This document shows positions 1 through 64,000 of a stretch of DNA of 64,000 nt, one piece after another. Source of the stretch: Candidatus Fermentibacterota bacterium (GTDB lineage: Bacteria > Fermentibacterota > Fermentibacteria > Fermentibacterales > JCC-6). The notes beneath the pieces were generated by a model. It had not been told where the DNA came from. It saw nothing but the letters and a program-made list of their open reading frames with translations, and did not search any database. A program made the position numbers and the translations under genes. How positions within the stretch are numbered: the stretch's first letter is position 1; the number at the start of each line of letters is the position of its first letter. Location of the stretch: positions 186,001-250,000 of the forward strand of contig WJMA01000017.1 of assembly GCA_014728175.1 (NCBI GenBank), read 5' to 3'.

Positions 1-2
1 AC

Positions 3-296
3 GTTCCACTGGCCGATTACATAGCCTCCAGGTGCGTAACCCCGGAAGCGGAGGCTTTCGTCGACGATCAGAGAAGGAGGATCTACAAGGCATTGGCCAA
101 GATATCGGAGAGGGAGAAGACCGTTATCTCGCTTCGGTTCGGCCTGGTCGACGGAGAACCGCAGACCCTGGAAGCGGTGGGGAAGGTGTTCGGGGTGAGC
201 AGGGAGAGGATAAGGCAGATAGAAGCCAGGGCTCTGGCCAAGCTGCGCAGGGAGGGCATCCTGTTCATAGCCGACAGAGAGGACACCAGGGGATGA
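3..296 (+). CDS. RNA polymerase sigma factor, sigma-70 family, C-terminal region 4 (5'-truncated by window)
   Basis: Open frame from window start; ISEREKTVISLRFGL..TLEAVGKVFGVSRERIRQIEARALAKLR is the sigma-70 region 4 HTH signature. Confidence 0.93.
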   Translation, partial: VPLADYIASRCVTPEAEAFVDDQRRRIYKALAKISEREKTVISLRFGLVDGEPQTLEAVGKVFGVSRERIRQIEARALAKLRREGILFIADREDTRG

Positions 297-1117
297 GAAG
301 GGCCGTTGCTTTCACGGCGCTGGCATTGGTGGTCCTGTCCTGTTCCGGCGATAACGGGCCTTCCTCGGACCGGGACGACCGGCTGGTGGTCTTCGGTCCA
401 TCCCTGGTGGACATGTTCTGCCGCCTGGGCGGGCACCATAGAATAGTGGGAATGGATAGGTACTCCTCCTGGCGGGTCGACGCCCCCAGGCCGACGGACG
501 TGGGTGGTTACCTGGACCCCAACCTGGAGGCCGTGGCTGCCCTTTCTCCAACCTCGATCCATACCGTCGGTCACAACAGGACCTTGCAGGATCTGTGCGA
601 GGAGCTGGGAGTGCCGTACTACCATTATAGTTTCGACCGTCTGGATGACGTGATCGCTTCGGCGGAGAGCTTGTGCTCGAGGTACGGGCTTGCCGCCGAT
701 ACCTTCAAGATCGAGCTCTACAGAACCCTGGACTCTCTGCGCGAATCGGGAGAGGGGGTCAGGGCAATGCTGGTGGTGGACCACCTTCCGGGAACCTCGA
801 CGGTTACCCTGGCCGGAAGGAAGACCTTCCTCGGCGACCTGGTGGAGGCCGTCGGATCGGAGCTGGCCGCGCCGGAGAGCGGAGCTTATCCCAGGCTCTC
901 CATCGAGGGTGTGCTGGACCTGGAGCCGGAGCGGATCCTATACCTCGCTCCCTCCGTGTCGGACACGGCGGCTTTTCGGCGGTCGGTGAAGCAACAGTGG
1001 TCATCGGTCGGGTTCCCTTCCGCTCACGTCAGGTGCTTGTTCCAGGATTATCTTCTCGTACCGGGCGCCAGGCTGGGCGCCACGGCCAGGGAAATAGTAA
1101 GGTGCCTGAGATCCTAG
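293..1117 (+). CDS. Periplasmic substrate-binding lipoprotein, BtuF/FhuD type (cobalamin/Fe-siderophore ABC transporter)
   Basis: ATGA overlap with sigma gene; lipobox LALVVLSCSG; VGGYLDPNLEAVAALSPTSI typical of BtuF-like family; followed by ATPase and permease. Confidence 0.85.
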   Translation: MRRAVAFTALALVVLSCSGDNGPSSDRDDRLVVFGPSLVDMFCRLGGHHRIVGMDRYSSWRVDAPRPTDVGGYLDPNLEAVAALSPTSIHTVGHNRTLQDLCEELGVPYYHYSFDRLDDVIASAESLCSRYGLAADTFKIELYRTLDSLRESGEGVRAMLVVDHLPGTSTVTLAGRKTFLGDLVEAVGSELAAPESGAYPRLSIEGVLDLEPERILYLAPSVSDTAAFRRSVKQQWSSVGFPSAHVRCLFQDYLLVPGARLGATAREIVRCLRS

Positions 1118-1878
1118 AGGTATCGGACGTTTCCCTGGGTTACGGCGGGGACGCCGTTCTCAGGGAGGTCGATCTGAGTTTGGACAGGGGCGACATCTGT
1201 GGGATAATAGGCCCCAATGGTGCCGGCAAAACCAGCCTTATCAAGGCGATACTGGACCTGGACGTTTGGTGGGATGGGAACATTTCCATCTCGGGGAAGG
1301 CCAACGACACCCTGAGCAGGACGGAACGGGCCAGGCTGGTATCCTACGTTCCGCAGAGCTACTCCCAGGGCGCAGAGCTTACGGTTGAGGAGTCCGTCCT
1401 GCTGGGCCGCTACCCTCACCGCAGGTCATGGTCCAGAGACTCCGGAGAGGATCTGGAGATCGCCGCCCGATGCATGAGGGCCACCGATACCTGGCGGCTG
1501 CGATCCAGGTTGTACACCCGTCTGTCCGGAGGAGAGAAGAGGCTGGTTCTAATCGCTTCGGCGTTGGCACAGCAGCCCGTTCTACTTCTGCTGGACGAGC
1601 CTGCGGCCGCCCTGGACTTCAGGCACCAGGTCGAGCTGTGGTTGCTTCTGAACCGGCTGGCCTCCGAGGGGCTTACCATTCTCCTGAGCACACACGAGAT
1701 AGGAATTGCCAGTGGCTTTCTGACCAAAATAATGGTGCTTGCGGAGTCCCGTTGCGTGGCCTCGGGAAGGCCGGACCAGGTCCTCAGGTCCGACCTGCTC
1801 TCCGAGGTATTCGGCCTCGGTCTGAGCGTGGAAAAGCATTCCGGCGGCAGCTACGTGGTTCTTCCCAGGATGGAGTAG
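1102..1878 (+). CDS. ABC transporter ATP-binding protein, FecE/BtuD type
   Basis: GTG start; Walker A GPNGAGKTS, signature LSGGEKR, Walker B LLLLDEPAAALD; ORF-track start at 673 is upstream over-extension. Confidence 0.9.
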   Translation: MPEILEVSDVSLGYGGDAVLREVDLSLDRGDICGIIGPNGAGKTSLIKAILDLDVWWDGNISISGKANDTLSRTERARLVSYVPQSYSQGAELTVEESVLLGRYPHRRSWSRDSGEDLEIAARCMRATDTWRLRSRLYTRLSGGEKRLVLIASALAQQPVLLLLDEPAAALDFRHQVELWLLLNRLASEGLTILLSTHEIGIASGFLTKIMVLAESRCVASGRPDQVLRSDLLSEVFGLGLSVEKHSGGSYVVLPRME

Positions 1879-1879
1879 A

Positions 1880-2830
1880 ATGGCCGAACCTCAAGGGCCC
1901 GGAATTCTATGGCCCGTACTGGGAGCCTTTCTGGTAGGCGGTTTCCTGCTGTCCCTGGCCGTGGGGCCGATGGGGTTGAGCGAAGGCTGGGTGGTGATGC
2001 GCCTCCGCCTGCCCAGGGCTCTTCTGGCTGTGCTGGCCGGCTCCTCCCTGGCGGCCTCGGGTTGCGTTCTGCAGTCGATCCTTCGCAACGAGCTGGCCAC
2101 TCCCTACACCCTGGGTATCTCCGCCGGGGCGGCTCTGGCCGCCGGAGCACTGATAGTGTCCAACCTGGTCGTCTCCTCCCTGGCCCTGGTGGCTACGGGG
2201 ACGCTGGGGGCCCTGGTGGCCGTCGCCGTCGTTTACCTTCTGGCCAGAAGGGGGTCGGGCAGTGCCGGAGTAAGGCTGCTACTGGCCGGCATCACGGTCA
2301 ACCTGGTGGGTGCGTCGATACTGATGCTTTTCGAGTACTTCAGCCCGGCCTCCCGGCTGGTGGAGATAGTAAGGTGGCTGATGGGCAGTCTGGCCGCGGT
2401 CGATACGACCGTACCGGTATTCTTGTTGCTGTTCGTGGTGCCGGGAATGGCCATAGTCCTGGCCAACACTGGAACCCTGAACCAGCTGGCCTCGGGAGAG
2501 ACGGTCGCAGCCAGCAGGGGAGTAACCGTGGGCAGAAAGAGAAACGTTCTACTAATTGCATCCGCCCTTCTGGCCGGAGGATCGGTGGGAGCGATCGGTC
2601 CGGTGGGCTTCGTGGGCCTGGTGGTTCCGCACATCATGAGAAAGCTGGTCGGGGGGGATTACAGAAGGCTGGTTCCGGCATCGGCCGTAGCCGGAATGGT
2701 CGCGCTGCTGTTGGCCGATTCGATCGCCAGGATCGTCATCAGTCCCGCCGAGCTTCCGATAGGTGTAGTCATGTCTTTGGTGGGCGGGCCGTTCTTCCTG
2801 TTCCTCCTGCTCAGATCCGGGCGCTACTGA
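1880..2830 (+). CDS. ABC transporter permease, FecCD/BtuC family
   Basis: Multiple TM; RLPRALLAVLAGSSLAASGCVLQSILRNELATPYTLGISAGAALAA and GPVGFVGLVVPHIMRKLVGGDYRRLVPASA signatures. Confidence 0.93.
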   Translation: MAEPQGPGILWPVLGAFLVGGFLLSLAVGPMGLSEGWVVMRLRLPRALLAVLAGSSLAASGCVLQSILRNELATPYTLGISAGAALAAGALIVSNLVVSSLALVATGTLGALVAVAVVYLLARRGSGSAGVRLLLAGITVNLVGASILMLFEYFSPASRLVEIVRWLMGSLAAVDTTVPVFLLLFVVPGMAIVLANTGTLNQLASGETVAASRGVTVGRKRNVLLIASALLAGGSVGAIGPVGFVGLVVPHIMRKLVGGDYRRLVPASAVAGMVALLLADSIARIVISPAELPIGVVMSLVGGPFFLFLLLRSGRY

Positions 2831-4668
2831 GAGGTTTCCCTTTCCTGCCGGGCCTCCCCCCTGGTCCGGGCCAGGGAATCCATCCTGGCGAAGCACTCCT
2901 CCCTCAGGTCGACGACCTCTCCTCTCTTTTTCTCCATGCTGAGGACCTGGTCCATGAATCCCTGGTGGTATGCGGACTGAAGGGAGAGGTATCTGGGGGC
3001 GAGAAGCTCGGGGTTGTTGGGCATGGGAATGGGATTTCGAGAGAATACCTCGGCCACGGCCGCCCCTTGCTCGACCGGGTAGGGGCCGATTGGCTCCAGC
3101 AAGGGCGCGGTGATGGCGTCTACGGCGAACTCCTCGGTGGATAGCAATGCCGACGGGTCTCCGGGGGAGAAGCGCGCGGATTGCCTGACCCTGACCGAGG
3201 TGAACTCGGGAGTGGAATCGACGGCCATCGACTCCGTCTCCGCGTAAGCGCTCAGGGAGAGGCCGGAGGAACGCATCTCTTCCAGGGCCTCCTCGGCGGC
3301 GAGGAGGGACCTCTCCATGGTGAGATGACGGTGGGCCCTGGTGAAAAGCAGGCCGCTCATCAGAGCCTCCCGGAACTCGATGGGCCCTCCGGGGTCGGTG
3401 GATATCTTTCTGGCCACCACGAAGGCGGGAAACCCTCCCCTGTAGCTGGGCACGTAGAAGACCGGTCCCGTATCGCTCGCCCACAGGGAATCCAGGGCGA
3501 AGGTCTTCATGGCCTCGGGGAAATCGGAGGTAACCGGAGTACTCTCGGTTACGGTCACTACGTCCCAGTCAACGACCAGGAGAGAGTCCTGGAGCGGTGG
3601 ATCGTCCTCCAGCAGACGGTCGATCGAGTCCTGTACGTCCCAGAGGGTTTGCCGGACCGTTTCCTCCCCGGGGACCACCGGGATCTCCCAATGGGCAAGG
3701 ACCAGAGTGTCCGTAGCGCTTTCGGCGGAGACGGAGACCAGCTTCATCTCATGGTAGGACGAGAATCCGGAGGGACCATGGAGCGTGGGAGCGCGGAACG
3801 GATCGGTGTAGTCGCCCGGCTGCAGATCGGTATCTTCGCCCACGAAATTGGACAGCTCTTGCGGGGTCAGCCTGAGCGTATCTGGCCTGCCGGCGTTGGA
3901 AAGAGCAAGGGAATCTACCTTCCAGCTGGCCCGTTCCTCGTCCTGCCGTTGGGGCTGAACCAGAACCGCGGTGTATCTGAGAACCGCGCTGGGCTCTTGC
4001 ACGAAGAGGTCCGGGTGCTCCTCGTAGAACCTGTGGAGCCTCTCCTCGGTGAGGGAGTCGGGGGAGCTGACGAAGGTGACGTATCTGGCCCTGAGGGGGG
4101 TCATCGATTCCAGCAGATTGTACTCCAGGTGCATTCCGGACATCATACACTGCAGCCTGGTGTCGGCCGGAAAACGCATGTCCGTAGCGGTAAGCAGAAG
4201 CTGGTACAGGACGCGTCTGTAACTGGGATCGTCTTTGTACCGGTTCATCAGCTGCTCTGGGTCCTCGCTTCCGGAGAGCTCTATCTGGGCCTTGAGGAGC
4301 GCCTCCGCGTGATCGGTTTTAAGGCGGGGCCAATCGTGCGAGGAGAGGTAGTCCTCCCTGAGCGCCTGGTTGACCAGCTCGTCGAAGGCCGACTCCCAGA
4401 CCTCCTCCGACATTACGGCCAGCTCGTTCTCCGGGGCCGGATGCCCGGACTGGATCATCCGTTGTTTGATCCTGCTGTAGGTGTTACGATGCGCACTTTC
4501 CAGCTGCTCGGGAGTGAGTTTCCTGCCGTTGACCTTGGCTACCACCAGCTCTCCGGACCCGCCTTCGGAAAGCTGCCCGGAACCCCAGTTCACGAAAATA
4601 AGCAGCACGAATGTGACAATGACCGCTATCAGGAATATCTTTGCGTTGTCTCTCAGCCAGGTCAGCAT
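2824..4668 (-). CDS. SurA_N/PpiD-like membrane-anchored periplasmic foldase
   Basis: MLTWLRDNAKIFLIAVIVTFVLLIFVNWGSG single TM, then VAKVNGRKLTPEQLESA..., PpiD/SurA N-domain like; the 4704 start adds 12 residues. Confidence 0.72.
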   Translation of the reverse strand: MLTWLRDNAKIFLIAVIVTFVLLIFVNWGSGQLSEGGSGELVVAKVNGRKLTPEQLESAHRNTYSRIKQRMIQSGHPAPENELAVMSEEVWESAFDELVNQALREDYLSSHDWPRLKTDHAEALLKAQIELSGSEDPEQLMNRYKDDPSYRRVLYQLLLTATDMRFPADTRLQCMMSGMHLEYNLLESMTPLRARYVTFVSSPDSLTEERLHRFYEEHPDLFVQEPSAVLRYTAVLVQPQRQDEERASWKVDSLALSNAGRPDTLRLTPQELSNFVGEDTDLQPGDYTDPFRAPTLHGPSGFSSYHEMKLVSVSAESATDTLVLAHWEIPVVPGEETVRQTLWDVQDSIDRLLEDDPPLQDSLLVVDWDVVTVTESTPVTSDFPEAMKTFALDSLWASDTGPVFYVPSYRGGFPAFVVARKISTDPGGPIEFREALMSGLLFTRAHRHLTMERSLLAAEEALEEMRSSGLSLSAYAETESMAVDSTPEFTSVRVRQSARFSPGDPSALLSTEEFAVDAITAPLLEPIGPYPVEQGAAVAEVFSRNPIPMPNNPELLAPRYLSLQSAYHQGFMDQVLSMEKKRGEVVDLREECFARMDSLARTRGEARQERETSQ

Positions 4669-4767
4669 GTTCAGGTTCCCCCTGAAGATAAAGAGTGTAC
4701 GCAAGAACGTCGGGGTACAATAAGGCGGGACCCGGAACGCTGCAAGCCCGGAAGGAAATGGCCCGCG

Positions 4768-5763
4768 ATGCGCGTCAGGAGCTTCGCCGAGATGGAGCAG
4801 CTGCTGCGTGGAGCCTCGGAGGGAAAGGCGTTTCTCATAGGAGGAACCGAACTCTATCAGAGAAACAGGTTGGAGTCGCTGGCCATCGAGTCCTGTTCCT
4901 CATCCGCGAGTCTGGAACCTATCCGGGGCAGATGCTCGGAGATGGACGCGGGCGCCGTGGGCAGGATGTTCACGGAAGGGTCGTTGTTCGCTTCCGGCAA
5001 GATGATCGTTCTGGAGGAGCCGGACGACCTGTCACGGGAAGCCAGAGAGGTCTTACTTTCCAATCTTCAACGCATGGACCGGAACGCCCTGCTGCTGACC
5101 ACCGACAGAAGCAGGTTCAACACCAGCTTCTACAGAAAGCTCAGCAAAGCCACCTACTACTACGTATGTTACGATCCATTCGACTGGGACCTGCCCAAGT
5201 GGGCGCACAGGCTCAGCAGGGAGGAAGGGGTGAGGCTTGACGGCGGCGGTACAACGGTTTTGCAGGCCTACGCCTCGGGTAGCCTGGTCCGCCTTGCTTC
5301 GGCGGTCAGGACTCTGTCGCTTTATTACGGCCCGGACTCGTCGCTGTCCCGGGCCGAGGTGGCCGAGGTGCTTACGGGTAGGGGAGACCACGACATCTTC
5401 GATTTGAGCGACTCCCTGTTCGGCAACGTCAGGGCCGACTCGCTGGCCGCCACCTGGTCGCTGCTCCTTTCCGGGGAGGAGCCGACGAGCATGTTGGCGT
5501 TCCTGTTCGCCCACTGGCAAAGGATGCGGGCCGCCAGGGAGATTTTATCCTCGGGGGGCGGCAAATCGGAGGTCTCCAAGAGGCTGGGTGCGGGTAAGTT
5601 ATTGACAAATAAGCTAGTAGAGCACGCAAAACGGGCGAAAGATCTCCCGATTGGTGATGTGGTGGAGCTGTTCGCGTCGACCGACGAGGCACTGAAGACC
5701 GGCGAGGACCCTTTCATCGCGATATCCGGGCTGATATTCGCCTTGACATCGAGGCCCGTATAG
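4768..5763 (+). CDS. holA: DNA polymerase III subunit delta
   Basis: Layout typical of HolA (FLIGGTELYQRNRLESLA; IVLEEPDDL; LSRAEVAEVL..; LLAFLFAHWQRMRAAREIL-type C-domain); ORF-track N-terminus from 3181 is antisense to the foldase and rejected. Confidence 0.75.
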   Translation: MRVRSFAEMEQLLRGASEGKAFLIGGTELYQRNRLESLAIESCSSSASLEPIRGRCSEMDAGAVGRMFTEGSLFASGKMIVLEEPDDLSREAREVLLSNLQRMDRNALLLTTDRSRFNTSFYRKLSKATYYYVCYDPFDWDLPKWAHRLSREEGVRLDGGGTTVLQAYASGSLVRLASAVRTLSLYYGPDSSLSRAEVAEVLTGRGDHDIFDLSDSLFGNVRADSLAATWSLLLSGEEPTSMLAFLFAHWQRMRAAREILSSGGGKSEVSKRLGAGKLLTNKLVEHAKRAKDLPIGDVVELFASTDEALKTGEDPFIAISGLIFALTSRPV

Positions 5764-5821
5764 ACGACTATTGTTCTGAATTCTGAGGATCCAGGGACGT
5801 TTTTCCACGAGAGGAGGGGAA

Positions 5822-6535
5822 ATGGCCGAAGTCCTGGAAGGCAAGATACAGGATCTGTTGGCCCAGCGCTCCGAGCTCGCAGACCGACTGGAGAATCTTG
5901 AGAAGCTCAAGGCCGAGACCAATCAAAGGGTCTACAAGAGGATAAGGGGAGATTACGACGAGAAGCTCCAGAATATCCTGGCGCAGATCAACGATCAGCG
6001 CGGGACCCTGGAAAAGAAGGTCGAAGAGCTCAAGAAAAGCATCGACGAGAAGGAAAGCCTTCACACAACCAAGTCCGATCTTGTCGACGAGCTCCAGATG
6101 AGGGCGAGGCTGAAGGAGTACGACGAGAACGACGCCGAATTCAAGAAAGAGCTCAACGAGGCGAAGAAGCAGCGCAACGACATAGCCGACGAGTTGGAGT
6201 CGCTTCGATCCGAGCTGGCAGATCTGAACAAGGTCCTGAAGGACGTCGACGTAGCTACGGTGGAGGGCGGCACGGCGGCATCCACCCCCGAGGTCGAGGA
6301 GGAGATCGAAGAGCCGGCTGCCGAAGCAGCAGAGATCGAGGAGATAGAGGATCTGGAGCTCGAGGAAGACCTCGAGTTGGAGGAGGCCGATACGGAGGAA
6401 GGCGTGAAATGCCCCTCATGCGGCCATACGAACCCTCCCCAGAAACTCTTCTGCGAGGAGTGCGGTAGCTCTCTGGACGAAGAGGAAGACCTCGACGAGG
6501 ATTTCGACCTCATAGACGACGACCTGGATCTCTAA
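5822..6535 (+). CDS. Coiled-coil protein with acidic linker and C-terminal zinc ribbon
   Basis: Heptad-rich N-terminus; EEEIEEPAAEAAEIEEIEDLELEED; CPSCGHTNPPQKLFCEECG zinc ribbon. Confidence 0.8.
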   Translation: MAEVLEGKIQDLLAQRSELADRLENLEKLKAETNQRVYKRIRGDYDEKLQNILAQINDQRGTLEKKVEELKKSIDEKESLHTTKSDLVDELQMRARLKEYDENDAEFKKELNEAKKQRNDIADELESLRSELADLNKVLKDVDVATVEGGTAASTPEVEEEIEEPAAEAAEIEEIEDLELEEDLELEEADTEEGVKCPSCGHTNPPQKLFCEECGSSLDEEEDLDEDFDLIDDDLDL

Positions 6536-6601
6536 CAACCCGCAACGACGGCGGGCGGTCGGTTGTGCGAGCCGGAAGAACGATGGCCAGCTTCTGGGCG
6601 T

Positions 6602-7576
6602 CTAAATCGCCTCTGAGGCCAGGATCTCTTCGGCTATCTGTACTGCGTTGAGGGCTGCACCTTTCCTCAGATTATCCGCAGTGATCCAGAATTGGACCAC
6701 GTTGGCGTGGTGGGGATGGCGGCGTATCCTGCCCACGAACACCTCGTCCTTACCGGTGGCTTCCGAGGGGGATAAACCTCCGCTGGAAGCGCGCACTCCC
6801 GCCGTTTCGTCCAACACCGAGTACGCGTCTTCCGGATCTACCGGGCCCGCGAAGCAAACGGTTACCGACTCCGTATGTCCCACCGGTACCGGAACCCTGG
6901 CCGCCGCGGGGAACACCGGGAATTCCTGTCGTAGTATCTTGGCGGTCTCTCGGATCAACTTGGTCTCCTCCCGGCAGTATCCGTCATCCTCTGGAGTCCC
7001 TATCTCGGTGAGCACGTTTCGATGGTAGACGGGCGCCCCCTCGCTGCATTCCTCTCCGGCCTCCTGGCTGAACAAGTCCTCCATGGCCTGCCTGCCGGAA
7101 CCGGAAACGGACTGGTAGGTGGAGACACATACCCACTCGATCGGGGAAAGATCACTGAGCGGGGCGAGGACCATGACCAATTGAATGGTGGAGCAGTTGG
7201 GATTGGCTACGATCCCCTTGTGGCCTACCAGAGCGTGGGCGTTGACCTCGGGGACCACCAGGGGGACGTCGTCGTCCATCCTGTAGGCGGAGGAGTTGTC
7301 CACGACCACGGCGCCTTTCTCCACGCATTCGGGCACCCATCGCAGAGCAACCTCGGCCTCGGTCGCCCCGAGGAGTACGGTCCCGGGCTCTATGGTTTCC
7401 GTCTGCAGGCGCTCGACCGATACTTCCCGGTCACCGAGTTGGACGGTGGTGCCGGCGGAGCTGGCGGATGCGAAGGCGCTGATCCGGAATCCGTCGAATA
7501 CATTCCTTTGATGGATGATCTCCATCATCTTGGTACCGACCAGCCCCGTCGCTCCCACTATTCCGATGGATCCCAT
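6602..7576 (-). CDS. asd: Aspartate-semialdehyde dehydrogenase
   Basis: IGIVGATGLVGTKMMEI N-terminus, VANPNCSTIQL active-site Cys, RVPVPVGHTESV; translation begins at MGSIGIVG not at 8092. Confidence 0.95.
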   Translation of the reverse strand: MGSIGIVGATGLVGTKMMEIIHQRNVFDGFRISAFASASSAGTTVQLGDREVSVERLQTETIEPGTVLLGATEAEVALRWVPECVEKGAVVVDNSSAYRMDDDVPLVVPEVNAHALVGHKGIVANPNCSTIQLVMVLAPLSDLSPIEWVCVSTYQSVSGSGRQAMEDLFSQEAGEECSEGAPVYHRNVLTEIGTPEDDGYCREETKLIRETAKILRQEFPVFPAAARVPVPVGHTESVTVCFAGPVDPEDAYSVLDETAGVRASSGGLSPSEATGKDEVFVGRIRRHPHHANVVQFWITADNLRKGAALNAVQIAEEILASEAI

Positions 7577-7594
7577 CCGCACCGCCCTCCTTCC

Positions 7595-8998
7595 GTGCTT
7601 CTCCGTGCCGCTTTGGCCCTGATGATGCTCGCCCTTCCCACCTGCTCGGGAATAAGGGCGGGAAAGGTCGACAAGAGCCAGATTATAAACCGGAGCGCCC
7701 CCTCGGTGGAAGTGCGTACCAGTCTTCCGGTGGGTCGAGGAATCAGCGCTGGCGGCCCCGCTTCCACCCTGGATGGGGAGATGCTCTCCGGCTCGATGGA
7801 CGTAAGCGACATACGATACTCTCCCAGAGACTTTCCCGCCTCCGCGGGTCTGAAGAGAATGATAGAGCGGATTCTGGACTCGGAAGGCATTCCCAGAGAT
7901 ATGGGTGCCCTTCCATGGGTGGAAAGCGACTACAACGTGGGCTGCTTCTCCCGGATGGGAGCGGCGGGCCCCTGGCAGTTCGTACCGGAGACCGCCAGGC
8001 AGTTCGGGCTGAACGTCACCGAGGAGTTGGACGAGCGCTACTCCTGGGAGCACTCGACCAGAGCCGCGGCCCGGTACCTCCGCTACCTGCACGATCGGTT
8101 GGGAAGCTGGCCCCGGGCCATTGCCGCCTACAACTGCGGCGAGGGCGCGGTCAGCTCCGCCCTCCGGAGATCGGCCGGTACGGGAGCCTGGAACGCCGAG
8201 CTGCCCTCAGAGACCAGGGTATTCCTGCCCCGGGTGTCCCACGCCATAGGCGCGTACAGAGAGGTGGACGAGCGGGGAGACGACCTGGCGCTGGTCATGG
8301 TACCGGCCGGAATAGACCTGCGGATAATGGCCTACGAGCTATCGATTCCCGTAGACAGCATGATGGAGCTCAACGGTTGTTTCCTCAAGGCCCGAATCCC
8401 TTCTGATAGAAGGACATGGAACGTTCTGGTCCCACTTGCCAAAGCGGCGGAGGCCTTTTCAATCGCCTGGGATGGTAACCCCGACAGTTACCTGGTCAAA
8501 CCCGGCGACACCTGGAGCTCGCTTTCGGTGGGGATGGGTGTGGATCGGGAGGAGCTGGTGCAGCTCAACGGATCGGGCGACCTGGTGGCCGGAACCCGCA
8601 TACGCCTGCCGGAGGTGGACCGTTCGGCTTACACGGCAACGGCGAGTTGCAGAGTGTACGAGGTCAGGACCGGAGACACTCTATCGGAGATCGGGGAGAC
8701 TGTTGGCGTAAACTCAAGGGAGGTAGCAAGGTGGAACGGAATGTCTCCCGACGCCACCATATACCCCGGGCAGAAGCTGATTCTTAGAACGGGCTCGGCG
8801 GACGAGGTGGGAGTTGCCACGGACGAAGAACCGGAGATAATAAGGGGTGGCAGGATAGAGCATCGGGTCGTAGAGGGAGATACCCTCTGGGACCTCGCGA
8901 CGAGGTACGGTGTCACCGTAGAGCAGATAATGTATCTTAACTCCAAGGACGATTCGCATCTCAGTATAGGGGAAGTTCTTCTAATAAGACCGGAATAG
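7595..8998 (+). CDS. Membrane-bound lytic murein transglycosylase D-like (SLT + LysM repeats), lipoprotein
   Basis: Lipobox LALPTCSG; ESDYNVGCFSRMGAAGPWQFVPETARQFGL..YNCGEGAV; LysM YLVKPGDTWSSLS, YEVRTGDTLSEIG, HRVVEGDTLWDLA. GTG 7595 or ATG 7622 start. Confidence 0.88.
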   Translation: MLLRAALALMMLALPTCSGIRAGKVDKSQIINRSAPSVEVRTSLPVGRGISAGGPASTLDGEMLSGSMDVSDIRYSPRDFPASAGLKRMIERILDSEGIPRDMGALPWVESDYNVGCFSRMGAAGPWQFVPETARQFGLNVTEELDERYSWEHSTRAAARYLRYLHDRLGSWPRAIAAYNCGEGAVSSALRRSAGTGAWNAELPSETRVFLPRVSHAIGAYREVDERGDDLALVMVPAGIDLRIMAYELSIPVDSMMELNGCFLKARIPSDRRTWNVLVPLAKAAEAFSIAWDGNPDSYLVKPGDTWSSLSVGMGVDREELVQLNGSGDLVAGTRIRLPEVDRSAYTATASCRVYEVRTGDTLSEIGETVGVNSREVARWNGMSPDATIYPGQKLILRTGSADEVGVATDEEPEIIRGGRIEHRVVEGDTLWDLATRYGVTVEQIMYLNSKDDSHLSIGEVLLIRPE

Positions 8999-9007
8999 GA
9001 AAGAGCG

Positions 9008-12000
9008 ATGGCAATCTTCGAATCCAAATCGAGGCGATTGTTCAAGAGCGTACAGAAGATGGCCTCCGACAACATGGTGGATCAGGCGGCCGCGAAGGTT
9101 CAGGAGGATTTCGGAACCCTGATAGAGGAACGGGACGTCGCCAGGGAGCTGGTTGCGTTTCTGATGGACATCGCCTATCCCGATTTGGCCGCCAAGATGG
9201 TGGAAGAGGTGGTTCGGGTTCACAAAGACCTGGCCGCACCCTTGTACCGGCTTCTGGAGGACCGGCACGGGGAGTTTCCCAGATCCTTCGAGATGCTTCG
9301 TACCCTTTGGCAGAACAAGATCCGGCAGAGAGACTTCGACGGTTGCGTCGAGCTTTTGGATAGGGTCGACCGCCTGGCAGAGTCCAAGCTCATGGACTCG
9401 CTGAAGACCGCCGCTCAGACCGCCGAGAAGTTCGCCGGGGAGAGGCTTTTGGAGGGCGATATAGACAGGCTCCTGGCCTGGAGCCTGGGGCTTTACAGGC
9501 AGGGGAGGATGGACGACGCCCTGGAGTTGCTTCTCAGGGCCACCCAGAGGGCCCAGAGGCCGGACGAGAGGATTCCCCTCCTTGTGGAGTGGATGGCCAC
9601 CAGGAAGGGGGTGCGGGATCCCAAGGCCGTTCTTTACCTGATCCGGATATACCTGGAGATGGATAACGTGGAAAATGCCCTGATCAACGTACCCGAGCTG
9701 CTCGAAGCTCCCCAGGAGATCCAGGACGAGGCGATATCGGTTATTGAGAAAGGTTTGGTACCCAAAGACTTCGGAAAGAAATCCCGGGTCTATCTGGGCA
9801 GGCTCCTGGCAGCCGCCGGCAGAATCGACGATTCCTCCCGGGTTCTGGGTCAGCTGATAGAGGAGGGAGAGCTGGGAGCGGACATGGACACCGCGCTAAG
9901 GGAGCTGGTCGGATACGCTCCGGGAAGCTCCAGGCCGCTCATACTCCAGGCGAAGCTGAAGAAGGAAAGGGGAGAGAAGACGGCCGCCATGGATGCTCTG
10001 GAAGCATCCTTCGACGGCGAGGACGCAGAGTCGGCGCCCCTGCTGGAAGTTTGCCGGGACTTCCTCCAGGAGGGTCTGGACCGGGATAACGCCATAGCCA
10101 TGAAACTGGCGGAGCATTTGGTGGAGCACGGTACCATATCCGACGCCGTATCCTCGCTAACCAGGCTGGTCGAAGAGCATCCGGACTGGGTGACGGCACA
10201 GTTGCAAGTGCTGCTGAAGAGGGAGAGGCAGAGTGCGGAGATCCTTTCGCTGTTGGCGGTGGCGATGCTGATACAGGGCCGCGAGGCCCAGGCCGAGGCC
10301 GCCATAAAGCACCTGCGCACCAGGAAGGACAGCAAGTCCAGAGAGGACATCCTGGCGGTTCTGGACGAGTTCGACGACCTGATGGATCGATACCCCGTCC
10401 TCAGGAAGATACGGGCCATAACCAGGACCGAGGCCGGCAGGGAGCGGATGGCCGCCGACGACTGGTTCGAGTTGCTTCTCCACGGCGACCGGATTCCATC
10501 CAAGGGCCTTCTGGAGGTTGCCAGGGCCCATCTTCCCAAGGACAGGGCCGAGGATTTGATGGAATCGGAGTTCGAGCCGTCAAAGCCCCTGGAAGCCATG
10601 TTGGGGGGAATCGCCGCCATCGAGGTGGGGAAGTTCGAAAAGGCGGGTGACTGGCTGGCTTCCGCGGCCGAGAACGAGAACCTGGCCGAAAAGGTGGCCG
10701 AGGAGATATCGGTGCTACCCGACGATGCAATCGCGCAGATGGACCTGGAGAGGCTTCTGCCGCTTCTGTCTCACGGCAAGGCCGCCAAACACGCAGCGGA
10801 CATAGTCATGCGTACGTCGGGATCCGAGCCCTGGCGCATGTCACTGGTGCCCCAGCTCAGGTGGGGCGATCCGGAGGGCGAGTTGCTGTTCAGGCTCAGG
10901 GCTTTCATCAGCGAGGGTAAGATAGCGCTGGCCGGCTCCGCCACAGACGGCCTGGACGTAGAGGGCTCGGTTCTGGTGAGACTGGCCGAGGGTTGTCGAA
11001 AAATGACTTCGAACGACATAAGCGGTGCCCTGGAGAACCTGGCGGAGGCGGCATCGGACAGACGCACCAGCTTGCTGGCCAGAAAGGTCCTGGAGGATGC
11101 CCGGCAGCACGGTAAGGGCGAGGAAGAGGAGATTCTTATACTGATAGCCCGGACCCATGAATCGGAGCACGACCTACAGAGCGTGGCGGACGTGCTGGAA
11201 CCGGTCGCCAGCCGCAAGAAAGTGGTCGACGAGCTGGAGAGGATAACCAGAGACAACGGCGGGCACCCCGAGCCGCTGCGGCTTCTGGTGAAGGCCTTCG
11301 CGGACCGTGACCAGTACACCGATTTCGTAAAGAGGTCGTCGACCCTGGTGGATCTGGTGCCCGAGGAGGCACCGGGCATGATGAAGATGGCGGAGGAGAT
11401 CGGGCGTCGGAAGGGCGAGGGGCAGCTCCTGGCCTATGCCGCGGAGCTTTCCGACAGGTACCATCTTCCCCGTGATCCGGAGGACCTGTTGTCCGAGGCG
11501 GTTCTGGCCGAGCCCTCGGTAGCGGGGGCGCTCTCCAAGAAGAGCGGAATGGGCCCCGGCTTCAAGGCATTGTGCGCGGCGGCCTCGGGAGACGCCAGCA
11601 CCTTCACCGATGTACTGAGGCGACGGCCCAGCCTGGACGTCCGCATCAACGATCAGATAATCGAATCCGCCGTAGAACGGTGGACGCCGGGCCAGGATGA
11701 CGAGGCCCTGTCCCTTCTGGCCGAGGTCAGCCTGAGGGAGGGATTCGGTGAGCAAGCCTCCACCATACTGAGCCTCGTAGCAAGAGAGGGGATCGGAGAC
11801 TGGAGGTCCAAGGCCTCCCAGAGGCTCTTGGACGAGGTCAATCAGGGAGGGCTTCCCGCCCGTCTCCTGTGGGAATCGGTCCGAGACCCGGTGGTTCTCG
11901 GTCAGGCCCTGGAGAGGAACGTATCCGGTGATCTGGCTGGGATACCGGCCGACGAGATGGCGACCATGGTTAACGCGCTTACCGGTTCGGGCATGGACCT

Positions 12001-12628
12001 CGAGATAATCCTGGACTTCGCCGTGAAGCTTATGGATGCCCGAAAGGACTTCGAAGAAGACCTTCTGCTGCAGATGGGGAGCTATTGCTACGACAAACTG
12101 CGGGAGAGGGACAGAAAGCTCTCCGGTCGGGACGGGACGAACCTGGTCAAGCTGCTACTTAGAGCCAACATGATCGCCGAGGCTTCCAGGGTGGCGGTCG
12201 ACCTGGGGATCAGCGAATTGCTGGGAACCGTCAGAGAGAGTCTTCAGGATTACAGGGCGACGAAGACCGATATGCCCTCCAGGGTCAGGGCCGAGCACCT
12301 GATTCTCCTGGGAAGGCCCTCGGAGGCTCTTTCCGTGCTCGGCGACTCATCGCCGGACGAGCCGGTTGAGGTATCCGATTTAAGGGCCAGGGCGCTGTGG
12401 GACGCCGGCCAACGGCAGGCAGCGGTATCGACCTGGCTTTCCTGCTACCGCAGGAGCGGCAAGGGCCTGTACCTGGGCAGGGTGATGTGGGCGCTGGACA
12501 GGAACGGCAACCAACTGGAGCGAACGGCGGTGAAGCGGGTGGTTGCAGAGAGGCATCCGCATCTGGTAAGCTCGAGCAGGGAAGACCCGGATAGAGAGTA
12601 CAGGCTGGGTACCATCTCCGGTCTGTGA
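9008..12628 (+). CDS. Very large (1206 aa) TPR/alpha-solenoid protein, no obvious signal peptide
   Basis: Continuous helical repeat sequence; long ORF with good start context. Confidence 0.75.
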   Translation: MAIFESKSRRLFKSVQKMASDNMVDQAAAKVQEDFGTLIEERDVARELVAFLMDIAYPDLAAKMVEEVVRVHKDLAAPLYRLLEDRHGEFPRSFEMLRTLWQNKIRQRDFDGCVELLDRVDRLAESKLMDSLKTAAQTAEKFAGERLLEGDIDRLLAWSLGLYRQGRMDDALELLLRATQRAQRPDERIPLLVEWMATRKGVRDPKAVLYLIRIYLEMDNVENALINVPELLEAPQEIQDEAISVIEKGLVPKDFGKKSRVYLGRLLAAAGRIDDSSRVLGQLIEEGELGADMDTALRELVGYAPGSSRPLILQAKLKKERGEKTAAMDALEASFDGEDAESAPLLEVCRDFLQEGLDRDNAIAMKLAEHLVEHGTISDAVSSLTRLVEEHPDWVTAQLQVLLKRERQSAEILSLLAVAMLIQGREAQAEAAIKHLRTRKDSKSREDILAVLDEFDDLMDRYPVLRKIRAITRTEAGRERMAADDWFELLLHGDRIPSKGLLEVARAHLPKDRAEDLMESEFEPSKPLEAMLGGIAAIEVGKFEKAGDWLASAAENENLAEKVAEEISVLPDDAIAQMDLERLLPLLSHGKAAKHAADIVMRTSGSEPWRMSLVPQLRWGDPEGELLFRLRAFISEGKIALAGSATDGLDVEGSVLVRLAEGCRKMTSNDISGALENLAEAASDRRTSLLARKVLEDARQHGKGEEEEILILIARTHESEHDLQSVADVLEPVASRKKVVDELERITRDNGGHPEPLRLLVKAFADRDQYTDFVKRSSTLVDLVPEEAPGMMKMAEEIGRRKGEGQLLAYAAELSDRYHLPRDPEDLLSEAVLAEPSVAGALSKKSGMGPGFKALCAAASGDASTFTDVLRRRPSLDVRINDQIIESAVERWTPGQDDEALSLLAEVSLREGFGEQASTILSLVAREGIGDWRSKASQRLLDEVNQGGLPARLLWESVRDPVVLGQALERNVSGDLAGIPADEMATMVNALTGSGMDLEIILDFAVKLMDARKDFEEDLLLQMGSYCYDKLRERDRKLSGRDGTNLVKLLLRANMIAEASRVAVDLGISELLGTVRESLQDYRATKTDMPSRVRAEHLILLGRPSEALSVLGDSSPDEPVEVSDLRARALWDAGQRQAAVSTWLSCYRRSGKGLYLGRVMWALDRNGNQLERTAVKRVVAERHPHLVSSSREDPDREYRLGTISGL

Positions 12629-12672
12629 AGTTATATTGCGGCTGACTACTCAAAGATCTTCTAGGAGCTGAA

Positions 12673-14271
12673 ATGGCAGAGAACAACAAAGCGTCGAACT
12701 CCGATGAGCGAACGACTCAAGAGGTGCTCAAGGCGTTGGGGCAGGTGGTCTACGCCCAGAGCAAACATCTGGAGTCGATCGTGGAGAAAGTTACATCGAT
12801 AGAGAAAGGCATTACCGAGGACCTACCCAAGAAGCTGGACGAGCTCAAGGAGGCCCTCAGCGGTTTACGGGTCGCCGGCCCCGCCCAGCCTCGGCCACCG
12901 GCCCCGCCGGCCGGGGAAGGACGGCAGCCGCAGCAGCCCGATTCACCGGCACCGGGGGCTGACCAGGCCGGTAAGATAGTGGAGAGCCTGGAGAAAGGCT
13001 TCGAGAGGCTGTCGACCCTCGACGAGAAGCTGGGCAAGATAGAGTCGGTGGTCACCGAGACCGGCGATTCGGTGGGGAAAAGGCTGGATGCCACCTCCGA
13101 CAAGCTGTCCGAGATCTCCGAGCTGGCCTCGTCCATAGTAAAGGTTCTGGGTGGAGAGAAGGCCGCGGAGGGCAAACCCATGATGGACGTTGTAAGGGAG
13201 TCCACTTCCGAGCTGGCGCAATCCCTGCAGAAGGGCCTGGAGCATCTGGAGGCCCTGAAGGACGAAACCGGTTCCCTTTCGAAGCTTCTCACCGAGGCCA
13301 CCTCTGCCACCTCGGGCGAGATTCAGAAGCTGGCCGAGAGTTTCGCCGGAAGCGTAGATGCCCTGAAGGAAAGCCTCTCCGATCTCTCACAGACCGCGGG
13401 ATCCATCCTGGCCAAGAGCGATGCGGTGGAGAAGGACCTACCGGAGCTGAGGACCAGCCTGGAAGCAGTAATATCGGAGATAAAGACCGGGGCGGAGAGC
13501 ATGAGCGTCTCCCTGGAGAAGCTCAACGAGGAGCAGAAGACCCTGCTGGACGAGAAATCGGCCCTGGTGGCGGAGAAGCTCGACACCATCCCCGGGTCCC
13601 TTGGTGAGGTCGGCAGCACCGTATCCAGTGAGATAGAGACCCTCCGGAAGTCGACCGAGGATCATCTGCAGGAGGTCTCCAAGGCGGTGGACCTGAACGC
13701 CGATCAGATAAAGCATGTGGGAAGATCGGTGGAGGACGCCTCCGAGACACAGAGGGAGAGGCTGGAGCAGATGTCCGAGCTTCTTCTGGTTCATAAGGAG
13801 GCGGTTACCAGGTCCGAGGTCGAGGAGCTCAACCGCAAGGCGATCGGGCATTTCAGCAACGGAGAGTACGGCAAAGCCATAGAGGTTTTGGAGAAGGCGA
13901 TGTCCATGGAGGGAGAGCGGCCGGAGCTCTTGACCAACCTGGGGCACATCCATGCGGCCATGGGCGATCTGGAGAAATCGGAGGAGAGCTTCAGAAAGGC
14001 CCTGAGGCTGGACCCGGAGCTGCAGCCGACCCTCTCGGCGCTGGGCACGCTGCTGGTGGAGGCCGGCAGGGCCGACGAGACCCTGGAGTTCCTGCGGAGG
14101 TTCGTGGAGGACGAGACTCCTTCCATTCCGGTAATGATCTCCTACTCCCGGGCCCTGGTCTCGGAGGGAAGGCATTCCGACGCCCTGGAGCTCATCAAGA
14201 AGGCCCGGGAGATAGAACCTCACAATCCAGAGGTAGAGAAGGAGTACGCCAAGTATTCCGAGAATGCCTAG
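12673..14271 (+). CDS. Long coiled-coil protein with C-terminal TPR repeats
   Basis: Pro-rich linker (PAQPRPPAPPAGEG), extended heptads, C-terminal TPRs (AIGHFSNGEYGKAIEVLEKAMSMEGERPELLTNLGHIHAAMGDLEKSEESFRKALRLDP). Confidence 0.82.
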   Translation: MAENNKASNSDERTTQEVLKALGQVVYAQSKHLESIVEKVTSIEKGITEDLPKKLDELKEALSGLRVAGPAQPRPPAPPAGEGRQPQQPDSPAPGADQAGKIVESLEKGFERLSTLDEKLGKIESVVTETGDSVGKRLDATSDKLSEISELASSIVKVLGGEKAAEGKPMMDVVRESTSELAQSLQKGLEHLEALKDETGSLSKLLTEATSATSGEIQKLAESFAGSVDALKESLSDLSQTAGSILAKSDAVEKDLPELRTSLEAVISEIKTGAESMSVSLEKLNEEQKTLLDEKSALVAEKLDTIPGSLGEVGSTVSSEIETLRKSTEDHLQEVSKAVDLNADQIKHVGRSVEDASETQRERLEQMSELLLVHKEAVTRSEVEELNRKAIGHFSNGEYGKAIEVLEKAMSMEGERPELLTNLGHIHAAMGDLEKSEESFRKALRLDPELQPTLSALGTLLVEAGRADETLEFLRRFVEDETPSIPVMISYSRALVSEGRHSDALELIKKAREIEPHNPEVEKEYAKYSENA

Positions 14272-16486
14272 ATCGGTAATTGCCGGGGTCCTCTCGGCTC
14301 TGCTGCTCTCGGGCTGCGGAAGCCTTTCCGGTAAAGACCGCGAGGGCTCGGCATCCACGTATCCGGACCTGAGCCGTCTTTCTCCCCGTCACGCCGACTC
14401 CGTGCTAGAAGCCGGCGACACCGCGAGCACCGTCTCCCTTCTGGTGAGGAGCGCCCTGCTCAGGCCCCCAGGCGATCCGGACAGAGCGGCAATGGCCAGA
14501 AGAGCCGCCCGGATGGCCCGGCCACCGAACCCGGTCCTGGCCCGTCTGCTTCTGGAGGAACCCGACTCTTTGGCCCCATTCCAGGCCCTTCGCCTGGGGG
14601 GTACGGACGTCGCCGATCTCCTGACCGAAGGCATGGAGGAAGGTAGGTTTGCTCTTCCGGAGTACGTGGCGCTTTTCGCGGCCCGGACCTTCCTGGATGT
14701 CGGACGCGCCGATCTGGCTCTCCGGTTCGCCCGGACGGTTCCGGTGGGGCTTCCCCGCACTGCCGACCGGGACAGGAGCGCGGCCCTTTACGAGGCCGCC
14801 CTGCTGACCGCGCAGGACAGCCTGGCGACGATCCAGCTGGACAGGGCGAGAGTACTGGACGATTCCGAGCTGTTGGCCAGGCTTTACCACCTTCGGGGTC
14901 TGGTGGGGCGTCAAAGGAGGGCGCACGGCTGGCGCAAGGACCTGATGCGGTCCTTCAAGCTGTGGCCGGCGGCCGATTTCCATGCCCGGGCCTACGCCCT
15001 TCTCCGCGATACCCTGCTCGCTGACAGCTCACTGGCCGCAGAGGTGGCCGATCCCTTTTACTCCGGAGGTCTATGGAACGAGCTTTACGACCTGGCCTCG
15101 CGGTCGGCCTCGCCTGCGGCGCACCTCTACTACCTGGCGGCCAGGACCAGGGACCGCCTGGGATTCTACAACCGGGCGGTGGAGATGCTGGAGAGCTACC
15201 TGGATACCTGGCCCGAAGGTAACGATGCTCCTCTCGCCCTTCTCTATCTGGGTCTGGACAGAGCCAGAGGTGGATTTCCGGATGCCGGCCTGGCCACTCT
15301 GGACCTTTTCGAGAGCCGCTATCCCCGCAATCCCAGAACGGGCAACGTCCCCTGGTACCGCGGCAGCATATTGACGGAGAGCGGCAGGTGGGAGGAGGCG
15401 CTGGCTCATTTTCGCAGAACGGTTAGCCACCACCCGGGTAACGTGACGGCCGACGACGCCCACTTCTACCTGTGTCTGGGCCTGTACAGGCTCGGGCATC
15501 GCAACGAGGCCGCCCGGAGCTTCGCCGGTTTCCTCGACAGATGGAGCAGAAGCGTATACCGCAACGCCGCCCGGTACTGGCTGGGGAGAACGCTGCTGGA
15601 GACGGGCGACCCGGAGGGCAGGGAGATCCTCCTTTCACTGATCTCCGAGCAGGAACGATCGCTTCCGGCGTCTTTCGCCCGGTCCTACCTGGGAATGCCC
15701 GGATGGAGACCCCGGTTCAGCCCTCTGGACCTGGAGAGCTGGATGGACTCGGTGGGAGTGAGCCCGGCGGAGCCTCCCCAGTCGGCGTTGAGGGGCAGGA
15801 TCCTACAGAGATGTGGTATGCGCGACTGGGCGGTGGGGGAGTACCTGAGGGCGGAAGAGGAGGTGGGAGGGCCGGCGCCGCTGGCTCCCTTCTACCTGGC
15901 CAACGAGGTCTGGGAGAGGATGCCCTCGGCGGCCTGGAGGATGTGGTCCCTGGGGGAGGACCTGGGCAGGCCCCGCGGGCTGTGGACCCTTCGCTACCCC
16001 AGGGCGTGGGAGTCGTTGGTGGTGTCGGTGTGCGACCGTTACGGTTTCGATCCGCTCCTGGCCTGGTCCATAATGAAGCAGGAGAGCGCGTTTCAGCCCT
16101 CTTGCTACTCGACCGCCGGGGCCAGGGGATTGATCCAGATGATACCCAGCACGTCGGAGTACCTGGCCGAGGAGAGGGATTGGAGCGATTACTCCCCGGA
16201 CAAGCTCTACCTGCCCGAGGTTTCCATTGAGTACGGGGTGGCCTACCTGTCGGAGGTGGCGGTTGGCTTCGACCGCACGCTGGAAACCCTTGCCGCCTAC
16301 AACGGAGGGCCTCACAACGCAATGAGATGGGGCGCTCGCCGGGAGAGCCCCGAAGGCTTCTTCAGCCGGATAACTTACAACGAGACCAAGCTGTATGCCG
16401 AGATAGTATCACACAACTACGAGGTTTACAAGAGCATATACGGCTCTGACGAAGCCCTGACCCGGGCGTCCCCGGACTCCATCTAG
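14264..16486 (+). CDS. Soluble lytic transglycosylase-like lipoprotein (helical repeats + SLT domain)
   Basis: Lipobox ALLLSGCGS; C-terminal LLAWSIMKQESAFQPSCYSTAGARGLIQMIPST...YNGGPHNAMRW. Confidence 0.9.
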   Translation: MPRSVIAGVLSALLLSGCGSLSGKDREGSASTYPDLSRLSPRHADSVLEAGDTASTVSLLVRSALLRPPGDPDRAAMARRAARMARPPNPVLARLLLEEPDSLAPFQALRLGGTDVADLLTEGMEEGRFALPEYVALFAARTFLDVGRADLALRFARTVPVGLPRTADRDRSAALYEAALLTAQDSLATIQLDRARVLDDSELLARLYHLRGLVGRQRRAHGWRKDLMRSFKLWPAADFHARAYALLRDTLLADSSLAAEVADPFYSGGLWNELYDLASRSASPAAHLYYLAARTRDRLGFYNRAVEMLESYLDTWPEGNDAPLALLYLGLDRARGGFPDAGLATLDLFESRYPRNPRTGNVPWYRGSILTESGRWEEALAHFRRTVSHHPGNVTADDAHFYLCLGLYRLGHRNEAARSFAGFLDRWSRSVYRNAARYWLGRTLLETGDPEGREILLSLISEQERSLPASFARSYLGMPGWRPRFSPLDLESWMDSVGVSPAEPPQSALRGRILQRCGMRDWAVGEYLRAEEEVGGPAPLAPFYLANEVWERMPSAAWRMWSLGEDLGRPRGLWTLRYPRAWESLVVSVCDRYGFDPLLAWSIMKQESAFQPSCYSTAGARGLIQMIPSTSEYLAEERDWSDYSPDKLYLPEVSIEYGVAYLSEVAVGFDRTLETLAAYNGGPHNAMRWGARRESPEGFFSRITYNETKLYAEIVSHNYEVYKSIYGSDEALTRASPDSI

Positions 16487-17817
16487 GGCAGGACATCCCA
16501 CAGCCCCACGCGGGACTCGCCGCATATTACGTTGTCCTCGGTCTCAAAGCTTCGCAGATGAACCAGGTCGGGCCGGGCATTTCGCAACAGGTCGGAGTAC
16601 TGCTCGGGGAAAGCCAGCAGATAGTCCGCCCTCTCCCTGATCCAGCTCCAGCCCCGCACCCGGCGACAGGGATTGCGCTCGGGGGTTACCAGACCGTCCA
16701 GATCGATCACGTACAGGTCAGTAAGCCATCCCGGCGCTCCCACGTCGGCCGCGGCGACCGTGTCGCCCTGCCCCGCGATCTCCGCCAGATAAAGCGCGGG
16801 CCGAGTGTCTATGGACAGAACGTTGGCGGACGCCCTCACCCTTCGGGAGCCGAACACCAGAAGGCCCGGCAGCAGTGAAAGAACGATCAGGATTCTCATC
16901 CACCGCTTCCAGGAGCAGGATACGCCGGCGGCGCAAAGGCCCAGAACGACCAGCCCCGGAACGTGGTACCGCATCTGGAAGAACGAGTTGGGCTGAAGCA
17001 GGAGGGAGGTCAGGGGAACCAGAGAGAAAAGACCGAGAGGGCATTTCCTCCGCAGAAGGTGATAGATGCCGGCCAGCCCAGTTACCCCCAGAAGGGGAGA
17101 TACGATGACCATCTCCCTGCACAAACCGCGTAAGCCGGCCAGCAAACCGAACCCCACCGCCCCGGCCTGCTTGGCGTAGAAGCTGGACGGCAGGGGACAG
17201 CCGGAGGCCCAGACGTTCCAGGACACCCATAGGATGCCCACCACCGCGGGAGGGAGAAGGACCTTGGCGGTTTGGGCTAAATCGGGCCTTCCGGCGGAGA
17301 ACAGAAGCGGGATGGCGATAACGCAAAGCTCGGGCCTGGTGATGAGCATGGCAGCCAGAAGCAATCCTTGCCCGATTCCGGGAGGCCGGCTCCGGGATAC
17401 GCTGCGCCAGGCAATTACCACCAGCAGAACGGCCAGGGAGGTCTCCATGCCACTGGGGCCATGGAACAGCAGGGGCCCGGACAGAAGAAGCAGCGAGGAG
17501 TAGACCGACCCGGCCAGGAGCAGCGATATCGTCCCTGCGATCAGAGACAGCACCATGAGCAGGGTTACGGCCGTCTGCCCACCGGTAAGGGCGAGGGGTC
17601 CGGAAAGCGCCACCCAGAGGGGACTGGTTGCTCCACTGGAGGGTAGGCCCGGATTGAACTCCAGCTGGCCGGACAGCATGAGGTTTCTTCCGAATACCAG
17701 ATGGATGTAGGTATCGTCCATGGGAGGGACTCCGTATGCCGAAAAGATCAGAAGCAGGGCCCCGGCAACGGCCAGGACCGCTGCGGCGACTATTCCCGTA
17801 TCGCTTATTCCTGACAT
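16483..17817 (-). CDS. Polytopic membrane protein, GT-C glycosyltransferase-like
   Basis: Many TM segments; PPMDDTYIHLVFGRNLMLSGQLEFNPGLPSSGATSPLW resembles GT-C DDxY loop; start at MSGISDTG. Confidence 0.65.
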   Translation of the reverse strand: MSGISDTGIVAAAVLAVAGALLLIFSAYGVPPMDDTYIHLVFGRNLMLSGQLEFNPGLPSSGATSPLWVALSGPLALTGGQTAVTLLMVLSLIAGTISLLLAGSVYSSLLLLSGPLLFHGPSGMETSLAVLLVVIAWRSVSRSRPPGIGQGLLLAAMLITRPELCVIAIPLLFSAGRPDLAQTAKVLLPPAVVGILWVSWNVWASGCPLPSSFYAKQAGAVGFGLLAGLRGLCREMVIVSPLLGVTGLAGIYHLLRRKCPLGLFSLVPLTSLLLQPNSFFQMRYHVPGLVVLGLCAAGVSCSWKRWMRILIVLSLLPGLLVFGSRRVRASANVLSIDTRPALYLAEIAGQGDTVAAADVGAPGWLTDLYVIDLDGLVTPERNPCRRVRGWSWIRERADYLLAFPEQYSDLLRNARPDLVHLRSFETEDNVICGESRVGLWDVLP

Positions 17818-17928
17818 GATGGCTTGAGAATCCACTTCCGTATGGTTATCGTCAAGCCGTCCGATCGATGGCAATGAATGGGAAAGTGGCTTTTCTCCGA
17901 CCAAGCCACCCGAAAGGAGAGGTGAAAG

Positions 17929-19170
17929 ATGTCGAAGAAGCTGATGGCGGACCTCCGTGGCAAACTGGAGGAGCTGAAGGAGGAAGGGCTCTACAAGAAG
18001 GAGAGGATCATCGAGTCCGAGCAGGGACCGGAGATAGAGGTCTCGGGGGGCAAGAAGGTCCTCAATTTCTGTGCCAACAACTATCTGGGGCTCTCCAGCC
18101 ATCCGGAGGTTCTAAAGGCCGCCAAGGAAATGATCGATCACCGGGGGTACGGGCTTTCCAGCGTCCGCTTCATATGCGGTACCCAGGATATCCACAGGGA
18201 CCTGGAGAAGCGGATGTCCGACTTTCTGGGGACCGACGACACCATACTGTACGCCGCCTGCTTCGACGCCAACGGAGGGGTGTTCGACCCGTTCCTGGAC
18301 AGGGAATGCGCCATCATAGCAGACCAGCTCAATCACGCGTCCATCATAGACGGCGTGCGGCTCTGCAAGGCCAAGAGGTTCATCTATTCGCACTGCAATA
18401 TGGGCAAGGGCGAGCACGAGTTCGACGGCAAGACCCTGCCCGGTTTGGAAGAGGTCCTCTCCTCCCCCGAGGCCCGGGAGGCCAAGTACCGCATGATCTG
18501 CACCGACGGCGTCTTCAGCATGAACGGGGACATGGCTCCGATAAACGATATCGTCGATCTAGCCGACAGGTACGACGCCATAGTCATGGTCGACGACGCG
18601 CATGCGACCGGATTCGTGGGAGAGACCGGTAGGGGTACGCCGGAGTACTTCGGCGTTCATGGCGAGGTGGATTTGGTAACCACCACCTTCGGCAAGGCCC
18701 TGGGTGGGGCCAGCGGCGGATGCACCACCGGAAAGCAGGAGCTTATCGACTGGCTTCGCCAGGCTTCCCGGCCCTACCTGTTCTCCAACACTCTCGCTCC
18801 CTCCGTGGTCGGGGGTACGCTAAAGGTGCTGGACCTTCTGTCGAAGACCACCGACCTGCGGGACCGGGTTGAAAAGAACCAGAAGTATTTCCGGCGGAGA
18901 ATGGCCGAGGAGGGTTTCGAGATCCTGGAGGGCGACCATCCCATCGTTCCCATAATGTTCGGCAAGTATCCCAACGACGCCGCACTGGCCCAGCAGTTCG
19001 CCGATGATCTTCTGAAGGAGGGCATCTACGTGATCGGCTTCTTCTACCCCGTGGTGGCCAGGGGCCAATCGAGGATACGGGTACAACTCAGCGCGGCCCA
19101 TACCATGGAGCACATAGACAAGGCCATCGAGGCCTTCGTGAAGGTGGGGAAGAAGCACGGCATCCTGTAG
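17929..19170 (+). CDS. kbl: Glycine C-acetyltransferase (2-amino-3-ketobutyrate CoA ligase)
   Basis: PLP alpha-oxoamine synthase: NFCANNYLGLSSHPEV, MVDDAHATGFVGETGRGTPEYFGVHGEVDLVTTTFGKALGGASGG. Confidence 0.95.
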   Translation: MSKKLMADLRGKLEELKEEGLYKKERIIESEQGPEIEVSGGKKVLNFCANNYLGLSSHPEVLKAAKEMIDHRGYGLSSVRFICGTQDIHRDLEKRMSDFLGTDDTILYAACFDANGGVFDPFLDRECAIIADQLNHASIIDGVRLCKAKRFIYSHCNMGKGEHEFDGKTLPGLEEVLSSPEAREAKYRMICTDGVFSMNGDMAPINDIVDLADRYDAIVMVDDAHATGFVGETGRGTPEYFGVHGEVDLVTTTFGKALGGASGGCTTGKQELIDWLRQASRPYLFSNTLAPSVVGGTLKVLDLLSKTTDLRDRVEKNQKYFRRRMAEEGFEILEGDHPIVPIMFGKYPNDAALAQQFADDLLKEGIYVIGFFYPVVARGQSRIRVQLSAAHTMEHIDKAIEAFVKVGKKHGIL

Positions 19171-19220
19171 GTTGGCGAACTAGGGCCGGTAGACGGAAGC
19201 CCCTGGGGAAAGGAAGAAAA

Positions 19221-20540
19221 ATGGCCCCGGTGTTTCGTTTCAGGGCGATCAAGGTCGGCAAGCTGGTGCTGGGTGTGGTGGGTCTGGCCTTGATACTTTC
19301 CTTCTTCCTGGCCGACTCCCTGGGGCTTACCATGGGCTCATATCCCTCCAGATACGTGGTTCTGGTAAGCGGATTGGGCTGCATCCTGGCTGCTCTTCTG
19401 GGTTACCGGTTCGGCAACTTCTGGAAGGCGATAGGTATCGTTTTGATAGGTGTCGTCTCCCTGCTGGTGGTGTTGGAGACGGTATCGCTGTACCTTATCG
19501 ACGTACTGGAAGAGGTGGAGACCACGCTTTCGGTCCCGGTCCTGCGGCATTCCCGCCCCGGGCTCTTCAAGCTGGAGCCCTACGTGGGAAGGAGAACGAA
19601 GCCGGGCCTGACCGGGGATCTGACCACCGACATCATGGGGTTCAGAAAGGTGCCCGGGGTCCCGCCGGACAGCGTGGATGCCATGGAGGTGTGGCTGTTC
19701 GGGGGAGACCAGGTCTGGGGAGAGGGTCTTCCGGGCGAATCAACCGTGGCGGCAATGCTCCAGGAAAAGCTGGACGACGCGACATCCAGGCCGGTACGAG
19801 TCAGAAACATGGGGCAGCCCGGATACGTATCCACGCAGGAGCTGCTTCTGTTCATGACCATGCTGAGGAAGGACGAGTACCCGGTGGTCGTGGTTCGTCT
19901 CGACGGTTATGAGGAGGTGTTCTCCGCCTTCTGTAACGGAACGGCGGGCGATCCCATAGGGTACTTCGGAAGAGCGGTGGAATCCCAGGAGGGTCGGCTG
20001 GCCACCGAGTCGGCTCTCGCAGGGTTACGAAGGCAGACGGCGGTCGGAAAGCTGTACACCGCCCTTATTCCGCAGGGGGATGAAGAGGAATCCTTCACCA
20101 CGGGGGCCAGATCGTTCTACGGGGGCATCAACGTACGCCCGGAGGTGCTGTCGGAAAAGGTGGCGGAGATCTACGTCCAGAACGAGATCTTCTTCGAGGA
20201 GCTGGCCGGCCTTTACGGAATACGCCATTACTGCTTCTGGCAACCGAACGTGTGGTGTTGCGACAAACCCTTGACCCCGTCCGAGGAGGATCTGAGGGAG
20301 ACCTTGCCCGTCGATTGTGACGAGAGGGGCGAGAGGATCTTCAGGGATCTGCTGACCATGACCGACGACACGCTCAGGACCATGGCCGGCCAGAGGTCGA
20401 GCCTGTACTATCTGGGAGAGGGCTACGGGGACGTTGAGGAAACCATGTTCTCCTCCGGATGGGTTCTGAGTCCCGGGGGCAACGAGCTTCTGGCGGAACG
20501 GATAGCCAGGGTTCTCAGGCAGAGGGAGAGCTGGCTCTAA
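19221..20540 (+). CDS. Membrane protein with SGNH-hydrolase-like extracytoplasmic domain (catalytic residues apparently absent)
   Basis: N-terminal TM segments; VWLFGGDQVWGEGLPGESTVAAMLQEKL resembles SGNH block I; C-term WVLSPGGNELLAERIARVL resembles block V. Confidence 0.6.
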   Translation: MAPVFRFRAIKVGKLVLGVVGLALILSFFLADSLGLTMGSYPSRYVVLVSGLGCILAALLGYRFGNFWKAIGIVLIGVVSLLVVLETVSLYLIDVLEEVETTLSVPVLRHSRPGLFKLEPYVGRRTKPGLTGDLTTDIMGFRKVPGVPPDSVDAMEVWLFGGDQVWGEGLPGESTVAAMLQEKLDDATSRPVRVRNMGQPGYVSTQELLLFMTMLRKDEYPVVVVRLDGYEEVFSAFCNGTAGDPIGYFGRAVESQEGRLATESALAGLRRQTAVGKLYTALIPQGDEEESFTTGARSFYGGINVRPEVLSEKVAEIYVQNEIFFEELAGLYGIRHYCFWQPNVWCCDKPLTPSEEDLRETLPVDCDERGERIFRDLLTMTDDTLRTMAGQRSSLYYLGEGYGDVEETMFSSGWVLSPGGNELLAERIARVLRQRESWL

Positions 20541-21826
20541 CCGTCCTCTATCGCCCTTCTGCTGGTCTTTATGGCGCACAGCCTGCTGCACATGGAGCAG
20601 ACGTCCGAGTCCGAGGGTAGCGACTGTCCCCTCTCCTCCCTGGCCCTGGCCGGATCCAGGGCCAGCTCGTACTGCCGGTCCCAGTCGAAGTCGTGACGCG
20701 CCTTCGCCATCTGGTCGTCGCTGTCCGACGCCCCCGGATGGCCCCTAGCTATATCGGCGGCATGTGCAGCTATCCTGCTGGCTACGACCCCCCGCCGCAC
20801 GTCATCGGCATCGGGCAGACGGAGGTGCTCGGCCGGAGTCACGTAGCACAGAAAGTCGGCGCCGTACCAGGCGGCCAGGGCTCCACCGATCGCCGAGGTT
20901 ATGTCATCGTAACCGGGAGCCACGTCGGTTACTATGGGGCCCAGGACGTAGAACGGGGCACCGTTGCAGACGCTCTTCTGCATCCTTACGTTCTCGGCTA
21001 TCCTGTCCATCGCCACGTGGCCGGGGCCCTCGATCATCACCTGGACTCCCGCCTGGAGAGATCTCTTCTGAAGCTCGCCCAGGGTCAGGAGCTCCTCGAT
21101 CTGGGCTCTGTCGGAGGCGTCGGAGATGCATCCCGGCCGCAAGCCGTCGCCCAGAGAGAAGGTCGCGTCGTACCGGTGAAGGATCTCCACCAGCCGATCG
21201 AAGTGCTCGTACAGAGGATTCTCGCGTTGGTTCCCATGCATCCACTCGGCCAGGAGGGAACCTCCCCTGGACACGATTCCCAGCTTTCGGCCCTGATCCT
21301 TCAGCAACTCCACAGCCCTGCGGGTGACTCCGCAATGCAGGGTGAGGAAATCCACTCCCGTCCGGCAATGGTCCTCCACCGCCTCGAACATCTCGTCCTC
21401 GGTTACCTCCGGGATCGCCCGGCCCTCCCTGACCGCCTTGCTGAAAACCTCGTAGAGGGGAACGGTACCCACGGGCAGGGGACTGTTTCGGAGGACCTGT
21501 TCCAGGGTCTCCCGCCAGCGGGCCCCGGTGGACAGGTCCATCACCGTGTCCGAACCGAAGGCGACCGCGGCACGCAGCTTTTCCAGCTCGTCCTCGATCG
21601 AGTCCACGTCCTCCGAGCTTCCGATGTTGGCGTTGATCTTCACCGACAGCCCCCGCCCTATGGCGCAGGGCCGTCGAAGCTTCCTGGTATTGTTCGCCGG
21701 TACCACTATCGTTCCGTCCGCCAGTCCCTGCAGGATGAAGTCGGGAGGGCAGCCTTCCGTTCGGGCCGCGGCGTCTATAACCTCGCTCGATTTTCCCCGG
21801 AGGGAGTTCTCTATGTTGGTAGCCAT
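20537..21826 (-). CDS. thiC: Phosphomethylpyrimidine synthase ThiC
   Basis: KINANIGSS, FGSDTVMDLSTG, VPLYEV, DFLTLHCGVTR, EGPGHVAMDRI, C-terminal Fe-S motif CSMCSRLCAIK; TPP riboswitch upstream. Confidence 0.96.
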   Translation of the reverse strand: MATNIENSLRGKSSEVIDAAARTEGCPPDFILQGLADGTIVVPANNTRKLRRPCAIGRGLSVKINANIGSSEDVDSIEDELEKLRAAVAFGSDTVMDLSTGARWRETLEQVLRNSPLPVGTVPLYEVFSKAVREGRAIPEVTEDEMFEAVEDHCRTGVDFLTLHCGVTRRAVELLKDQGRKLGIVSRGGSLLAEWMHGNQRENPLYEHFDRLVEILHRYDATFSLGDGLRPGCISDASDRAQIEELLTLGELQKRSLQAGVQVMIEGPGHVAMDRIAENVRMQKSVCNGAPFYVLGPIVTDVAPGYDDITSAIGGALAAWYGADFLCYVTPAEHLRLPDADDVRRGVVASRIAAHAADIARGHPGASDSDDQMAKARHDFDWDRQYELALDPARAREERGQSLPSDSDVCSMCSRLCAIKTSRRAIEDG

Positions 21827-21879
21827 TGCTTCCCTTCATGCACCTACACGTTTTGTTTATTTGTCGGGGAGTCGCTTCT

Positions 21880-21947
21880 CTCCCTGCGCCGGCATTAACC
21901 GGATCAGGTTCAACGGGTCTGATCTCAGCCCGGAGGGCACCCCGGTA
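21880..21947 (-). promoter_or_regulatory. TPP (THI-box) riboswitch upstream of thiC
   Basis: Minus strand reads ACCGGGGTGCCCTCCGGGCTGAGATCAGACCCGTTGAACCTGATCCGGTTAATGCCGGCGCAGGGAG, matching THI-box core CTGAGA / ACCTGATCCGGTTAATGCCGGCG. Confidence 0.96.
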
Positions 21948-22030
21948 TGACTATTGCTTTCAAGGTCTAGCACTAACCCGGTACCGGATACGGTGTCAAG
22001 AGGCCGTTGGCCTTTACCGTATGGGAATGC

Positions 22031-22321
22031 ATGTTTCGGAGTGAAAAGTTCCCCGAACCGGAGGTAATCGGTTTGAAGGACGACGAGCGCCTGGCGGTCG
22101 TGTACAAGGCTGAGACGGAGATGGACGCCATCACCATCAGCGCCCTTCTGGAACAGAACGATATCAAGGCTGCGGTGCGTAGCAGGCAGATACCGATGTA
22201 CGACGGAATAGCGAAGATCTTCGATCCGGTATGGGGAGAGGTCCTGGTGTTCGAGAGCGACCTGGAAGAGGCCCGTCAGCTGGTGGCCGACTATTTACGG
22301 GCCTGGGAGGAGGAGCGATGA
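22031..22321 (+). CDS. DUF2007-like small protein
   Basis: AVVYKAETEMDAITISALLEQNDIKAAVRSRQ..GEVLVFESDLEEARQLVADYL pattern; ATG 22031 preferred to TTG 22007. Confidence 0.7.
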   Translation: MFRSEKFPEPEVIGLKDDERLAVVYKAETEMDAITISALLEQNDIKAAVRSRQIPMYDGIAKIFDPVWGEVLVFESDLEEARQLVADYLRAWEEER

Positions 22322-23985
22322 GCGGTCTGAGCTTGATCGTCCTCCTGCTTCTGTCGCCCGTTTCCTGGCGTACTTCCGAAGAGCCTCCCGGCAGGGGGCA
22401 GTACATGGAGGAGTTGTCTCGGGAGCCATGGAGGACTCTTCTTTACACCGTCCGGACCGGCTTCGCCCCCGGCGGGAGCCGTACCATCGGGGAGATACGG
22501 CGACTGGCGGGAGAAGGCGGGAAAACGGCCAGGCTTGCGTGCTGGGCCCTGATGGTACTGGAAGAGAGCGCACCGGCCCAATCCACCCCGGCGGCGATCG
22601 AGTTCTGCCTTCCGACAGAGTTGCCGGACCCGGAGCGGGCAATTGAAGATCCTACCCTTCGATACTCCCTGCTTCTTCGTGTTCTGCACTCGATCGCCTG
22701 GGAGGAGCCCGATTCGCTGTGGGAGGGGCTTTATCGCCCGGTGGCAGAGGCCTGGCCCCGGATGCCGGACAGCACGAGGGCCCTGGCCCTGGAAGTATTC
22801 GGGAAGCTGGGCAGGGCGGACCTGGTGGGAGCCCTCGAATCCTGCCCCGGGAACCTTCCGGCACACGTCAGGCTCAGGTACCTGTCGGAGGTGGGAGTAG
22901 AACGGAGCTTTTCCATTGGGGGTGAGCTCACCCCCCTGGGGGCGACCTACATGGCCCGCTGCGTACCGGCAGCCGATCTGGAGCCGTACCTGGAAAGTCC
23001 CTACTGGGCCGTACGGCACACCGTATGCAAAAGAGCGGACCTCGCCCTTACGATATCCCTTCTTTCCGATCCGGTGGCCTGTGTGGCGCTGCAGGCGGCT
23101 CTCAGAAGGGCCGAGGCCGGTTACCCGGACGGAAGGGAAGCGCTGACGGCGATCGCCGATTCCATGCCCGGGCCTCTGGGAAACCGTGCGGCAAGGGAAC
23201 TTTCGGCGGGTGACTCCCTCCTGCTTGCAGAGTTGCTCGAGCACCCCCAACCGGGAAGACGTCTGGCTGCGCAGGAAGCCTGGCTCGATTCGGGTCTCGA
23301 GGTGGACTCAGCCCTGGCCCGAAGGTGGGAGACCGATCCCTACTGGCTGGTGCCCGTGGTCTGGGTTTACCATCTGGAGGCAAGCGGGGAGCTGGGCAGA
23401 GCGCGGACCACGGCCGAGCGGATAGCCGGGCGGGCGGAATGCGTGGACAGACCGCAGCGGCTGTTGTCCTTTTTGGAGGAGATAGTCACCGGCGGGCCCG
23501 CCGGCGCAACGGAGATGGAAGAAGGGGGACCTCCCGATCTTCCTTTCGATCCGGACACCATGCGCCGGCCTTCGGAAGTTACCATCCATACGGAGGAGGG
23601 AGATCTGCGAGTGTCGCTCATGTGGGACGTCGCCCCCCTGGCCTGCTCGGGCTTCGTCCATCTGGCCGAAAGGGATTTCTACGACGGTATATACTTTCAC
23701 CGGGTGGAACCCGGTTTCGTAGTCCAGGCCGGATGTCCCCAGAGCAACGGGATGGGCGGCCCCGGATACACCCTTCCCAACGAGCGCAGCCTCGTACGTT
23801 ACGACAGGGGGGTGGTGGGGATGGCCGATGCCGGTCTGAACACCGCCGGAAGCCAGTTCTTCGTGATGCTCGACTCGCACGGAAGGCTGGACACCAGGTA
23901 CACCGCGTTCGGGCGGCTGGAGGAAGGCTGGGACGTACTGGACCGGATAAGCGTAGGAACCAGAATAATCGACGTATCGATATGA
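22318..23985 (+). CDS. Secreted HEAT-like repeat protein with C-terminal cyclophilin-type peptidyl-prolyl isomerase domain
   Basis: ATGA-coupled start; signal-like N-terminus; C-terminal IYFHRVEPGFVVQAGCPQSNGMGGPGYTLPNE...AGSQFFVMLDSHGRLDTRYTAFGRLEEGWDVLDRI. Confidence 0.88.
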   Translation: MSGLSLIVLLLLSPVSWRTSEEPPGRGQYMEELSREPWRTLLYTVRTGFAPGGSRTIGEIRRLAGEGGKTARLACWALMVLEESAPAQSTPAAIEFCLPTELPDPERAIEDPTLRYSLLLRVLHSIAWEEPDSLWEGLYRPVAEAWPRMPDSTRALALEVFGKLGRADLVGALESCPGNLPAHVRLRYLSEVGVERSFSIGGELTPLGATYMARCVPAADLEPYLESPYWAVRHTVCKRADLALTISLLSDPVACVALQAALRRAEAGYPDGREALTAIADSMPGPLGNRAARELSAGDSLLLAELLEHPQPGRRLAAQEAWLDSGLEVDSALARRWETDPYWLVPVVWVYHLEASGELGRARTTAERIAGRAECVDRPQRLLSFLEEIVTGGPAGATEMEEGGPPDLPFDPDTMRRPSEVTIHTEEGDLRVSLMWDVAPLACSGFVHLAERDFYDGIYFHRVEPGFVVQAGCPQSNGMGGPGYTLPNERSLVRYDRGVVGMADAGLNTAGSQFFVMLDSHGRLDTRYTAFGRLEEGWDVLDRISVGTRIIDVSI

Positions 23986-24075
23986 TCTAATCTTGTGCGC
24001 CGGAACCGGTATTTGTAGTTTCTGCCTTCCCGGAACTCGGCGGCAGACAGCTTACAATCCACGGAGGGAGCCCAA

Positions 24076-25056
24076 ATGGCTAAGGATTCTAAGAGTATCC
24101 TGGTCACCGGAGCGGTCGGCCAGATAGGAAGCGAGCTCACCATGGCCCTCAGGGAGCGCTACGGAGCCGACAACGTGGTAGCGACCGGAAGAAAGACCGA
24201 GCCCGGCCCCGAGCTGAGGGAGTCCGGGCCCTTCTACTTCATAGACGTTACCGAACGGGCCAGCCTGGACGTGGTCGTAAAGAAGCATGACATAGACACC
24301 GTGTACCACATGGCTGCCATACTCAGCGCGGTGGGGGAGAAGAAGCCGCTCCTCTGCTGGGACGTCAACATGAACGGAACCATCAACGTACTCCGGGCGG
24401 CCATGGACTTCGATATGAACACCGTCATCATTCCCAGCTCCATAGCCGCCTTCGGTCCGGAGACCCCCAAGGAGAACACCCCCCAGGAGACCGTCCTTCG
24501 TCCCACCACCATGTACGGGGTGACCAAGGTGGCCGGGGAGCTCCTCTGCGATTACTACGTCGGGAGATTCGGGCTGGACATCCGGGGTTTGCGCTACCCG
24601 GGGATTATATCCTCGGAGACCCTTCCCGGAGGAGGGACCACCGACTACGCGGTGGAGATCTACTACAAGGCGGTGGAGGAGGGCAGCTACGAGTGCTTCG
24701 TGAGGGAAGACACCAGGCTGCCCATGATGTACATGCCCGACTGCATCAAGTCCACCATAGATCTGGCAGAGGCCGATTTCGAGAACCTCAAGCACCACAG
24801 CGACTTCAACGTGGGCTCGATGTCCTTCACGGCCAAGGAGCTGGAGGATAGCATAAGGAAGCACATCCCGGACTTCACCTGCACGTACAAGCCGGACTAC
24901 CGCCAGGAGATAGCGGACAGCTGGCCCAGCAGCATAGACGACTCCGCCGCCCGGGAGGAGTGGGGCTGGGAGCCGGTGTGGGACCTGAACGCCATGACCG
25001 AGGACATGCTCAAAAAGCTTCGCCGGCGACACGAGGAAGGCAGGCTTTACGGCTAG
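24076..25056 (+). CDS. L-threonine 3-dehydrogenase, SDR (epimerase-like) type
   Basis: ILVTGAVGQIGSELTMALRERYGADNVVATGR; SSIAAFGPETPKENTPQETVLRPTTMYGVTKVAGELL, GLRYPGIIS characteristic of SDR-type TDH. Confidence 0.92.
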   Translation: MAKDSKSILVTGAVGQIGSELTMALRERYGADNVVATGRKTEPGPELRESGPFYFIDVTERASLDVVVKKHDIDTVYHMAAILSAVGEKKPLLCWDVNMNGTINVLRAAMDFDMNTVIIPSSIAAFGPETPKENTPQETVLRPTTMYGVTKVAGELLCDYYVGRFGLDIRGLRYPGIISSETLPGGGTTDYAVEIYYKAVEEGSYECFVREDTRLPMMYMPDCIKSTIDLAEADFENLKHHSDFNVGSMSFTAKELEDSIRKHIPDFTCTYKPDYRQEIADSWPSSIDDSAAREEWGWEPVWDLNAMTEDMLKKLRRRHEEGRLYG

Positions 25057-25087
25057 TTCCGCCCGGACCCGGTTCATCCGAGAGTAG

Positions 25088-26389
25088 GTGATCAAAGTGG
25101 GTCGATTCGCGAAACGTTCCGGACCGCTCCTGCTGCTGGCAATCTGCATCGCCTGCGGCCGGAGATGCGAGCACCGGCCCAATCTGCTGCTCGTAATCGT
25201 CGATACTCTGGCCGCCGATCACCTGTCGTGCTACGGGTACGACCGCCGGACCGCGCCCACGGTAGACAGTCTGGCCGGAGAGGGCCTTTTCTTCCAGAAC
25301 CTTCAGGCCCAGGCCCCCTGGACCCTTCCCGCCATGGCCAGCATATACACCGGGCTCACGGTGAGGAGCCACGGCTGCCGCCAGAGCGAAGGTGTCAACT
25401 GGGGGCTGGACCCCGCGGTCCCCACCATGGCTACCATTCTTAGTAAGGAAGGCTTCAGCACCGCCGGCTTCGTCAACGTCGCTTTTCTGGGCCCTGTCTT
25501 CGGGATGTCCAAGGGCTTCGACGTCTTCCACTGGCGCATCGCCGGCCACGGAAAGGCCGCCCAGACCGTCGACGAGGTGATCCAATGGATGGACTCGGAA
25601 GATTTCGAGGAGCCCTTCTTTCTGGTTTTCCACGTTTACGACCCCCACATTCCCTACGAGCCGCCTTCTCCCTTCGATACCCTTTACTGCGGTGAGGGGA
25701 TCAACGACCATTCCGACTGGGAAACGAACGAGGCCGGGCAATTCTACCCCGAGCAGCGCACGCATCTGGTAGACCTGTACGACTCGGAGATCAGGTGGAC
25801 GGACGGCCAGTTGAGCCGGCTTTTGGGAGAGATCAGGTCACGCGGTCTGGCCGACAGCACGCTCCTGGTTTTCACCGCCGATCACGGCGAGGAATTTCTG
25901 GAGCACGGCGCCGTAACCCATGGGACCAACCTCTACCAGAACGTCATTCACGTCCCCATGATAATCTGCGGGCCGGGTATCGAACCGGATACCGTATCCA
26001 CCGTGGTGGGGCAGTACGATATCCTGCCCACCGTTCTGACGTACTACGGCATCGAGGTCCCGGAGCATGTGGAGGGAATCGACCTATTGGGGGATTCGAT
26101 TCCCGAGGAGCGCCCGGTTCCCTCCAGCGGGGTGGAGATGGTGTCGGACAGCTTCCAGGCCGCGGTGCGCGTAGAAATGGACAAGGTGATATGGAGCCCC
26201 GTAGGCGACGTCTCCGAATCCTTCGATCTACGGTCCGACCCCTCCGAGCAGAATCCCATACCCACCGATTCGGTGATGTTGCAACTGGTCCTCGACTACT
26301 GGGCTACGCCCTGCAATTACCAGCCGACCAACCTGGAGGCCCCGCTGATCCAGAACAAAACCCTGCGTGATCTGGGCTACATACGCTGA
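25088..26389 (+). CDS. Sulfatase / alkaline-phosphatase superfamily lipoprotein
   Basis: RPNLLLVIVDTLAADHLSCYGYDRRTAPTVDSLAGEGLFFQNLQAQAPWTLPAMASIYTG; FTADHGEEFLEHGAVTHG; lipobox AICIACG. Confidence 0.88.
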   Translation: MIKVGRFAKRSGPLLLLAICIACGRRCEHRPNLLLVIVDTLAADHLSCYGYDRRTAPTVDSLAGEGLFFQNLQAQAPWTLPAMASIYTGLTVRSHGCRQSEGVNWGLDPAVPTMATILSKEGFSTAGFVNVAFLGPVFGMSKGFDVFHWRIAGHGKAAQTVDEVIQWMDSEDFEEPFFLVFHVYDPHIPYEPPSPFDTLYCGEGINDHSDWETNEAGQFYPEQRTHLVDLYDSEIRWTDGQLSRLLGEIRSRGLADSTLLVFTADHGEEFLEHGAVTHGTNLYQNVIHVPMIICGPGIEPDTVSTVVGQYDILPTVLTYYGIEVPEHVEGIDLLGDSIPEERPVPSSGVEMVSDSFQAAVRVEMDKVIWSPVGDVSESFDLRSDPSEQNPIPTDSVMLQLVLDYWATPCNYQPTNLEAPLIQNKTLRDLGYIR

Positions 26390-26405
26390 AGGGATCCAAG
26401 ATCCA

Positions 26406-27140
26406 ATGGACAGTATCATAGCGGTGCGCGACCTTACTCTGAACCTGGGCGGTGACAGAATCCTGGACGACATGACCCTGGACCTCTGGCCCGGGCACGT
26501 GCACGCCGTCGTAGGGCCGAACGGTGCCGGTAAATCCACGTTGGCCTCCTGCATCATGGGTCTTCCCGGTTATCGGGGCTACGAGGGAAGGATTCTCTTC
26601 GAAGGCCGGGACATGGCAGATATGGGCGTCGATGAGAGGGCACATCTGGGCATAACCATGGCCTGGCAGGAGCCGGCCAGGTTCGAGGGGCTTTCGGTTC
26701 GCAAGTTCGTCCTCTGCGGCTCTCCGCGGGACGACGAGGAGACGGCGGCCGAAGCGTTGGAGCTGGTCGGTCTCAGCCCCGACACCTACCTGGAGCGGGC
26801 CGTTGACGACACCCTTTCGGGGGGGGAGCGCAAGAGGATAGAGCTGGCCTCCATACTGACTATGCAACCCAAGCTGGTCATGATGGACGAGCCGGACTCG
26901 GGCATCGACGTGGAGGCTCTCCGCAGGATATTCGAGGCCATGCGTGAGCTGAGAGCGAAGGGTGCCACCGTGCTTCTGATTACGCATAGCGTCACTGTCT
27001 TGGAGCAGGCGGATCATGCCTTCCTCATGTGCTGCGGAAGAATTCTGGAGAAGGGCGAGACCGAGGAGATAAAGAAGTTCTTCGGCGAGAAGTGTCTTCC
27101 CTGCGATCACCAGAACCGCCCGGAGGAGGGGGGAAGATGA
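26406..27140 (+). CDS. SufC-type Fe-S cluster assembly ATPase
   Basis: GPNGAGKSTLASCIMGLPGY..GRILFEGRDMADMGVDERAHLGITMAWQEPARFEGLSVRKF; LSGGERKRIELASIL; VMMDEPDSGIDVEAL. Confidence 0.9.
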   Translation: MDSIIAVRDLTLNLGGDRILDDMTLDLWPGHVHAVVGPNGAGKSTLASCIMGLPGYRGYEGRILFEGRDMADMGVDERAHLGITMAWQEPARFEGLSVRKFVLCGSPRDDEETAAEALELVGLSPDTYLERAVDDTLSGGERKRIELASILTMQPKLVMMDEPDSGIDVEALRRIFEAMRELRAKGATVLLITHSVTVLEQADHAFLMCCGRILEKGETEEIKKFFGEKCLPCDHQNRPEEGGR

Positions 27141-28081
27141 CCGATCTGGTCGAGAAGATGTACGCCACGCTGGGGGAGACCTGTGCCACCGACCCCGGGG
27201 TGGCGCATATCGAGATACATGGCAACGAGGTGCTGGGGCTCCAGCTGGTGCCCGGCCTGAACGTGGTCGCGGACGAGCGTGAGGACGGCGTAGACGCCCG
27301 GGTGGTGCTCGACGCCGGAGTGGCTCTGGAGAACCCGGTACGGATCTGCTTCGGCCTGCTTCCCGAGAGGGGCGTTCAACGCATAAACATGGAGATAGAC
27401 CTGGGTGAGGATTCACGAATGGCGGTGGTATCCAGCTGCACATTCCCCAACGCAATCGACGTGCTGCATACGATGGATGCCGATATCACCTTGGGGAGGA
27501 ACGCGGAGTACGCCTACCTGGAAAGGCACGTCCACGGATCCGCCGGTGGCGTGGAGGTAGTACCCGACGCCAGGGTGAGGTTGGAGGAGGGAGCGCGGTT
27601 CAGAACGGACTTCGAGCTGCTGGAGGGAAGGGCGGGAAGTATCGCCATCGACTACGAAGCGGTTTGCATGGCCCGAAGCGTGCTGGAGATGTCGGCCCGG
27701 ATAAGCGGAAGCGGCAACGACAGCATAAAGATACACGAGAAGGCCACTCTGGTGGGGGAGAGAGCAAGGGGCGTTCTCACCACCAGCATAGCGGTGCGGG
27801 ACCAGGCCGCGGCGGAGGTTAAGAACACCCTGAGGGCCGAAGCCGCCTACGCCAGGGGCCACGTGGACTGCAAGGAGATCATCAGGGACCACGGCCGGGC
27901 CATGGCCGTGCCCATCGTCGAGGTGCTTCATCCGCGGGCCCACGTTACTCATGAGGCCGCCATAGGCAGCGTGGACGCCAAGCAGTTACAGACCCTGATG
28001 GCCCACGGTTTGAGTGAGGACCGGGCCACTGATCTGATAATAGAGGGGTTGCTCTCTCCATCCTACGGGGGAAGGGATTGA
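27137..28081 (+). CDS. SufB/SufD-family Fe-S scaffold
   Basis: ATGA-coupled to SufC; C-terminal AHVTHEAAIGSVDAKQLQTLMAHGLSEDRATDLIIEGLL typical of SufB/D. Confidence 0.9.
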   Translation: MTDLVEKMYATLGETCATDPGVAHIEIHGNEVLGLQLVPGLNVVADEREDGVDARVVLDAGVALENPVRICFGLLPERGVQRINMEIDLGEDSRMAVVSSCTFPNAIDVLHTMDADITLGRNAEYAYLERHVHGSAGGVEVVPDARVRLEEGARFRTDFELLEGRAGSIAIDYEAVCMARSVLEMSARISGSGNDSIKIHEKATLVGERARGVLTTSIAVRDQAAAEVKNTLRAEAAYARGHVDCKEIIRDHGRAMAVPIVEVLHPRAHVTHEAAIGSVDAKQLQTLMAHGLSEDRATDLIIEGLLSPSYGGRD

Positions 28082-31000
28082 GGAATCTGGTCCCCAGACA
28101 TCTGTGCAGCCTTCCCCTGGACGGGAACTGCTCGGACAGTATGGACTGCAGTTGTCTTCTGCTGGACGTGGCGGGTTTCACTGCGGTAACCGAGCAGCTG
28201 CTCAAGAAGGGCCAGAGCGGGGCCGAGGAGCTGTCGCACCACCTCAACGGCGTTTTCGGACCCATGGTCGATTCCGTCCTGGACAGGGGCGGCTTCGTGG
28301 CCGGCTACGCCGGAGACGCCCTGACGGCGGTATTTCCCCCGGACGCTTTCGACAAGGCCGAGGACTCCGCCAGATGCGTCATCGAGAATCTTCGCAGCCG
28401 GGAAGGGGTGCGAACCAGCACCGGAACGTTCTCCCTGACGGCGAGCGCCGCTCTGGACAGAGGCAGGCTGTCCTGGTCCTTCGTCCAGTACGAAGGGGGG
28501 TATGCCTGGTTCTACCTGGGAGACATCGTCAGGTCCTGCGCCGACCTCCTTGATCGCGGCGAGCGGGGTAAACTCACCATATCCCGAAGCCCCGAGGCCT
28601 CCTGGACCCGGCCGTCCTGTTTCCAAGAGCTGCCATCGGTGGTACCGGAGAGCACGGACCGAATGCTGAGATCGGACCACCTGGTCAACCTGCCCATGCC
28701 GGGGGAGTTCAGACCGGTGGCATCGGTGTTCGCCAGGGCCGAGATACCCGACGGGGAGATGCCCCGGATCCTGGGGGAGATAATGGAGCGGTGCGCGGCC
28801 TACGGCGGGTACTTCAACGTGGTGGAGGGAAAATCCGAATGGCCTCTGGTCTCCGTTCTGTTCGGAGCCCCCAGGTCCTGGGAGGACGATTTGACCAGGG
28901 CCGTCGAGTTCGCCCTGGAGGTTCGGGGCCGTTTCGAGACCCGGTTGGCGATGGGCGTTACCTACGGCTCGGTATACGCCGGTGCGATAGGAAGCGAGAG
29001 GCGATGCACGTACAGCGTGCTGGGTCACCAGGTCAACATGGCGGCTCGACTGGCTTCCATGGCCCCCGGAGGTACGATTCTGCTGCCGGAGTACCTGGCC
29101 GACGAGCTGGAACCGGATTACGTCTCGTCTCCTCTGGGTAGCCACGCGTTGAAGGGGGTGTCCGGGTCGATCCGGGTGTTCGCCCTGGAAGGGAGACCCG
29201 GCAGGACGCTGCTATCCGGTGAGGAGATACCCCTCATAGGAAGGAACAGGGAAAGAAAGGTCCTGGTCGATCACTGCCGAAGAGCGGCCGGAGGTAGCTC
29301 TCCGGGTGTGCTTTACGTTTACGGCGAAGCGGGAACCAGCAAGTCCAGGCTGGTATCGGAGCTGGATAGCTTTCTGGGAAGCGATTTCAGGGTGGTCTCT
29401 CTGCGGAGCGAGAGGGCCGGGGGAGGGCGGTCGGGCACAGAAGATTGGATGACCGGCTTCTTCCCCCGACCGATGGGGCGCCAAGGGCCAGACGAATCGG
29501 CGGATCTGGCCGATTGGCTGGAGGAAACCCTCTTCGACGCCGGGCTGGACGCCAGGTCTACCGCGGCGGCTATCGACCGCCTGGCTCCCATGGAGGGGGA
29601 GCTTAAGGCGCTGCTCGGCACCACACCGATGACGGAGTATCTCTCGAAGGCGGCGGACACGGACGTTCTGAACAGGTTGGCAACAGCGACCGCCACTTAC
29701 CTCCAGTTGTTCAGCAGCGGTACCCCGATCGTTTTGGTGCTGGAGAACCTGGATTCGGTGGAGGCGGACAAGAAAAGGCTCTTCGAGCTGGTGGCAGGCA
29801 GGCTGAGAGAGTCGCCGGTGGCAGTGGTGGTGACCTCACGACCCCTGGACGATGGTACGATGCCGGTACTTGAATTGGAAGCCCAAATACCCATGGGAAG
29901 GCTTGTTCTGGGAAATCTTAGCCCGGAGGAGACAGCGGTGCTCCTGGAGGAGCTTTTAGGGCTCCGGCCCGGAAAGGATTTGGTCTCCCTGGTCTACGAC
30001 AGGGCGGGAGGAAATCCCTTGTTCACAGAGCAGCTCTGCGCATACCTCTCCGAGAGCGAGCTGTTGCTCTCCCTCGACGAGGAGGGGGCGGTGGAGATTA
30101 CCGAAACCGAGGGAAACGATCCGGGAAGCGTTTCCGGAGTGATGGTGGCCCGGTTGGACCGGTTGCCCACCAGGATAAAGCTGCTGGCGGGAATGGCGAG
30201 CGTACTGGCTCAGCCGTTCGACGCCCGGGTCCTCTCCGGCATGTGGAACGCAGACGACTTCCACGCTCTTTTGAGCGAGGGCAGCCGGTTGCTTCTCTGG
30301 AGAAACATGGGTGAGCAGCGGTACGAGTTCGTTCATCCCATGCTTCGGGATACGGCCTATGGCATGCAGTTACCCGGAAGCCGCCGCCGGCTTCACAGGT
30401 TGGCGGCTCGGGCCATGCTGGACGCTCTGGGAGAGGAAGGGCCGCACCTCCCCGAGTTGGCCGGGCACCTGGAACAGGCCGGAGACCCGTGGGCCTCGCG
30501 CCAGTACCTGAAGAAGGCGGCGCAGGCCGCTCTTTCCCAGTGGAGAAACCACGAGGCCGCGGAGCTTTTCGAAAGGCTGATGCGAACCGTTCCCAGGGTA
30601 TCGGAAGATTGGCTGGCCTTCGCCTTCGAAAGGATCGGAGCACTGCACAAGGCCGGGCAGTGGGATCGCATGGCCGGGCTGGCCGAAGAGGTCCGGGAGC
30701 TGTCCGAGAAGCGATCGAGCAGGGCCGGAGGATGTTTGTGGCTGGGAAGGGCGCTTAAGGCGAGAGGAGATTCGGCCGGTGCGGTAGAGGTGCTGAAGGA
30801 GGGAATCGAGCTGGCCCAAAAGGCCGGCCGGAGAAGCCTGGAGATAATGCTTCTTTCGGAGTACGGAGACTGCCTGTCGTACCTGGGAGAGAGCGATCGG
30901 GAAAGGGAGGTCAGGAAGAGGCAGCTGCAGCTGGCACGTGAGCTGGCCGACCCGAAGTTGCTTCTGGATACCGAGGTGTCCAGGGGATACCTATTCCTGG

Positions 31001-32187
31001 GAACGGGGGAGTACGAACGGGCGTTAGAGAGCTTCGAGAGCGCGCTGGGCGGAGCGAAGACTCTGGATGCCCCCGCCTTGCTCCAGAGGATCTTCTCCGG
31101 TTTGGGCAACACCTACTGGTTCAAAGGTGACCTCGACGGTGCAGAGTCGTACTACTGCAAAGCGATAGAGCTGGCGGAGAGGATAGGGGACAGAAGAGGG
31201 ATCGGGGCGGCGGCCACCAATTTGGGTAACATCCGACTGTCCCGCGGTCGTTACGCCGAGGCCCTGGAATGCTATCGAAAAAGGTTGAGGCTGGCCACCG
31301 AGCTGGGAGACCGCAGGGGCATAGCAAATGCGCTGGGCAACGAGGGATCGGTTCTTTACAAGATGTCCAGGCCGTCTGACGCCGGGGATTGCTTCGAGCG
31401 TATGCTGGGAATATCCGAAGAGCTGAGCTACACCAAGGGCGAGTCCATAGCCCTGGGAAACCTGGCCACGTTGGCCCTGGACGACGGCGATTGCAGGACC
31501 GCCATGCAACTGGCCCGGCGGAAACTTTCCATATGCGAAAGTACGGGCGATCGGGCCGGCAAGGCTTTCGCCCTGGGTCGGCTGGCATCGGTAAGCAGGT
31601 TCATGGGAAGGTTCGAGCAGGCCGAGGAGTACGACTCCGAAAGGTTGAAGATACTGCGAAGGCTGGGAAACGAGCGGAAGCAGGCAAGCTGTCTGTTCGA
31701 TTACTCGGTGACTCTGCAGATGCAGCGAAGAGGGGAAGAGGCGCTGAACAAATGCGAACGGGGGCTGGACCTGATGGCCGACATGGAGAGGGGCGAGCTT
31801 TACTGTATGCTTCAGAACCAGGCGGCCAGGCTGCTTCTGGATATGGGCAGGATGGAAGAGGCCCGGGCCCGCAGCGACCGGGCCGTGAGATTGGCCGAAG
31901 ACCTCCGGATGGACAAGCTGCTTCGAGACGCTCTGGAGACAAGGGCCCGGCTGGTATCCAGGACGAGCTCCTCGGAGGCGCTGGGTATTCTGCAGGGCCT
32001 TATGGAGAGCAGTGAGGATACCGCCGACAGGGCCAACTGCCTGTACTGGATGGTCAAAATCCAGCCGGATCCCGACCGGGCCGGGGAGGCGCTGGATCTC
32101 TACAGACGGCTGGTCAACGATGCCGGATGGCGTTTCTTCGAGGAAAGGATCACCGAGCTGGAGGGCATGCTGCAGCGCTGCCTATAG
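28078..32187 (+). CDS. Large soluble-adenylyl-cyclase-like protein: two class III cyclase domains + ATPase + TPR array
   Basis: Domain 1 CLLLDVAGFTAVTEQL..GYAGDALTAVF; domain 2 AMGVTYGSVYAGAIGSERRCTYSVLGHQVNMAARLASMA; GRNRERKVLVDHCRR..VYGEAGTSKSRLV; long C-terminal TPRs. TTG 28078 or ATG 28141 start. Confidence 0.87.
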   Translation: MRNLVPRHLCSLPLDGNCSDSMDCSCLLLDVAGFTAVTEQLLKKGQSGAEELSHHLNGVFGPMVDSVLDRGGFVAGYAGDALTAVFPPDAFDKAEDSARCVIENLRSREGVRTSTGTFSLTASAALDRGRLSWSFVQYEGGYAWFYLGDIVRSCADLLDRGERGKLTISRSPEASWTRPSCFQELPSVVPESTDRMLRSDHLVNLPMPGEFRPVASVFARAEIPDGEMPRILGEIMERCAAYGGYFNVVEGKSEWPLVSVLFGAPRSWEDDLTRAVEFALEVRGRFETRLAMGVTYGSVYAGAIGSERRCTYSVLGHQVNMAARLASMAPGGTILLPEYLADELEPDYVSSPLGSHALKGVSGSIRVFALEGRPGRTLLSGEEIPLIGRNRERKVLVDHCRRAAGGSSPGVLYVYGEAGTSKSRLVSELDSFLGSDFRVVSLRSERAGGGRSGTEDWMTGFFPRPMGRQGPDESADLADWLEETLFDAGLDARSTAAAIDRLAPMEGELKALLGTTPMTEYLSKAADTDVLNRLATATATYLQLFSSGTPIVLVLENLDSVEADKKRLFELVAGRLRESPVAVVVTSRPLDDGTMPVLELEAQIPMGRLVLGNLSPEETAVLLEELLGLRPGKDLVSLVYDRAGGNPLFTEQLCAYLSESELLLSLDEEGAVEITETEGNDPGSVSGVMVARLDRLPTRIKLLAGMASVLAQPFDARVLSGMWNADDFHALLSEGSRLLLWRNMGEQRYEFVHPMLRDTAYGMQLPGSRRRLHRLAARAMLDALGEEGPHLPELAGHLEQAGDPWASRQYLKKAAQAALSQWRNHEAAELFERLMRTVPRVSEDWLAFAFERIGALHKAGQWDRMAGLAEEVRELSEKRSSRAGGCLWLGRALKARGDSAGAVEVLKEGIELAQKAGRRSLEIMLLSEYGDCLSYLGESDREREVRKRQLQLARELADPKLLLDTEVSRGYLFLGTGEYERALESFESALGGAKTLDAPALLQRIFSGLGNTYWFKGDLDGAESYYCKAIELAERIGDRRGIGAAATNLGNIRLSRGRYAEALECYRKRLRLATELGDRRGIANALGNEGSVLYKMSRPSDAGDCFERMLGISEELSYTKGESIALGNLATLALDDGDCRTAMQLARRKLSICESTGDRAGKAFALGRLASVSRFMGRFEQAEEYDSERLKILRRLGNERKQASCLFDYSVTLQMQRRGEEALNKCERGLDLMADMERGELYCMLQNQAARLLLDMGRMEEARARSDRAVRLAEDLRMDKLLRDALETRARLVSRTSSSEALGILQGLMESSEDTADRANCLYWMVKIQPDPDRAGEALDLYRRLVNDAGWRFFEERITELEGMLQRCL

Positions 32188-34872
32188 CCGCCGGGCCAGA
32201 ACCACCACCTCGACGGCCTCCCTTACCTCACCGTCGTCTCTCTCGGACAGAACGTAGACCACGTACCTTCCGACGCTCTGCCCCGAACCTCTGTCGCTTC
32301 GCCCGTCCCATTCGTAGATGATGGTCCCGCTCACGCTTTCGCCGTCGGAGAGCCTTCTAACCAGTCTGCCCTGAACGTTGTAGACCTCCAGGGTCAAGCG
32401 GGAAGGTCCCCTCGGGCTCACGGTTACGGTAAGGCGGTCATCCCTGCCGTCGCCGTCGGGTGAGAAAGGATTGGGGCTAAGCACCAGAAGCTCTCCATCG
32501 GCCGTTTGCCCACCCGTGCTGTTTGGGATTCCCGGAGTACCCGTATCACGGCAACCCGCCCAATTGGACGGCAGATACCCCCGGTCCATGGGATCCACCC
32601 TCTCCAGGCTCACCCCTTCGGCGCCCCCCCAGGAGTCGCTGTAGGGGACCCAGTCCTCCGTCCTCCCGGTGGAAGTGTAAAGCCTTACGTTGTCGGCCCA
32701 CTCGGCACCCTGGGAGGGGGAGTTGTTCAGAACGGGCCATCCATCGGGAACCAGGATCTCACAGGCAGCGTCGGGCCATGCGGCCCGGAACGCCTCCCGG
32801 TCTGGAGCCAGGACGGCGAACGAATGGGGCCGAATGACGTAACAGCTTTCGGCCATCGAGTGCCCGGATAAGGCGTCGGCCACCATCCATCCGGTCAGCT
32901 CCACGGGACCGGCCGAGGGATTGTACAGCTCGATCCACTCCGGGTCGCCGGGTAGTGGATGGTACATCAGCTCGTTTATTATCACCCGACTGGCGGGGTT
33001 GAAACAGGTCCGCAGGGTGTCGTTGCCGGGGAAGGAGTCGATGTCGCATTCGGCCAGGGATATCAGGCCCGTGCAGCCCGGTGTCGAGAGCCACTCCAGG
33101 GTCACCGTGGAAGTGTCCGACGGTTCCATCCCCGGTGGGGAGACCTTGCCCAGGAGTTCGTTTTGGCCCGGCAGGGAGTCGCCGTCCAGATCCTGGAAGA
33201 AGCAGATGCGAAGGTCTGGGGAGGAGATTTCGGCGTTACCCCGGTTGGCGACCCTGACGGACAAAGACACCGGCTCGGCCGTGGGGGACATCGGAGGATC
33301 GACCTCGAACCACTCCAGGGAAGCGTCGGGGCCCGAGTGGATCTCGGGGGGTGGAGCTCCCGGGGTCGGGCCCGAGGAAGCAGATCCCCAGTTGGACTGC
33401 CGGTCCGGCCCATCCAGCCTCAGCCGATGTACGCTGTTGTTCTGCCCCGGATCGTAGGGGATTCCGTCCAGCCCGTCGTCGTCCCGCAGCAGGGGATCGT
33501 CTGAATCCAACGGGGTTCCGTAGGTGGACACCACGTGTTCTGACGTGGTGCCCCCGGGGCGATAAAGGGTAATCGGGTCGTTGCCGGCAAGGCCGTCCCC
33601 CAGGGTGGTGTTGGACGTGGTCAGGACCACGGTGCTCTCCGGGAGGTCGTAGGGTTGCATGCCGGAGGCGTACTCGCTGTCCAGAATCAGGGCGTAGTGG
33701 CCTGCGGGGACGTAGGGACGGGCCAGAGCGTTGGGGTCGGTTATCTCCCCGCTGGAAGGGTTCCAGCGGATAATCGAATCCAGCGCGTCTCCGTCGGTGA
33801 ATCTGTATCCGGTTACGTCCAGGATCCCCGGTCCGGGATAGTGGATCTCGATCATCTCATCGCGATCCTCGTCCGAAGGGTTGCACAGTACCTCGGTGAT
33901 GATCGGACGGACGCCGTTGCCGGTTCGGAAACTCTTGGCGGCGTGGTCGTTGGTCGTATCCCGGTCGGAGGGATGCCCGCAGGAAGCCGCGGCCAGGTAG
34001 CACCCCAGAGCGAGGACGGTATCGGCCGAAAGGGTATCGGACTCCCCGGGGGCCAGGTCTATGCTGGAGGAGAGCAGAACCTCGGCCGGAGAGGCGGAGG
34101 AGTCGGCGTTGCCGTCCAGGAACAGGGTCGCGTCGATGCCCTGCATCAAGGTCAGACCGCAGTTCAAAAAGACGGCGCGGAGAGAGAAGCTCAGGCCGGG
34201 ATCCGGAGGGTCGGGGATGACCACGACGGAGACGACCGCCGCGTCGGTGGAGTCCACCAGGTGGGAGAAGGCGCCCGGGGAGCCTCCGGGCGCGGACGTC
34301 CCCCAGCTTTCCTCGGCGTCCGAAAGGTGGGGAGAGAGGCGCTCCACGCTCAGCCCGTCTCCCGGATCGTAGGGGATTCCATCCAGGCCGTCGTCGTCCC
34401 TGTCCTCCCATACGTCCGAGGGATGAGGGGTACCGTAGGTGCTTACGGCGTTGCTGTCCGCCGTTCCCTCCGCGCAGAACAGGGTCAGCGGATCGGAGAG
34501 AGCGGAGAGACCGTTGCAGATGGCGTGGTCTGCGGTAGTCAGCACCACCGTACCGGCGGGCAGATCGTAGCTGGGGTGAGCAGGGTAATCAAGCTCGAAG
34601 AGAACGGCGAAACCTCCGGAGGGGATAGTATCGGTACCGGTCACTCCGTCCGGATCGGGAAAGGCTCCGTGGGCGGACTCTTCCCAGGCCAGGACCGGAT
34701 CCAGGGCGTCGCCGTCGCAGACATGGAACCCGGCCACCGTGATTGCCGAATCGCCCGGATTGTAAAGCTCGACGTATTCAGCGGCGGTCTCCACCTCCGG
34801 ATTGGCCATGACCTCGGTGATGACCGGCCGGCCGTTGCAGCATAGGGCGAGAAGGACGTACAGGGACAGCAT
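32182..34872 (-). CDS. Secreted multi-lamin-tail-domain protein with C-terminal FlgD/Ig-like module
   Basis: Three LTD motifs (VITEVMANP..EYVELYNPGDSAI; IITEVLCNPSDEDRDEMIEIHYPG; VIINELMYHPLPGDPEWIELYNPS); C-term SPNPFSPDGDGRDDRLTVTV..LEVYNVQGRLVRRL. Confidence 0.9.
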   Translation of the reverse strand: MLSLYVLLALCCNGRPVITEVMANPEVETAAEYVELYNPGDSAITVAGFHVCDGDALDPVLAWEESAHGAFPDPDGVTGTDTIPSGGFAVLFELDYPAHPSYDLPAGTVVLTTADHAICNGLSALSDPLTLFCAEGTADSNAVSTYGTPHPSDVWEDRDDDGLDGIPYDPGDGLSVERLSPHLSDAEESWGTSAPGGSPGAFSHLVDSTDAAVVSVVVIPDPPDPGLSFSLRAVFLNCGLTLMQGIDATLFLDGNADSSASPAEVLLSSSIDLAPGESDTLSADTVLALGCYLAAASCGHPSDRDTTNDHAAKSFRTGNGVRPIITEVLCNPSDEDRDEMIEIHYPGPGILDVTGYRFTDGDALDSIIRWNPSSGEITDPNALARPYVPAGHYALILDSEYASGMQPYDLPESTVVLTTSNTTLGDGLAGNDPITLYRPGGTTSEHVVSTYGTPLDSDDPLLRDDDGLDGIPYDPGQNNSVHRLRLDGPDRQSNWGSASSGPTPGAPPPEIHSGPDASLEWFEVDPPMSPTAEPVSLSVRVANRGNAEISSPDLRICFFQDLDGDSLPGQNELLGKVSPPGMEPSDTSTVTLEWLSTPGCTGLISLAECDIDSFPGNDTLRTCFNPASRVIINELMYHPLPGDPEWIELYNPSAGPVELTGWMVADALSGHSMAESCYVIRPHSFAVLAPDREAFRAAWPDAACEILVPDGWPVLNNSPSQGAEWADNVRLYTSTGRTEDWVPYSDSWGGAEGVSLERVDPMDRGYLPSNWAGCRDTGTPGIPNSTGGQTADGELLVLSPNPFSPDGDGRDDRLTVTVSPRGPSRLTLEVYNVQGRLVRRLSDGESVSGTIIYEWDGRSDRGSGQSVGRYVVYVLSERDDGEVREAVEVVVLARRL
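33446..33485 (-). repeat. Internal coding repeat, copy 1 (RDDDGLDGIPYDPG)
   Basis: 40-bp segment matching 34361..34400 at 38/40 positions by eye. Confidence 0.85.
34361..34400 (-). repeat. Internal coding repeat, copy 2 (RDDDGLDGIPYDPG)
   Basis: See copy 1; copies 915 bp apart, marking duplicated LTD units. Confidence 0.85.
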
Positions 34873-34928
34873 CTTCCCTGTTAGGTTACCCTCTCCGGCC
34901 GATCATTTCAAGGTCTTGACATCCAACC

Positions 34929-35471
34929 TCAGGTTCCGCCCATGCGGGGCCAGGGCTCGGGAAGGGCCGCCAGCGCGTCCATCAGTATCTCCGAAGCCCC
35001 GATAACCTTCCAGCATTCGCCGATCCTTACCGCCTTGATCCCGTACTCCAGCGTTCGGCCCGGGGTACGCACGACCGCCTTCAGGCTGGCCGCGCTGTCC
35101 CCCCGACTGGATGGCTCCACGTGCAGCGAGCACGAGGAGAGGTAATCCGCGTGGGCGGGAGAGTACACCAGGAGTTCCAGGCAATCCAGGGGCTCCCAGA
35201 GAGATACCTCCCCCGGAGCCGCCTCCAGCCTTACCGACGCGAACAACCGCCCCAGACTCAGATCGTCCATGGTAGAAAGACTGTCCAGCAACGCCCCGGA
35301 TATTTCCAGAACCGTGGAGCGCTCCAGCGGAGCCAGGGTGTTCAGAAGCTGCCTGGCGTTGCCTTCGGTGACAGCCTCCCAGGTAAACATGACCGCGTCG
35401 GTGGGGGTGGATGGTGGCGGGCCTGGAATCTGAAGCGTGAGGATCGGAACGATCAGGTAGATCATGGACAA
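34929..35471 (-). CDS. Hypothetical protein with signal-like N-terminus
   Basis: Hydrophobic N-terminus MIYLIVPILTLQIPGPPPS; same strand as neighbours. Confidence 0.6.
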   Translation of the reverse strand: MSMIYLIVPILTLQIPGPPPSTPTDAVMFTWEAVTEGNARQLLNTLAPLERSTVLEISGALLDSLSTMDDLSLGRLFASVRLEAAPGEVSLWEPLDCLELLVYSPAHADYLSSCSLHVEPSSRGDSAASLKAVVRTPGRTLEYGIKAVRIGECWKVIGASEILMDALAALPEPWPRMGGT

Positions 35472-35486
35472 GCCTCTACACCTCCT

Positions 35487-36212
35487 TTATTCCTCTATCT
35501 CGAAGGTAACAGTTACGTCTACCCCCACGGAAAAGGCACCCGGAGATACTGCCGGCTCCCCCATGGCGTCGTAGTATCCTCCGTAGCCGTAGTCCGTCGG
35601 GTAGTAGCTGGTGTACTCGCTGACGTTGGTAGCCGGCCCCAGGGTCAGGCCCAACTCCCCGGCAAGCTCCCTGGCCTTGCTTTCGGCGTTGTCCACGGCG
35701 TTTCTGCGGGCCCGGCTGAGGAGCTCGGTACGATCTTCCACGCTGAACGAGACCCCGCTTACCGTATTGGCGCCGGCTTCCACTACCGCGGCGAGGAACT
35801 CTCCCACCCTGTCCATGTCCCGCACCTTGGCCGTGAGCCTGTGCGAAACGTGGTAGGCCAACTCGTCGGTCTCCTCGTAGGTGACGGGGTCGTAGACGGG
35901 CTCGATCCACATGCTGTAGGACGAGGTGTGGATATCGTCTTCGTCTACGTCGATCCCGGATGACGCGGCCAGGGCCGAGTCCACCCTGGCCGCCGCCTCG
36001 GATACCGCCTCCGCAGGGTCCTCGGCGGACAGTTCGACCCCGAAGGTGACGGATGCCAGGTCGGGCTCCGCGCTGGCCTTGCCGTTGCCGGTTACCGTAA
36101 GCTGGTTCCCGTATTGGCCGGATTGGGGATAGCAGTTGATGTTGTTGGTGTCGGAGTCGCATCCAATGGTCAGAACGGTCATGGCGAGCAGCGCAAATAG
36201 GTAGCGCATCAT
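35487..36212 (-). CDS. SIMPL/DUF541-domain (YggE-like) secreted protein
   Basis: LTVTGNGKASAEPDLASVTFGVE..DDIHTSSYSMWIEPVYD..ETDELAYHVSHRLTAKVRDMDRVGEFL..ARRNAVDNAESKARELA. Confidence 0.9.
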   Translation of the reverse strand: MMRYLFALLAMTVLTIGCDSDTNNINCYPQSGQYGNQLTVTGNGKASAEPDLASVTFGVELSAEDPAEAVSEAAARVDSALAASSGIDVDEDDIHTSSYSMWIEPVYDPVTYEETDELAYHVSHRLTAKVRDMDRVGEFLAAVVEAGANTVSGVSFSVEDRTELLSRARRNAVDNAESKARELAGELGLTLGPATNVSEYTSYYPTDYGYGGYYDAMGEPAVSPGAFSVGVDVTVTFEIEE

Positions 36213-36346
36213 GCTCCTTTCGAAAGGTTGGCCCTCGAACCGGTCTTTGGATGTAGAATATACCCTCCCTTTCTTCGGGTAGCACTACGTGACAGAACCC
36301 CGGTTGTTCCTGCATTGTTTGGCCCGGAACCAATGCGGTCAACCGG

Positions 36347-38158
36347 ATGGGAGAGGATATGTTCGACCGATTAGCGAAGCGATGGGACCTGGAGAGCGTC
36401 TACGAGGGCGGAAGCGGCTCCGAGCGGTTGATCAGCGATCTGCAGAGGGCCGTAAAGATGGCCGATGCCTGTATGGACAGGGCCGCCCGACTGGAGGTTC
36501 CCCGGGGGCCGGACGACCTGGAAGATATCCGAAGGACCGTGTTGGAGCTGGGAGATGCCATGATGCTCACCGCCCAGCTGGGATCTTTCGCCGGCTGCCT
36601 CACCGCGCAGGACGATAGTGACGAAAGGGCCAAGGAGCGCTCGGAGCAGGTGTCCTCCGTGTGGGCCAGGCTGGGCAACGCCGTGGAGGCGCTGGGTTCG
36701 ATAATGGCCGAAATGGACCGAAAGACTTGGGCCTCGTTCCTGGAGTCTGCGGACATGGAAGAGATCGCCTTCCGCCTGGACGAGTTTCGCAGGAGGTCCC
36801 GGGACAGGATGGATGTGGAGCTGGAGACGCTGGCCAACGATCTGGCGACCGACGGCTACCACGGCTGGTCCCGGATGTACGACGCCATAGTGGGGAAAAC
36901 ACGGGTGGAGTACGAGGAGGACGGAAGGACCCGCAGCCTGTCCGTCGGCCAGGCGTACAACATGATGAGGCATCCCGACAGGGAGGTTCGAACCGCCGTC
37001 TTCGACGCCTGGGAGAAAGCCTGGGAGGAGAGGAGGGATCTTCACGCCCAGGTGCTCAACCATCTGGCTGGTTTCAGAATAAAACTTTACGAAAGAAGGG
37101 GATGGACCTCGATTCTTCACGAGACGCTCGATGACAACAGGGTCGATGCGGATACCCTGGACGTAATGTGGAGGGTGGTGGAGTCCAACACGGGGCCCCT
37201 GCTGCGCTTCCTGGCCAGAAAGAGCGAGCTTTTGGGTCTGGACGGGTTGTCCTGGCACGATGTCCCCGCCCCGCTTCCGGGGGAGGAGAGAGAGCTGAGC
37301 TTCGAGCAGGCGGCCTCCTTCGTGGTGGAGCATCTGGGACGCTTCGACCCTGTCATGGCCGAATTTGCGGAGAGGGCCTTCCGGAACCGGTGGATCGAGG
37401 CGGAGGACAGGAAGGGGAAGAAGCCCGGCGCGTTCTGCACCTCCCTTCCGGTTCTGGGGGAGTCGCGGGTATTCATGACCTTCGACGGTCGAATGTCGTC
37501 CGTGGCCACCCTGGCCCACGAGTTGGGTCACGCCTACCACGGCTGGGTTCTCTCGGAGAAGCCATACCTGGCCCGCAGGTACAGCATGAGCGTGGCCGAG
37601 ACGGCTTCCACCTTCTCGGAGAACCTGGTGGTCGACGCCGCGCTGTCCCAGGCCGGCCGCAAGGCGGACAGGGTGTCGCTTCTGCAGGACAAGCTCCAGA
37701 GGGCCGCTGCCTTCTTTTTCGACCTGCACTCCAGATTCCTGTTCGAGACCAGGTTCTACGAGACACGCCGCCGCAGGAGCTTCGTTCCCGCCCAGGAGCT
37801 GGGCGAGATGATGAGAGAGGCCCAGAGGGAGGCCTTCGGCGATTCTCTGGAGCGGTACCATCCCACGTTCTGGTGCTCGAAGGGACACTTCTACGCCACC
37901 GGAGCGCCGTTTTACAACTGGCCCTACACCTTCGGATACCTATTCAGCACGGGCATATACGCCAGGGCCAGGAGCCGGGGTTCCGATTTCGCCGACAGCT
38001 ACAGAGCGCTTCTGGCCGACACGGGAAGCGCCACCGCCGAGCAGCTGGCGGAAAGGCACCTCGGGACCGACCTCACCGAGACGGCTTTCTGGCAGGAGGC
38101 CTGCGATGAGGTGGGGAGACAGGTGGAAGACTTCTTGCGAGAGAGCGCCGAGTCTTAG
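36347..38158 (+). CDS. M3 family oligoendopeptidase (PepF-like)
   Basis: Zinc motif [30 protein letters not shown] 36359 with GGGAGAGGA upstream is an alternative start. Confidence 0.93.
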
Positions 38159-38571
38159 TCACCTATTATCTTGACCATCACCCTCTTGCGCCTGCGGCCA
38201 TCGAACTCTCCGTAAAATATCTGCTCCCAAGGGCCTAGATCCAGGCGGCCCTCGGTAACGGCCACCACGACCTCCCGGCCCATGACCTGCCTTTTGAGAT
38301 GGGCGTCGGCGTTGTCCTCGCCGTTGTTGTGGCGGTACTGGTCGACCGGTTCGTGCGGCGCCAGCCTTTCCAGCCAGTCATCGTAGTCACGCAAAAGACC
38401 CTGCTCGTCGTCGTTGATGTACACACTCGCGGTTATGTGCATGGCGTTTACCAGAACCAGGCCTTCCCTGATTCCGCTCTTCTCCAGGTGTTCCTCCACC
38501 CGGGGGGTTATGTTTGTGTAGTCGCGCCTGTGCGGGGTGTCGAACCAGAGGTACTCCCTGTAACTTCTCAT
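38155..38571 (-). CDS. YjbQ/UPF0047 family protein
   Basis: [96 protein letters not shown]. Confidence 0.95.
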
Positions 38572-38885
38572 CGCCTTACCTCCATATCCTCGAACTGGTA
38601 AACTTCTCTATCCACGCCGACGGTCTCCCACCTCGGATCGTGGACCAGCCGGCACGCCCCATCCATCATCGACGAGGCCCTGGAGGCCGACCCGGAAATG
38701 CAGCCGATCGCTATCCAGGCTCTTTGGACCATGTTCGTCGGGCCCACCACCGCCACTGAGAATCCCCGTTTCCGGAGCCTGTCCATCAATGACTTCAGCG
38801 GGGCTCGCCGTTCCTTGAGGGACCTGTAGCCGGGAAAGTACATCTCCACGACCGCGACCCCCATGAATACGCCTATCTGGGACAT
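38568..38885 (-). CDS. DUF503 (YlxP-like) protein
   Basis: [57 protein letters not shown]. Confidence 0.88.
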
Positions 38886-38909
38886 CGAACCTCCCGAAGG
38901 GTCTTAGGC

Positions 38910-40262
38910 CTAGAAGATAATGGCCAGCCCCAGGCCCAGAAGCAGGAGGTAGCCGAAGGAGTCGGTGAAGGCGGTGACTATGATGTTGCTGCCCAGGGCA
39001 GGATCACGGCCGATCGCCCTGAGTAGAAGGGGTATGGTGGCCCCTACGATTCCGGCCAGGGCCAGGTTGAGTACCATCGCGCAGAAGACGACCATGCCCA
39101 GGAGGAGGGAGCGTTCACCGCCGGTGGTCAGCACGGCGATCACTGCTGCCGCCGTTCCTCCCACCAGCCCCAAAAACAGCCCCACCGCCGCCTCCTTAAG
39201 GATGGCTTTGAGGCCGGAGGAGAACTCCAACTCTCCCAGGGCGATTCCTCTGGTGATCACTATGAGGGACTGGTTTCCCGCGTTGCCGCCCATACCGGCC
39301 ACCACCGGCATGAAGGCGGCCAGGGTGGCGAACTGGGCTATAGTGCTCTCGAACAGCCTGACCACGGTGGAGGCCAAGAAGGCGGTCCCCAGGTTGATCC
39401 AAAGCCAGGGGAACCGCTTCATGAAAGCGGTGGAGACGGGGGTGAAGACGCGGTCGGCCTCGGACAGCCCGGCCAGGCGATACATGTCCTCGGTCGCCTC
39501 TTTCTCCATCACGTCGAACAGGCTGTCTCCGGGTATCACGCCCACCAGCTTGTGGGAGTCATCAACGACCGGAACGGCCAACAAGTTGTAACGCTTAGCT
39601 ATGGATGCGGCCTCCTCCCGGTCGGTGTGCACGTGGACAGTGAACGGATCGGTGAGCATAAGCTCCCGCACCGGAGTGTTCGGAGGGCAGGTGACCATTC
39701 TTCTCAGGGGTATCACCCCGGCCAGCTTGCCGTCCTCCTCCAGCACGTAGACGTACAGCGGAGCCTCCACCCGCTCGCTCTGCTGTCTGATCTCCTCCAC
39801 CGCCTCCCTGGCGGTGGTGGTGGTGCTGACGGACATGAAGCTGTTGGTCATCCAGTGGCCGGAGGAGTCTTCGGGATATATGAGCAACTGCTCCAGTGAG
39901 TTGCGGGTGGAGGCGGCAAGTTTGTCCAGTATTTTCTCATGCCGCTCGACGGGAATGGTGGATAGGAATTGCAGGGCGTCGTTGGGATCGAGGTTCTCCA
40001 GGATGCGGACGATCCTCTCGTCCTCCAATTGCTCCAGGACGTCCTGTAGGATGCCCTCGGGTAGCTCGGCCAGAACCTCCCCCGCCTTCTTCTGGCCAAA
40101 CAGCACGCTGAGGAGGGTCGCGGTCTCTGTGGTGGCCAGGCTGGCGAATATCTCCGCGATGTCCGCGGGGTGGAGCTTGCCGAGCGCTACCGCGGCCCGA
40201 TTGACAGCACCGCTGGCCAGCAGCTTCCGGATGTAATCGACGTGCGTATGCGTAAGCCTCAT
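38910..40262 (-). CDS. mgtE: Magnesium transporter MgtE
   Basis: LHPADIAEIFASL; CBS domains; C-terminal MPVVAGMGGNAGNQSLIVITRGIALGE. Confidence 0.95.
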   Translation of the reverse strand: MRLTHTHVDYIRKLLASGAVNRAAVALGKLHPADIAEIFASLATTETATLLSVLFGQKKAGEVLAELPEGILQDVLEQLEDERIVRILENLDPNDALQFLSTIPVERHEKILDKLAASTRNSLEQLLIYPEDSSGHWMTNSFMSVSTTTTAREAVEEIRQQSERVEAPLYVYVLEEDGKLAGVIPLRRMVTCPPNTPVRELMLTDPFTVHVHTDREEAASIAKRYNLLAVPVVDDSHKLVGVIPGDSLFDVMEKEATEDMYRLAGLSEADRVFTPVSTAFMKRFPWLWINLGTAFLASTVVRLFESTIAQFATLAAFMPVVAGMGGNAGNQSLIVITRGIALGELEFSSGLKAILKEAAVGLFLGLVGGTAAAVIAVLTTGGERSLLLGMVVFCAMVLNLALAGIVGATIPLLLRAIGRDPALGSNIIVTAFTDSFGYLLLLGLGLAIIF

Positions 40263-40426
40263 CGGACGTCCCTTTCGCAGGTCAACGTAACGTACTCAAT
40301 GGAGGAGCACTGTCAACGAGGGAGACCGACCGGCTAGCGGAGAGGGCCGAGGATGCTTATAGATTACCCTTGGGTTGTATAGGCGGTTGTCCACCCTTTG
40401 TCCGATTCTTCCCGAAAGGAGAGTAG

Positions 40427-41023
40427 ATGGAGTACTCTTCCCTCATAGACAAGGTCAAGATGGTGATAACCAAGCCCAGAGACTTCTTCGAGAGGGCGGT
40501 CGGAGAGCCCGTCACCCTCCCCGAGCTGATCCGGAGCTACGTGGTCGTGCTGGCCGCCGTCCCGGCCGTAGGGCACCTGATCGGTCTGGGAGTTGTAGGC
40601 AGGTCTTTCATGGGGCACCACGTGACCCTGGGCATGAAGTATACCATCCCTTACGTGATTCTCTGGTACCTGCTGACGGTGGTCATGGCGGGCGTGGTGT
40701 CCTTCCTTTCCTCGAAGCTGGCCCCCAACTTCGGGGGAAAGGAAGACCTGGCCTCCTCGGCCAAGGCCGTTATCTACTCCTACACCCCGGCCTGGGTGGC
40801 CGGCGTGTTCTACATCATCCCCGCCCTGGGCTGGATAGCCCTGGTGGCGGGGCTGTACTCCCTGTACCTGCTGTATTTGTCCGCGGGTATCGTGATAGGA
40901 GTGCCGGAGAACAAGAAGGTCGGCTTCGTGGTCATACTGGTGGTGGCGTCCGTAGTCGCCTGGATACTGGTGGGCGCGATAGCGCAGGCCACGATGCCCG
41001 GACCGGCGCGGCACGTCTTCTGA
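40427..41023 (+). CDS. YIP1-family membrane protein
   Basis: PRDFFERAV.., five hydrophobic segments, LGWIALVAGLYSLYLLYLSAGIVIGVPENKK. Confidence 0.8.
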   Translation: MEYSSLIDKVKMVITKPRDFFERAVGEPVTLPELIRSYVVVLAAVPAVGHLIGLGVVGRSFMGHHVTLGMKYTIPYVILWYLLTVVMAGVVSFLSSKLAPNFGGKEDLASSAKAVIYSYTPAWVAGVFYIIPALGWIALVAGLYSLYLLYLSAGIVIGVPENKKVGFVVILVVASVVAWILVGAIAQATMPGPARHVF

Positions 41024-41043
41024 AACCCTGTCGACGACGGTCA

Positions 41044-41073
41044 TTGACAGGTTCGGAGGCCAGGCGGTAACGT
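41044..41073 (+). promoter_or_regulatory. Candidate sigma-70 promoter for PilZ gene
   Basis: TTGACA at 41044, 18-nt spacer, TAACGT at 41068. Confidence 0.4.
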
Positions 41074-41103
41074 AGACTAGTACTCATCCCGTAAGGAGTT
41101 GCG

Positions 41104-41454
41104 ATGGCCCAATCCAACACCGAGGATCGGCGTCATTATCCGCGCGCTGACCTGGAGTTCGATGTCAGCATAGACAGCGCCGAGATGCCGGAGCTGCCGG
41201 TGAAGGCTCTCAACCTCAGCGCCTCGGGCATATACTGCGTAAGCACGGAGCGACTCGGGGAACTGACCAGGGTGAATCTGGCTTTAAGAATCGAGGATGA
41301 GGATATGGAGATAAAGGCCCGGGCGGTGGTCATCCGTGAGGAGCAGCTGCCCAACGGCAATTACGGTATAGGGATGTTCTTCACCAGCATAGCCGACGAA
41401 GACAGAGCGACCATAGCCGAGCTGGTCGCGGAGATAACCCAGGAGCCTGATTGA
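41104..41454 (+). CDS. PilZ domain protein (c-di-GMP receptor)
   Basis: RRHYPR (RxxxR) and NLSASG (NxSxxG) motifs. Confidence 0.92.
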   Translation: MAQSNTEDRRHYPRADLEFDVSIDSAEMPELPVKALNLSASGIYCVSTERLGELTRVNLALRIEDEDMEIKARAVVIREEQLPNGNYGIGMFFTSIADEDRATIAELVAEITQEPD

Positions 41455-42545
41455 GCGAAATGAGAGAGAAGCTGATCATCGTATCGTCCATACTGGTGCT
41501 TGCGGGCCTTGTGCGGGCCGACAAGTACGCCGGAGAGTTCATGTACATCGGTGCCGGGGCCCGGGCCCTGGCCATGGGGGGAACCTTCACCGCCCTGGCC
41601 GACGACGCGACGGCCGGATACTGGAATCCGGCCGGTCTGGTACATCTGAAGGGCAGGCAGGCTCAGCTGATGCACTCCGAGCGCTTCGGAGGCCTGATAA
41701 GCTACGACTATCTGTCCTACGCCGGGTCGATGGGAGGCAGCTCGGTGGGCGCCAGCCTGTTCAGGACCGACGCGGGAGACGTCGCCAACACTACCCGGCT
41801 GGACTTCTACGACACCGGCTCCGACGGCGTGTTCGGGGAGGACGGAACGGGTGAGCCCGGAGACGCCGGCAACGACGACTACGACCCCGAGACCAACCCG
41901 GAAGGCACCGAGGGCAACGGGCAATGGGATCCCGGGGAGGAGCTGATCTACGACGAGGGCAGAATAACCTACCAGAGTTGCGTCGATTGGGCGCTCTACC
42001 TGTCCTGGTCCAGAAACTTTCTGGAGAACTTCTCCGCCGGGTCCTCGGTCAAGCTGATTCGAAGAGGGATAATGGACCACAGCGCCTGGGGGATGGGATT
42101 GGACCTGGGTGCCCAGTGGAGGCCCTCCGAGGTCCTCTCCACCGGGATCACCGTGCAGGACGTCTTCGGAACCTATCTATTCTACGACAACGGTCACAGC
42201 GAGACCGTCACCCCGACGGTGAAGCTGGGTCTGGCTACCACCTGGCCCATTCGCAGATTCGGTTCTTCCATCACCTTCTCCATGGACGGGGACTTCCGGT
42301 TCGAGGGTAGAAGGGCCACCTCGCAGTACCACTTGGGCGGTATGAGCCTGGACACCCATCTGGGCCTGGAGATACTGATCAAGGATGCGGTGGGGCTTCG
42401 CCTGGGGTCGTCCGAGGGAAGCATGACCGCCGGCCTGGGTCTCACGATCGGCCTTATGGGCCACCCGGTCTCCGTGGACTACGCATTCCTCGGACACGAG
42501 GAGCTGGACAACACCCACCGGGTCTCTCTAGGGGTGGGATTCTAG
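41451..42545 (+). CDS. PorV/UPF0164-like outer-membrane beta-barrel protein
   Basis: YIGAGARALAMGGTFTALADDATAGYWNPAGLV; C-terminal YAFLGHEELDNTHRVSLGVGF. TTG 41451 or ATG 41460 start. Confidence 0.88.
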   Translation: MSEMREKLIIVSSILVLAGLVRADKYAGEFMYIGAGARALAMGGTFTALADDATAGYWNPAGLVHLKGRQAQLMHSERFGGLISYDYLSYAGSMGGSSVGASLFRTDAGDVANTTRLDFYDTGSDGVFGEDGTGEPGDAGNDDYDPETNPEGTEGNGQWDPGEELIYDEGRITYQSCVDWALYLSWSRNFLENFSAGSSVKLIRRGIMDHSAWGMGLDLGAQWRPSEVLSTGITVQDVFGTYLFYDNGHSETVTPTVKLGLATTWPIRRFGSSITFSMDGDFRFEGRRATSQYHLGGMSLDTHLGLEILIKDAVGLRLGSSEGSMTAGLGLTIGLMGHPVSVDYAFLGHEELDNTHRVSLGVGF

Positions 42546-42555
42546 CTATCCCCGG

Positions 42556-43161
42556 ATGATCGAGTACAGGGGAGAGGTCCTTCGCAAAGCGATTCACGTA
42601 GGATCCATAGTGATCCCCGTGGCCGTTGCTCTCATGAGCAAGACCCTGGTGGTCATGATCCTGGCCGCCATAGCCCTGGCCCTCCTTATGTTCGATCTGT
42701 TAAAGGCCCATCACAGACCCTTCAAGAGCCTTTTTCTGGCCGTTTTCGGGAAAATGCTCAGAAGGCGGGAGGAGGAAGGCTCCATGACCGCCTCCACCAT
42801 AGTGGTGGCCTCCGCCGCTCTCACCGTTTTCGTGTTTCGCCAGGAGATCGCGGTGGCGGCCCTGGCGTACCTGAGCCTGGGTGACAGCGCGGCAGCCCTA
42901 GTAGGAAGGAACTGGGGACGAGTGAGCCTGGTGGGAGGAAGGACCCTGGAGGGTAGCCTCGCCGCCCTGATCTCCTGTCTTCTGATCAGTGTCTTCCTGC
43001 TCCTTCTCAATCCGGTGATGGGCTGGAACCTCACTCCACTGGGTCTTCTGGCGGGATCGGTGACGGCCACCCTGGCCGAGCTGGTGGACCTTCCACTGGA
43101 CGACAACCTGCGCATACCGATACTGGCGGGCATAGCCATGGAGCTCGTGGTACCCGGATAG
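42556..43161 (+). CDS. SEC59/dolichol-kinase-like or CDP-diglyceride-synthase-like membrane protein
   Basis: RKAIHVGSIVIPV..; YLSLGDSAAALVGRNWG..GGRTLEGSLA; TLAELVDLPLDDNLRIPI. Confidence 0.82.
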   Translation: MIEYRGEVLRKAIHVGSIVIPVAVALMSKTLVVMILAAIALALLMFDLLKAHHRPFKSLFLAVFGKMLRRREEEGSMTASTIVVASAALTVFVFRQEIAVAALAYLSLGDSAAALVGRNWGRVSLVGGRTLEGSLAALISCLLISVFLLLLNPVMGWNLTPLGLLAGSVTATLAELVDLPLDDNLRIPILAGIAMELVVPG

Positions 43162-44475
43162 ATGTCTGCTTCCCCCGGCAGCTATTTCATCGATGTGTAC
43201 GGATGCCAGATGAACGTCCGGGACGCCGAGCTGATCCGGGGCATACTGGAAGAGGCCGGTCTGCAGGAGACCGAGGATTCGCGGACCGCGGACGTGATCC
43301 TGCTGGTGAGTTGTGCGGTCAGGGAGCATGCGGAGACCAGGGTGCTGGGAAGGCTTACCCAGCTGGCATCTCTGAGAAAGAAGGCCGGGGGTCCATCATG
43401 CATCTGCCTGTGCGGCTGCGTGGCTCGGGAGCACGGAGACGATCTACTGGACAGATTTCCCGGGCTGGACCTGGTGGTCGGGCCCGATTGCTACAGGGAT
43501 CTGCCGGGCCTTATCCGTTCGGGTACCCGGGAAGCGGTCGCGCAATCACGCCGGGAGCATTACGAGAACGTGCCTTCGGTGGGAAGGGCTTTTCCCAGGG
43601 CGTTCGTGACCGTGATGCGGGGCTGTGACAACTACTGCGCGTACTGCATAGTCCCGTTGGTGAGGGGAAGGGAGAGAAGCCGAAGCTTTTCGATGATCCT
43701 GGCAGAGGTGGAGGAGCTCCGTGAGAGGGGCTTCGGCGAGGTTGCGCTGCTGGGTCAGAACGTGAACTCCTACCGCTACCGGGGAACCGGATTCCCCCGG
43801 CTGCTGGACTCGGTCGCGGAGCGTGCGGGAAGAATGTGGGTGAGATTCGTCACCAGCCATCCCAAGGATTTCTCCCAGAACCTGGTGGAGGTCATCGCCG
43901 CAAGGCCCAACGTCTGCAACCAGGTACATCTACCCGTACAGTCGGGAAGCTCTGAGATACTGCGGAGGATGGGCAGGGGCTATACCAGGGAGGATTACCT
44001 CTCCAAGGTCCGAATGCTGCGGCGGGCCGTACCGGACGTGGTTATCTCCACGGACATGATGGCCGGCTTTCCCGGGGAGACCGAGGAGGATTTCCGTAGC
44101 AGCGTGACGTTGCTGGAGGAGGTGGCGTTCGATTACGCGTTCCTGTTCCGCTACTCGGAGCGGAAAGGCACCCGTGCCTGCGGAATGGAGAACGCCGTGC
44201 CGGAGGAGGAGAGGCTGGGGCGTCTGCACGTTCTACAGGAGGTTCAGCGAGGTATCACCCTACGCAGATCCCGCCGGCTGGTGGGCGGCCACAGGAAAGT
44301 ATTGGTGACGGGAGAGGGCAAGATGCCCGGACAACGGATCGGCAGGACGGAAGGGAACCGGGTGGTGGTGCTGGAGGAACCTTCCCTGGATCCGGGCAGT
44401 TTCGCGGAGGTCAGAATAACCGGCGCCGACGGCTGGACGCACATGGGCAGCCTGGAGAGGGTCTGCGATCGCTGA
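43162..44475 (+). CDS. miaB: tRNA-2-methylthio-N6-dimethylallyladenosine synthase
   Basis: DVYGCQMNVRDAE; radical SAM MRGCDNYCAYCIVPLVRGRERSR; QVHLPVQSGSSEILRRMGRGYTREDYL; C-terminal TRAM. Confidence 0.94.
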   Translation: MSASPGSYFIDVYGCQMNVRDAELIRGILEEAGLQETEDSRTADVILLVSCAVREHAETRVLGRLTQLASLRKKAGGPSCICLCGCVAREHGDDLLDRFPGLDLVVGPDCYRDLPGLIRSGTREAVAQSRREHYENVPSVGRAFPRAFVTVMRGCDNYCAYCIVPLVRGRERSRSFSMILAEVEELRERGFGEVALLGQNVNSYRYRGTGFPRLLDSVAERAGRMWVRFVTSHPKDFSQNLVEVIAARPNVCNQVHLPVQSGSSEILRRMGRGYTREDYLSKVRMLRRAVPDVVISTDMMAGFPGETEEDFRSSVTLLEEVAFDYAFLFRYSERKGTRACGMENAVPEEERLGRLHVLQEVQRGITLRRSRRLVGGHRKVLVTGEGKMPGQRIGRTEGNRVVVLEEPSLDPGSFAEVRITGADGWTHMGSLERVCDR

Positions 44476-44488
44476 GTGCCTGCAATCA

Positions 44489-44505
44489 TGCCCCTCATGG
44501 GGGCA
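44489..44505. terminator. Candidate hairpin between convergent miaB and xseB
   Basis: TGCCCC-TCATG-GGGGCA perfect 6-bp stem; no clear T tract. Confidence 0.4.
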
Positions 44506-44508
44506 GGG

Positions 44509-44739
44509 CTAGTCCTCTTCCTTGCCGGCCGCGGCATCTGGCTGCAGGTCTGCCAGTACTTCCTTAACGGTCATCTCCGTGTCCCGCAGGCGTTTGCGGA
44601 GCGATTTTATCAACTCTGCCGCCCGCTTGACCTTGCTCTCCAGCTCGTCTATGGGGCAGTCACTTCTTCCTATCTGGTCGACTATCCGGGTGAGCTCCTC
44701 CATCTGATCCTCGTAACGCTCTTCGCTGTCGTCGGTCAT
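44509..44739 (-). CDS. xseB: Exodeoxyribonuclease VII small subunit
   Basis: YEDQMEELTRIVDQIGRSDCPIDELESKVKRAAELIKSLRKRL; overlaps xseA. Confidence 0.93.
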   Translation of the reverse strand: MTDDSEERYEDQMEELTRIVDQIGRSDCPIDELESKVKRAAELIKSLRKRLRDTEMTVKEVLADLQPDAAAGKEED

Positions 44740-46172
44740 TCCACCTCTCCCGCCTTCTCTTCCGATACGTTTTCTACTCTGGTGGATACGCTACCGTCGG
44801 AAACGGTTACGTCCAACCGGTCACCCTCGCCTATCCCACTGACGCTTCTGACCAGCGTGCCGTCGGAGCGGCGAACCACGGACCAGCCCAGAGCCAGCAT
44901 GTCCTCCGGGCTCCTCCTGCGGACCTCCGATTCCAGCCTTTCCGTGAGAAGCCGCTGTTCGGAGATCCTCTGACGGAGAGCGCTCTCCAGCCTTTCCCCG
45001 AGGGAGTGGAGCCTTTGCCGTTCCATGTCCATCCTGCCCGCCGGAACCAGGTAAGCCAGTCGCTCCACCTCCGTGTCCACTCGTTTCTCCATCCCCCGGA
45101 TCTCCCCGGCGACGGAGTCGCCCAGCCGGTGGAGCAGGCCGTCCAGACCGGCCAGGTCCGTCCTGATCCCGATCTCTGTCAGTTCCCTCAGTCTTTCCGC
45201 CGTCGCCTTCAGCGATGACGACGCCCCGGCCAACCTGGGTAGGCAGATGCTTTGCAGGAGGGACGCCAGCGACTCCACGTCGGTCAGGAATCCCCCGACA
45301 TGATCGACCAGGAGGGAGGCGGCATGGGTGGGGGTCTTGGCGCAGGTGTGGGCCGCATAATCGGGAAGAGTGCTGTCTATCTCGTGTCCGATCGCGCTTA
45401 CCACGGGTCGTGGGCAGGCGGCCACCGCTGTTCCTATGAGCTCATCGTTCAGCCAGTCCAAATCGGCTTGTGAGCCCCCTCCCCTGGTAAGGACCACCAC
45501 GTCCAGGGGAGGATCGATGGTGGCCAGCGCTCTCAGGGATGCCCGTACGGTATCGGCGGCGTCCCTACCCTGCATCGACGCCCAGGAGGCGAATACCTCG
45601 AATGGGAGGTCACTCTCGTCGAGAGTCTTCAGGAAATCTTTGGCAGCGGCGGAGTCCCGGGAGGTAACCAGGCCCACCCTGAGAGGCAGAGAGGACAGCT
45701 CCAGGGAGGGATTCTTCTCCAGCAGACCCTCCCTGCGCAGACGGTCCAGAAGCTTCCGCAGGGCCAACGCGCGCTTGCCGGTGGTCCAGGCCGGGTCAAC
45801 CTTGATTACGTTGAACTGGTACCTTCCACCCCGGGCCCACAGGTCCACCCGACCCAGGACCCTTACGCTCATTCCCTCCACCGGATTGAACGAGATTCCC
45901 TCCCGGGCGAGATCCCTTACCACCTGAGCCTTGGAGCCGGCGAACAGCGCGCAGTCTATCGATGCCTCCGGGAATCCTCCCTCCACCGAGGGATCCACCA
46001 GCTGGAAGTACATGTGTCCCCTTCCGGTGACCCTGGGATTCCCGGAGATCTCTCCCCTGAGCCATACCGGATAGGGGAAAGCGGTTTCCAGCAGCTCTTT
46101 GACCCTTTGGTTCAAGGACAGAACGGTGTAATCGGTGCGGTGGTCAGTAGAGTTCGAGAAGGTATCCTCCAC
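44736..46172 (-). CDS. xseA: Exodeoxyribonuclease VII large subunit
   Basis: TVLSLNQRVKELLE..VWLRGEISG; LTRGGGSQADLDWLNDE; SAIGHEIDSTLPDYAAHTCAKTPTHAA. Confidence 0.96.
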   Translation of the reverse strand: MEDTFSNSTDHRTDYTVLSLNQRVKELLETAFPYPVWLRGEISGNPRVTGRGHMYFQLVDPSVEGGFPEASIDCALFAGSKAQVVRDLAREGISFNPVEGMSVRVLGRVDLWARGGRYQFNVIKVDPAWTTGKRALALRKLLDRLRREGLLEKNPSLELSSLPLRVGLVTSRDSAAAKDFLKTLDESDLPFEVFASWASMQGRDAADTVRASLRALATIDPPLDVVVLTRGGGSQADLDWLNDELIGTAVAACPRPVVSAIGHEIDSTLPDYAAHTCAKTPTHAASLLVDHVGGFLTDVESLASLLQSICLPRLAGASSSLKATAERLRELTEIGIRTDLAGLDGLLHRLGDSVAGEIRGMEKRVDTEVERLAYLVPAGRMDMERQRLHSLGERLESALRQRISEQRLLTERLESEVRRRSPEDMLALGWSVVRRSDGTLVRSVSGIGEGDRLDVTVSDGSVSTRVENVSEEKAGEVE

Positions 46173-46524
46173 CGGTTTCCCCGACGTCGTGTATAACCAG
46201 ATAGGCCGTTCCGGTGTACGGAGCGGTGAGCGTGAAGTCTTCCGGGCCTTCCCTGATCCCCTCGGCTATGGCGTGCTCTCTGGCGTAGTGGTAATCCTCG
46301 CGGTAGGGCAGGGACATGAATCGGTCGAGGTCCATCTCCCGGGATGCCACCACCAGGTCGAAGTCTTGTTCAGTACGGTCCAGATGAAGGATGACCCAGT
46401 AGTCAATGCCCTCCACCATGGAGACCGCGTATATGCAGGTGGCCCCGGGTTGGATGGTGTCCTCCGCCGAGAGCAGGGGGGAGGCGGAGGCAACGATGCA
46501 GATCGTAGTAAGGATCGGAGCCAT
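46144..46524 (-). CDS. Small secreted protein, pre-peptidase C-terminal (PPC)-like fold
   Basis: Signal-like N-terminus; DTIQPGATCIYAV..YWVILHLDRTEQDFDLVVAS..DFTLTAPYTGTAYLVIHDVGETGGGYLLEL. Confidence 0.6.
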   Translation of the reverse strand: MAPILTTICIVASASPLLSAEDTIQPGATCIYAVSMVEGIDYWVILHLDRTEQDFDLVVASREMDLDRFMSLPYREDYHYAREHAIAEGIREGPEDFTLTAPYTGTAYLVIHDVGETGGGYLLELY

Positions 46525-47037
46525 ATTACATCCTCCGGTAGGTTACGGGAGTAATCATCTGTACTGAGCCGGTCGCGGTCAAGCTCCCAAACCTCGTCGG
46601 GCGGGAAAATTCGGAGTGGATTAACCAATAATACACCATAATATGGTTAGTTAACCTTGGGAAGGAAGCGCACGAAGTTTAGTTTCCCATTCTTAAGGAG
46701 CACGAGGGTAGGTATTAAAGCATGATGTTTTAATACTATATTAAACTCGGCTATTCACAACCTCCAACAGATTATGTCCGCTTTATAGGCATTGGTTGGA
46801 TTGAGCGCATCTTTGCGGTCGCCGCGTTAGATGATTCTCGGCCATGTAGGGAATGGTAATGGGGTAAAGGGCCATCCCAAGAGAAAATAAATGAGCCAAC
46901 TATGCTTTCTCGGTAGTGGAAGACCGTTTTCTTTCCGGCACATTCGCGGTTCCTCTTCTTGTCAGAAGAACGTGTGGTTGCATACTTGTAGGTACCGGTG
47001 GTTATAGGATTCCCACCTCGACCGCGATGCACGGGAG
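46525..47037. other. Large AT-rich divergent intergenic region with palindromes
   Basis: 513 bp without a credible ORF, visibly AT-rich; 25-nt near-palindrome 46712..46736 overlapping a second inverted repeat 46727..46746. Confidence 0.7.
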
Positions 47038-48618
47038 ATGGAAATGACGAGAGATCTGGCGCCGGGAGACGTTGTGGCTAAGATCGATGACTCGGGAGTA
47101 ATTGTTCACCTGGGAGAAGACCTGCCTGACGAAGCCGGGGCTGAGAAGGTAAGGGCCGGAACGGGCGAGGGGCGCGAGGCGTACAGAAGAGGGCTGATTC
47201 TGGCCCTGGATCAGGCGGTAAGGAGGGCGTTTCCCACATCGCGGTTGTGGGTGGAGCATTCCATATCCCTGGGGTACAGATGCCGTCTGGAGAACGCTCC
47301 GGACCTTTCGGCCGAGGAGATAGTCAGGGTTCTTTCGGAGAACCTGAGGCGGGTGGTCAACGAGGACCTGCCCATAGAATGGGTAGAGGTTGACGGTGGC
47401 GAGGTTCCCTCCTCTTACGATGACCTCCCCCCATGGCGCGAAGGGAGAAAGCCGCTGATGCTCAACAAGCTGGGCGACAGCTGCACCTTCGCCATGGGTC
47501 CCTGCGTGCCCCGGACCCGCTGGCTGGGAACCTGGGAGTTAAGGCCCCAGCGGGATAGTTTCGTTCTCAGGTTTCCCGGGTCCGTCTCCTGGCCGGAGAT
47601 AGAGCCCTGGCATCCGCGCCCCAAGTTGTCGCGGGAGTTCGACATGGAGGAAAAGCACGGGGCCAGGATGCGGGTGCGGACGGTGAGTGAGCTGAACGCC
47701 AGGATCGAGGAGGACGGGGGCAGGGAGGTGGTGGTGATGAGCCATTTCTACCAGAACTACAAGCTGGTGGGAATGGTCAACGTGCTGGAGCGCGACTTCC
47801 CGGACAAGAGGATAGTGATGATAGCCGGTCCCTCCTCCAGCGGTAAGACCACCGTGGCCCGCCTGCTGGGAACCTATCTTAAAGCGATGGGCTTCGGTGT
47901 GTTGACGGTGAGCATAGACGATTACTTCAAGAATCGCACGGAGACTCCGGTGGACTCCGGAGGAAAAATGGATTTCGAATGCCTGGAGGCCATTGAGACG
48001 GACCTGTTTGCCCGGGACATACGAAGGCTTCTGGCGGGGGAGGAGATTAGGATTCCCACCTTCGACTTTCCCTCCGGCACCAGGCGGGAGGGGACGGAAA
48101 CGGTGAGTCTGGGAGAGAGGGATTTCCTGCTCATTGAAGGGATACACGGTCTGAACGACGAGCTGACCCCGGGCATCGACCCCTCCATCAAGTACAAGAT
48201 ATACGTATCCGCGCTTACCCAGCTCAACATCGATCGCCTGACCAGGATGTCCACCTCCGACAGCCGGTTGCTGCGGAGGATAGTCAGGGACAGCCCCAGG
48301 CGCGGCTACACCGCTGAGGAGACCATAGGCAACTGGCCGATGGTCAGGAGGGGGGAGAGGAAGTACATCTTCCCCTTCCAGGAGAAGGCGGACGTCATGT
48401 TCAACTCGGCTCTTCCCTACGAGCTGCCGGTCCTGAAGAGGTACGCCCTGCCGTTGCTGGAAGAGGTGACCGTGGGATCGTCGGCCTACCACACGGCCGA
48501 CCGTCTGCTGAGATTGTTGGATTGCGTCAGGACTTTGAACGAGTCGCTGGTTCCGGGTTTCAGTCTATTGAGAGAGTTCATAGGTGGATCTGCTTTCGAA
48601 GACGGGGAGGATGGATAA
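47038..48618 (+). CDS. Uridine-kinase-like nucleoside kinase
   Basis: IVMIAGPSSSGKTTVARLLGTYLKAMGFGVLTVSIDDYFKNRTETP; FLLIEGIHGLNDELTP; RRIVRDSPRRGYTAEETIGNWPMVRRGE. Confidence 0.9.
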   Translation: MEMTRDLAPGDVVAKIDDSGVIVHLGEDLPDEAGAEKVRAGTGEGREAYRRGLILALDQAVRRAFPTSRLWVEHSISLGYRCRLENAPDLSAEEIVRVLSENLRRVVNEDLPIEWVEVDGGEVPSSYDDLPPWREGRKPLMLNKLGDSCTFAMGPCVPRTRWLGTWELRPQRDSFVLRFPGSVSWPEIEPWHPRPKLSREFDMEEKHGARMRVRTVSELNARIEEDGGREVVVMSHFYQNYKLVGMVNVLERDFPDKRIVMIAGPSSSGKTTVARLLGTYLKAMGFGVLTVSIDDYFKNRTETPVDSGGKMDFECLEAIETDLFARDIRRLLAGEEIRIPTFDFPSGTRREGTETVSLGERDFLLIEGIHGLNDELTPGIDPSIKYKIYVSALTQLNIDRLTRMSTSDSRLLRRIVRDSPRRGYTAEETIGNWPMVRRGERKYIFPFQEKADVMFNSALPYELPVLKRYALPLLEEVTVGSSAYHTADRLLRLLDCVRTLNESLVPGFSLLREFIGGSAFEDGEDG

Positions 48619-50531
48619 TGAGTTACGTATTGCTGGTGCTGGCCCTGGTGGTTGCGCCCAGGCATCCGGTAGACAACGCCGCCTGGCGCAGGCCGCTGGT
48701 GCCCATGGGTCCGGTCGGTGGCGAGGAGCCCCTGCAGCACGATTTCGATGCCGTTCACTACGACCTGGATATAGAGGTCTTTCCGGAGCTGGAGGAGATA
48801 GAGGGCGTGACTACGGTCAGGCTGACTCCCGATGGGAGTACGATCAGCCAGATAAAGCTGGACCTGGTTCAGCTGGCGGTAGACTCGGTCTGGGACTCAT
48901 CGGGGCCGCTGTCCTACACCCAGGAGGGCGATTCCATAATCGTCGACCTGGGACAGCCTCTCAACCCGGGAGATACGACCGACGTCTACGTCTCTTACGG
49001 GGGAACCCCCTGGAACGAAGGTCCGGGCAGGTTCGGCGGCTTCTGGTTCCAGGTCTACGTCTTCTACCAGATGGGCGTGGGGATATACACCGACCCTCCG
49101 TCCGTGGGCAGGGCGATGTTCCCCTGCTGGGACCATCCGGCGGACAAGGCGACTTTCGACTTCCATGTAACCTGCGCCGATACCCTGTACGCGGTAGCCA
49201 ACGGTGATCTGGTAAGCATAGACCGCCACGACGGCAGGGCCGTCTACAACTGGGAGCTGGACCAGCCTATGTCCACCTACCTGGCGGCCATCTCGGTATC
49301 GGATTACACCGTGCTTACCGATTCCACTTACGACTGGATCAAGTACTACGTCTATCCCTGGGAGGTGGAGGACGCCAGGGGAAGCTTCGTGGACGTGGAC
49401 AAGATGATGGATCAGTTCGAGAGCCACTACGGGCCCTATCCCTGGAACTGCAAGTTCAGCTACGTCGAGACCCCCAAGGGCAGCATGGAGCACACCAGCG
49501 AGGTCTATCTCATCGCCTCCTCCATAAACGGGACGACCAACTGGAACCATCTTTTCGCCCATGAGATGAGCCATATGTGGTGGGGAGACTGCGTCACCGA
49601 GGCCGAGTGGTCCGACGTATGGCTCTCCGAGGGCTTCGCCACCTACAGCGAGGCGCTGTGGTCGGAGTACTACAGCGACTCGGCGTACACGGAGTACATG
49701 GTGGAGAACATCATGATACCCTACCTCCGCAGCGGTGAGACCTTTCCCCTGACCGCCCCGGGCGAGCCGTCGGAGTACTGGAGCTACACCACCTACGAGA
49801 AGGGGGCCAGCGTTCTGCACATGCTCAGGTACGTGTTGGGAGACACGAACTTCTACAACGCCCTGGCGCACTACTTCGACCACCATAGCTTCCGGACCGC
49901 TACCACCGTTGATCTGATGGAGCACATGGAGGTGGAGTACGGGGACACCCTGGACTGGTTCTTTGACAGCTGGGCCTACGGCGAGGGATACCCGATCTAC
50001 GACTTCGACTACTCCTGGCAGCAGTCCGGCAGCGACTGGGAGCTGACGATCGGTGTCGATCAAATCCAGAGCTTCTCCACGTTCTTCACCATGCCCCTGG
50101 AGTTCCTGGTCCTGGGAACCTCCATGGAGGACTCCGTGGTGGTGATGTGGAACGACGAGTGGTCCGACACAGAGACCTTCCTGCTGCCGTACGAGCCGCA
50201 GATGGTTCTCTTCGACCCCTACTACCACATCCTATCTACGGCTCTGCTGGGAGTGGAGGACAGTCCGACCCCACCCAGTGGGGGCACCAGGCCCATATCC
50301 ATACATCCGAATCCCACGACCAGCTGGGCGGAGATCGAGTGGACCGGGGTCGAGGACCGCAGCGGGTCGGTGCTGATCTTCGATCTCAGCGGCAGGCTGA
50401 TGATGGACAAAGATCTGGTCGGAGGGAGATGTACCATCGACGTAACCTCGTTGCCCTCCGGAACCTATCTTATAGAGGCCAGGGCGGAGGGCAATCTGCG
50501 CCAGGTCCACAGGCTGGTGGTAGTCAGGTAG
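48618..50531 (+). CDS. Secreted M1-family aminopeptidase-like protein with C-terminal T9SS type-A-like sorting domain
   Basis: HEMSHMWWGDCVTEAEWSDVWLSE = HExxH-x18-E; C-term ISIHPNPTTSWAEIEWTG..VLIFDLSGRLMMDK..LPSGTYLIEA..HRLVVVR. Confidence 0.9.
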   Translation: MSYVLLVLALVVAPRHPVDNAAWRRPLVPMGPVGGEEPLQHDFDAVHYDLDIEVFPELEEIEGVTTVRLTPDGSTISQIKLDLVQLAVDSVWDSSGPLSYTQEGDSIIVDLGQPLNPGDTTDVYVSYGGTPWNEGPGRFGGFWFQVYVFYQMGVGIYTDPPSVGRAMFPCWDHPADKATFDFHVTCADTLYAVANGDLVSIDRHDGRAVYNWELDQPMSTYLAAISVSDYTVLTDSTYDWIKYYVYPWEVEDARGSFVDVDKMMDQFESHYGPYPWNCKFSYVETPKGSMEHTSEVYLIASSINGTTNWNHLFAHEMSHMWWGDCVTEAEWSDVWLSEGFATYSEALWSEYYSDSAYTEYMVENIMIPYLRSGETFPLTAPGEPSEYWSYTTYEKGASVLHMLRYVLGDTNFYNALAHYFDHHSFRTATTVDLMEHMEVEYGDTLDWFFDSWAYGEGYPIYDFDYSWQQSGSDWELTIGVDQIQSFSTFFTMPLEFLVLGTSMEDSVVVMWNDEWSDTETFLLPYEPQMVLFDPYYHILSTALLGVEDSPTPPSGGTRPISIHPNPTTSWAEIEWTGVEDRSGSVLIFDLSGRLMMDKDLVGGRCTIDVTSLPSGTYLIEARAEGNLRQVHRLVVVR

Positions 50532-50533
50532 CC

Positions 50534-51511
50534 TCAGTCGGCGGGGAGTAGCCCCAGCAGGGAAGCCACCCGGCCGAAGACTGCGTCTGGACGCTCCACG
50601 ACTGCGGCTCCAGCCTCCTCCAGGAGCCGTCTCTTGGCGGAGTACGTGTCCGCCTCGGCCCGGACTATGGCCCCCGCGTGGCTCTGGGCCACGCCGGACT
50701 TGGTGAACTTCCCGCCCAGGAAGACCACCACCGGTTTGGTTATCTCACCGGCCGCGACCGCCCCGGCCAGGTCGTTCTCCTGCCTGGTCCCGGTCTCTCC
50801 GTAGACCGCGATTACCCTGGTCCTGGTGTCCGCCTGGAAGGCCCTGGCGGCATCCAGCATGGATACGCCGGGAACCGGATCACCGCCTATGCAGACCACC
50901 GCGGAGACCCCCGGAGGCTGCTCGCCCCAGACCGGTCCGTAGGTACCGTCGGGCCGGGGAGCTGGCAGGTGGGGGCGACAATGGAACGCGCCCAGAAGCT
51001 GGGAGAGGCCGCCGGAGCGGGAGATGACCCCTATGCAACCGGGCTGGTAGCTCTTTCGGGCCCAGCTGGTCCTTCCGCCCAGCATTCCGAAGAGGTAGCC
51101 CGAGGTGTCTACCATACCTACCGTATTGGGCCCCAAAAATTTGGCCTGGTGAGGCCGGGCCCTTTCCGCAACGACTATAGCATCGTGGGTGGGCACGCCG
51201 TCGGCCGTGACGACCAGGAACTTGATACCGGCCTCCAAGGCCTCCGATGCGGCGGAGAGAACCGCCCGCGCCGGGACGAAAAGAACCGCGGCGTTAAGGT
51301 CCGGGAAACGTTCCAGGGCCTCCGCCGCGTTGTCGAACACCGGAGTTCCATCCACCTCCTGGCCGCCCTTGCCGGGGGTACAACCCGCCAGGATCCTGGT
51401 ACCGAAGCCGGTCATCAACCGGGAGCTTCTTCTTCCCTGCCGCCCGGTCATGCCGAACACCAGGACCCGGGGCTCGGATATTCCGCACAGATGCTCCAGC
51501 AGACCGCTCAT
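50534..51511 (-). CDS. Succinyl-CoA synthetase alpha-like (ADP-forming acyl-CoA synthetase) subunit
   Basis: VLVFGMTGRQGRRSSRLMTGFGTRILAGCTPGKGGQEVDGTPVF; phospho-His region VAQSHAGAIV; ATGA overlap with upstream beta subunit. Confidence 0.88.
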   Translation of the reverse strand: MSGLLEHLCGISEPRVLVFGMTGRQGRRSSRLMTGFGTRILAGCTPGKGGQEVDGTPVFDNAAEALERFPDLNAAVLFVPARAVLSAASEALEAGIKFLVVTADGVPTHDAIVVAERARPHQAKFLGPNTVGMVDTSGYLFGMLGGRTSWARKSYQPGCIGVISRSGGLSQLLGAFHCRPHLPAPRPDGTYGPVWGEQPPGVSAVVCIGGDPVPGVSMLDAARAFQADTRTRVIAVYGETGTRQENDLAGAVAAGEITKPVVVFLGGKFTKSGVAQSHAGAIVRAEADTYSAKRRLLEEAGAAVVERPDAVFGRVASLLGLLPAD

Positions 51512-52995
51512 TGGGCCGTCTCCCATGGTATGCGCAGGTGGATCAGCAGTTCAGACTCCCCTTCCAGGATAGCGTGGGTCTCGCACATCAGACATCCGAT
51601 GCACCGGGCCTCGGGGGAGGGAACGATGGTTTGCCGTTCCCGGTCCCACTGCAGAAACCCGGTGGGACAGACGTCCACGCATCCGGGACGCTTTCCGTCA
51701 CATCTCTCGGGGTAGAAGTAGAAATCCCCGGGGGGATTTTCTACGCTGAAGACGGGGTCGCCGGGAGGGGGCGGAGGCGTATCGACAGCCTCCCTGGAGT
51801 CTACCGCGACCTCCGGTATATCGTCTACCATAGCGTTGGGGAACACCGTGGCCGGGTAATGTCCGACCTGTACGGGAAGGGAGGGCGATACCCGCTCGAA
51901 AAGGCGATGGGCCAGGTCCTCGTCCGTTCCGCCGAAACGCAGCAGCGAGGGAAGCGGGGTGGGGGACCCCCGCAGGGCCTTCCATACCGCCGCCGCCAGA
52001 TGATGCTGGTTCTGGAAGGCCATTCCGGATCCGGTCAGAAGCAGAACCTGCGCGTTCTCCTGAGAGAGAATCACCCTCAGTATGCGATAGCTCTTGAAGG
52101 CCGAGAGGCCGCCGGAGGTATCCGACTCGTTGAGGGCGTACAGGTCCCTTCTGTTCCCGGTGGCCATTTCCCAGAGCATCTTGCCCCCTCCGCCGCAGAG
52201 GTTGGTGGCCACCTTCCACGAGCCTTCCGGGGCCGGCTCTCGGTTCTGTCTGAAGAAGCCGGTTCCCGAGGGGTCCTGCTGGTTTATCCGCTCCACGGTC
52301 CTCTCCAGGGAGGTTAGATCGGAGGCTCTGGATGTCCGGACCCCGAACAGCGAGCTGTGGTCCTCGGGGACTGCGCGAGTCTCGTACTCGGCCCTGCAAT
52401 CCACAACCAGGGGGTTTCCGTCTTTGGTTACGCCTATGGGATTGACCTCCAGCACCAGCAGCTTGAACCTGCAAAAGACGCTGACCATGCTCTGAAGGAA
52501 CTCGCACAATCTTTCTCCCCCCTTGATCCGGGGAATGCTCTTCTCTATTCGGGCGGCCGAAGGGGGAGTTTGTAGCGAGAAATCGATCCTGACCAGGCTG
52601 TCGGCCCTCTCCTCGACGCCGCTGCCCCCCCTGGGGTTGAACAGAAGTAGCCCGCCCGCCGGACGGCCTTCTCCGCCCAGCTCCAGCGTGCAGGCGGCGT
52701 AGTACTCGGCGTAAAGATCTACGGGCTCGGTAACCAGGACCCCTTCCAGATTGGCATCTTCCGCCCTGCTCTGGATATCCCTCAGCCCGACCGATAGCTC
52801 CTCGGCTTCCTCGACCAGCCTGACCAGCCCCTTGCTCGCCCTGCTGGTGACTCCCGGGATCTGGGCCTTGAGGTAGGCGGGAACGGGCAAGGGCTGCTCC
52901 GGAGCCTCGCCCCGAGGCAGGAAGGTGCCCTTTACCATGGGCAGCTTCTCGGTTCCCAGCAGCTCCCTGGTTCTGTGTTCGGTCAGAGCGGGCAT
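51508..52995 (-). CDS. Succinyl-CoA synthetase beta-like subunit fused to C-terminal ferredoxin-like domain
   Basis: ATP-grasp/ligase motifs LLLFNPRGGSGVEERA, LLVLEVNPIGVTKDGNPLVVDCRAEYE, NESDTSGGLSAFKSYRILRVIL; C-term CDGKRPGCVDVCPTGFLQ..EARCIGCLMCETHAI. Confidence 0.87.
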   Translation of the reverse strand: MPALTEHRTRELLGTEKLPMVKGTFLPRGEAPEQPLPVPAYLKAQIPGVTSRASKGLVRLVEEAEELSVGLRDIQSRAEDANLEGVLVTEPVDLYAEYYAACTLELGGEGRPAGGLLLFNPRGGSGVEERADSLVRIDFSLQTPPSAARIEKSIPRIKGGERLCEFLQSMVSVFCRFKLLVLEVNPIGVTKDGNPLVVDCRAEYETRAVPEDHSSLFGVRTSRASDLTSLERTVERINQQDPSGTGFFRQNREPAPEGSWKVATNLCGGGGKMLWEMATGNRRDLYALNESDTSGGLSAFKSYRILRVILSQENAQVLLLTGSGMAFQNQHHLAAAVWKALRGSPTPLPSLLRFGGTDEDLAHRLFERVSPSLPVQVGHYPATVFPNAMVDDIPEVAVDSREAVDTPPPPPGDPVFSVENPPGDFYFYPERCDGKRPGCVDVCPTGFLQWDRERQTIVPSPEARCIGCLMCETHAILEGESELLIHLRIPWETAQ

Positions 52996-53013
52996 GGACG
53001 GTATCCTTCCATT

Positions 53014-54057
53014 CTAGAGTTGTTCCTTTCCTCGGGCATGCTCCTTCATCGCCCTGTCGGTTCTCCTTACGGCCCGGTGCCATTCCAGGCCCACCCCGGG
53101 GCTCAGGCCGTACAGGTAGTTGTACTCGGTGTAGCAGGAGGCGGTGCATGCCTGGCAGGGAAGCTCGGCGGTGGCTTTGAAAGCCCGTTCGAAGCCTACC
53201 TCCAGGGCGTTGAGCGCCTCGGGATACGTTCCGATAAGCAGCGAACAGGGATAGACCCTGCCGTCGACGTCCACGTTGCAGTAGGCCCGACCGGCCTTGC
53301 AAGATACCCCGTGGTAGGCCCGCTCCAGCCTGGTACGGGAGTAGTCCGGCCAGCCGGCCAGGCTCTCCAGGTAGCGAACGGAGTTGGCTATGGGGGCTCC
53401 GTTCCTCTTCATTCGGGACAGCTTCATCAGGGCTTTCGAGTACTCCTCCCGGGTGGGCATCATGGAGGAGGTGTCACCTCCCAGTAGCTCGTTGTGATGG
53501 AGGGTCTGGAAGGTGGTGAGGAATCCGTACCTATCGGCCGTCCGCATGATGTAATCCAAATGATCGAGATTATGTTTGGTCAAAACGGTTATGCTCCACA
53601 GCCTGATCCTGCCCGATGCCGTCTCGAACGCTCTGACGGCCTTGTCGAAACTTCCTTCCTCGCGGTTCGCGTCGTGAGCCTCCCGGGGGCCGTCGAAGGC
53701 CAGAACCAGGTGGTCGGCGTGGTCCATTATCTCCGGCCTGTCCGGCAGCAGGTATCCGTTGGTGTCTATGCTGACGTAGATGCCCAGTTTCCTCATGTGA
53801 CGGCAGAGCTCGACGATGTCCGGCCTGGTGAGAGGCTCCCCGCCCCAAACCCCGATTCTCTGGGTGCCGGCCTTCCTCATCTGGGTAATCAGGTCCATCC
53901 ACACCTCGGTGGACAGGTCGGGCCTGTTCTGCTCGGGTATCCGGCAGTAGGAGCACCGGCTGGGGCAGTGATCGGTTACGCTGGCCATCACGTTGAGCGG
54001 CCTTCTCCTTCCCAGCACCGCCAGGAGAGCGCCCAACCCCATCTTTAGCTGGCCCAT
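53014..54057 (-). CDS. Radical SAM protein with SPASM-like C-terminal cysteines
   Basis: SVTDHCPSRCSYCRIPE (CX3CX2C), GVWGGEPLTRPDIVELC; C-term CKAGRAYCNVDVDGRVYPCSLL...PCQACTASC. Confidence 0.9.
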   Translation of the reverse strand: MGQLKMGLGALLAVLGRRRPLNVMASVTDHCPSRCSYCRIPEQNRPDLSTEVWMDLITQMRKAGTQRIGVWGGEPLTRPDIVELCRHMRKLGIYVSIDTNGYLLPDRPEIMDHADHLVLAFDGPREAHDANREEGSFDKAVRAFETASGRIRLWSITVLTKHNLDHLDYIMRTADRYGFLTTFQTLHHNELLGGDTSSMMPTREEYSKALMKLSRMKRNGAPIANSVRYLESLAGWPDYSRTRLERAYHGVSCKAGRAYCNVDVDGRVYPCSLLIGTYPEALNALEVGFERAFKATAELPCQACTASCYTEYNYLYGLSPGVGLEWHRAVRRTDRAMKEHARGKEQL

Positions 54058-54062
54058 CAGGT

Positions 54063-55085
54063 TCACTCCGCACCATCCTCTGGAAGCCCCCTCCACTGGG
54101 GGCCATACCTGGGATCATCCATCCATCGTTCGGCTTCGGCCTTCTGGCCCAGAAGGCGGTAGGCGATCCGGTACCACAGCCTGGCACCCCTCTTGAGAGC
54201 GCCCATCAACGGACCGTCGGTCTTGGGCTCGGTTCTACGCCCCCTGAGAAGCCCTTCCACCCGGGCCACGAAGTTGGGTCTGGCCGGCTCGAACTCGTAC
54301 CTCGGGACCTTCTCCATTGGAGAAAGGCAGATCTCGCGGGGGTTCGGTGCGTCCCCCAGAACCCCGTCCGCCGAGGCAATGAGGGGGATTCGGGCGGGGT
54401 CGAGACCCATCACCCGGGCCAGGGAGGAGTCGATGGCCACCCTGTCCGTGGAGGCCGAGAGGAAGTCCGTACGCAGAGGCTTGCCGGGCTTGGGGCCTCC
54501 GCCCTCCAGACTTACCGTGCCGTCGGCCAGAGTAAATACGACGGGGACGGCCTTGTTCACCGCAACGGCGTAATCGGTCAGCCTGTAGTGGTAGTTGTGA
54601 CGGTTGTCGTCCAGGCAGCCGTACTGGTTCTTCAGGGCGATGGAAAGGACGGACCTGTAGTGCGTCTTCACCACCGGCAGGGAAACGACCGGCATCCGGG
54701 CGCACACCCGGGGAATGGAGAAGGACAAACCGTCCACCACGCGCTCTTCCCAGCTTTCCTTGGAGAAATCGTGCCAGACCAGTCCATTTCGATCGACCAC
54801 ATCTGCCATCCTAGTGTTGACCAACGCATCGGTAGCGTCCACCAGGATCTGGCTGGACTCGCCCACGTGGATCGTTCCGCAGTGCCCGGCCAGAACCCGG
54901 GCCACCGCGTCCACCACCCATGGTGAGGTTACCACGCCGGGACGGAGGTAATCCCAGGTCAGGTTGATCTTCAGCAGAACGTCCTGCCCCGCGGGAAGCA
55001 AAGAGGTGAAGTCCAGGGCCTTTAGCAAACGTTCGACGGACCGGAGCACACTAGGCTCGGGCTTGGTGTAAAAAACGTCCGACAA
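54063..55085 (-). CDS. DUF362 domain protein
   Basis: VLLKINLTWDYLRPGVVTSPWVVDAV..IHVGESSQ..MPVVSLPVVKTHYRSVLSIALKNQYGCL..LADGTVSLEGGGPKPGKPLRTDFLSASTDRVAIDSSLARVMGLDP. Confidence 0.9.
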   Translation of the reverse strand: MSDVFYTKPEPSVLRSVERLLKALDFTSLLPAGQDVLLKINLTWDYLRPGVVTSPWVVDAVARVLAGHCGTIHVGESSQILVDATDALVNTRMADVVDRNGLVWHDFSKESWEERVVDGLSFSIPRVCARMPVVSLPVVKTHYRSVLSIALKNQYGCLDDNRHNYHYRLTDYAVAVNKAVPVVFTLADGTVSLEGGGPKPGKPLRTDFLSASTDRVAIDSSLARVMGLDPARIPLIASADGVLGDAPNPREICLSPMEKVPRYEFEPARPNFVARVEGLLRGRRTEPKTDGPLMGALKRGARLWYRIAYRLLGQKAEAERWMDDPRYGPQWRGLPEDGAE

Positions 55086-55229
55086 GCTCGGAATCCCTTC
55101 TGCTGCAGTAGTGGATATTATACAAGCCGGACGAAGAGGTACAGGTCCACGCCCTTTCCGGGTATTTCCGGAAATGCTTGCGGTGGGATTTCGAGGCTGG
55201 AACCGGTGAGGAGGCGCTGCGTAGAGCTA

Positions 55230-55257
55230 TTGACACCAAATCCCCGAAAAGTAGGAT
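55230..55257 (+). promoter_or_regulatory. Strong candidate sigma-70 promoter
   Basis: TTGACA (55230-55235), 16-nt spacer, TAGGAT (55252-55257), about 30 bp upstream of start with GGGAGGT SD. Confidence 0.65.
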
Positions 55258-55287
55258 GTTCGAGAACCAAAACGATGGGAGGTAGGA

Positions 55288-55914
55288 ATGAATAAGTTGC
55301 TGGTTGTTCTGGGGCTCGTGATCCTCGTCGGGTCGGCCTATCCGGCTACGGTCAGAATCACCAACAACACCGGCGGGTACGACATCTGGTACGTTTACAT
55401 GTCCTCCACCTCCGACACCGACTGGGGAGGCGATTGGCTGGGTGACGAGATCCTGTACTCCGGTGAGACGTACTCTTTCACCGTTCCTGATGGCGACTTC
55501 GACTTCAAGCTGGTAGACGAGGACGGCGACGAGTACATTCGGTGGGACGTTCCGGTAAGCGGTACCTACAGCTGGAGCGTCACCCTGGACGATCTGGGGG
55601 AGGCCACCATAGGGAGTGGCTCCGGCGTGGCCCCGGTACCCGGTGGCTCGGCGCCGGTTACCATTGCCAACGAGTTGGGCGACTGGACCATCTACTACGT
55701 ATACTGCAGCCAGAGCTCTCTTACCACGTGGGGCGAGGACAGGCTGGGGTCGGAGATAATTCCTGCCGGTGAGTCCTTCACGTTCTACGTCCAGCCGGGT
55801 GCGGATTACGACATCCAGCTAGAGGACGAAGACGGCGACACTTACAGCAGGTTCGATGTACCGATGACGGACTCCGGCTACTACTGGGCGGTTACCCTGG
55901 ACGACCTGGACTAG
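55288..55914 (+). CDS. Secreted protein with two tandem copies of an approximately 85-aa acidic domain
   Basis: Signal peptide MNKLLVVLGLVILVGSAYPA; VRITNNTGGYDIWYVYMSSTSDTDWGGDWLGDEIL..SVTLDDL repeated as VTIANELGDWTIYYVYCSQSSLTTWGEDRLGSEII..AVTLDDL. Confidence 0.9.
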   Translation: MNKLLVVLGLVILVGSAYPATVRITNNTGGYDIWYVYMSSTSDTDWGGDWLGDEILYSGETYSFTVPDGDFDFKLVDEDGDEYIRWDVPVSGTYSWSVTLDDLGEATIGSGSGVAPVPGGSAPVTIANELGDWTIYYVYCSQSSLTTWGEDRLGSEIIPAGESFTFYVQPGADYDIQLEDEDGDTYSRFDVPMTDSGYYWAVTLDDLD

Positions 55915-55939
55915 AGGCGTCCGAAAGCTCGCATTGAGG

Positions 55940-55960
55940 AGGGCTCCATCGCGGAGCCCT
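55940..55960. terminator. Candidate bidirectional terminator hairpin
   Basis: AGGGCTCC-ATCGC-GGAGCCCT perfect 8-bp stem between convergent genes, followed by TCGCCTTATTTGCCTTTTC. Confidence 0.65.
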
Positions 55961-55965
55961 TCGCC

Positions 55966-56613
55966 TTATTTGCCTTTTCTTCCCACTCCCCGGTGAGGGC
56001 AGAAGTCGTCGAACACGCAGGACGCACAGGCCGGTTTCCTGGCGTGACAGACCTGCCTGCCGTGGAATCCCAGCTGATGGCTGAACGAAGTTCTTCGGGC
56101 CGGAGGGACGTGCTCGGCCAGGTCCCGTTCCACCAGGTCCGGGTTCTTCTTCCTGGTCAGGTCCAGTCTGAGGCTTAACCGCCGGACGTGGGTGTCCACG
56201 ATTAGCGCCGGCTTTCCGAAAGCTTCCCCCAGCACCACGTTGGCGGTCTTCCTTCCCACCCCGGGGATGCTCAGAAGCCCGGACATGCTTGGGGGCACTC
56301 TTCCTCCGAAATCCACCGCAACCCGCTCTGCGGCCCTCGCGACAGCCCTGGCCTTGTTCCTGAAAAAACCCAGGGGATGGACTATCCTCTCCAACTCATC
56401 CGAAGGCGCGTCGGCCAGCTCGGCGGGGCTTCCATAGCGGCTCCACAGCTTGGGGGTGACCTCGTTCACCTTCCGGTCCGTAGTCTGGGCGGCCAGGATG
56501 GTGGAGATCAAAAGCCTGAAGGGAGAGCCATCGTAGTCCAGCAGGCATCGGGCGTCCGGGTACAAGACCGGAAGCATCCCGAAGAGGTTCTCGAACCTCT
56601 GTTTCCTGGTCAT
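55966..56613 (-). CDS. nth: Endonuclease III
   Basis: LLISTILAAQTTDRKVNEVTPKLW; LLSIPGVGRKTANVVLGEAFGKPALIVDTHVRRLSLRL; Fe-S loop CHARKPACASCVFDDFC (CX6CX2CX5C). Confidence 0.95.
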   Translation of the reverse strand: MTRKQRFENLFGMLPVLYPDARCLLDYDGSPFRLLISTILAAQTTDRKVNEVTPKLWSRYGSPAELADAPSDELERIVHPLGFFRNKARAVARAAERVAVDFGGRVPPSMSGLLSIPGVGRKTANVVLGEAFGKPALIVDTHVRRLSLRLDLTRKKNPDLVERDLAEHVPPARRTSFSHQLGFHGRQVCHARKPACASCVFDDFCPHRGVGRKGK

Positions 56614-56710
56614 GGGGGCTCCGTCCCCGAATGGAGTTCTTGACGATCACCTGGAGGTCCAATCTAGTTGTATTGGAAACTTTGGCAACACCCTGGGACG
56701 GAGGATAAAC

Positions 56711-57274
56711 GTGTTGTCCCCAGACAGGTCTCGGGAGCGCATCCAAGGCGTCCTGAGATTGAAGCTACCCGCATTCGAGGACGGCAGGGGTCGGATGCTG
56801 GAGGCATTTCGGAGGGAATGGAAGGATTCGGTCTTCGGTGACGAGCTGCAGGTGAACTGCTCGTACTCCAAAGAGGGAGTGGTCAGAGGGCTTCACTTCC
56901 ACGTCCGACAGACCGATTACTGGTTGCCGATCCAGGGTAGAATGAAGATCGCGCTGTTCGACGTCAGACCTGCATCCCCTTCCCACCGGCTGTGCATTAC
57001 GATGAACCTGTCATCCGAAAAGCCGGAAGGCTTGCTCATTCCTCCCGGCGTGGCTCACGGTTTTGCCGCGCTGAGCGACCTGCATCTACTCTACGTGGTA
57101 AACCGGTACTACACGGGGGCCGACGAGTACGGCATCGCCTGGGACGATCCCGAGCTGGGCATCGACTGGGGCCTGGAGAGAGATCCGGTTCTCTCCGAAA
57201 GGGACCTTTCCAACACCCGCTTCGAGAGGATCGAGGAGAAGCAACTCGGGGAATGGTTCGGCTCGAAAGCCTAG
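56711..57274 (+). CDS. dTDP-4-dehydrorhamnose 3,5-epimerase-like cupin (RmlC family)
   Basis: GTG start with upstream GGAGG; GRGRMLEAFRREW; VVRGLHFHVRQTDYWLPIQGRMKIALFDVR; LIPPGVAHGFAALSDLHLLYVVNRYY. Confidence 0.8.
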   Translation: MLSPDRSRERIQGVLRLKLPAFEDGRGRMLEAFRREWKDSVFGDELQVNCSYSKEGVVRGLHFHVRQTDYWLPIQGRMKIALFDVRPASPSHRLCITMNLSSEKPEGLLIPPGVAHGFAALSDLHLLYVVNRYYTGADEYGIAWDDPELGIDWGLERDPVLSERDLSNTRFERIEEKQLGEWFGSKA

Positions 57275-57317
57275 GAACATACGAAAGGCTGCGGAGCCTT
57301 GGCCACCGCAGCCATGC

Positions 57318-57404
57318 TGGTACCGAAGGGGGGATTCGAACCCCCACGAGGTTGCCCTCACTGCGCCCTGAACGCAGCGCGTCTGCCAGTTCCGCCACTT
57401 CGGC
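57318..57404 (-). tRNA. tRNA-Leu (anticodon CAG), CCA encoded
   Basis: Minus strand GCCGAAG..CTGCG-TTCAGGG-CGCAG..variable arm GAGGGCAACCTC..GGGGGTTCGAATCCCCC..CTTCGGTACCA; all stems pair. Confidence 0.96.
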
Positions 57405-57514
57405 CCGATCGCTGCGCGATACTAGGTAGATGCCCCATTGTCGTCAATGCCCCCTGGTCCGATATATGTTTCGCACCACGGTATAGGTCTACGGCGGGAA
57501 GGGAATTGTTCCTC

Positions 57515-57976
57515 TTGAGCGGCGAAATCGTGGCCCGGAACAGGAAAGCCAGGTACGATTACGAGATAGTCTCCAGCCTGGAGGTGGGGATAGAGCTGCA
57601 GGGATCGGAGATAAAGTCCATCCGGGAGGGAAAGGTGAACCTGAAGGGTTCCTACGCCACCTTCGATTCGCGGGGTGAGCTCTGGGTGGTGGACATGCAC
57701 GTGGCGGAGTACGCCAACGCCCGGGACAACCATGTTCCGGACCGGCAGCGGAAGCTGCTCGCGCACTCCCATGAGCTCTCACGGCTGAGAAGGAAGGTGG
57801 AGGAGAAGGGAGTTACGCTGGTTCCTTTGGACGTGCATATGGAGAGGGGAAGGGCCAAGATCCAGTTGGGAGTGTGCAGGGGAAAGAGGCAGTACGACAA
57901 GAGGCGGGAGATAGCAAAAAGGGAGCAGCAGAGAAGGATGAGGGCGGCCATGAAAAGGAGCGAGCATGATTACTGA
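57515..57976 (+). CDS. smpB: SsrA-binding protein SmpB
   Basis: RNRKARYDYEIVSSLEVGIELQGSEIKSIREGKVNLKGSYA; GLVPLDVH-like VTLVPLDVHMERGRAKIQLGVCRGKRQYDKR; TTG/GTG start uncertain. Confidence 0.94.
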   Translation: MSGEIVARNRKARYDYEIVSSLEVGIELQGSEIKSIREGKVNLKGSYATFDSRGELWVVDMHVAEYANARDNHVPDRQRKLLAHSHELSRLRRKVEEKGVTLVPLDVHMERGRAKIQLGVCRGKRQYDKRREIAKREQQRRMRAAMKRSEHDY

Positions 57977-59117
57977 GCTTCTTGCGGTGCTCCTGATGAC
58001 TCTTCCGCAGGCTCGGGGTGAGTTACAGTTGTATCCCCGGCGGGACGGGCTGCTGCTGGAGCTGTCCGCCGACCGGCAACTCGATCCACGGGTGGAGGTG
58101 GACGGGTACGTTCTGAGGATCGAGCCTGGCTGCAGCATCTCACGACCGGACCTCGACCCCAGCATCTGGGTGTTGGACTACCGTCTCGCGGAGGACTCCT
58201 CCGGAATATCTGTATTGATGGATACCACCATAGCCTCCGTGGACTACGCCCTGAGCCCGGACAGCGCCACGCTGTTGGCCTTCATGAGGGCGGCCGAGCC
58301 CCTCGATTTCCCCAAGCTGGCCTGGGAGGGGCCTCCTCCGGACACCCTCGGCGAGACCCGGGAGGTTCCTACCTACAGCGATTCCCTCCTTCTGGCTTCT
58401 TTCGAGAGCGGCGCCCACTCTCCCTGGCTGGAGGAGTTCGACTGCATAGTCATCGATCCCGGGCACGGAGGGAGGGACCCGGGGGCCATCGGCCCCGGAG
58501 GGACCTACGAGAAGGACAGGACGCTGGAGATAGCCCTCATGGCCAGAGACCTCCTGAGCATAAGGATGCCGGAGCTTAAGGTGGTCATGACCAGGGAGGA
58601 GGACGACTACGTCTCCCTGGGGGAGCGAACCAGAATAGCCAACAGGGAGCACGCCGACCTGTTCGTAAGCATTCACTGCAACGCCAGCACCAACCGGACG
58701 GCGCACGGCTTCGAGACTTTCTTCCTCTCCCGGGCCAGGACGGACGATGCCCGGGCGGTGGCCGCCCTGGAGAACGGAGCGATAAGGTACGACGAGGAGG
58801 AATCGGTCCATCCCACCGACCCGCTTTCGTTCCTACTGGCGGACATAGCCCAGAAGCTGTACCTGGACCAGAGCAGCAGGCTGGCCGCGACCGTCCAGAA
58901 GTCCATGAAGGTGGCCAGGCCCGGAGCGAGTGACAGGGGGGTGAAGCAGGCCGGATTCTACGTGCTGCGCGGTGCCTTCATGCCCGCGATACTGGTGGAG
59001 GTCGCTTTCATATCCAACCACGATGAGGAGAGGCTGCTGCATACCCTTGACTTCCGTTACCGGCTGGCCGAGGCTATTGTCTCCGCGGTGATGGAGTACT
59101 CCGGAAACCGGGGCTGA
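57966..59117 (+). CDS. N-acetylmuramoyl-L-alanine amidase (Amidase_3)
   Basis: IVIDPGHGGRDPGAIGPGGTYEKDRTLEIAL; DLFVSIHCNAS; MPAILVEVAFISNHDEERLL. Confidence 0.95.
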   Translation: MITELLAVLLMTLPQARGELQLYPRRDGLLLELSADRQLDPRVEVDGYVLRIEPGCSISRPDLDPSIWVLDYRLAEDSSGISVLMDTTIASVDYALSPDSATLLAFMRAAEPLDFPKLAWEGPPPDTLGETREVPTYSDSLLLASFESGAHSPWLEEFDCIVIDPGHGGRDPGAIGPGGTYEKDRTLEIALMARDLLSIRMPELKVVMTREEDDYVSLGERTRIANREHADLFVSIHCNASTNRTAHGFETFFLSRARTDDARAVAALENGAIRYDEEESVHPTDPLSFLLADIAQKLYLDQSSRLAATVQKSMKVARPGASDRGVKQAGFYVLRGAFMPAILVEVAFISNHDEERLLHTLDFRYRLAEAIVSAVMEYSGNRG

Positions 59118-59142
59118 CGACCCTGGCTGGAAGGGAGCCGGC

Positions 59143-59727
59143 TTGAGCAGGATCCAGAGAGGGCTGTTGATCGAGCTCTGCATAGTGCTGGTCCTGGCCG
59201 CGGCAGTCGCCCTGGGATTAAAGGCCTTCAACAGGAAGCTGGGTCCGCAACCCTCCTCCCGGGACCGGGAACGGACCGAGGCCTATCCGGCTGCCGAGGA
59301 TACCCTGATGCTGCCCGAGATGGAGCCCGTGGTCCCCCGCGCCGACACCACGATGAAAAGCGGCCCGGAAACCTCTTGGGAGGCCACTCCCTGTTCGATA
59401 TTCACGTCGGTGGACCCTGGTCTTCTGGTGGATACCCTTCCCCAGGCCCCCGGGTCGGGCCGGCGGCCCTACGAGGCTCAGTTGATAGTAAGGAGGTGGG
59501 CCGAGGCCAACGGATTGTCCGGCGACCGGTTGGACGAGGTCTACGTTTTCAACCGCAGCGATACTCTCTACGTGGACGTTCCCATGCGGATGGACGTCTC
59601 CACGCTCAAGAGAACCGTGGAGAGCCGTTTCGTGTGCTTCACCCGTCTTTACCTCCTGGTCTCGGGCAACCTGCAGACCGGCCTGGAGGACGGGATCGCC
59701 CTCCGTGGTGTGCCCGGAGCGATATAA
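59143..59727 (+). CDS. GerM/GerMN-like single-TM protein
   Basis: N-terminal TM; YVFNRSDTLYVDVP..RTVESRFVCFTRLYLLVSGNLQTG..IALRG; position in amidase-murI operon. Confidence 0.5.
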   Translation: MSRIQRGLLIELCIVLVLAAAVALGLKAFNRKLGPQPSSRDRERTEAYPAAEDTLMLPEMEPVVPRADTTMKSGPETSWEATPCSIFTSVDPGLLVDTLPQAPGSGRRPYEAQLIVRRWAEANGLSGDRLDEVYVFNRSDTLYVDVPMRMDVSTLKRTVESRFVCFTRLYLLVSGNLQTGLEDGIALRGVPGAI

Positions 59728-59731
59728 CCGA

Positions 59732-60532
59732 ATGAGCGCCGACCCGATAGGCGTTTTCGATTCCGGCATAGGGGGCCTGACCGTGGTAAGGGCCATAAAA
59801 GAGCTTCTTCCGGCGGAGTCGGTGGTCTATTTCGGCGATACGGCCAGAGTGCCCTACGGGTCGAAATCGCCCCAGACGGTCGTCAGGTTCTCCCTGGAGA
59901 ACGCGGCCTTTCTACAGACGAAGCACGTAAAGCTCCTGGTCGTTGCCTGCAACACGGCGTCGTCGGTCAGCATGCCCGCTCTGGGAGAGAGGTTCGACAT
60001 TCCGTTCACGGGGGTGATTGAACCGGGAGTGAGGGCGGCCGCCGGTCTTACCAAGAATGGAGTGGTGGGCGTTATAGGTACCCTGGGAACCATAGGTAGT
60101 GGTGCCTACCAGAAGGCCCTGAAGAGGTACGAAGCCATATCCAGAGTGGTCGCCCAGCCCAGTCCGTTACTGGTTCCCCTGGTGGAGGAGGGTTGGCTGG
60201 ATCACCGAATTACCAGGGCGGTGGTCGAGGAGTACACGGCGCCTTTGGTGCGAGAGGGCATCGATACTCTGGTCCTGGGATGTACCCACTACCCCTTGAT
60301 AAAGAAGGTTCTGATGGACGTGGTTGGAGAGTCTGTGACCCTGGTCGACTCGGCCGAGGCCACGGCCTCCGAAGTATCCTCCATGTTGGAATCGAAAGGT
60401 TTGAGCTCCGATTCGGATAGGGGAGAGAGCAGCTACTACGTGAGCGACATTCCGTTGAAGTTTCAGGAGATAGCTCAACGCTTCCTGGGAAGGTCGGTTC
60501 CACTGGTGACCCAGGTGGAGGTGGGAGAATAG
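59732..60532 (+). CDS. murI: Glutamate racemase
   Basis: IGVFDSGIGGLTVVRAIKELLPAESVVYFGDTARVPYGSKS; VVACNTASS; LVLGCTHYPLI. Confidence 0.97.
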   Translation: MSADPIGVFDSGIGGLTVVRAIKELLPAESVVYFGDTARVPYGSKSPQTVVRFSLENAAFLQTKHVKLLVVACNTASSVSMPALGERFDIPFTGVIEPGVRAAAGLTKNGVVGVIGTLGTIGSGAYQKALKRYEAISRVVAQPSPLLVPLVEEGWLDHRITRAVVEEYTAPLVREGIDTLVLGCTHYPLIKKVLMDVVGESVTLVDSAEATASEVSSMLESKGLSSDSDRGESSYYVSDIPLKFQEIAQRFLGRSVPLVTQVEVGE

Positions 60533-60552
60533 CCAGCAAAGCGAGGTGTGCC

Positions 60553-61269
60553 ATGCGCGTTGACGGAAGGGCGACCGACGAGCTGAGGGAGATCGAGATA
60601 GAGACCGGTTACCAGCCCCTTCCGGAGGGTAGCGCCCTCATCACCTGGGGTGAGACCAGAGTCCTATGTGCCGCTACCGTGGAGGACAGGACTCCTCCGT
60701 TCCTCTCCGGAAAGTCTTCGGGTTGGGTGACCGCCGAGTACTCCATGCTTCCCGGAAGCGGCAACCGGAGGGTACGCAGGAACAGAACGGGCGGAGCGGG
60801 AGGCCGCACCCACGAGATACAAAGGCTGGTGGGAAGAAGCCTTAGGCAGACCGTGGACCTTCAGAGGCTGGGGGAGAGGACCGTGGTAGTGGATTGCGAC
60901 GTTCTGGTGGCGGACGGCGGAACCAGGGTGGCCTCCATTACCGGCGGGGCCGTGGCCCTGCGGTTGGCAATCAACAGGCTCATAGTCGAGGGCAAGCTGG
61001 AGGTAGACCCTTTCGAGAGATTCGTGGCCGCGGTGAGCCTGGGACTGGTCGAGGACGAATGCCTTCTCGACCTCTGCTACCACGAGGATTCCCGGGCGGC
61101 AATAGACATGAACGTGGTGGCAACCGAGTCCGGCGAGCTGGTAGAGCTGCAGGCCTCGGCGGAGAGGGATACGGTAACCCTCCAGAAGCTAACCGAGATG
61201 GCCCGCGGCGCGATCGAGACCATAACCGAGAGCATCGTACCGGCCCAGAAGCGAGTGGTGAACGAATGA
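60553..61269 (+). CDS. rph: Ribonuclease PH
   Basis: MRVDGRATDELREIEIETGY; WVTAEYSMLPGSGNRRVRRNRTGGAGGRTHEIQRLVGRSLR; IDCDVLVADGGTRVASITGG-like. Confidence 0.97.
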   Translation: MRVDGRATDELREIEIETGYQPLPEGSALITWGETRVLCAATVEDRTPPFLSGKSSGWVTAEYSMLPGSGNRRVRRNRTGGAGGRTHEIQRLVGRSLRQTVDLQRLGERTVVVDCDVLVADGGTRVASITGGAVALRLAINRLIVEGKLEVDPFERFVAAVSLGLVEDECLLDLCYHEDSRAAIDMNVVATESGELVELQASAERDTVTLQKLTEMARGAIETITESIVPAQKRVVNE

Positions 61270-61871
61270 GCACCCTGGTTCTGGCTTCGGCGAATCCGGA
61301 CAAGCTGGAGGAGATGAGAGTACTACTGGGAGACCTGGAGATCGAGGTGGTCGCGGTAAGCTCTTTGGTTTCGGATTGGCGGGTGGAGGAGGACGGGATC
61401 ACCCTTAAAGCCAACGCCTCGAAGAAGGCCGAAATGGCAACCCAAGCCACCGGCCTGCCCTCGGTTGCCGACGATACGGGGTTGTTCGTGAGAGGCCTGG
61501 GAGGGGCACCCGGGGTTCTCTCGGCTCGGTACGCCGGGGCCGGGTGCAGCTACGCGGACAACGTAGGAAAGCTGCTCAGGAACCTGCGGGGGGAGACGGG
61601 GAACATGAGACGGGCTCTGTTCAAAACCGTTGCCGTTTTGACCTCACCGGTTTCGGAGGGGCTGATCGTAGGGGGCGAGATCGGCGGAAGCATATCATGC
61701 GAACCTAAGGGCACCGGGGGGTTCGGTTACGATCCGATCTTCGTGGTGGACGGGCTGGGCAAGACCTTTGCGGAATGCTCGGCGGACGAGAAGAACCGGC
61801 TCAGCCATCGCGGCCGGGCGCTGAGGGCCCTGAAGGAGCAGCTGGCAGAGGCCATGCTCAGTTCGGGCTGA
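61266..61871 (+). CDS. rdgB: XTP/dITP diphosphatase (RdgB/HAM1)
   Basis: LVLASANPDKLEEMRVLL; PSVADDTGLFVRGLGGAPGVLSARYAG; GTGGFGYDPIFVVDGLGKTFAECSADEKNRLSHRGRALRAL. Confidence 0.97.
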   Translation: MSTLVLASANPDKLEEMRVLLGDLEIEVVAVSSLVSDWRVEEDGITLKANASKKAEMATQATGLPSVADDTGLFVRGLGGAPGVLSARYAGAGCSYADNVGKLLRNLRGETGNMRRALFKTVAVLTSPVSEGLIVGGEIGGSISCEPKGTGGFGYDPIFVVDGLGKTFAECSADEKNRLSHRGRALRALKEQLAEAMLSSG

Positions 61872-61880
61872 GCCTGCCCC

Positions 61881-62399
61881 TCACAAATCCTCACTGAGCT
61901 CGATGTGAACGGACAGGTGCATCTCATCAATTAGCCGCTGAAGTTCGTCCTGGTCCACCTCTTCCTGGTTCTCTTCCATGGACAGCGAAAGAGCGTCGTC
62001 CGCTATTCGGAGTCTGTAGGTAACTATTCGGGCCAGCCCGAGAACCAGGGCCAGGGCAGTGTCCGGGCTTCTGCTCATAAGCCCCGGAAGCTCATCGTGC
62101 CCTATCTTCAGGGCCGAACCGTCCACGGCGGCCCTTACCGACGCCGAACGGGGCTCGCCATCCAGAAACGACATCTCGCCGAATATGTCGCCCCTGTGAA
62201 GCAGGGCCAGAACCAGGTCCTCTCCACGTTCGTCGTCGAAGACCTTGTACTCGCCGTCGGTTATTATGTACAGATCCCTGGATAGCTCTCCCTTGCACAC
62301 CAGCAGGCTGCCGGCCCTGGTCCTCACCGGGTTGCAGGCAGCCAGCACCGCTGCCTCCTGCTCTCTGGTAAGGAAACTGAATACTTTCCTCGCCACCAT
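61881..62399 (-). CDS. Cyclic nucleotide-binding domain protein (single domain)
   Basis: LYIITDGEYKVFDDE..LALLHRGDIFGEMSFLDGEPRSASVRA phosphate-binding cassette. Confidence 0.9.
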   Translation of the reverse strand: MVARKVFSFLTREQEAAVLAACNPVRTRAGSLLVCKGELSRDLYIITDGEYKVFDDERGEDLVLALLHRGDIFGEMSFLDGEPRSASVRAAVDGSALKIGHDELPGLMSRSPDTALALVLGLARIVTYRLRIADDALSLSMEENQEEVDQDELQRLIDEMHLSVHIELSEDL

Positions 62400-62573
62400 G
62401 CCTCACCGCCTTCGGGTTCGGTTTACGTTTCGGCGCGGAGCCACAGCGAAACTACTACGAAATCATCGTATCCAGGTCAAAACCCCATCGTTCGCAGGGT
62501 TGACCCGATCGGTCGGAACGGAAGATATACTTCGCTCATCTAATAGTGTCCGATCGTTGCCTCGGGGGAAGCC

Positions 62574-63914
62574 ATGGATGACCTCGACTCGAGCTTTCGC
62601 GAAAGGCTGGACAGGGCCTACGAGGAGCTGGGCAGACTGAGACGGGAGAACCAGAGGCTCAGGGCGAAGCTCTCCCGGATGGAGCTGGTGTTCCGAAACT
62701 CGGTGGACCTTCTGGTCATGGTCGATCCACTGTCCGGCTCGATCGTCAGGGTAAGCGATGCGGCGGAGGCCGTCCTGGGCTACCGCCGGGGCCGGCTGGT
62801 GGGTCGGGATTTGGATGAGTTGCTTCCCACGGAGGAGGAGAGCCGGTCGGTGAGCGGCTCTAAAAAACCTCCGGAGATCATGGACGGGATCTTCGTGGAC
62901 CAGACCGTGAGATGCGCGGACGGCTCGACCATAGAGATGGACATGACCACCAGCCTGGTGAGTGGTAAGGGTGGCAGCGCCATACTGATAACGCTCAGAG
63001 ACACCACCGAGCGCAAGAGGTACCAGAGGGAGATGAAGCGCAAGAACAGCGCTCTGGATGCCGCGCTGAGCCCCATGCTGGTGGCCGACCAGGGGTGGAA
63101 CCTCCTGTATTCTAACCGCAGGGCGAACGACTCATGGAGGTTCGTGGGAGAACCTCAGGAGGATCTCGAAGTTCGCTCCATGCTGTGGCGGCAGGAAGAC
63201 TTCGAGAACCTCAGGAGGAGCGTGGAGTCCACCGGCAGCTGGGAGGGTGAGGTCGCATGTAGAAGGTTGGACGGTACCTGGTTCTTCTCCCAGGCGACGG
63301 CTACGGTGGTAGACGAGGGATCGGGGAGCGAGGAAGAGCGATCGTACGTCCTATCCTTTCTGGACATATCCCGCAGGGTGGAATTGGAGTCCAGGCTCAG
63401 GGAGCTTTCGCTGCGGGACAGCATGACCGGGCTCTACAACCGGAGAGGATTCATGACCATCGCCCGACAGCTCATCGAGTCATCCAGAAGGCGGGAAGCC
63501 GGGGTGGGCCTACTGTTCATCGATCTGGACGGTCTGAAGAGAATAAACGACGAATTCGGCCACTCGGTCGGAGACGTTGCGATAACCAAGACCGCAGAGG
63601 TTCTCCGAAGCGCCTTCCGGGACTCGGACGTTTTGGCCAGGATGGGCGGCGACGAGTTCGTTGTCCTCTTCATGGACCCGTCCGATCTGAGCGAAAGAGA
63701 GCTGCGGCGAAGGCTGGAGGGACAGCTGAAGAAGCTGGAGGTCTCCGGGGACGTACCTTTCGACCTGTGCATGAGCTGCGGTTACAGCTCCTCGGTAATC
63801 GGTGAGGATACCGGCCTGAGTGATCTGCTCAGAAGGGCCGACGATCGGATGTACGTGGACAAGCAGCGCCGAAGGGAGTGGGGGGAGAGCTCGGTCGGGG
63901 AGAGTTCCGGTTGA
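62574..63914 (+). CDS. PAS-domain diguanylate cyclase (GGDEF)
   Basis: Coiled-coil, PAS segments, RDSDVLARMGGDEFVVLF (RxxD I-site + GGDEF). Confidence 0.95.
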   Translation: MDDLDSSFRERLDRAYEELGRLRRENQRLRAKLSRMELVFRNSVDLLVMVDPLSGSIVRVSDAAEAVLGYRRGRLVGRDLDELLPTEEESRSVSGSKKPPEIMDGIFVDQTVRCADGSTIEMDMTTSLVSGKGGSAILITLRDTTERKRYQREMKRKNSALDAALSPMLVADQGWNLLYSNRRANDSWRFVGEPQEDLEVRSMLWRQEDFENLRRSVESTGSWEGEVACRRLDGTWFFSQATATVVDEGSGSEEERSYVLSFLDISRRVELESRLRELSLRDSMTGLYNRRGFMTIARQLIESSRRREAGVGLLFIDLDGLKRINDEFGHSVGDVAITKTAEVLRSAFRDSDVLARMGGDEFVVLFMDPSDLSERELRRRLEGQLKKLEVSGDVPFDLCMSCGYSSSVIGEDTGLSDLLRRADDRMYVDKQRRREWGESSVGESSG

Positions 63915-64000
63915 CCGCCATCGAGAGGGAGGAGCTCGACATCAGGGAGGCATCGGAGGGCGATCTCCCGGCCTTGAGGGAGATATCCTCTCAGACCTGG
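63911..64000 (+). CDS. N-terminus of probable GNAT acetyltransferase (truncated by window)
   Basis: TTG start overlapping TGA; LTAIEREELDIREASEGDLPALREISSQTW resembles GNAT N-terminus. Confidence 0.5.
   Translation, partial: MTAIEREELDIREASEGDLPALREISSQTW

Follow-up and report, generated by a model that had tools for sequence, protein, structure and literature searches.

A two-subunit acyl-CoA synthetase encoded in the window (the whole 64,000-nucleotide stretch of a Candidatus Fermentibacterota contig that was analysed) is, on balance, probably a putative citryl-CoA synthetase-like enzyme paired with a separate lyase, and its SucC-like subunit ends in a ferredoxin-type tail—a fusion for which literature searches found no earlier description. 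The citryl-CoA reading is suggested by two unrelated lyases that both point there, a citryl-CoA lyase (CCL)-like protein and a CitD-CitE fusion (CitDE), and a role in citrate metabolism suits the wider evidence better than the mechanism first proposed from the sequence alone. That citrate is the substrate, which way flux runs, and what the Fe-S cluster does are inferences. In the proposed scheme, citrate would be activated by ATP and CoA via a phosphohistidine intermediate, as in SCS, citryl-CoA synthetase (CCS), and ATP-citrate lyase (ACLY), after which the separate lyase would cleave citryl-CoA to acetyl-CoA and oxaloacetate. In Fermentibacterota this lyase would be the CitD-CitE fusion, whose gene lies at another locus; in Phycisphaerae and Myxococcota it would be a citrate-synthase-family CCL-like protein whose gene is immediately upstream. 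Together, synthetase and lyase would take the place of ATP-citrate lyase, or of citrate synthase if they ran in the ATP-forming direction. In these uncultured anaerobes, such a divided ACLY-like system may be linked to cellular redox state.

All four open reading frames were found where the sequence-only reading had placed them, as a closely packed minus-strand array in the order DUF362, radical SAM, SucC-like, and SucD-like:

54063..55085, minus strand: DUF362 protein, first gene of the run; 340 aa, TTG start, PF04015 E 1.7e-29
53014..54066, minus strand: radical SAM protein; GTG start at 54066 by homology, ORF open to 54096
51508..52995, minus strand: SucC-like (large/beta) subunit, 495 aa, carrying the ferredoxin-type tail at its C terminus
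52366..52995, minus strand: ATP-grasp part of SucC-like subunit, residues 1-210, from alignment with E. coli SucC
51796..52224, minus strand: CoA-ligase-like domain, residues 258-400; segments GGGGKM, NESDTSGG, TGSGM(A/G)FQ, and R353 are invariant
51511..51762, minus strand: ferredoxin-type tail, residues 412-495, from PDB profile; AF2 model pLDDT 76
51667..51669, minus strand: Cys443 in CP motif, invariant ligand, from homologue alignment
51583..51603, minus strand: Cys465, Cys468, and Cys471 (C-x2-C-x2-C), invariant ligands, from homologue alignment
50534..51511, minus strand: SucD-like (small/alpha) subunit; ATG start at 51511 by homology, ORF open to 51526
50915..50998, minus strand: insert adding ~18 residues behind SRSGGLSQ (QLLGAFHCRPHLP...PVWGE), close to the acid-binding region
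50678..50680, minus strand: phospho-histidine site, QSHAGA, from alignment with E. coli SucD

With the start assigned by homology, the SucD-like ATG overlaps the SucC-like stop as ATGA, as had been noted, and the radical SAM GTG at 54066 likewise overlaps the DUF362 stop as GTGA.

Profile, NCBIfam, and fold matches bear out the assignment to SucC/SucD-type acyl-CoA synthetases. In the SucC-like protein, the ATP-grasp part gave weak Pfam matches and was clear by NCBIfam (1.7e-9) and PDB profile (1e-21), with a fold matching SCS beta (Foldseek E 3e-21); the SucD-like protein matched NCBIfam sucD (E 3.5e-58), CoA_binding (6e-19), and a PDB profile (7e-63). Both fell below the NCBIfam equivalog cut-offs, at 37 bits versus 370 for sucC and 197 bits versus 336 for sucD, and neither contains the PF00285 (citrate-synthase-like lyase) domain. 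All catalytic residues checked, phosphotransfer residues included, are invariant among homologues: K43, E183, N185, and D199 of the SucC-like subunit align with E. coli SucC K46, E197, N199, and D213, and the phospho-accepting H283 (corresponding to E. coli SucD His246 in literature numbering) and stabilising E244 of the SucD-like subunit align with E. coli SucD. The enzyme thus resembles SucCD in fold, ATP-grasp residues, and phosphohistidine residues, but differs in its ferredoxin tail and acid-binding loops, and often coexists with canonical SucCD.

On the substrate side, the conserved segments lean towards ATP-citrate lyase, judging from alignment. The invariant segments of the CoA-ligase-like domain and R353 align gap-free to the ACLY citrate loop and Arg, and SRSGGLSQLL of the SucD-like subunit also aligns to ACLY, such that the GGG, (T/G)GS...F.N, R(F)GG, and SRSGG(L/M)S segments are held in common and the same overall chemistry is proposed. 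Unlike ACLY, the enzyme has no fused lyase domain, carries the tail, and does not conserve the citrate-loop Asn and Thr (Asn346 and Thr348 of ACLY), having Ala/Gly and Gln in their place. Evidence counter to the citrate reading comes from full-length comparisons, in which SCS scores at least as high as CCS or ACLY, in sequence and in fold. The likeness to CcsAB of Hydrogenobacter is one of architecture—a two-subunit SucCD type, with both subunits aligning to 6hxq and, in Phycisphaerae and Myxococcota, a CCL-like gene adjoining the fusion as a counterpart to CcsAB plus citryl-CoA lyase—whereas the ferredoxin-type domain, the ~18-residue small-subunit insert, and low sequence identity set it apart, as does the use of CitD-CitE rather than CCL in Fermentibacterota.

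The cysteine-rich, ferredoxin-like tail described in the sequence-only reading is real and shared by relatives belonging to four phyla. The continuous frame rules out a frameshift or an assembly error, as does the pattern CP...C-x-G-C-x2-C, present in 28 of 28 full-length homologues, and the four invariant cysteines (443, 465, 468, and 471) correspond to exactly one [4Fe-4S] ligand set. With the single protein as query, Pfam Fer4 models stayed below curated cut-offs (Fer4_7 E 0.0016), but a tail-only profile matched [4Fe-4S] subunits in the PDB (9mqx_E, 2.2e-8; HycB4, 9.2e-8; ArrB 6cz7_B, 2.2e-7). A Foldseek search with the isolated tail model returned nothing significant (best E 0.036, to RNA polymerase Rpo3-type and ferredoxin folds). 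Weak matches of the tail in genome searches did include KorD. The profile matches the C-x2-C-x4-C-x3-CP plus C-x2-C-x2-C module of HycB, DmsB, and ArrB, from which the tail differs in its fusion to an acyl-CoA synthetase and in keeping only four cysteines in most members; eight occur only in the L026/L055 and L027/L028/L058 tails, and the window protein is without the cluster-I set. These similarities suggest that the tail descends from a two-cluster HycB/DmsB-type module of which, in most lineages, the ligands of one [4Fe-4S] cluster remain. Since one cluster without a second centre cannot form a relay, it probably serves redox or oxygen sensing, or else assembly (stabilising the complex) or docking.

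The fusion was expected in relatives and indeed occurs in 31 of 42 Fermentibacterota genomes as well as in Phycisphaerae, Myxococcota, and Riflebacteria; a plasmid collection yielded no match. The fusion genes of L037 (Phycisphaerae) and L043 (Myxococcota) come after LeuC, LeuD, and a citryl-CoA-lyase-like gene in an operon, with isocitrate/homoisocitrate dehydrogenase-like genes, joined in L037 by KOR genes, also upstream. The lyase-like protein has PRK06224 as its best NCBIfam match (180-185 bits, below the curated equivalog cut-off) and is the sole PF00285 protein in the L037 genome. A second Phycisphaerae genome (that of L038) has this gene order too, interrupted by the end of a contig, and in Riflebacteria (L041) no CCL-like gene adjoins the synthetase pair.

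PF00285 is absent from 34 of the 42 Fermentibacterota genomes, which argues against a citrate-synthase-family CCL as the partner there and led us to search for CitE instead. The search recovered a CitD-CitE fusion, unlinked to the synthetase genes, with matches as strong as 3e-75 to TIGR01588 and 8e-12 to the ACP domain PF06857. Among 24 high-quality genomes, CitDE and the SucC fusion were both found in the same 18 and neither in the same 6 (Fisher 7e-6, without correction for kinship), and the two were lost on the same branches in 3 of 3 independent pairs (sign test p 0.25, significance being out of reach with three pairs). The incomplete genomes G017, G018, G019, G020, and G027 depart from this pattern, having one gene without its partner, and two of the six fusion-less genomes (G014 and G041) are also without any aconitase. 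The partner resembles CitDEF in its CitD-CitE parts but not in the rest: CitF is absent from all 42 Fermentibacterota genomes, and the prosthetic-group serine of CitD (Ser14) is lysine in all CitDE sequences examined, so that a CoA thioester from another enzyme would be needed.

Capability for the reverse TCA cycle depends on citrate cleavage. Genes for ATP-citrate lyase and CCS/CCL serve as carbon-fixation markers, which would overlook a two-gene, Fe-S-tailed synthetase that works with one or the other of two unrelated lyases; the pairing would illustrate how ACLY-type systems can arise from separate parts.

A more specific version, which we hold as a tentative possibility, is a redox-gated citryl-CoA synthetase in which the [4Fe-4S] cluster would switch ATP-dependent citrate cleavage, or the ATP-forming reverse reaction, on or off according to ferredoxin redox state, acting with a cofactor-less, CitF-less CitDE. 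If true, this would be a third citrate-cleavage architecture besides ACLY and CitDEF, with built-in redox control over the switch between oxidative and reductive TCA cycles. An acyl-CoA synthetase that carries an Fe-S centre would allow direct redox control of citrate flux to be examined in one enzyme.

It is rather unlikely that the enzyme instead makes malyl-CoA, citramalyl-CoA, or a related hydroxyacyl-CoA for a CitE-like lyase. Malyl-CoA lyase and RipC, the lyase of the itaconate pathway, both belong to PF03328, and malate-CoA ligases of SucCD-like type are known; consistent with such a role, malyl-CoA lyase and RipC models rank second and third on CitDE and the synthetase weakly matches the malate-CoA ligase model PRK14046. 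CitE is nonetheless clearly the top match (253 bits versus 182 and 74, although below the curated equivalog cut-off), and the Phycisphaerae and Myxococcota partner belongs to the citrate-synthase/CCL family and sits beside aconitase- and isocitrate-dehydrogenase-like genes, which suits citrate.

The mechanism of the sequence-only reading—an ADP-forming acyl-CoA synthetase making ATP from the acyl-CoA of a 2-oxoacid:ferredoxin oxidoreductase (KOR), to which the tail would dock or which it would sense—we regard as unlikely. Several KOR-type enzymes are encoded in each of the 42 Fermentibacterota genomes, and genus g4 has the fusion and no canonical SucC, so that the fusion could stand in there. 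Against a special tie, however, L037 is the only relative with KOR genes close to the fusion, and there they are part of a TCA-type operon; the acid-binding segments are unlike those of SCS; and canonical SucC is retained alongside the fusion in many genomes, that of L037 included, which also rules out general replacement of canonical SCS. Docking or sensing by the tail is made doubtful by its closest likeness to HycB/DmsB-type modules and by the KorD ferredoxin that Fermentibacterota KOR itself carries. For the same reasons, with HycB, DmsB, and ArrB found first by the profile, descent of the tail from a fused KorD is unsupported.

If the synthetase shared a small pathway with its radical SAM and DUF362 neighbours, for example acting on their product, and the links to citrate were incidental, this would explain the four-gene order kept across Fermentibacterota. 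Such a role is very doubtful given that the radical SAM gene persists in fusion-less genomes, that DUF362 is missing from some of these, and that relatives outside the phylum are without these neighbours. The expected conservation of neighbours held within Fermentibacterota and failed for the Phycisphaerae, Myxococcota, and Riflebacteria fusions, which adjoin other genes. Maturation of the synthetase by these proteins, also suggested earlier, is disfavoured on the same grounds, and their separate occurrence rules out a general functional coupling: the radical SAM gene is found in 38 of 42 phylum genomes, some of them fusion-less, and a DUF362 orthologue is present in the fusion-less G014, G015, G004, and G005 and missing in some other fusion-less genomes. 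The radical SAM protein itself combines a PF04055 match (E 3e-20) and a CxxxCxxC motif with a partial SPASM/DUF3463 match, and its best NCBIfam match, below cut-off, is the PTO1314 family.

Within the window, a tight minus-strand run of four genes (55085-50534) encodes a SucCD-type enzyme whose SucC-like subunit carries a C-terminal ferredoxin-type tail (SucC-Fer, or "the fusion"), with gene ends overlapping by GTGA at DUF362/radical SAM and by ATGA at SucC/SucD (starts assigned by homology):

55085-50534 run, minus strand, first gene: DUF362 protein (PF04015, E 1.7e-29)
55085-50534 run, minus strand: radical SAM protein (PF04055, E 3e-20)
55085-50534 run, minus strand (51508..52995): SucC-like subunit, 495 aa, unbroken frame from the ATP-grasp part into a cysteine-rich end
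55085-50534 run, minus strand: SucD-like subunit (CoA_binding 6e-19; sucD model 3.5e-58)

This enzyme with its single-cluster tail is tied to two unrelated citryl-type lyases by gene order (three genomes) and by co-occurrence within the phylum, and we infer that SucC-Fer/SucD produces citryl-CoA. The operon and ferredoxin-tailed subunit described in the sequence-only reading were borne out—the frame is continuous, and tail cysteines Cys443, Cys465, Cys468, and Cys471 are retained in 28/28 full-length homologues. The SucCD-type enzyme is conserved and looks catalytically intact: when its subunits are aligned with their E. coli counterparts SucC and SucD, the ATP-grasp residues (K43, E183, N185, D199) prove invariant, as do the phosphohistidine, H283, and its Glu, E244 (these two numbered from the 51526 start).

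Pfam Fer4 models match the tail below cut-offs, while a profile built from 18 tails retrieves subunits of the HycB/DmsB/ArrB type (E 2e-8 to 2e-7); a Foldseek search with the isolated tail model, of modest quality (pLDDT 76), gave no significant match. Cys443 (a CP cysteine) and the C-x2-C-x2-C of Cys465/468/471 together form the ligand set of one [4Fe-4S] cluster, and at least eight tail cysteines occur only in families f2 and f3, the two lineages that branch deepest within Fermentibacterota. The tail is most simply read as a two-cluster ferredoxin domain after loss of one cluster. Because a lone cluster is ill suited to electron relay, sensing or regulation, assembly, or docking appears the more likely role.

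The large subunit (AlphaFold model pLDDT 83.6, Foldseek) groups with succinyl-CoA synthetase (SCS) beta, citryl-CoA synthetase, and ATP-citrate lyase (ACLY). The acid-binding side differs from that of SCS. The large-subunit segment LLLTGSGMAFQNQ aligns gap-free to the ACLY citrate loop (IIGGSIANFTN) and requires a gap against SCS, yet E is 0.0027 for both. In the small subunit, KNYLPGCVGVISRSGGLSQLL, followed by an insert of ~18 residues, aligns to ACLY at 12.5 bits, while two SCS chains score 1.6-5.3 bits. ACLY Asn346 and Thr348 (numbering presumed) are not retained.

The fusion was present in 31 of 42 genomes of Fermentibacterota (Fermentibacter, Aegiribacteria, Sabulitectum), the small phylum that includes the window's genome, and, in the same scan, in two Phycisphaerae, one Myxococcota, and one Riflebacteria genome, all four of which also encode canonical SucC. 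In the SucD tree, where the entire fusion-associated family is distant from canonical SucD, these four form a single clade (support 100/100) placed beside Aegiribacteria with weak support (83/76), and lateral transfer is therefore likely. The radical SAM gene, found in 38/42 Fermentibacterota genomes, stands without a following fusion in G014, G004, G005, G040, G041, and G027, the last three of which also lack DUF362; radical SAM and DUF362 thus count as conserved neighbours, in a chromosomal location that is itself conserved, rather than as established functional partners. Their suggested role in maturation is unsupported, given these occurrences and the different genes surrounding the four outside-phylum fusions. 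DUF362 and the lactate racemase family share a Pfam clan (PMC11770544), which we note as a lead only.

Gene order around the locus is conserved (window 44736-60532, L046, L126, L127, L128), which argues for vertical inheritance inside the phylum: xseA, uridine-kinase-like, M1-peptidase-like with a C-terminal sorting-type domain, the operon, a small secreted protein, and nth, with rmlC-like and N-acetylmuramoyl-L-alanine amidase-like genes added in some genomes (gene names assigned by sequence reading alone). The secreted protein (window 55288-55914, plus strand) comprises two tandem ~95-aa repeats (ITNNTGGYDIWYVYMS...DEDGDEYIRWDVP) and adjoins the DUF362/radical SAM genes across Fermentibacterota (relatives at L031:2402-3028, L126:3019-3642, L127:2880-3506).

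Support was not found for 2-oxoacid:ferredoxin oxidoreductase (KOR), put forward earlier as the fusion's partner; the lyases tied to it by gene order or co-occurrence are a citryl-CoA-lyase-like protein and a CitD-CitE (CitDE) fusion. The Myxococcota locus (L043) reads isocitrate/homoisocitrate dehydrogenase-like, HD-domain, LeuC-LeuD fusion, LeuC, LeuD, citryl-CoA-lyase-like, SucC-Fer, SucD. One Phycisphaerae locus (L037) shares this order, plus two KOR genes upstream; in the genome of the other (L038), LeuC, LeuD, and the lyase run off one contig, and SucC-Fer and SucD begin another. The lyase-like protein best matches PRK06224 citryl-CoA lyases (185 bits vs 111 for the top citrate synthase model; below cut-offs) and is the sole PF00285 protein in L037's genome. 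A two-step route through citryl-CoA synthetase and then lyase has been described for the reverse TCA cycle (PMC5441870). The HD-domain protein lies within the aconitase/isocitrate-dehydrogenase operon at both L037:4085-4660 and L043:4436-5011, and the adjacent aconitase-like systems of L037, one a LeuC-LeuD fusion (607 aa, 4731-6554) and one split (6557-8495), suggest two different hydratase steps.

Since most Fermentibacterota genomes lack PF00285, the search for a lyase turned to a different family. Among 24 high-quality genomes, PF03328 occurs in all 18 that carry the fusion and in none of the six without it (Fisher 7e-6, uncorrected for kinship). On the radical SAM gene tree, the fusion and PF03328 each show four changes, on shared branches, and independent pairs agree in 3/3 cases, a number too small for a sign test to reach significance. 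G014 and G041, without fusion or CitDE, also lack aconitase. The protein with the PF03328 domain joins CitD to CitE; in all sequences examined, its CitD part has Lys at the position of E. coli CitD Ser14, the prosthetic-group serine, and CitF was found in 0/42 Fermentibacterota genomes. A CitE that has neither CitF nor a working carrier depends on a different enzyme for its citryl thioester, a role that the SucC-Fer/SucD pair could fill. The citDE gene comes last, at the 3' end, in what looks like an operon (L140, G000:C16:3000-18000, at 2206-7727; also L141, L142, L145) encoding proteins that begin like signal peptides or lipoproteins and carry 4Fe-4S motifs, together with a DsbD_2 (PF13386) membrane protein and a protein predicted to be barrel-like; this unusual pairing of exported ferredoxins with a CcdA/DsbD-type protein may constitute a trans-envelope redox system.
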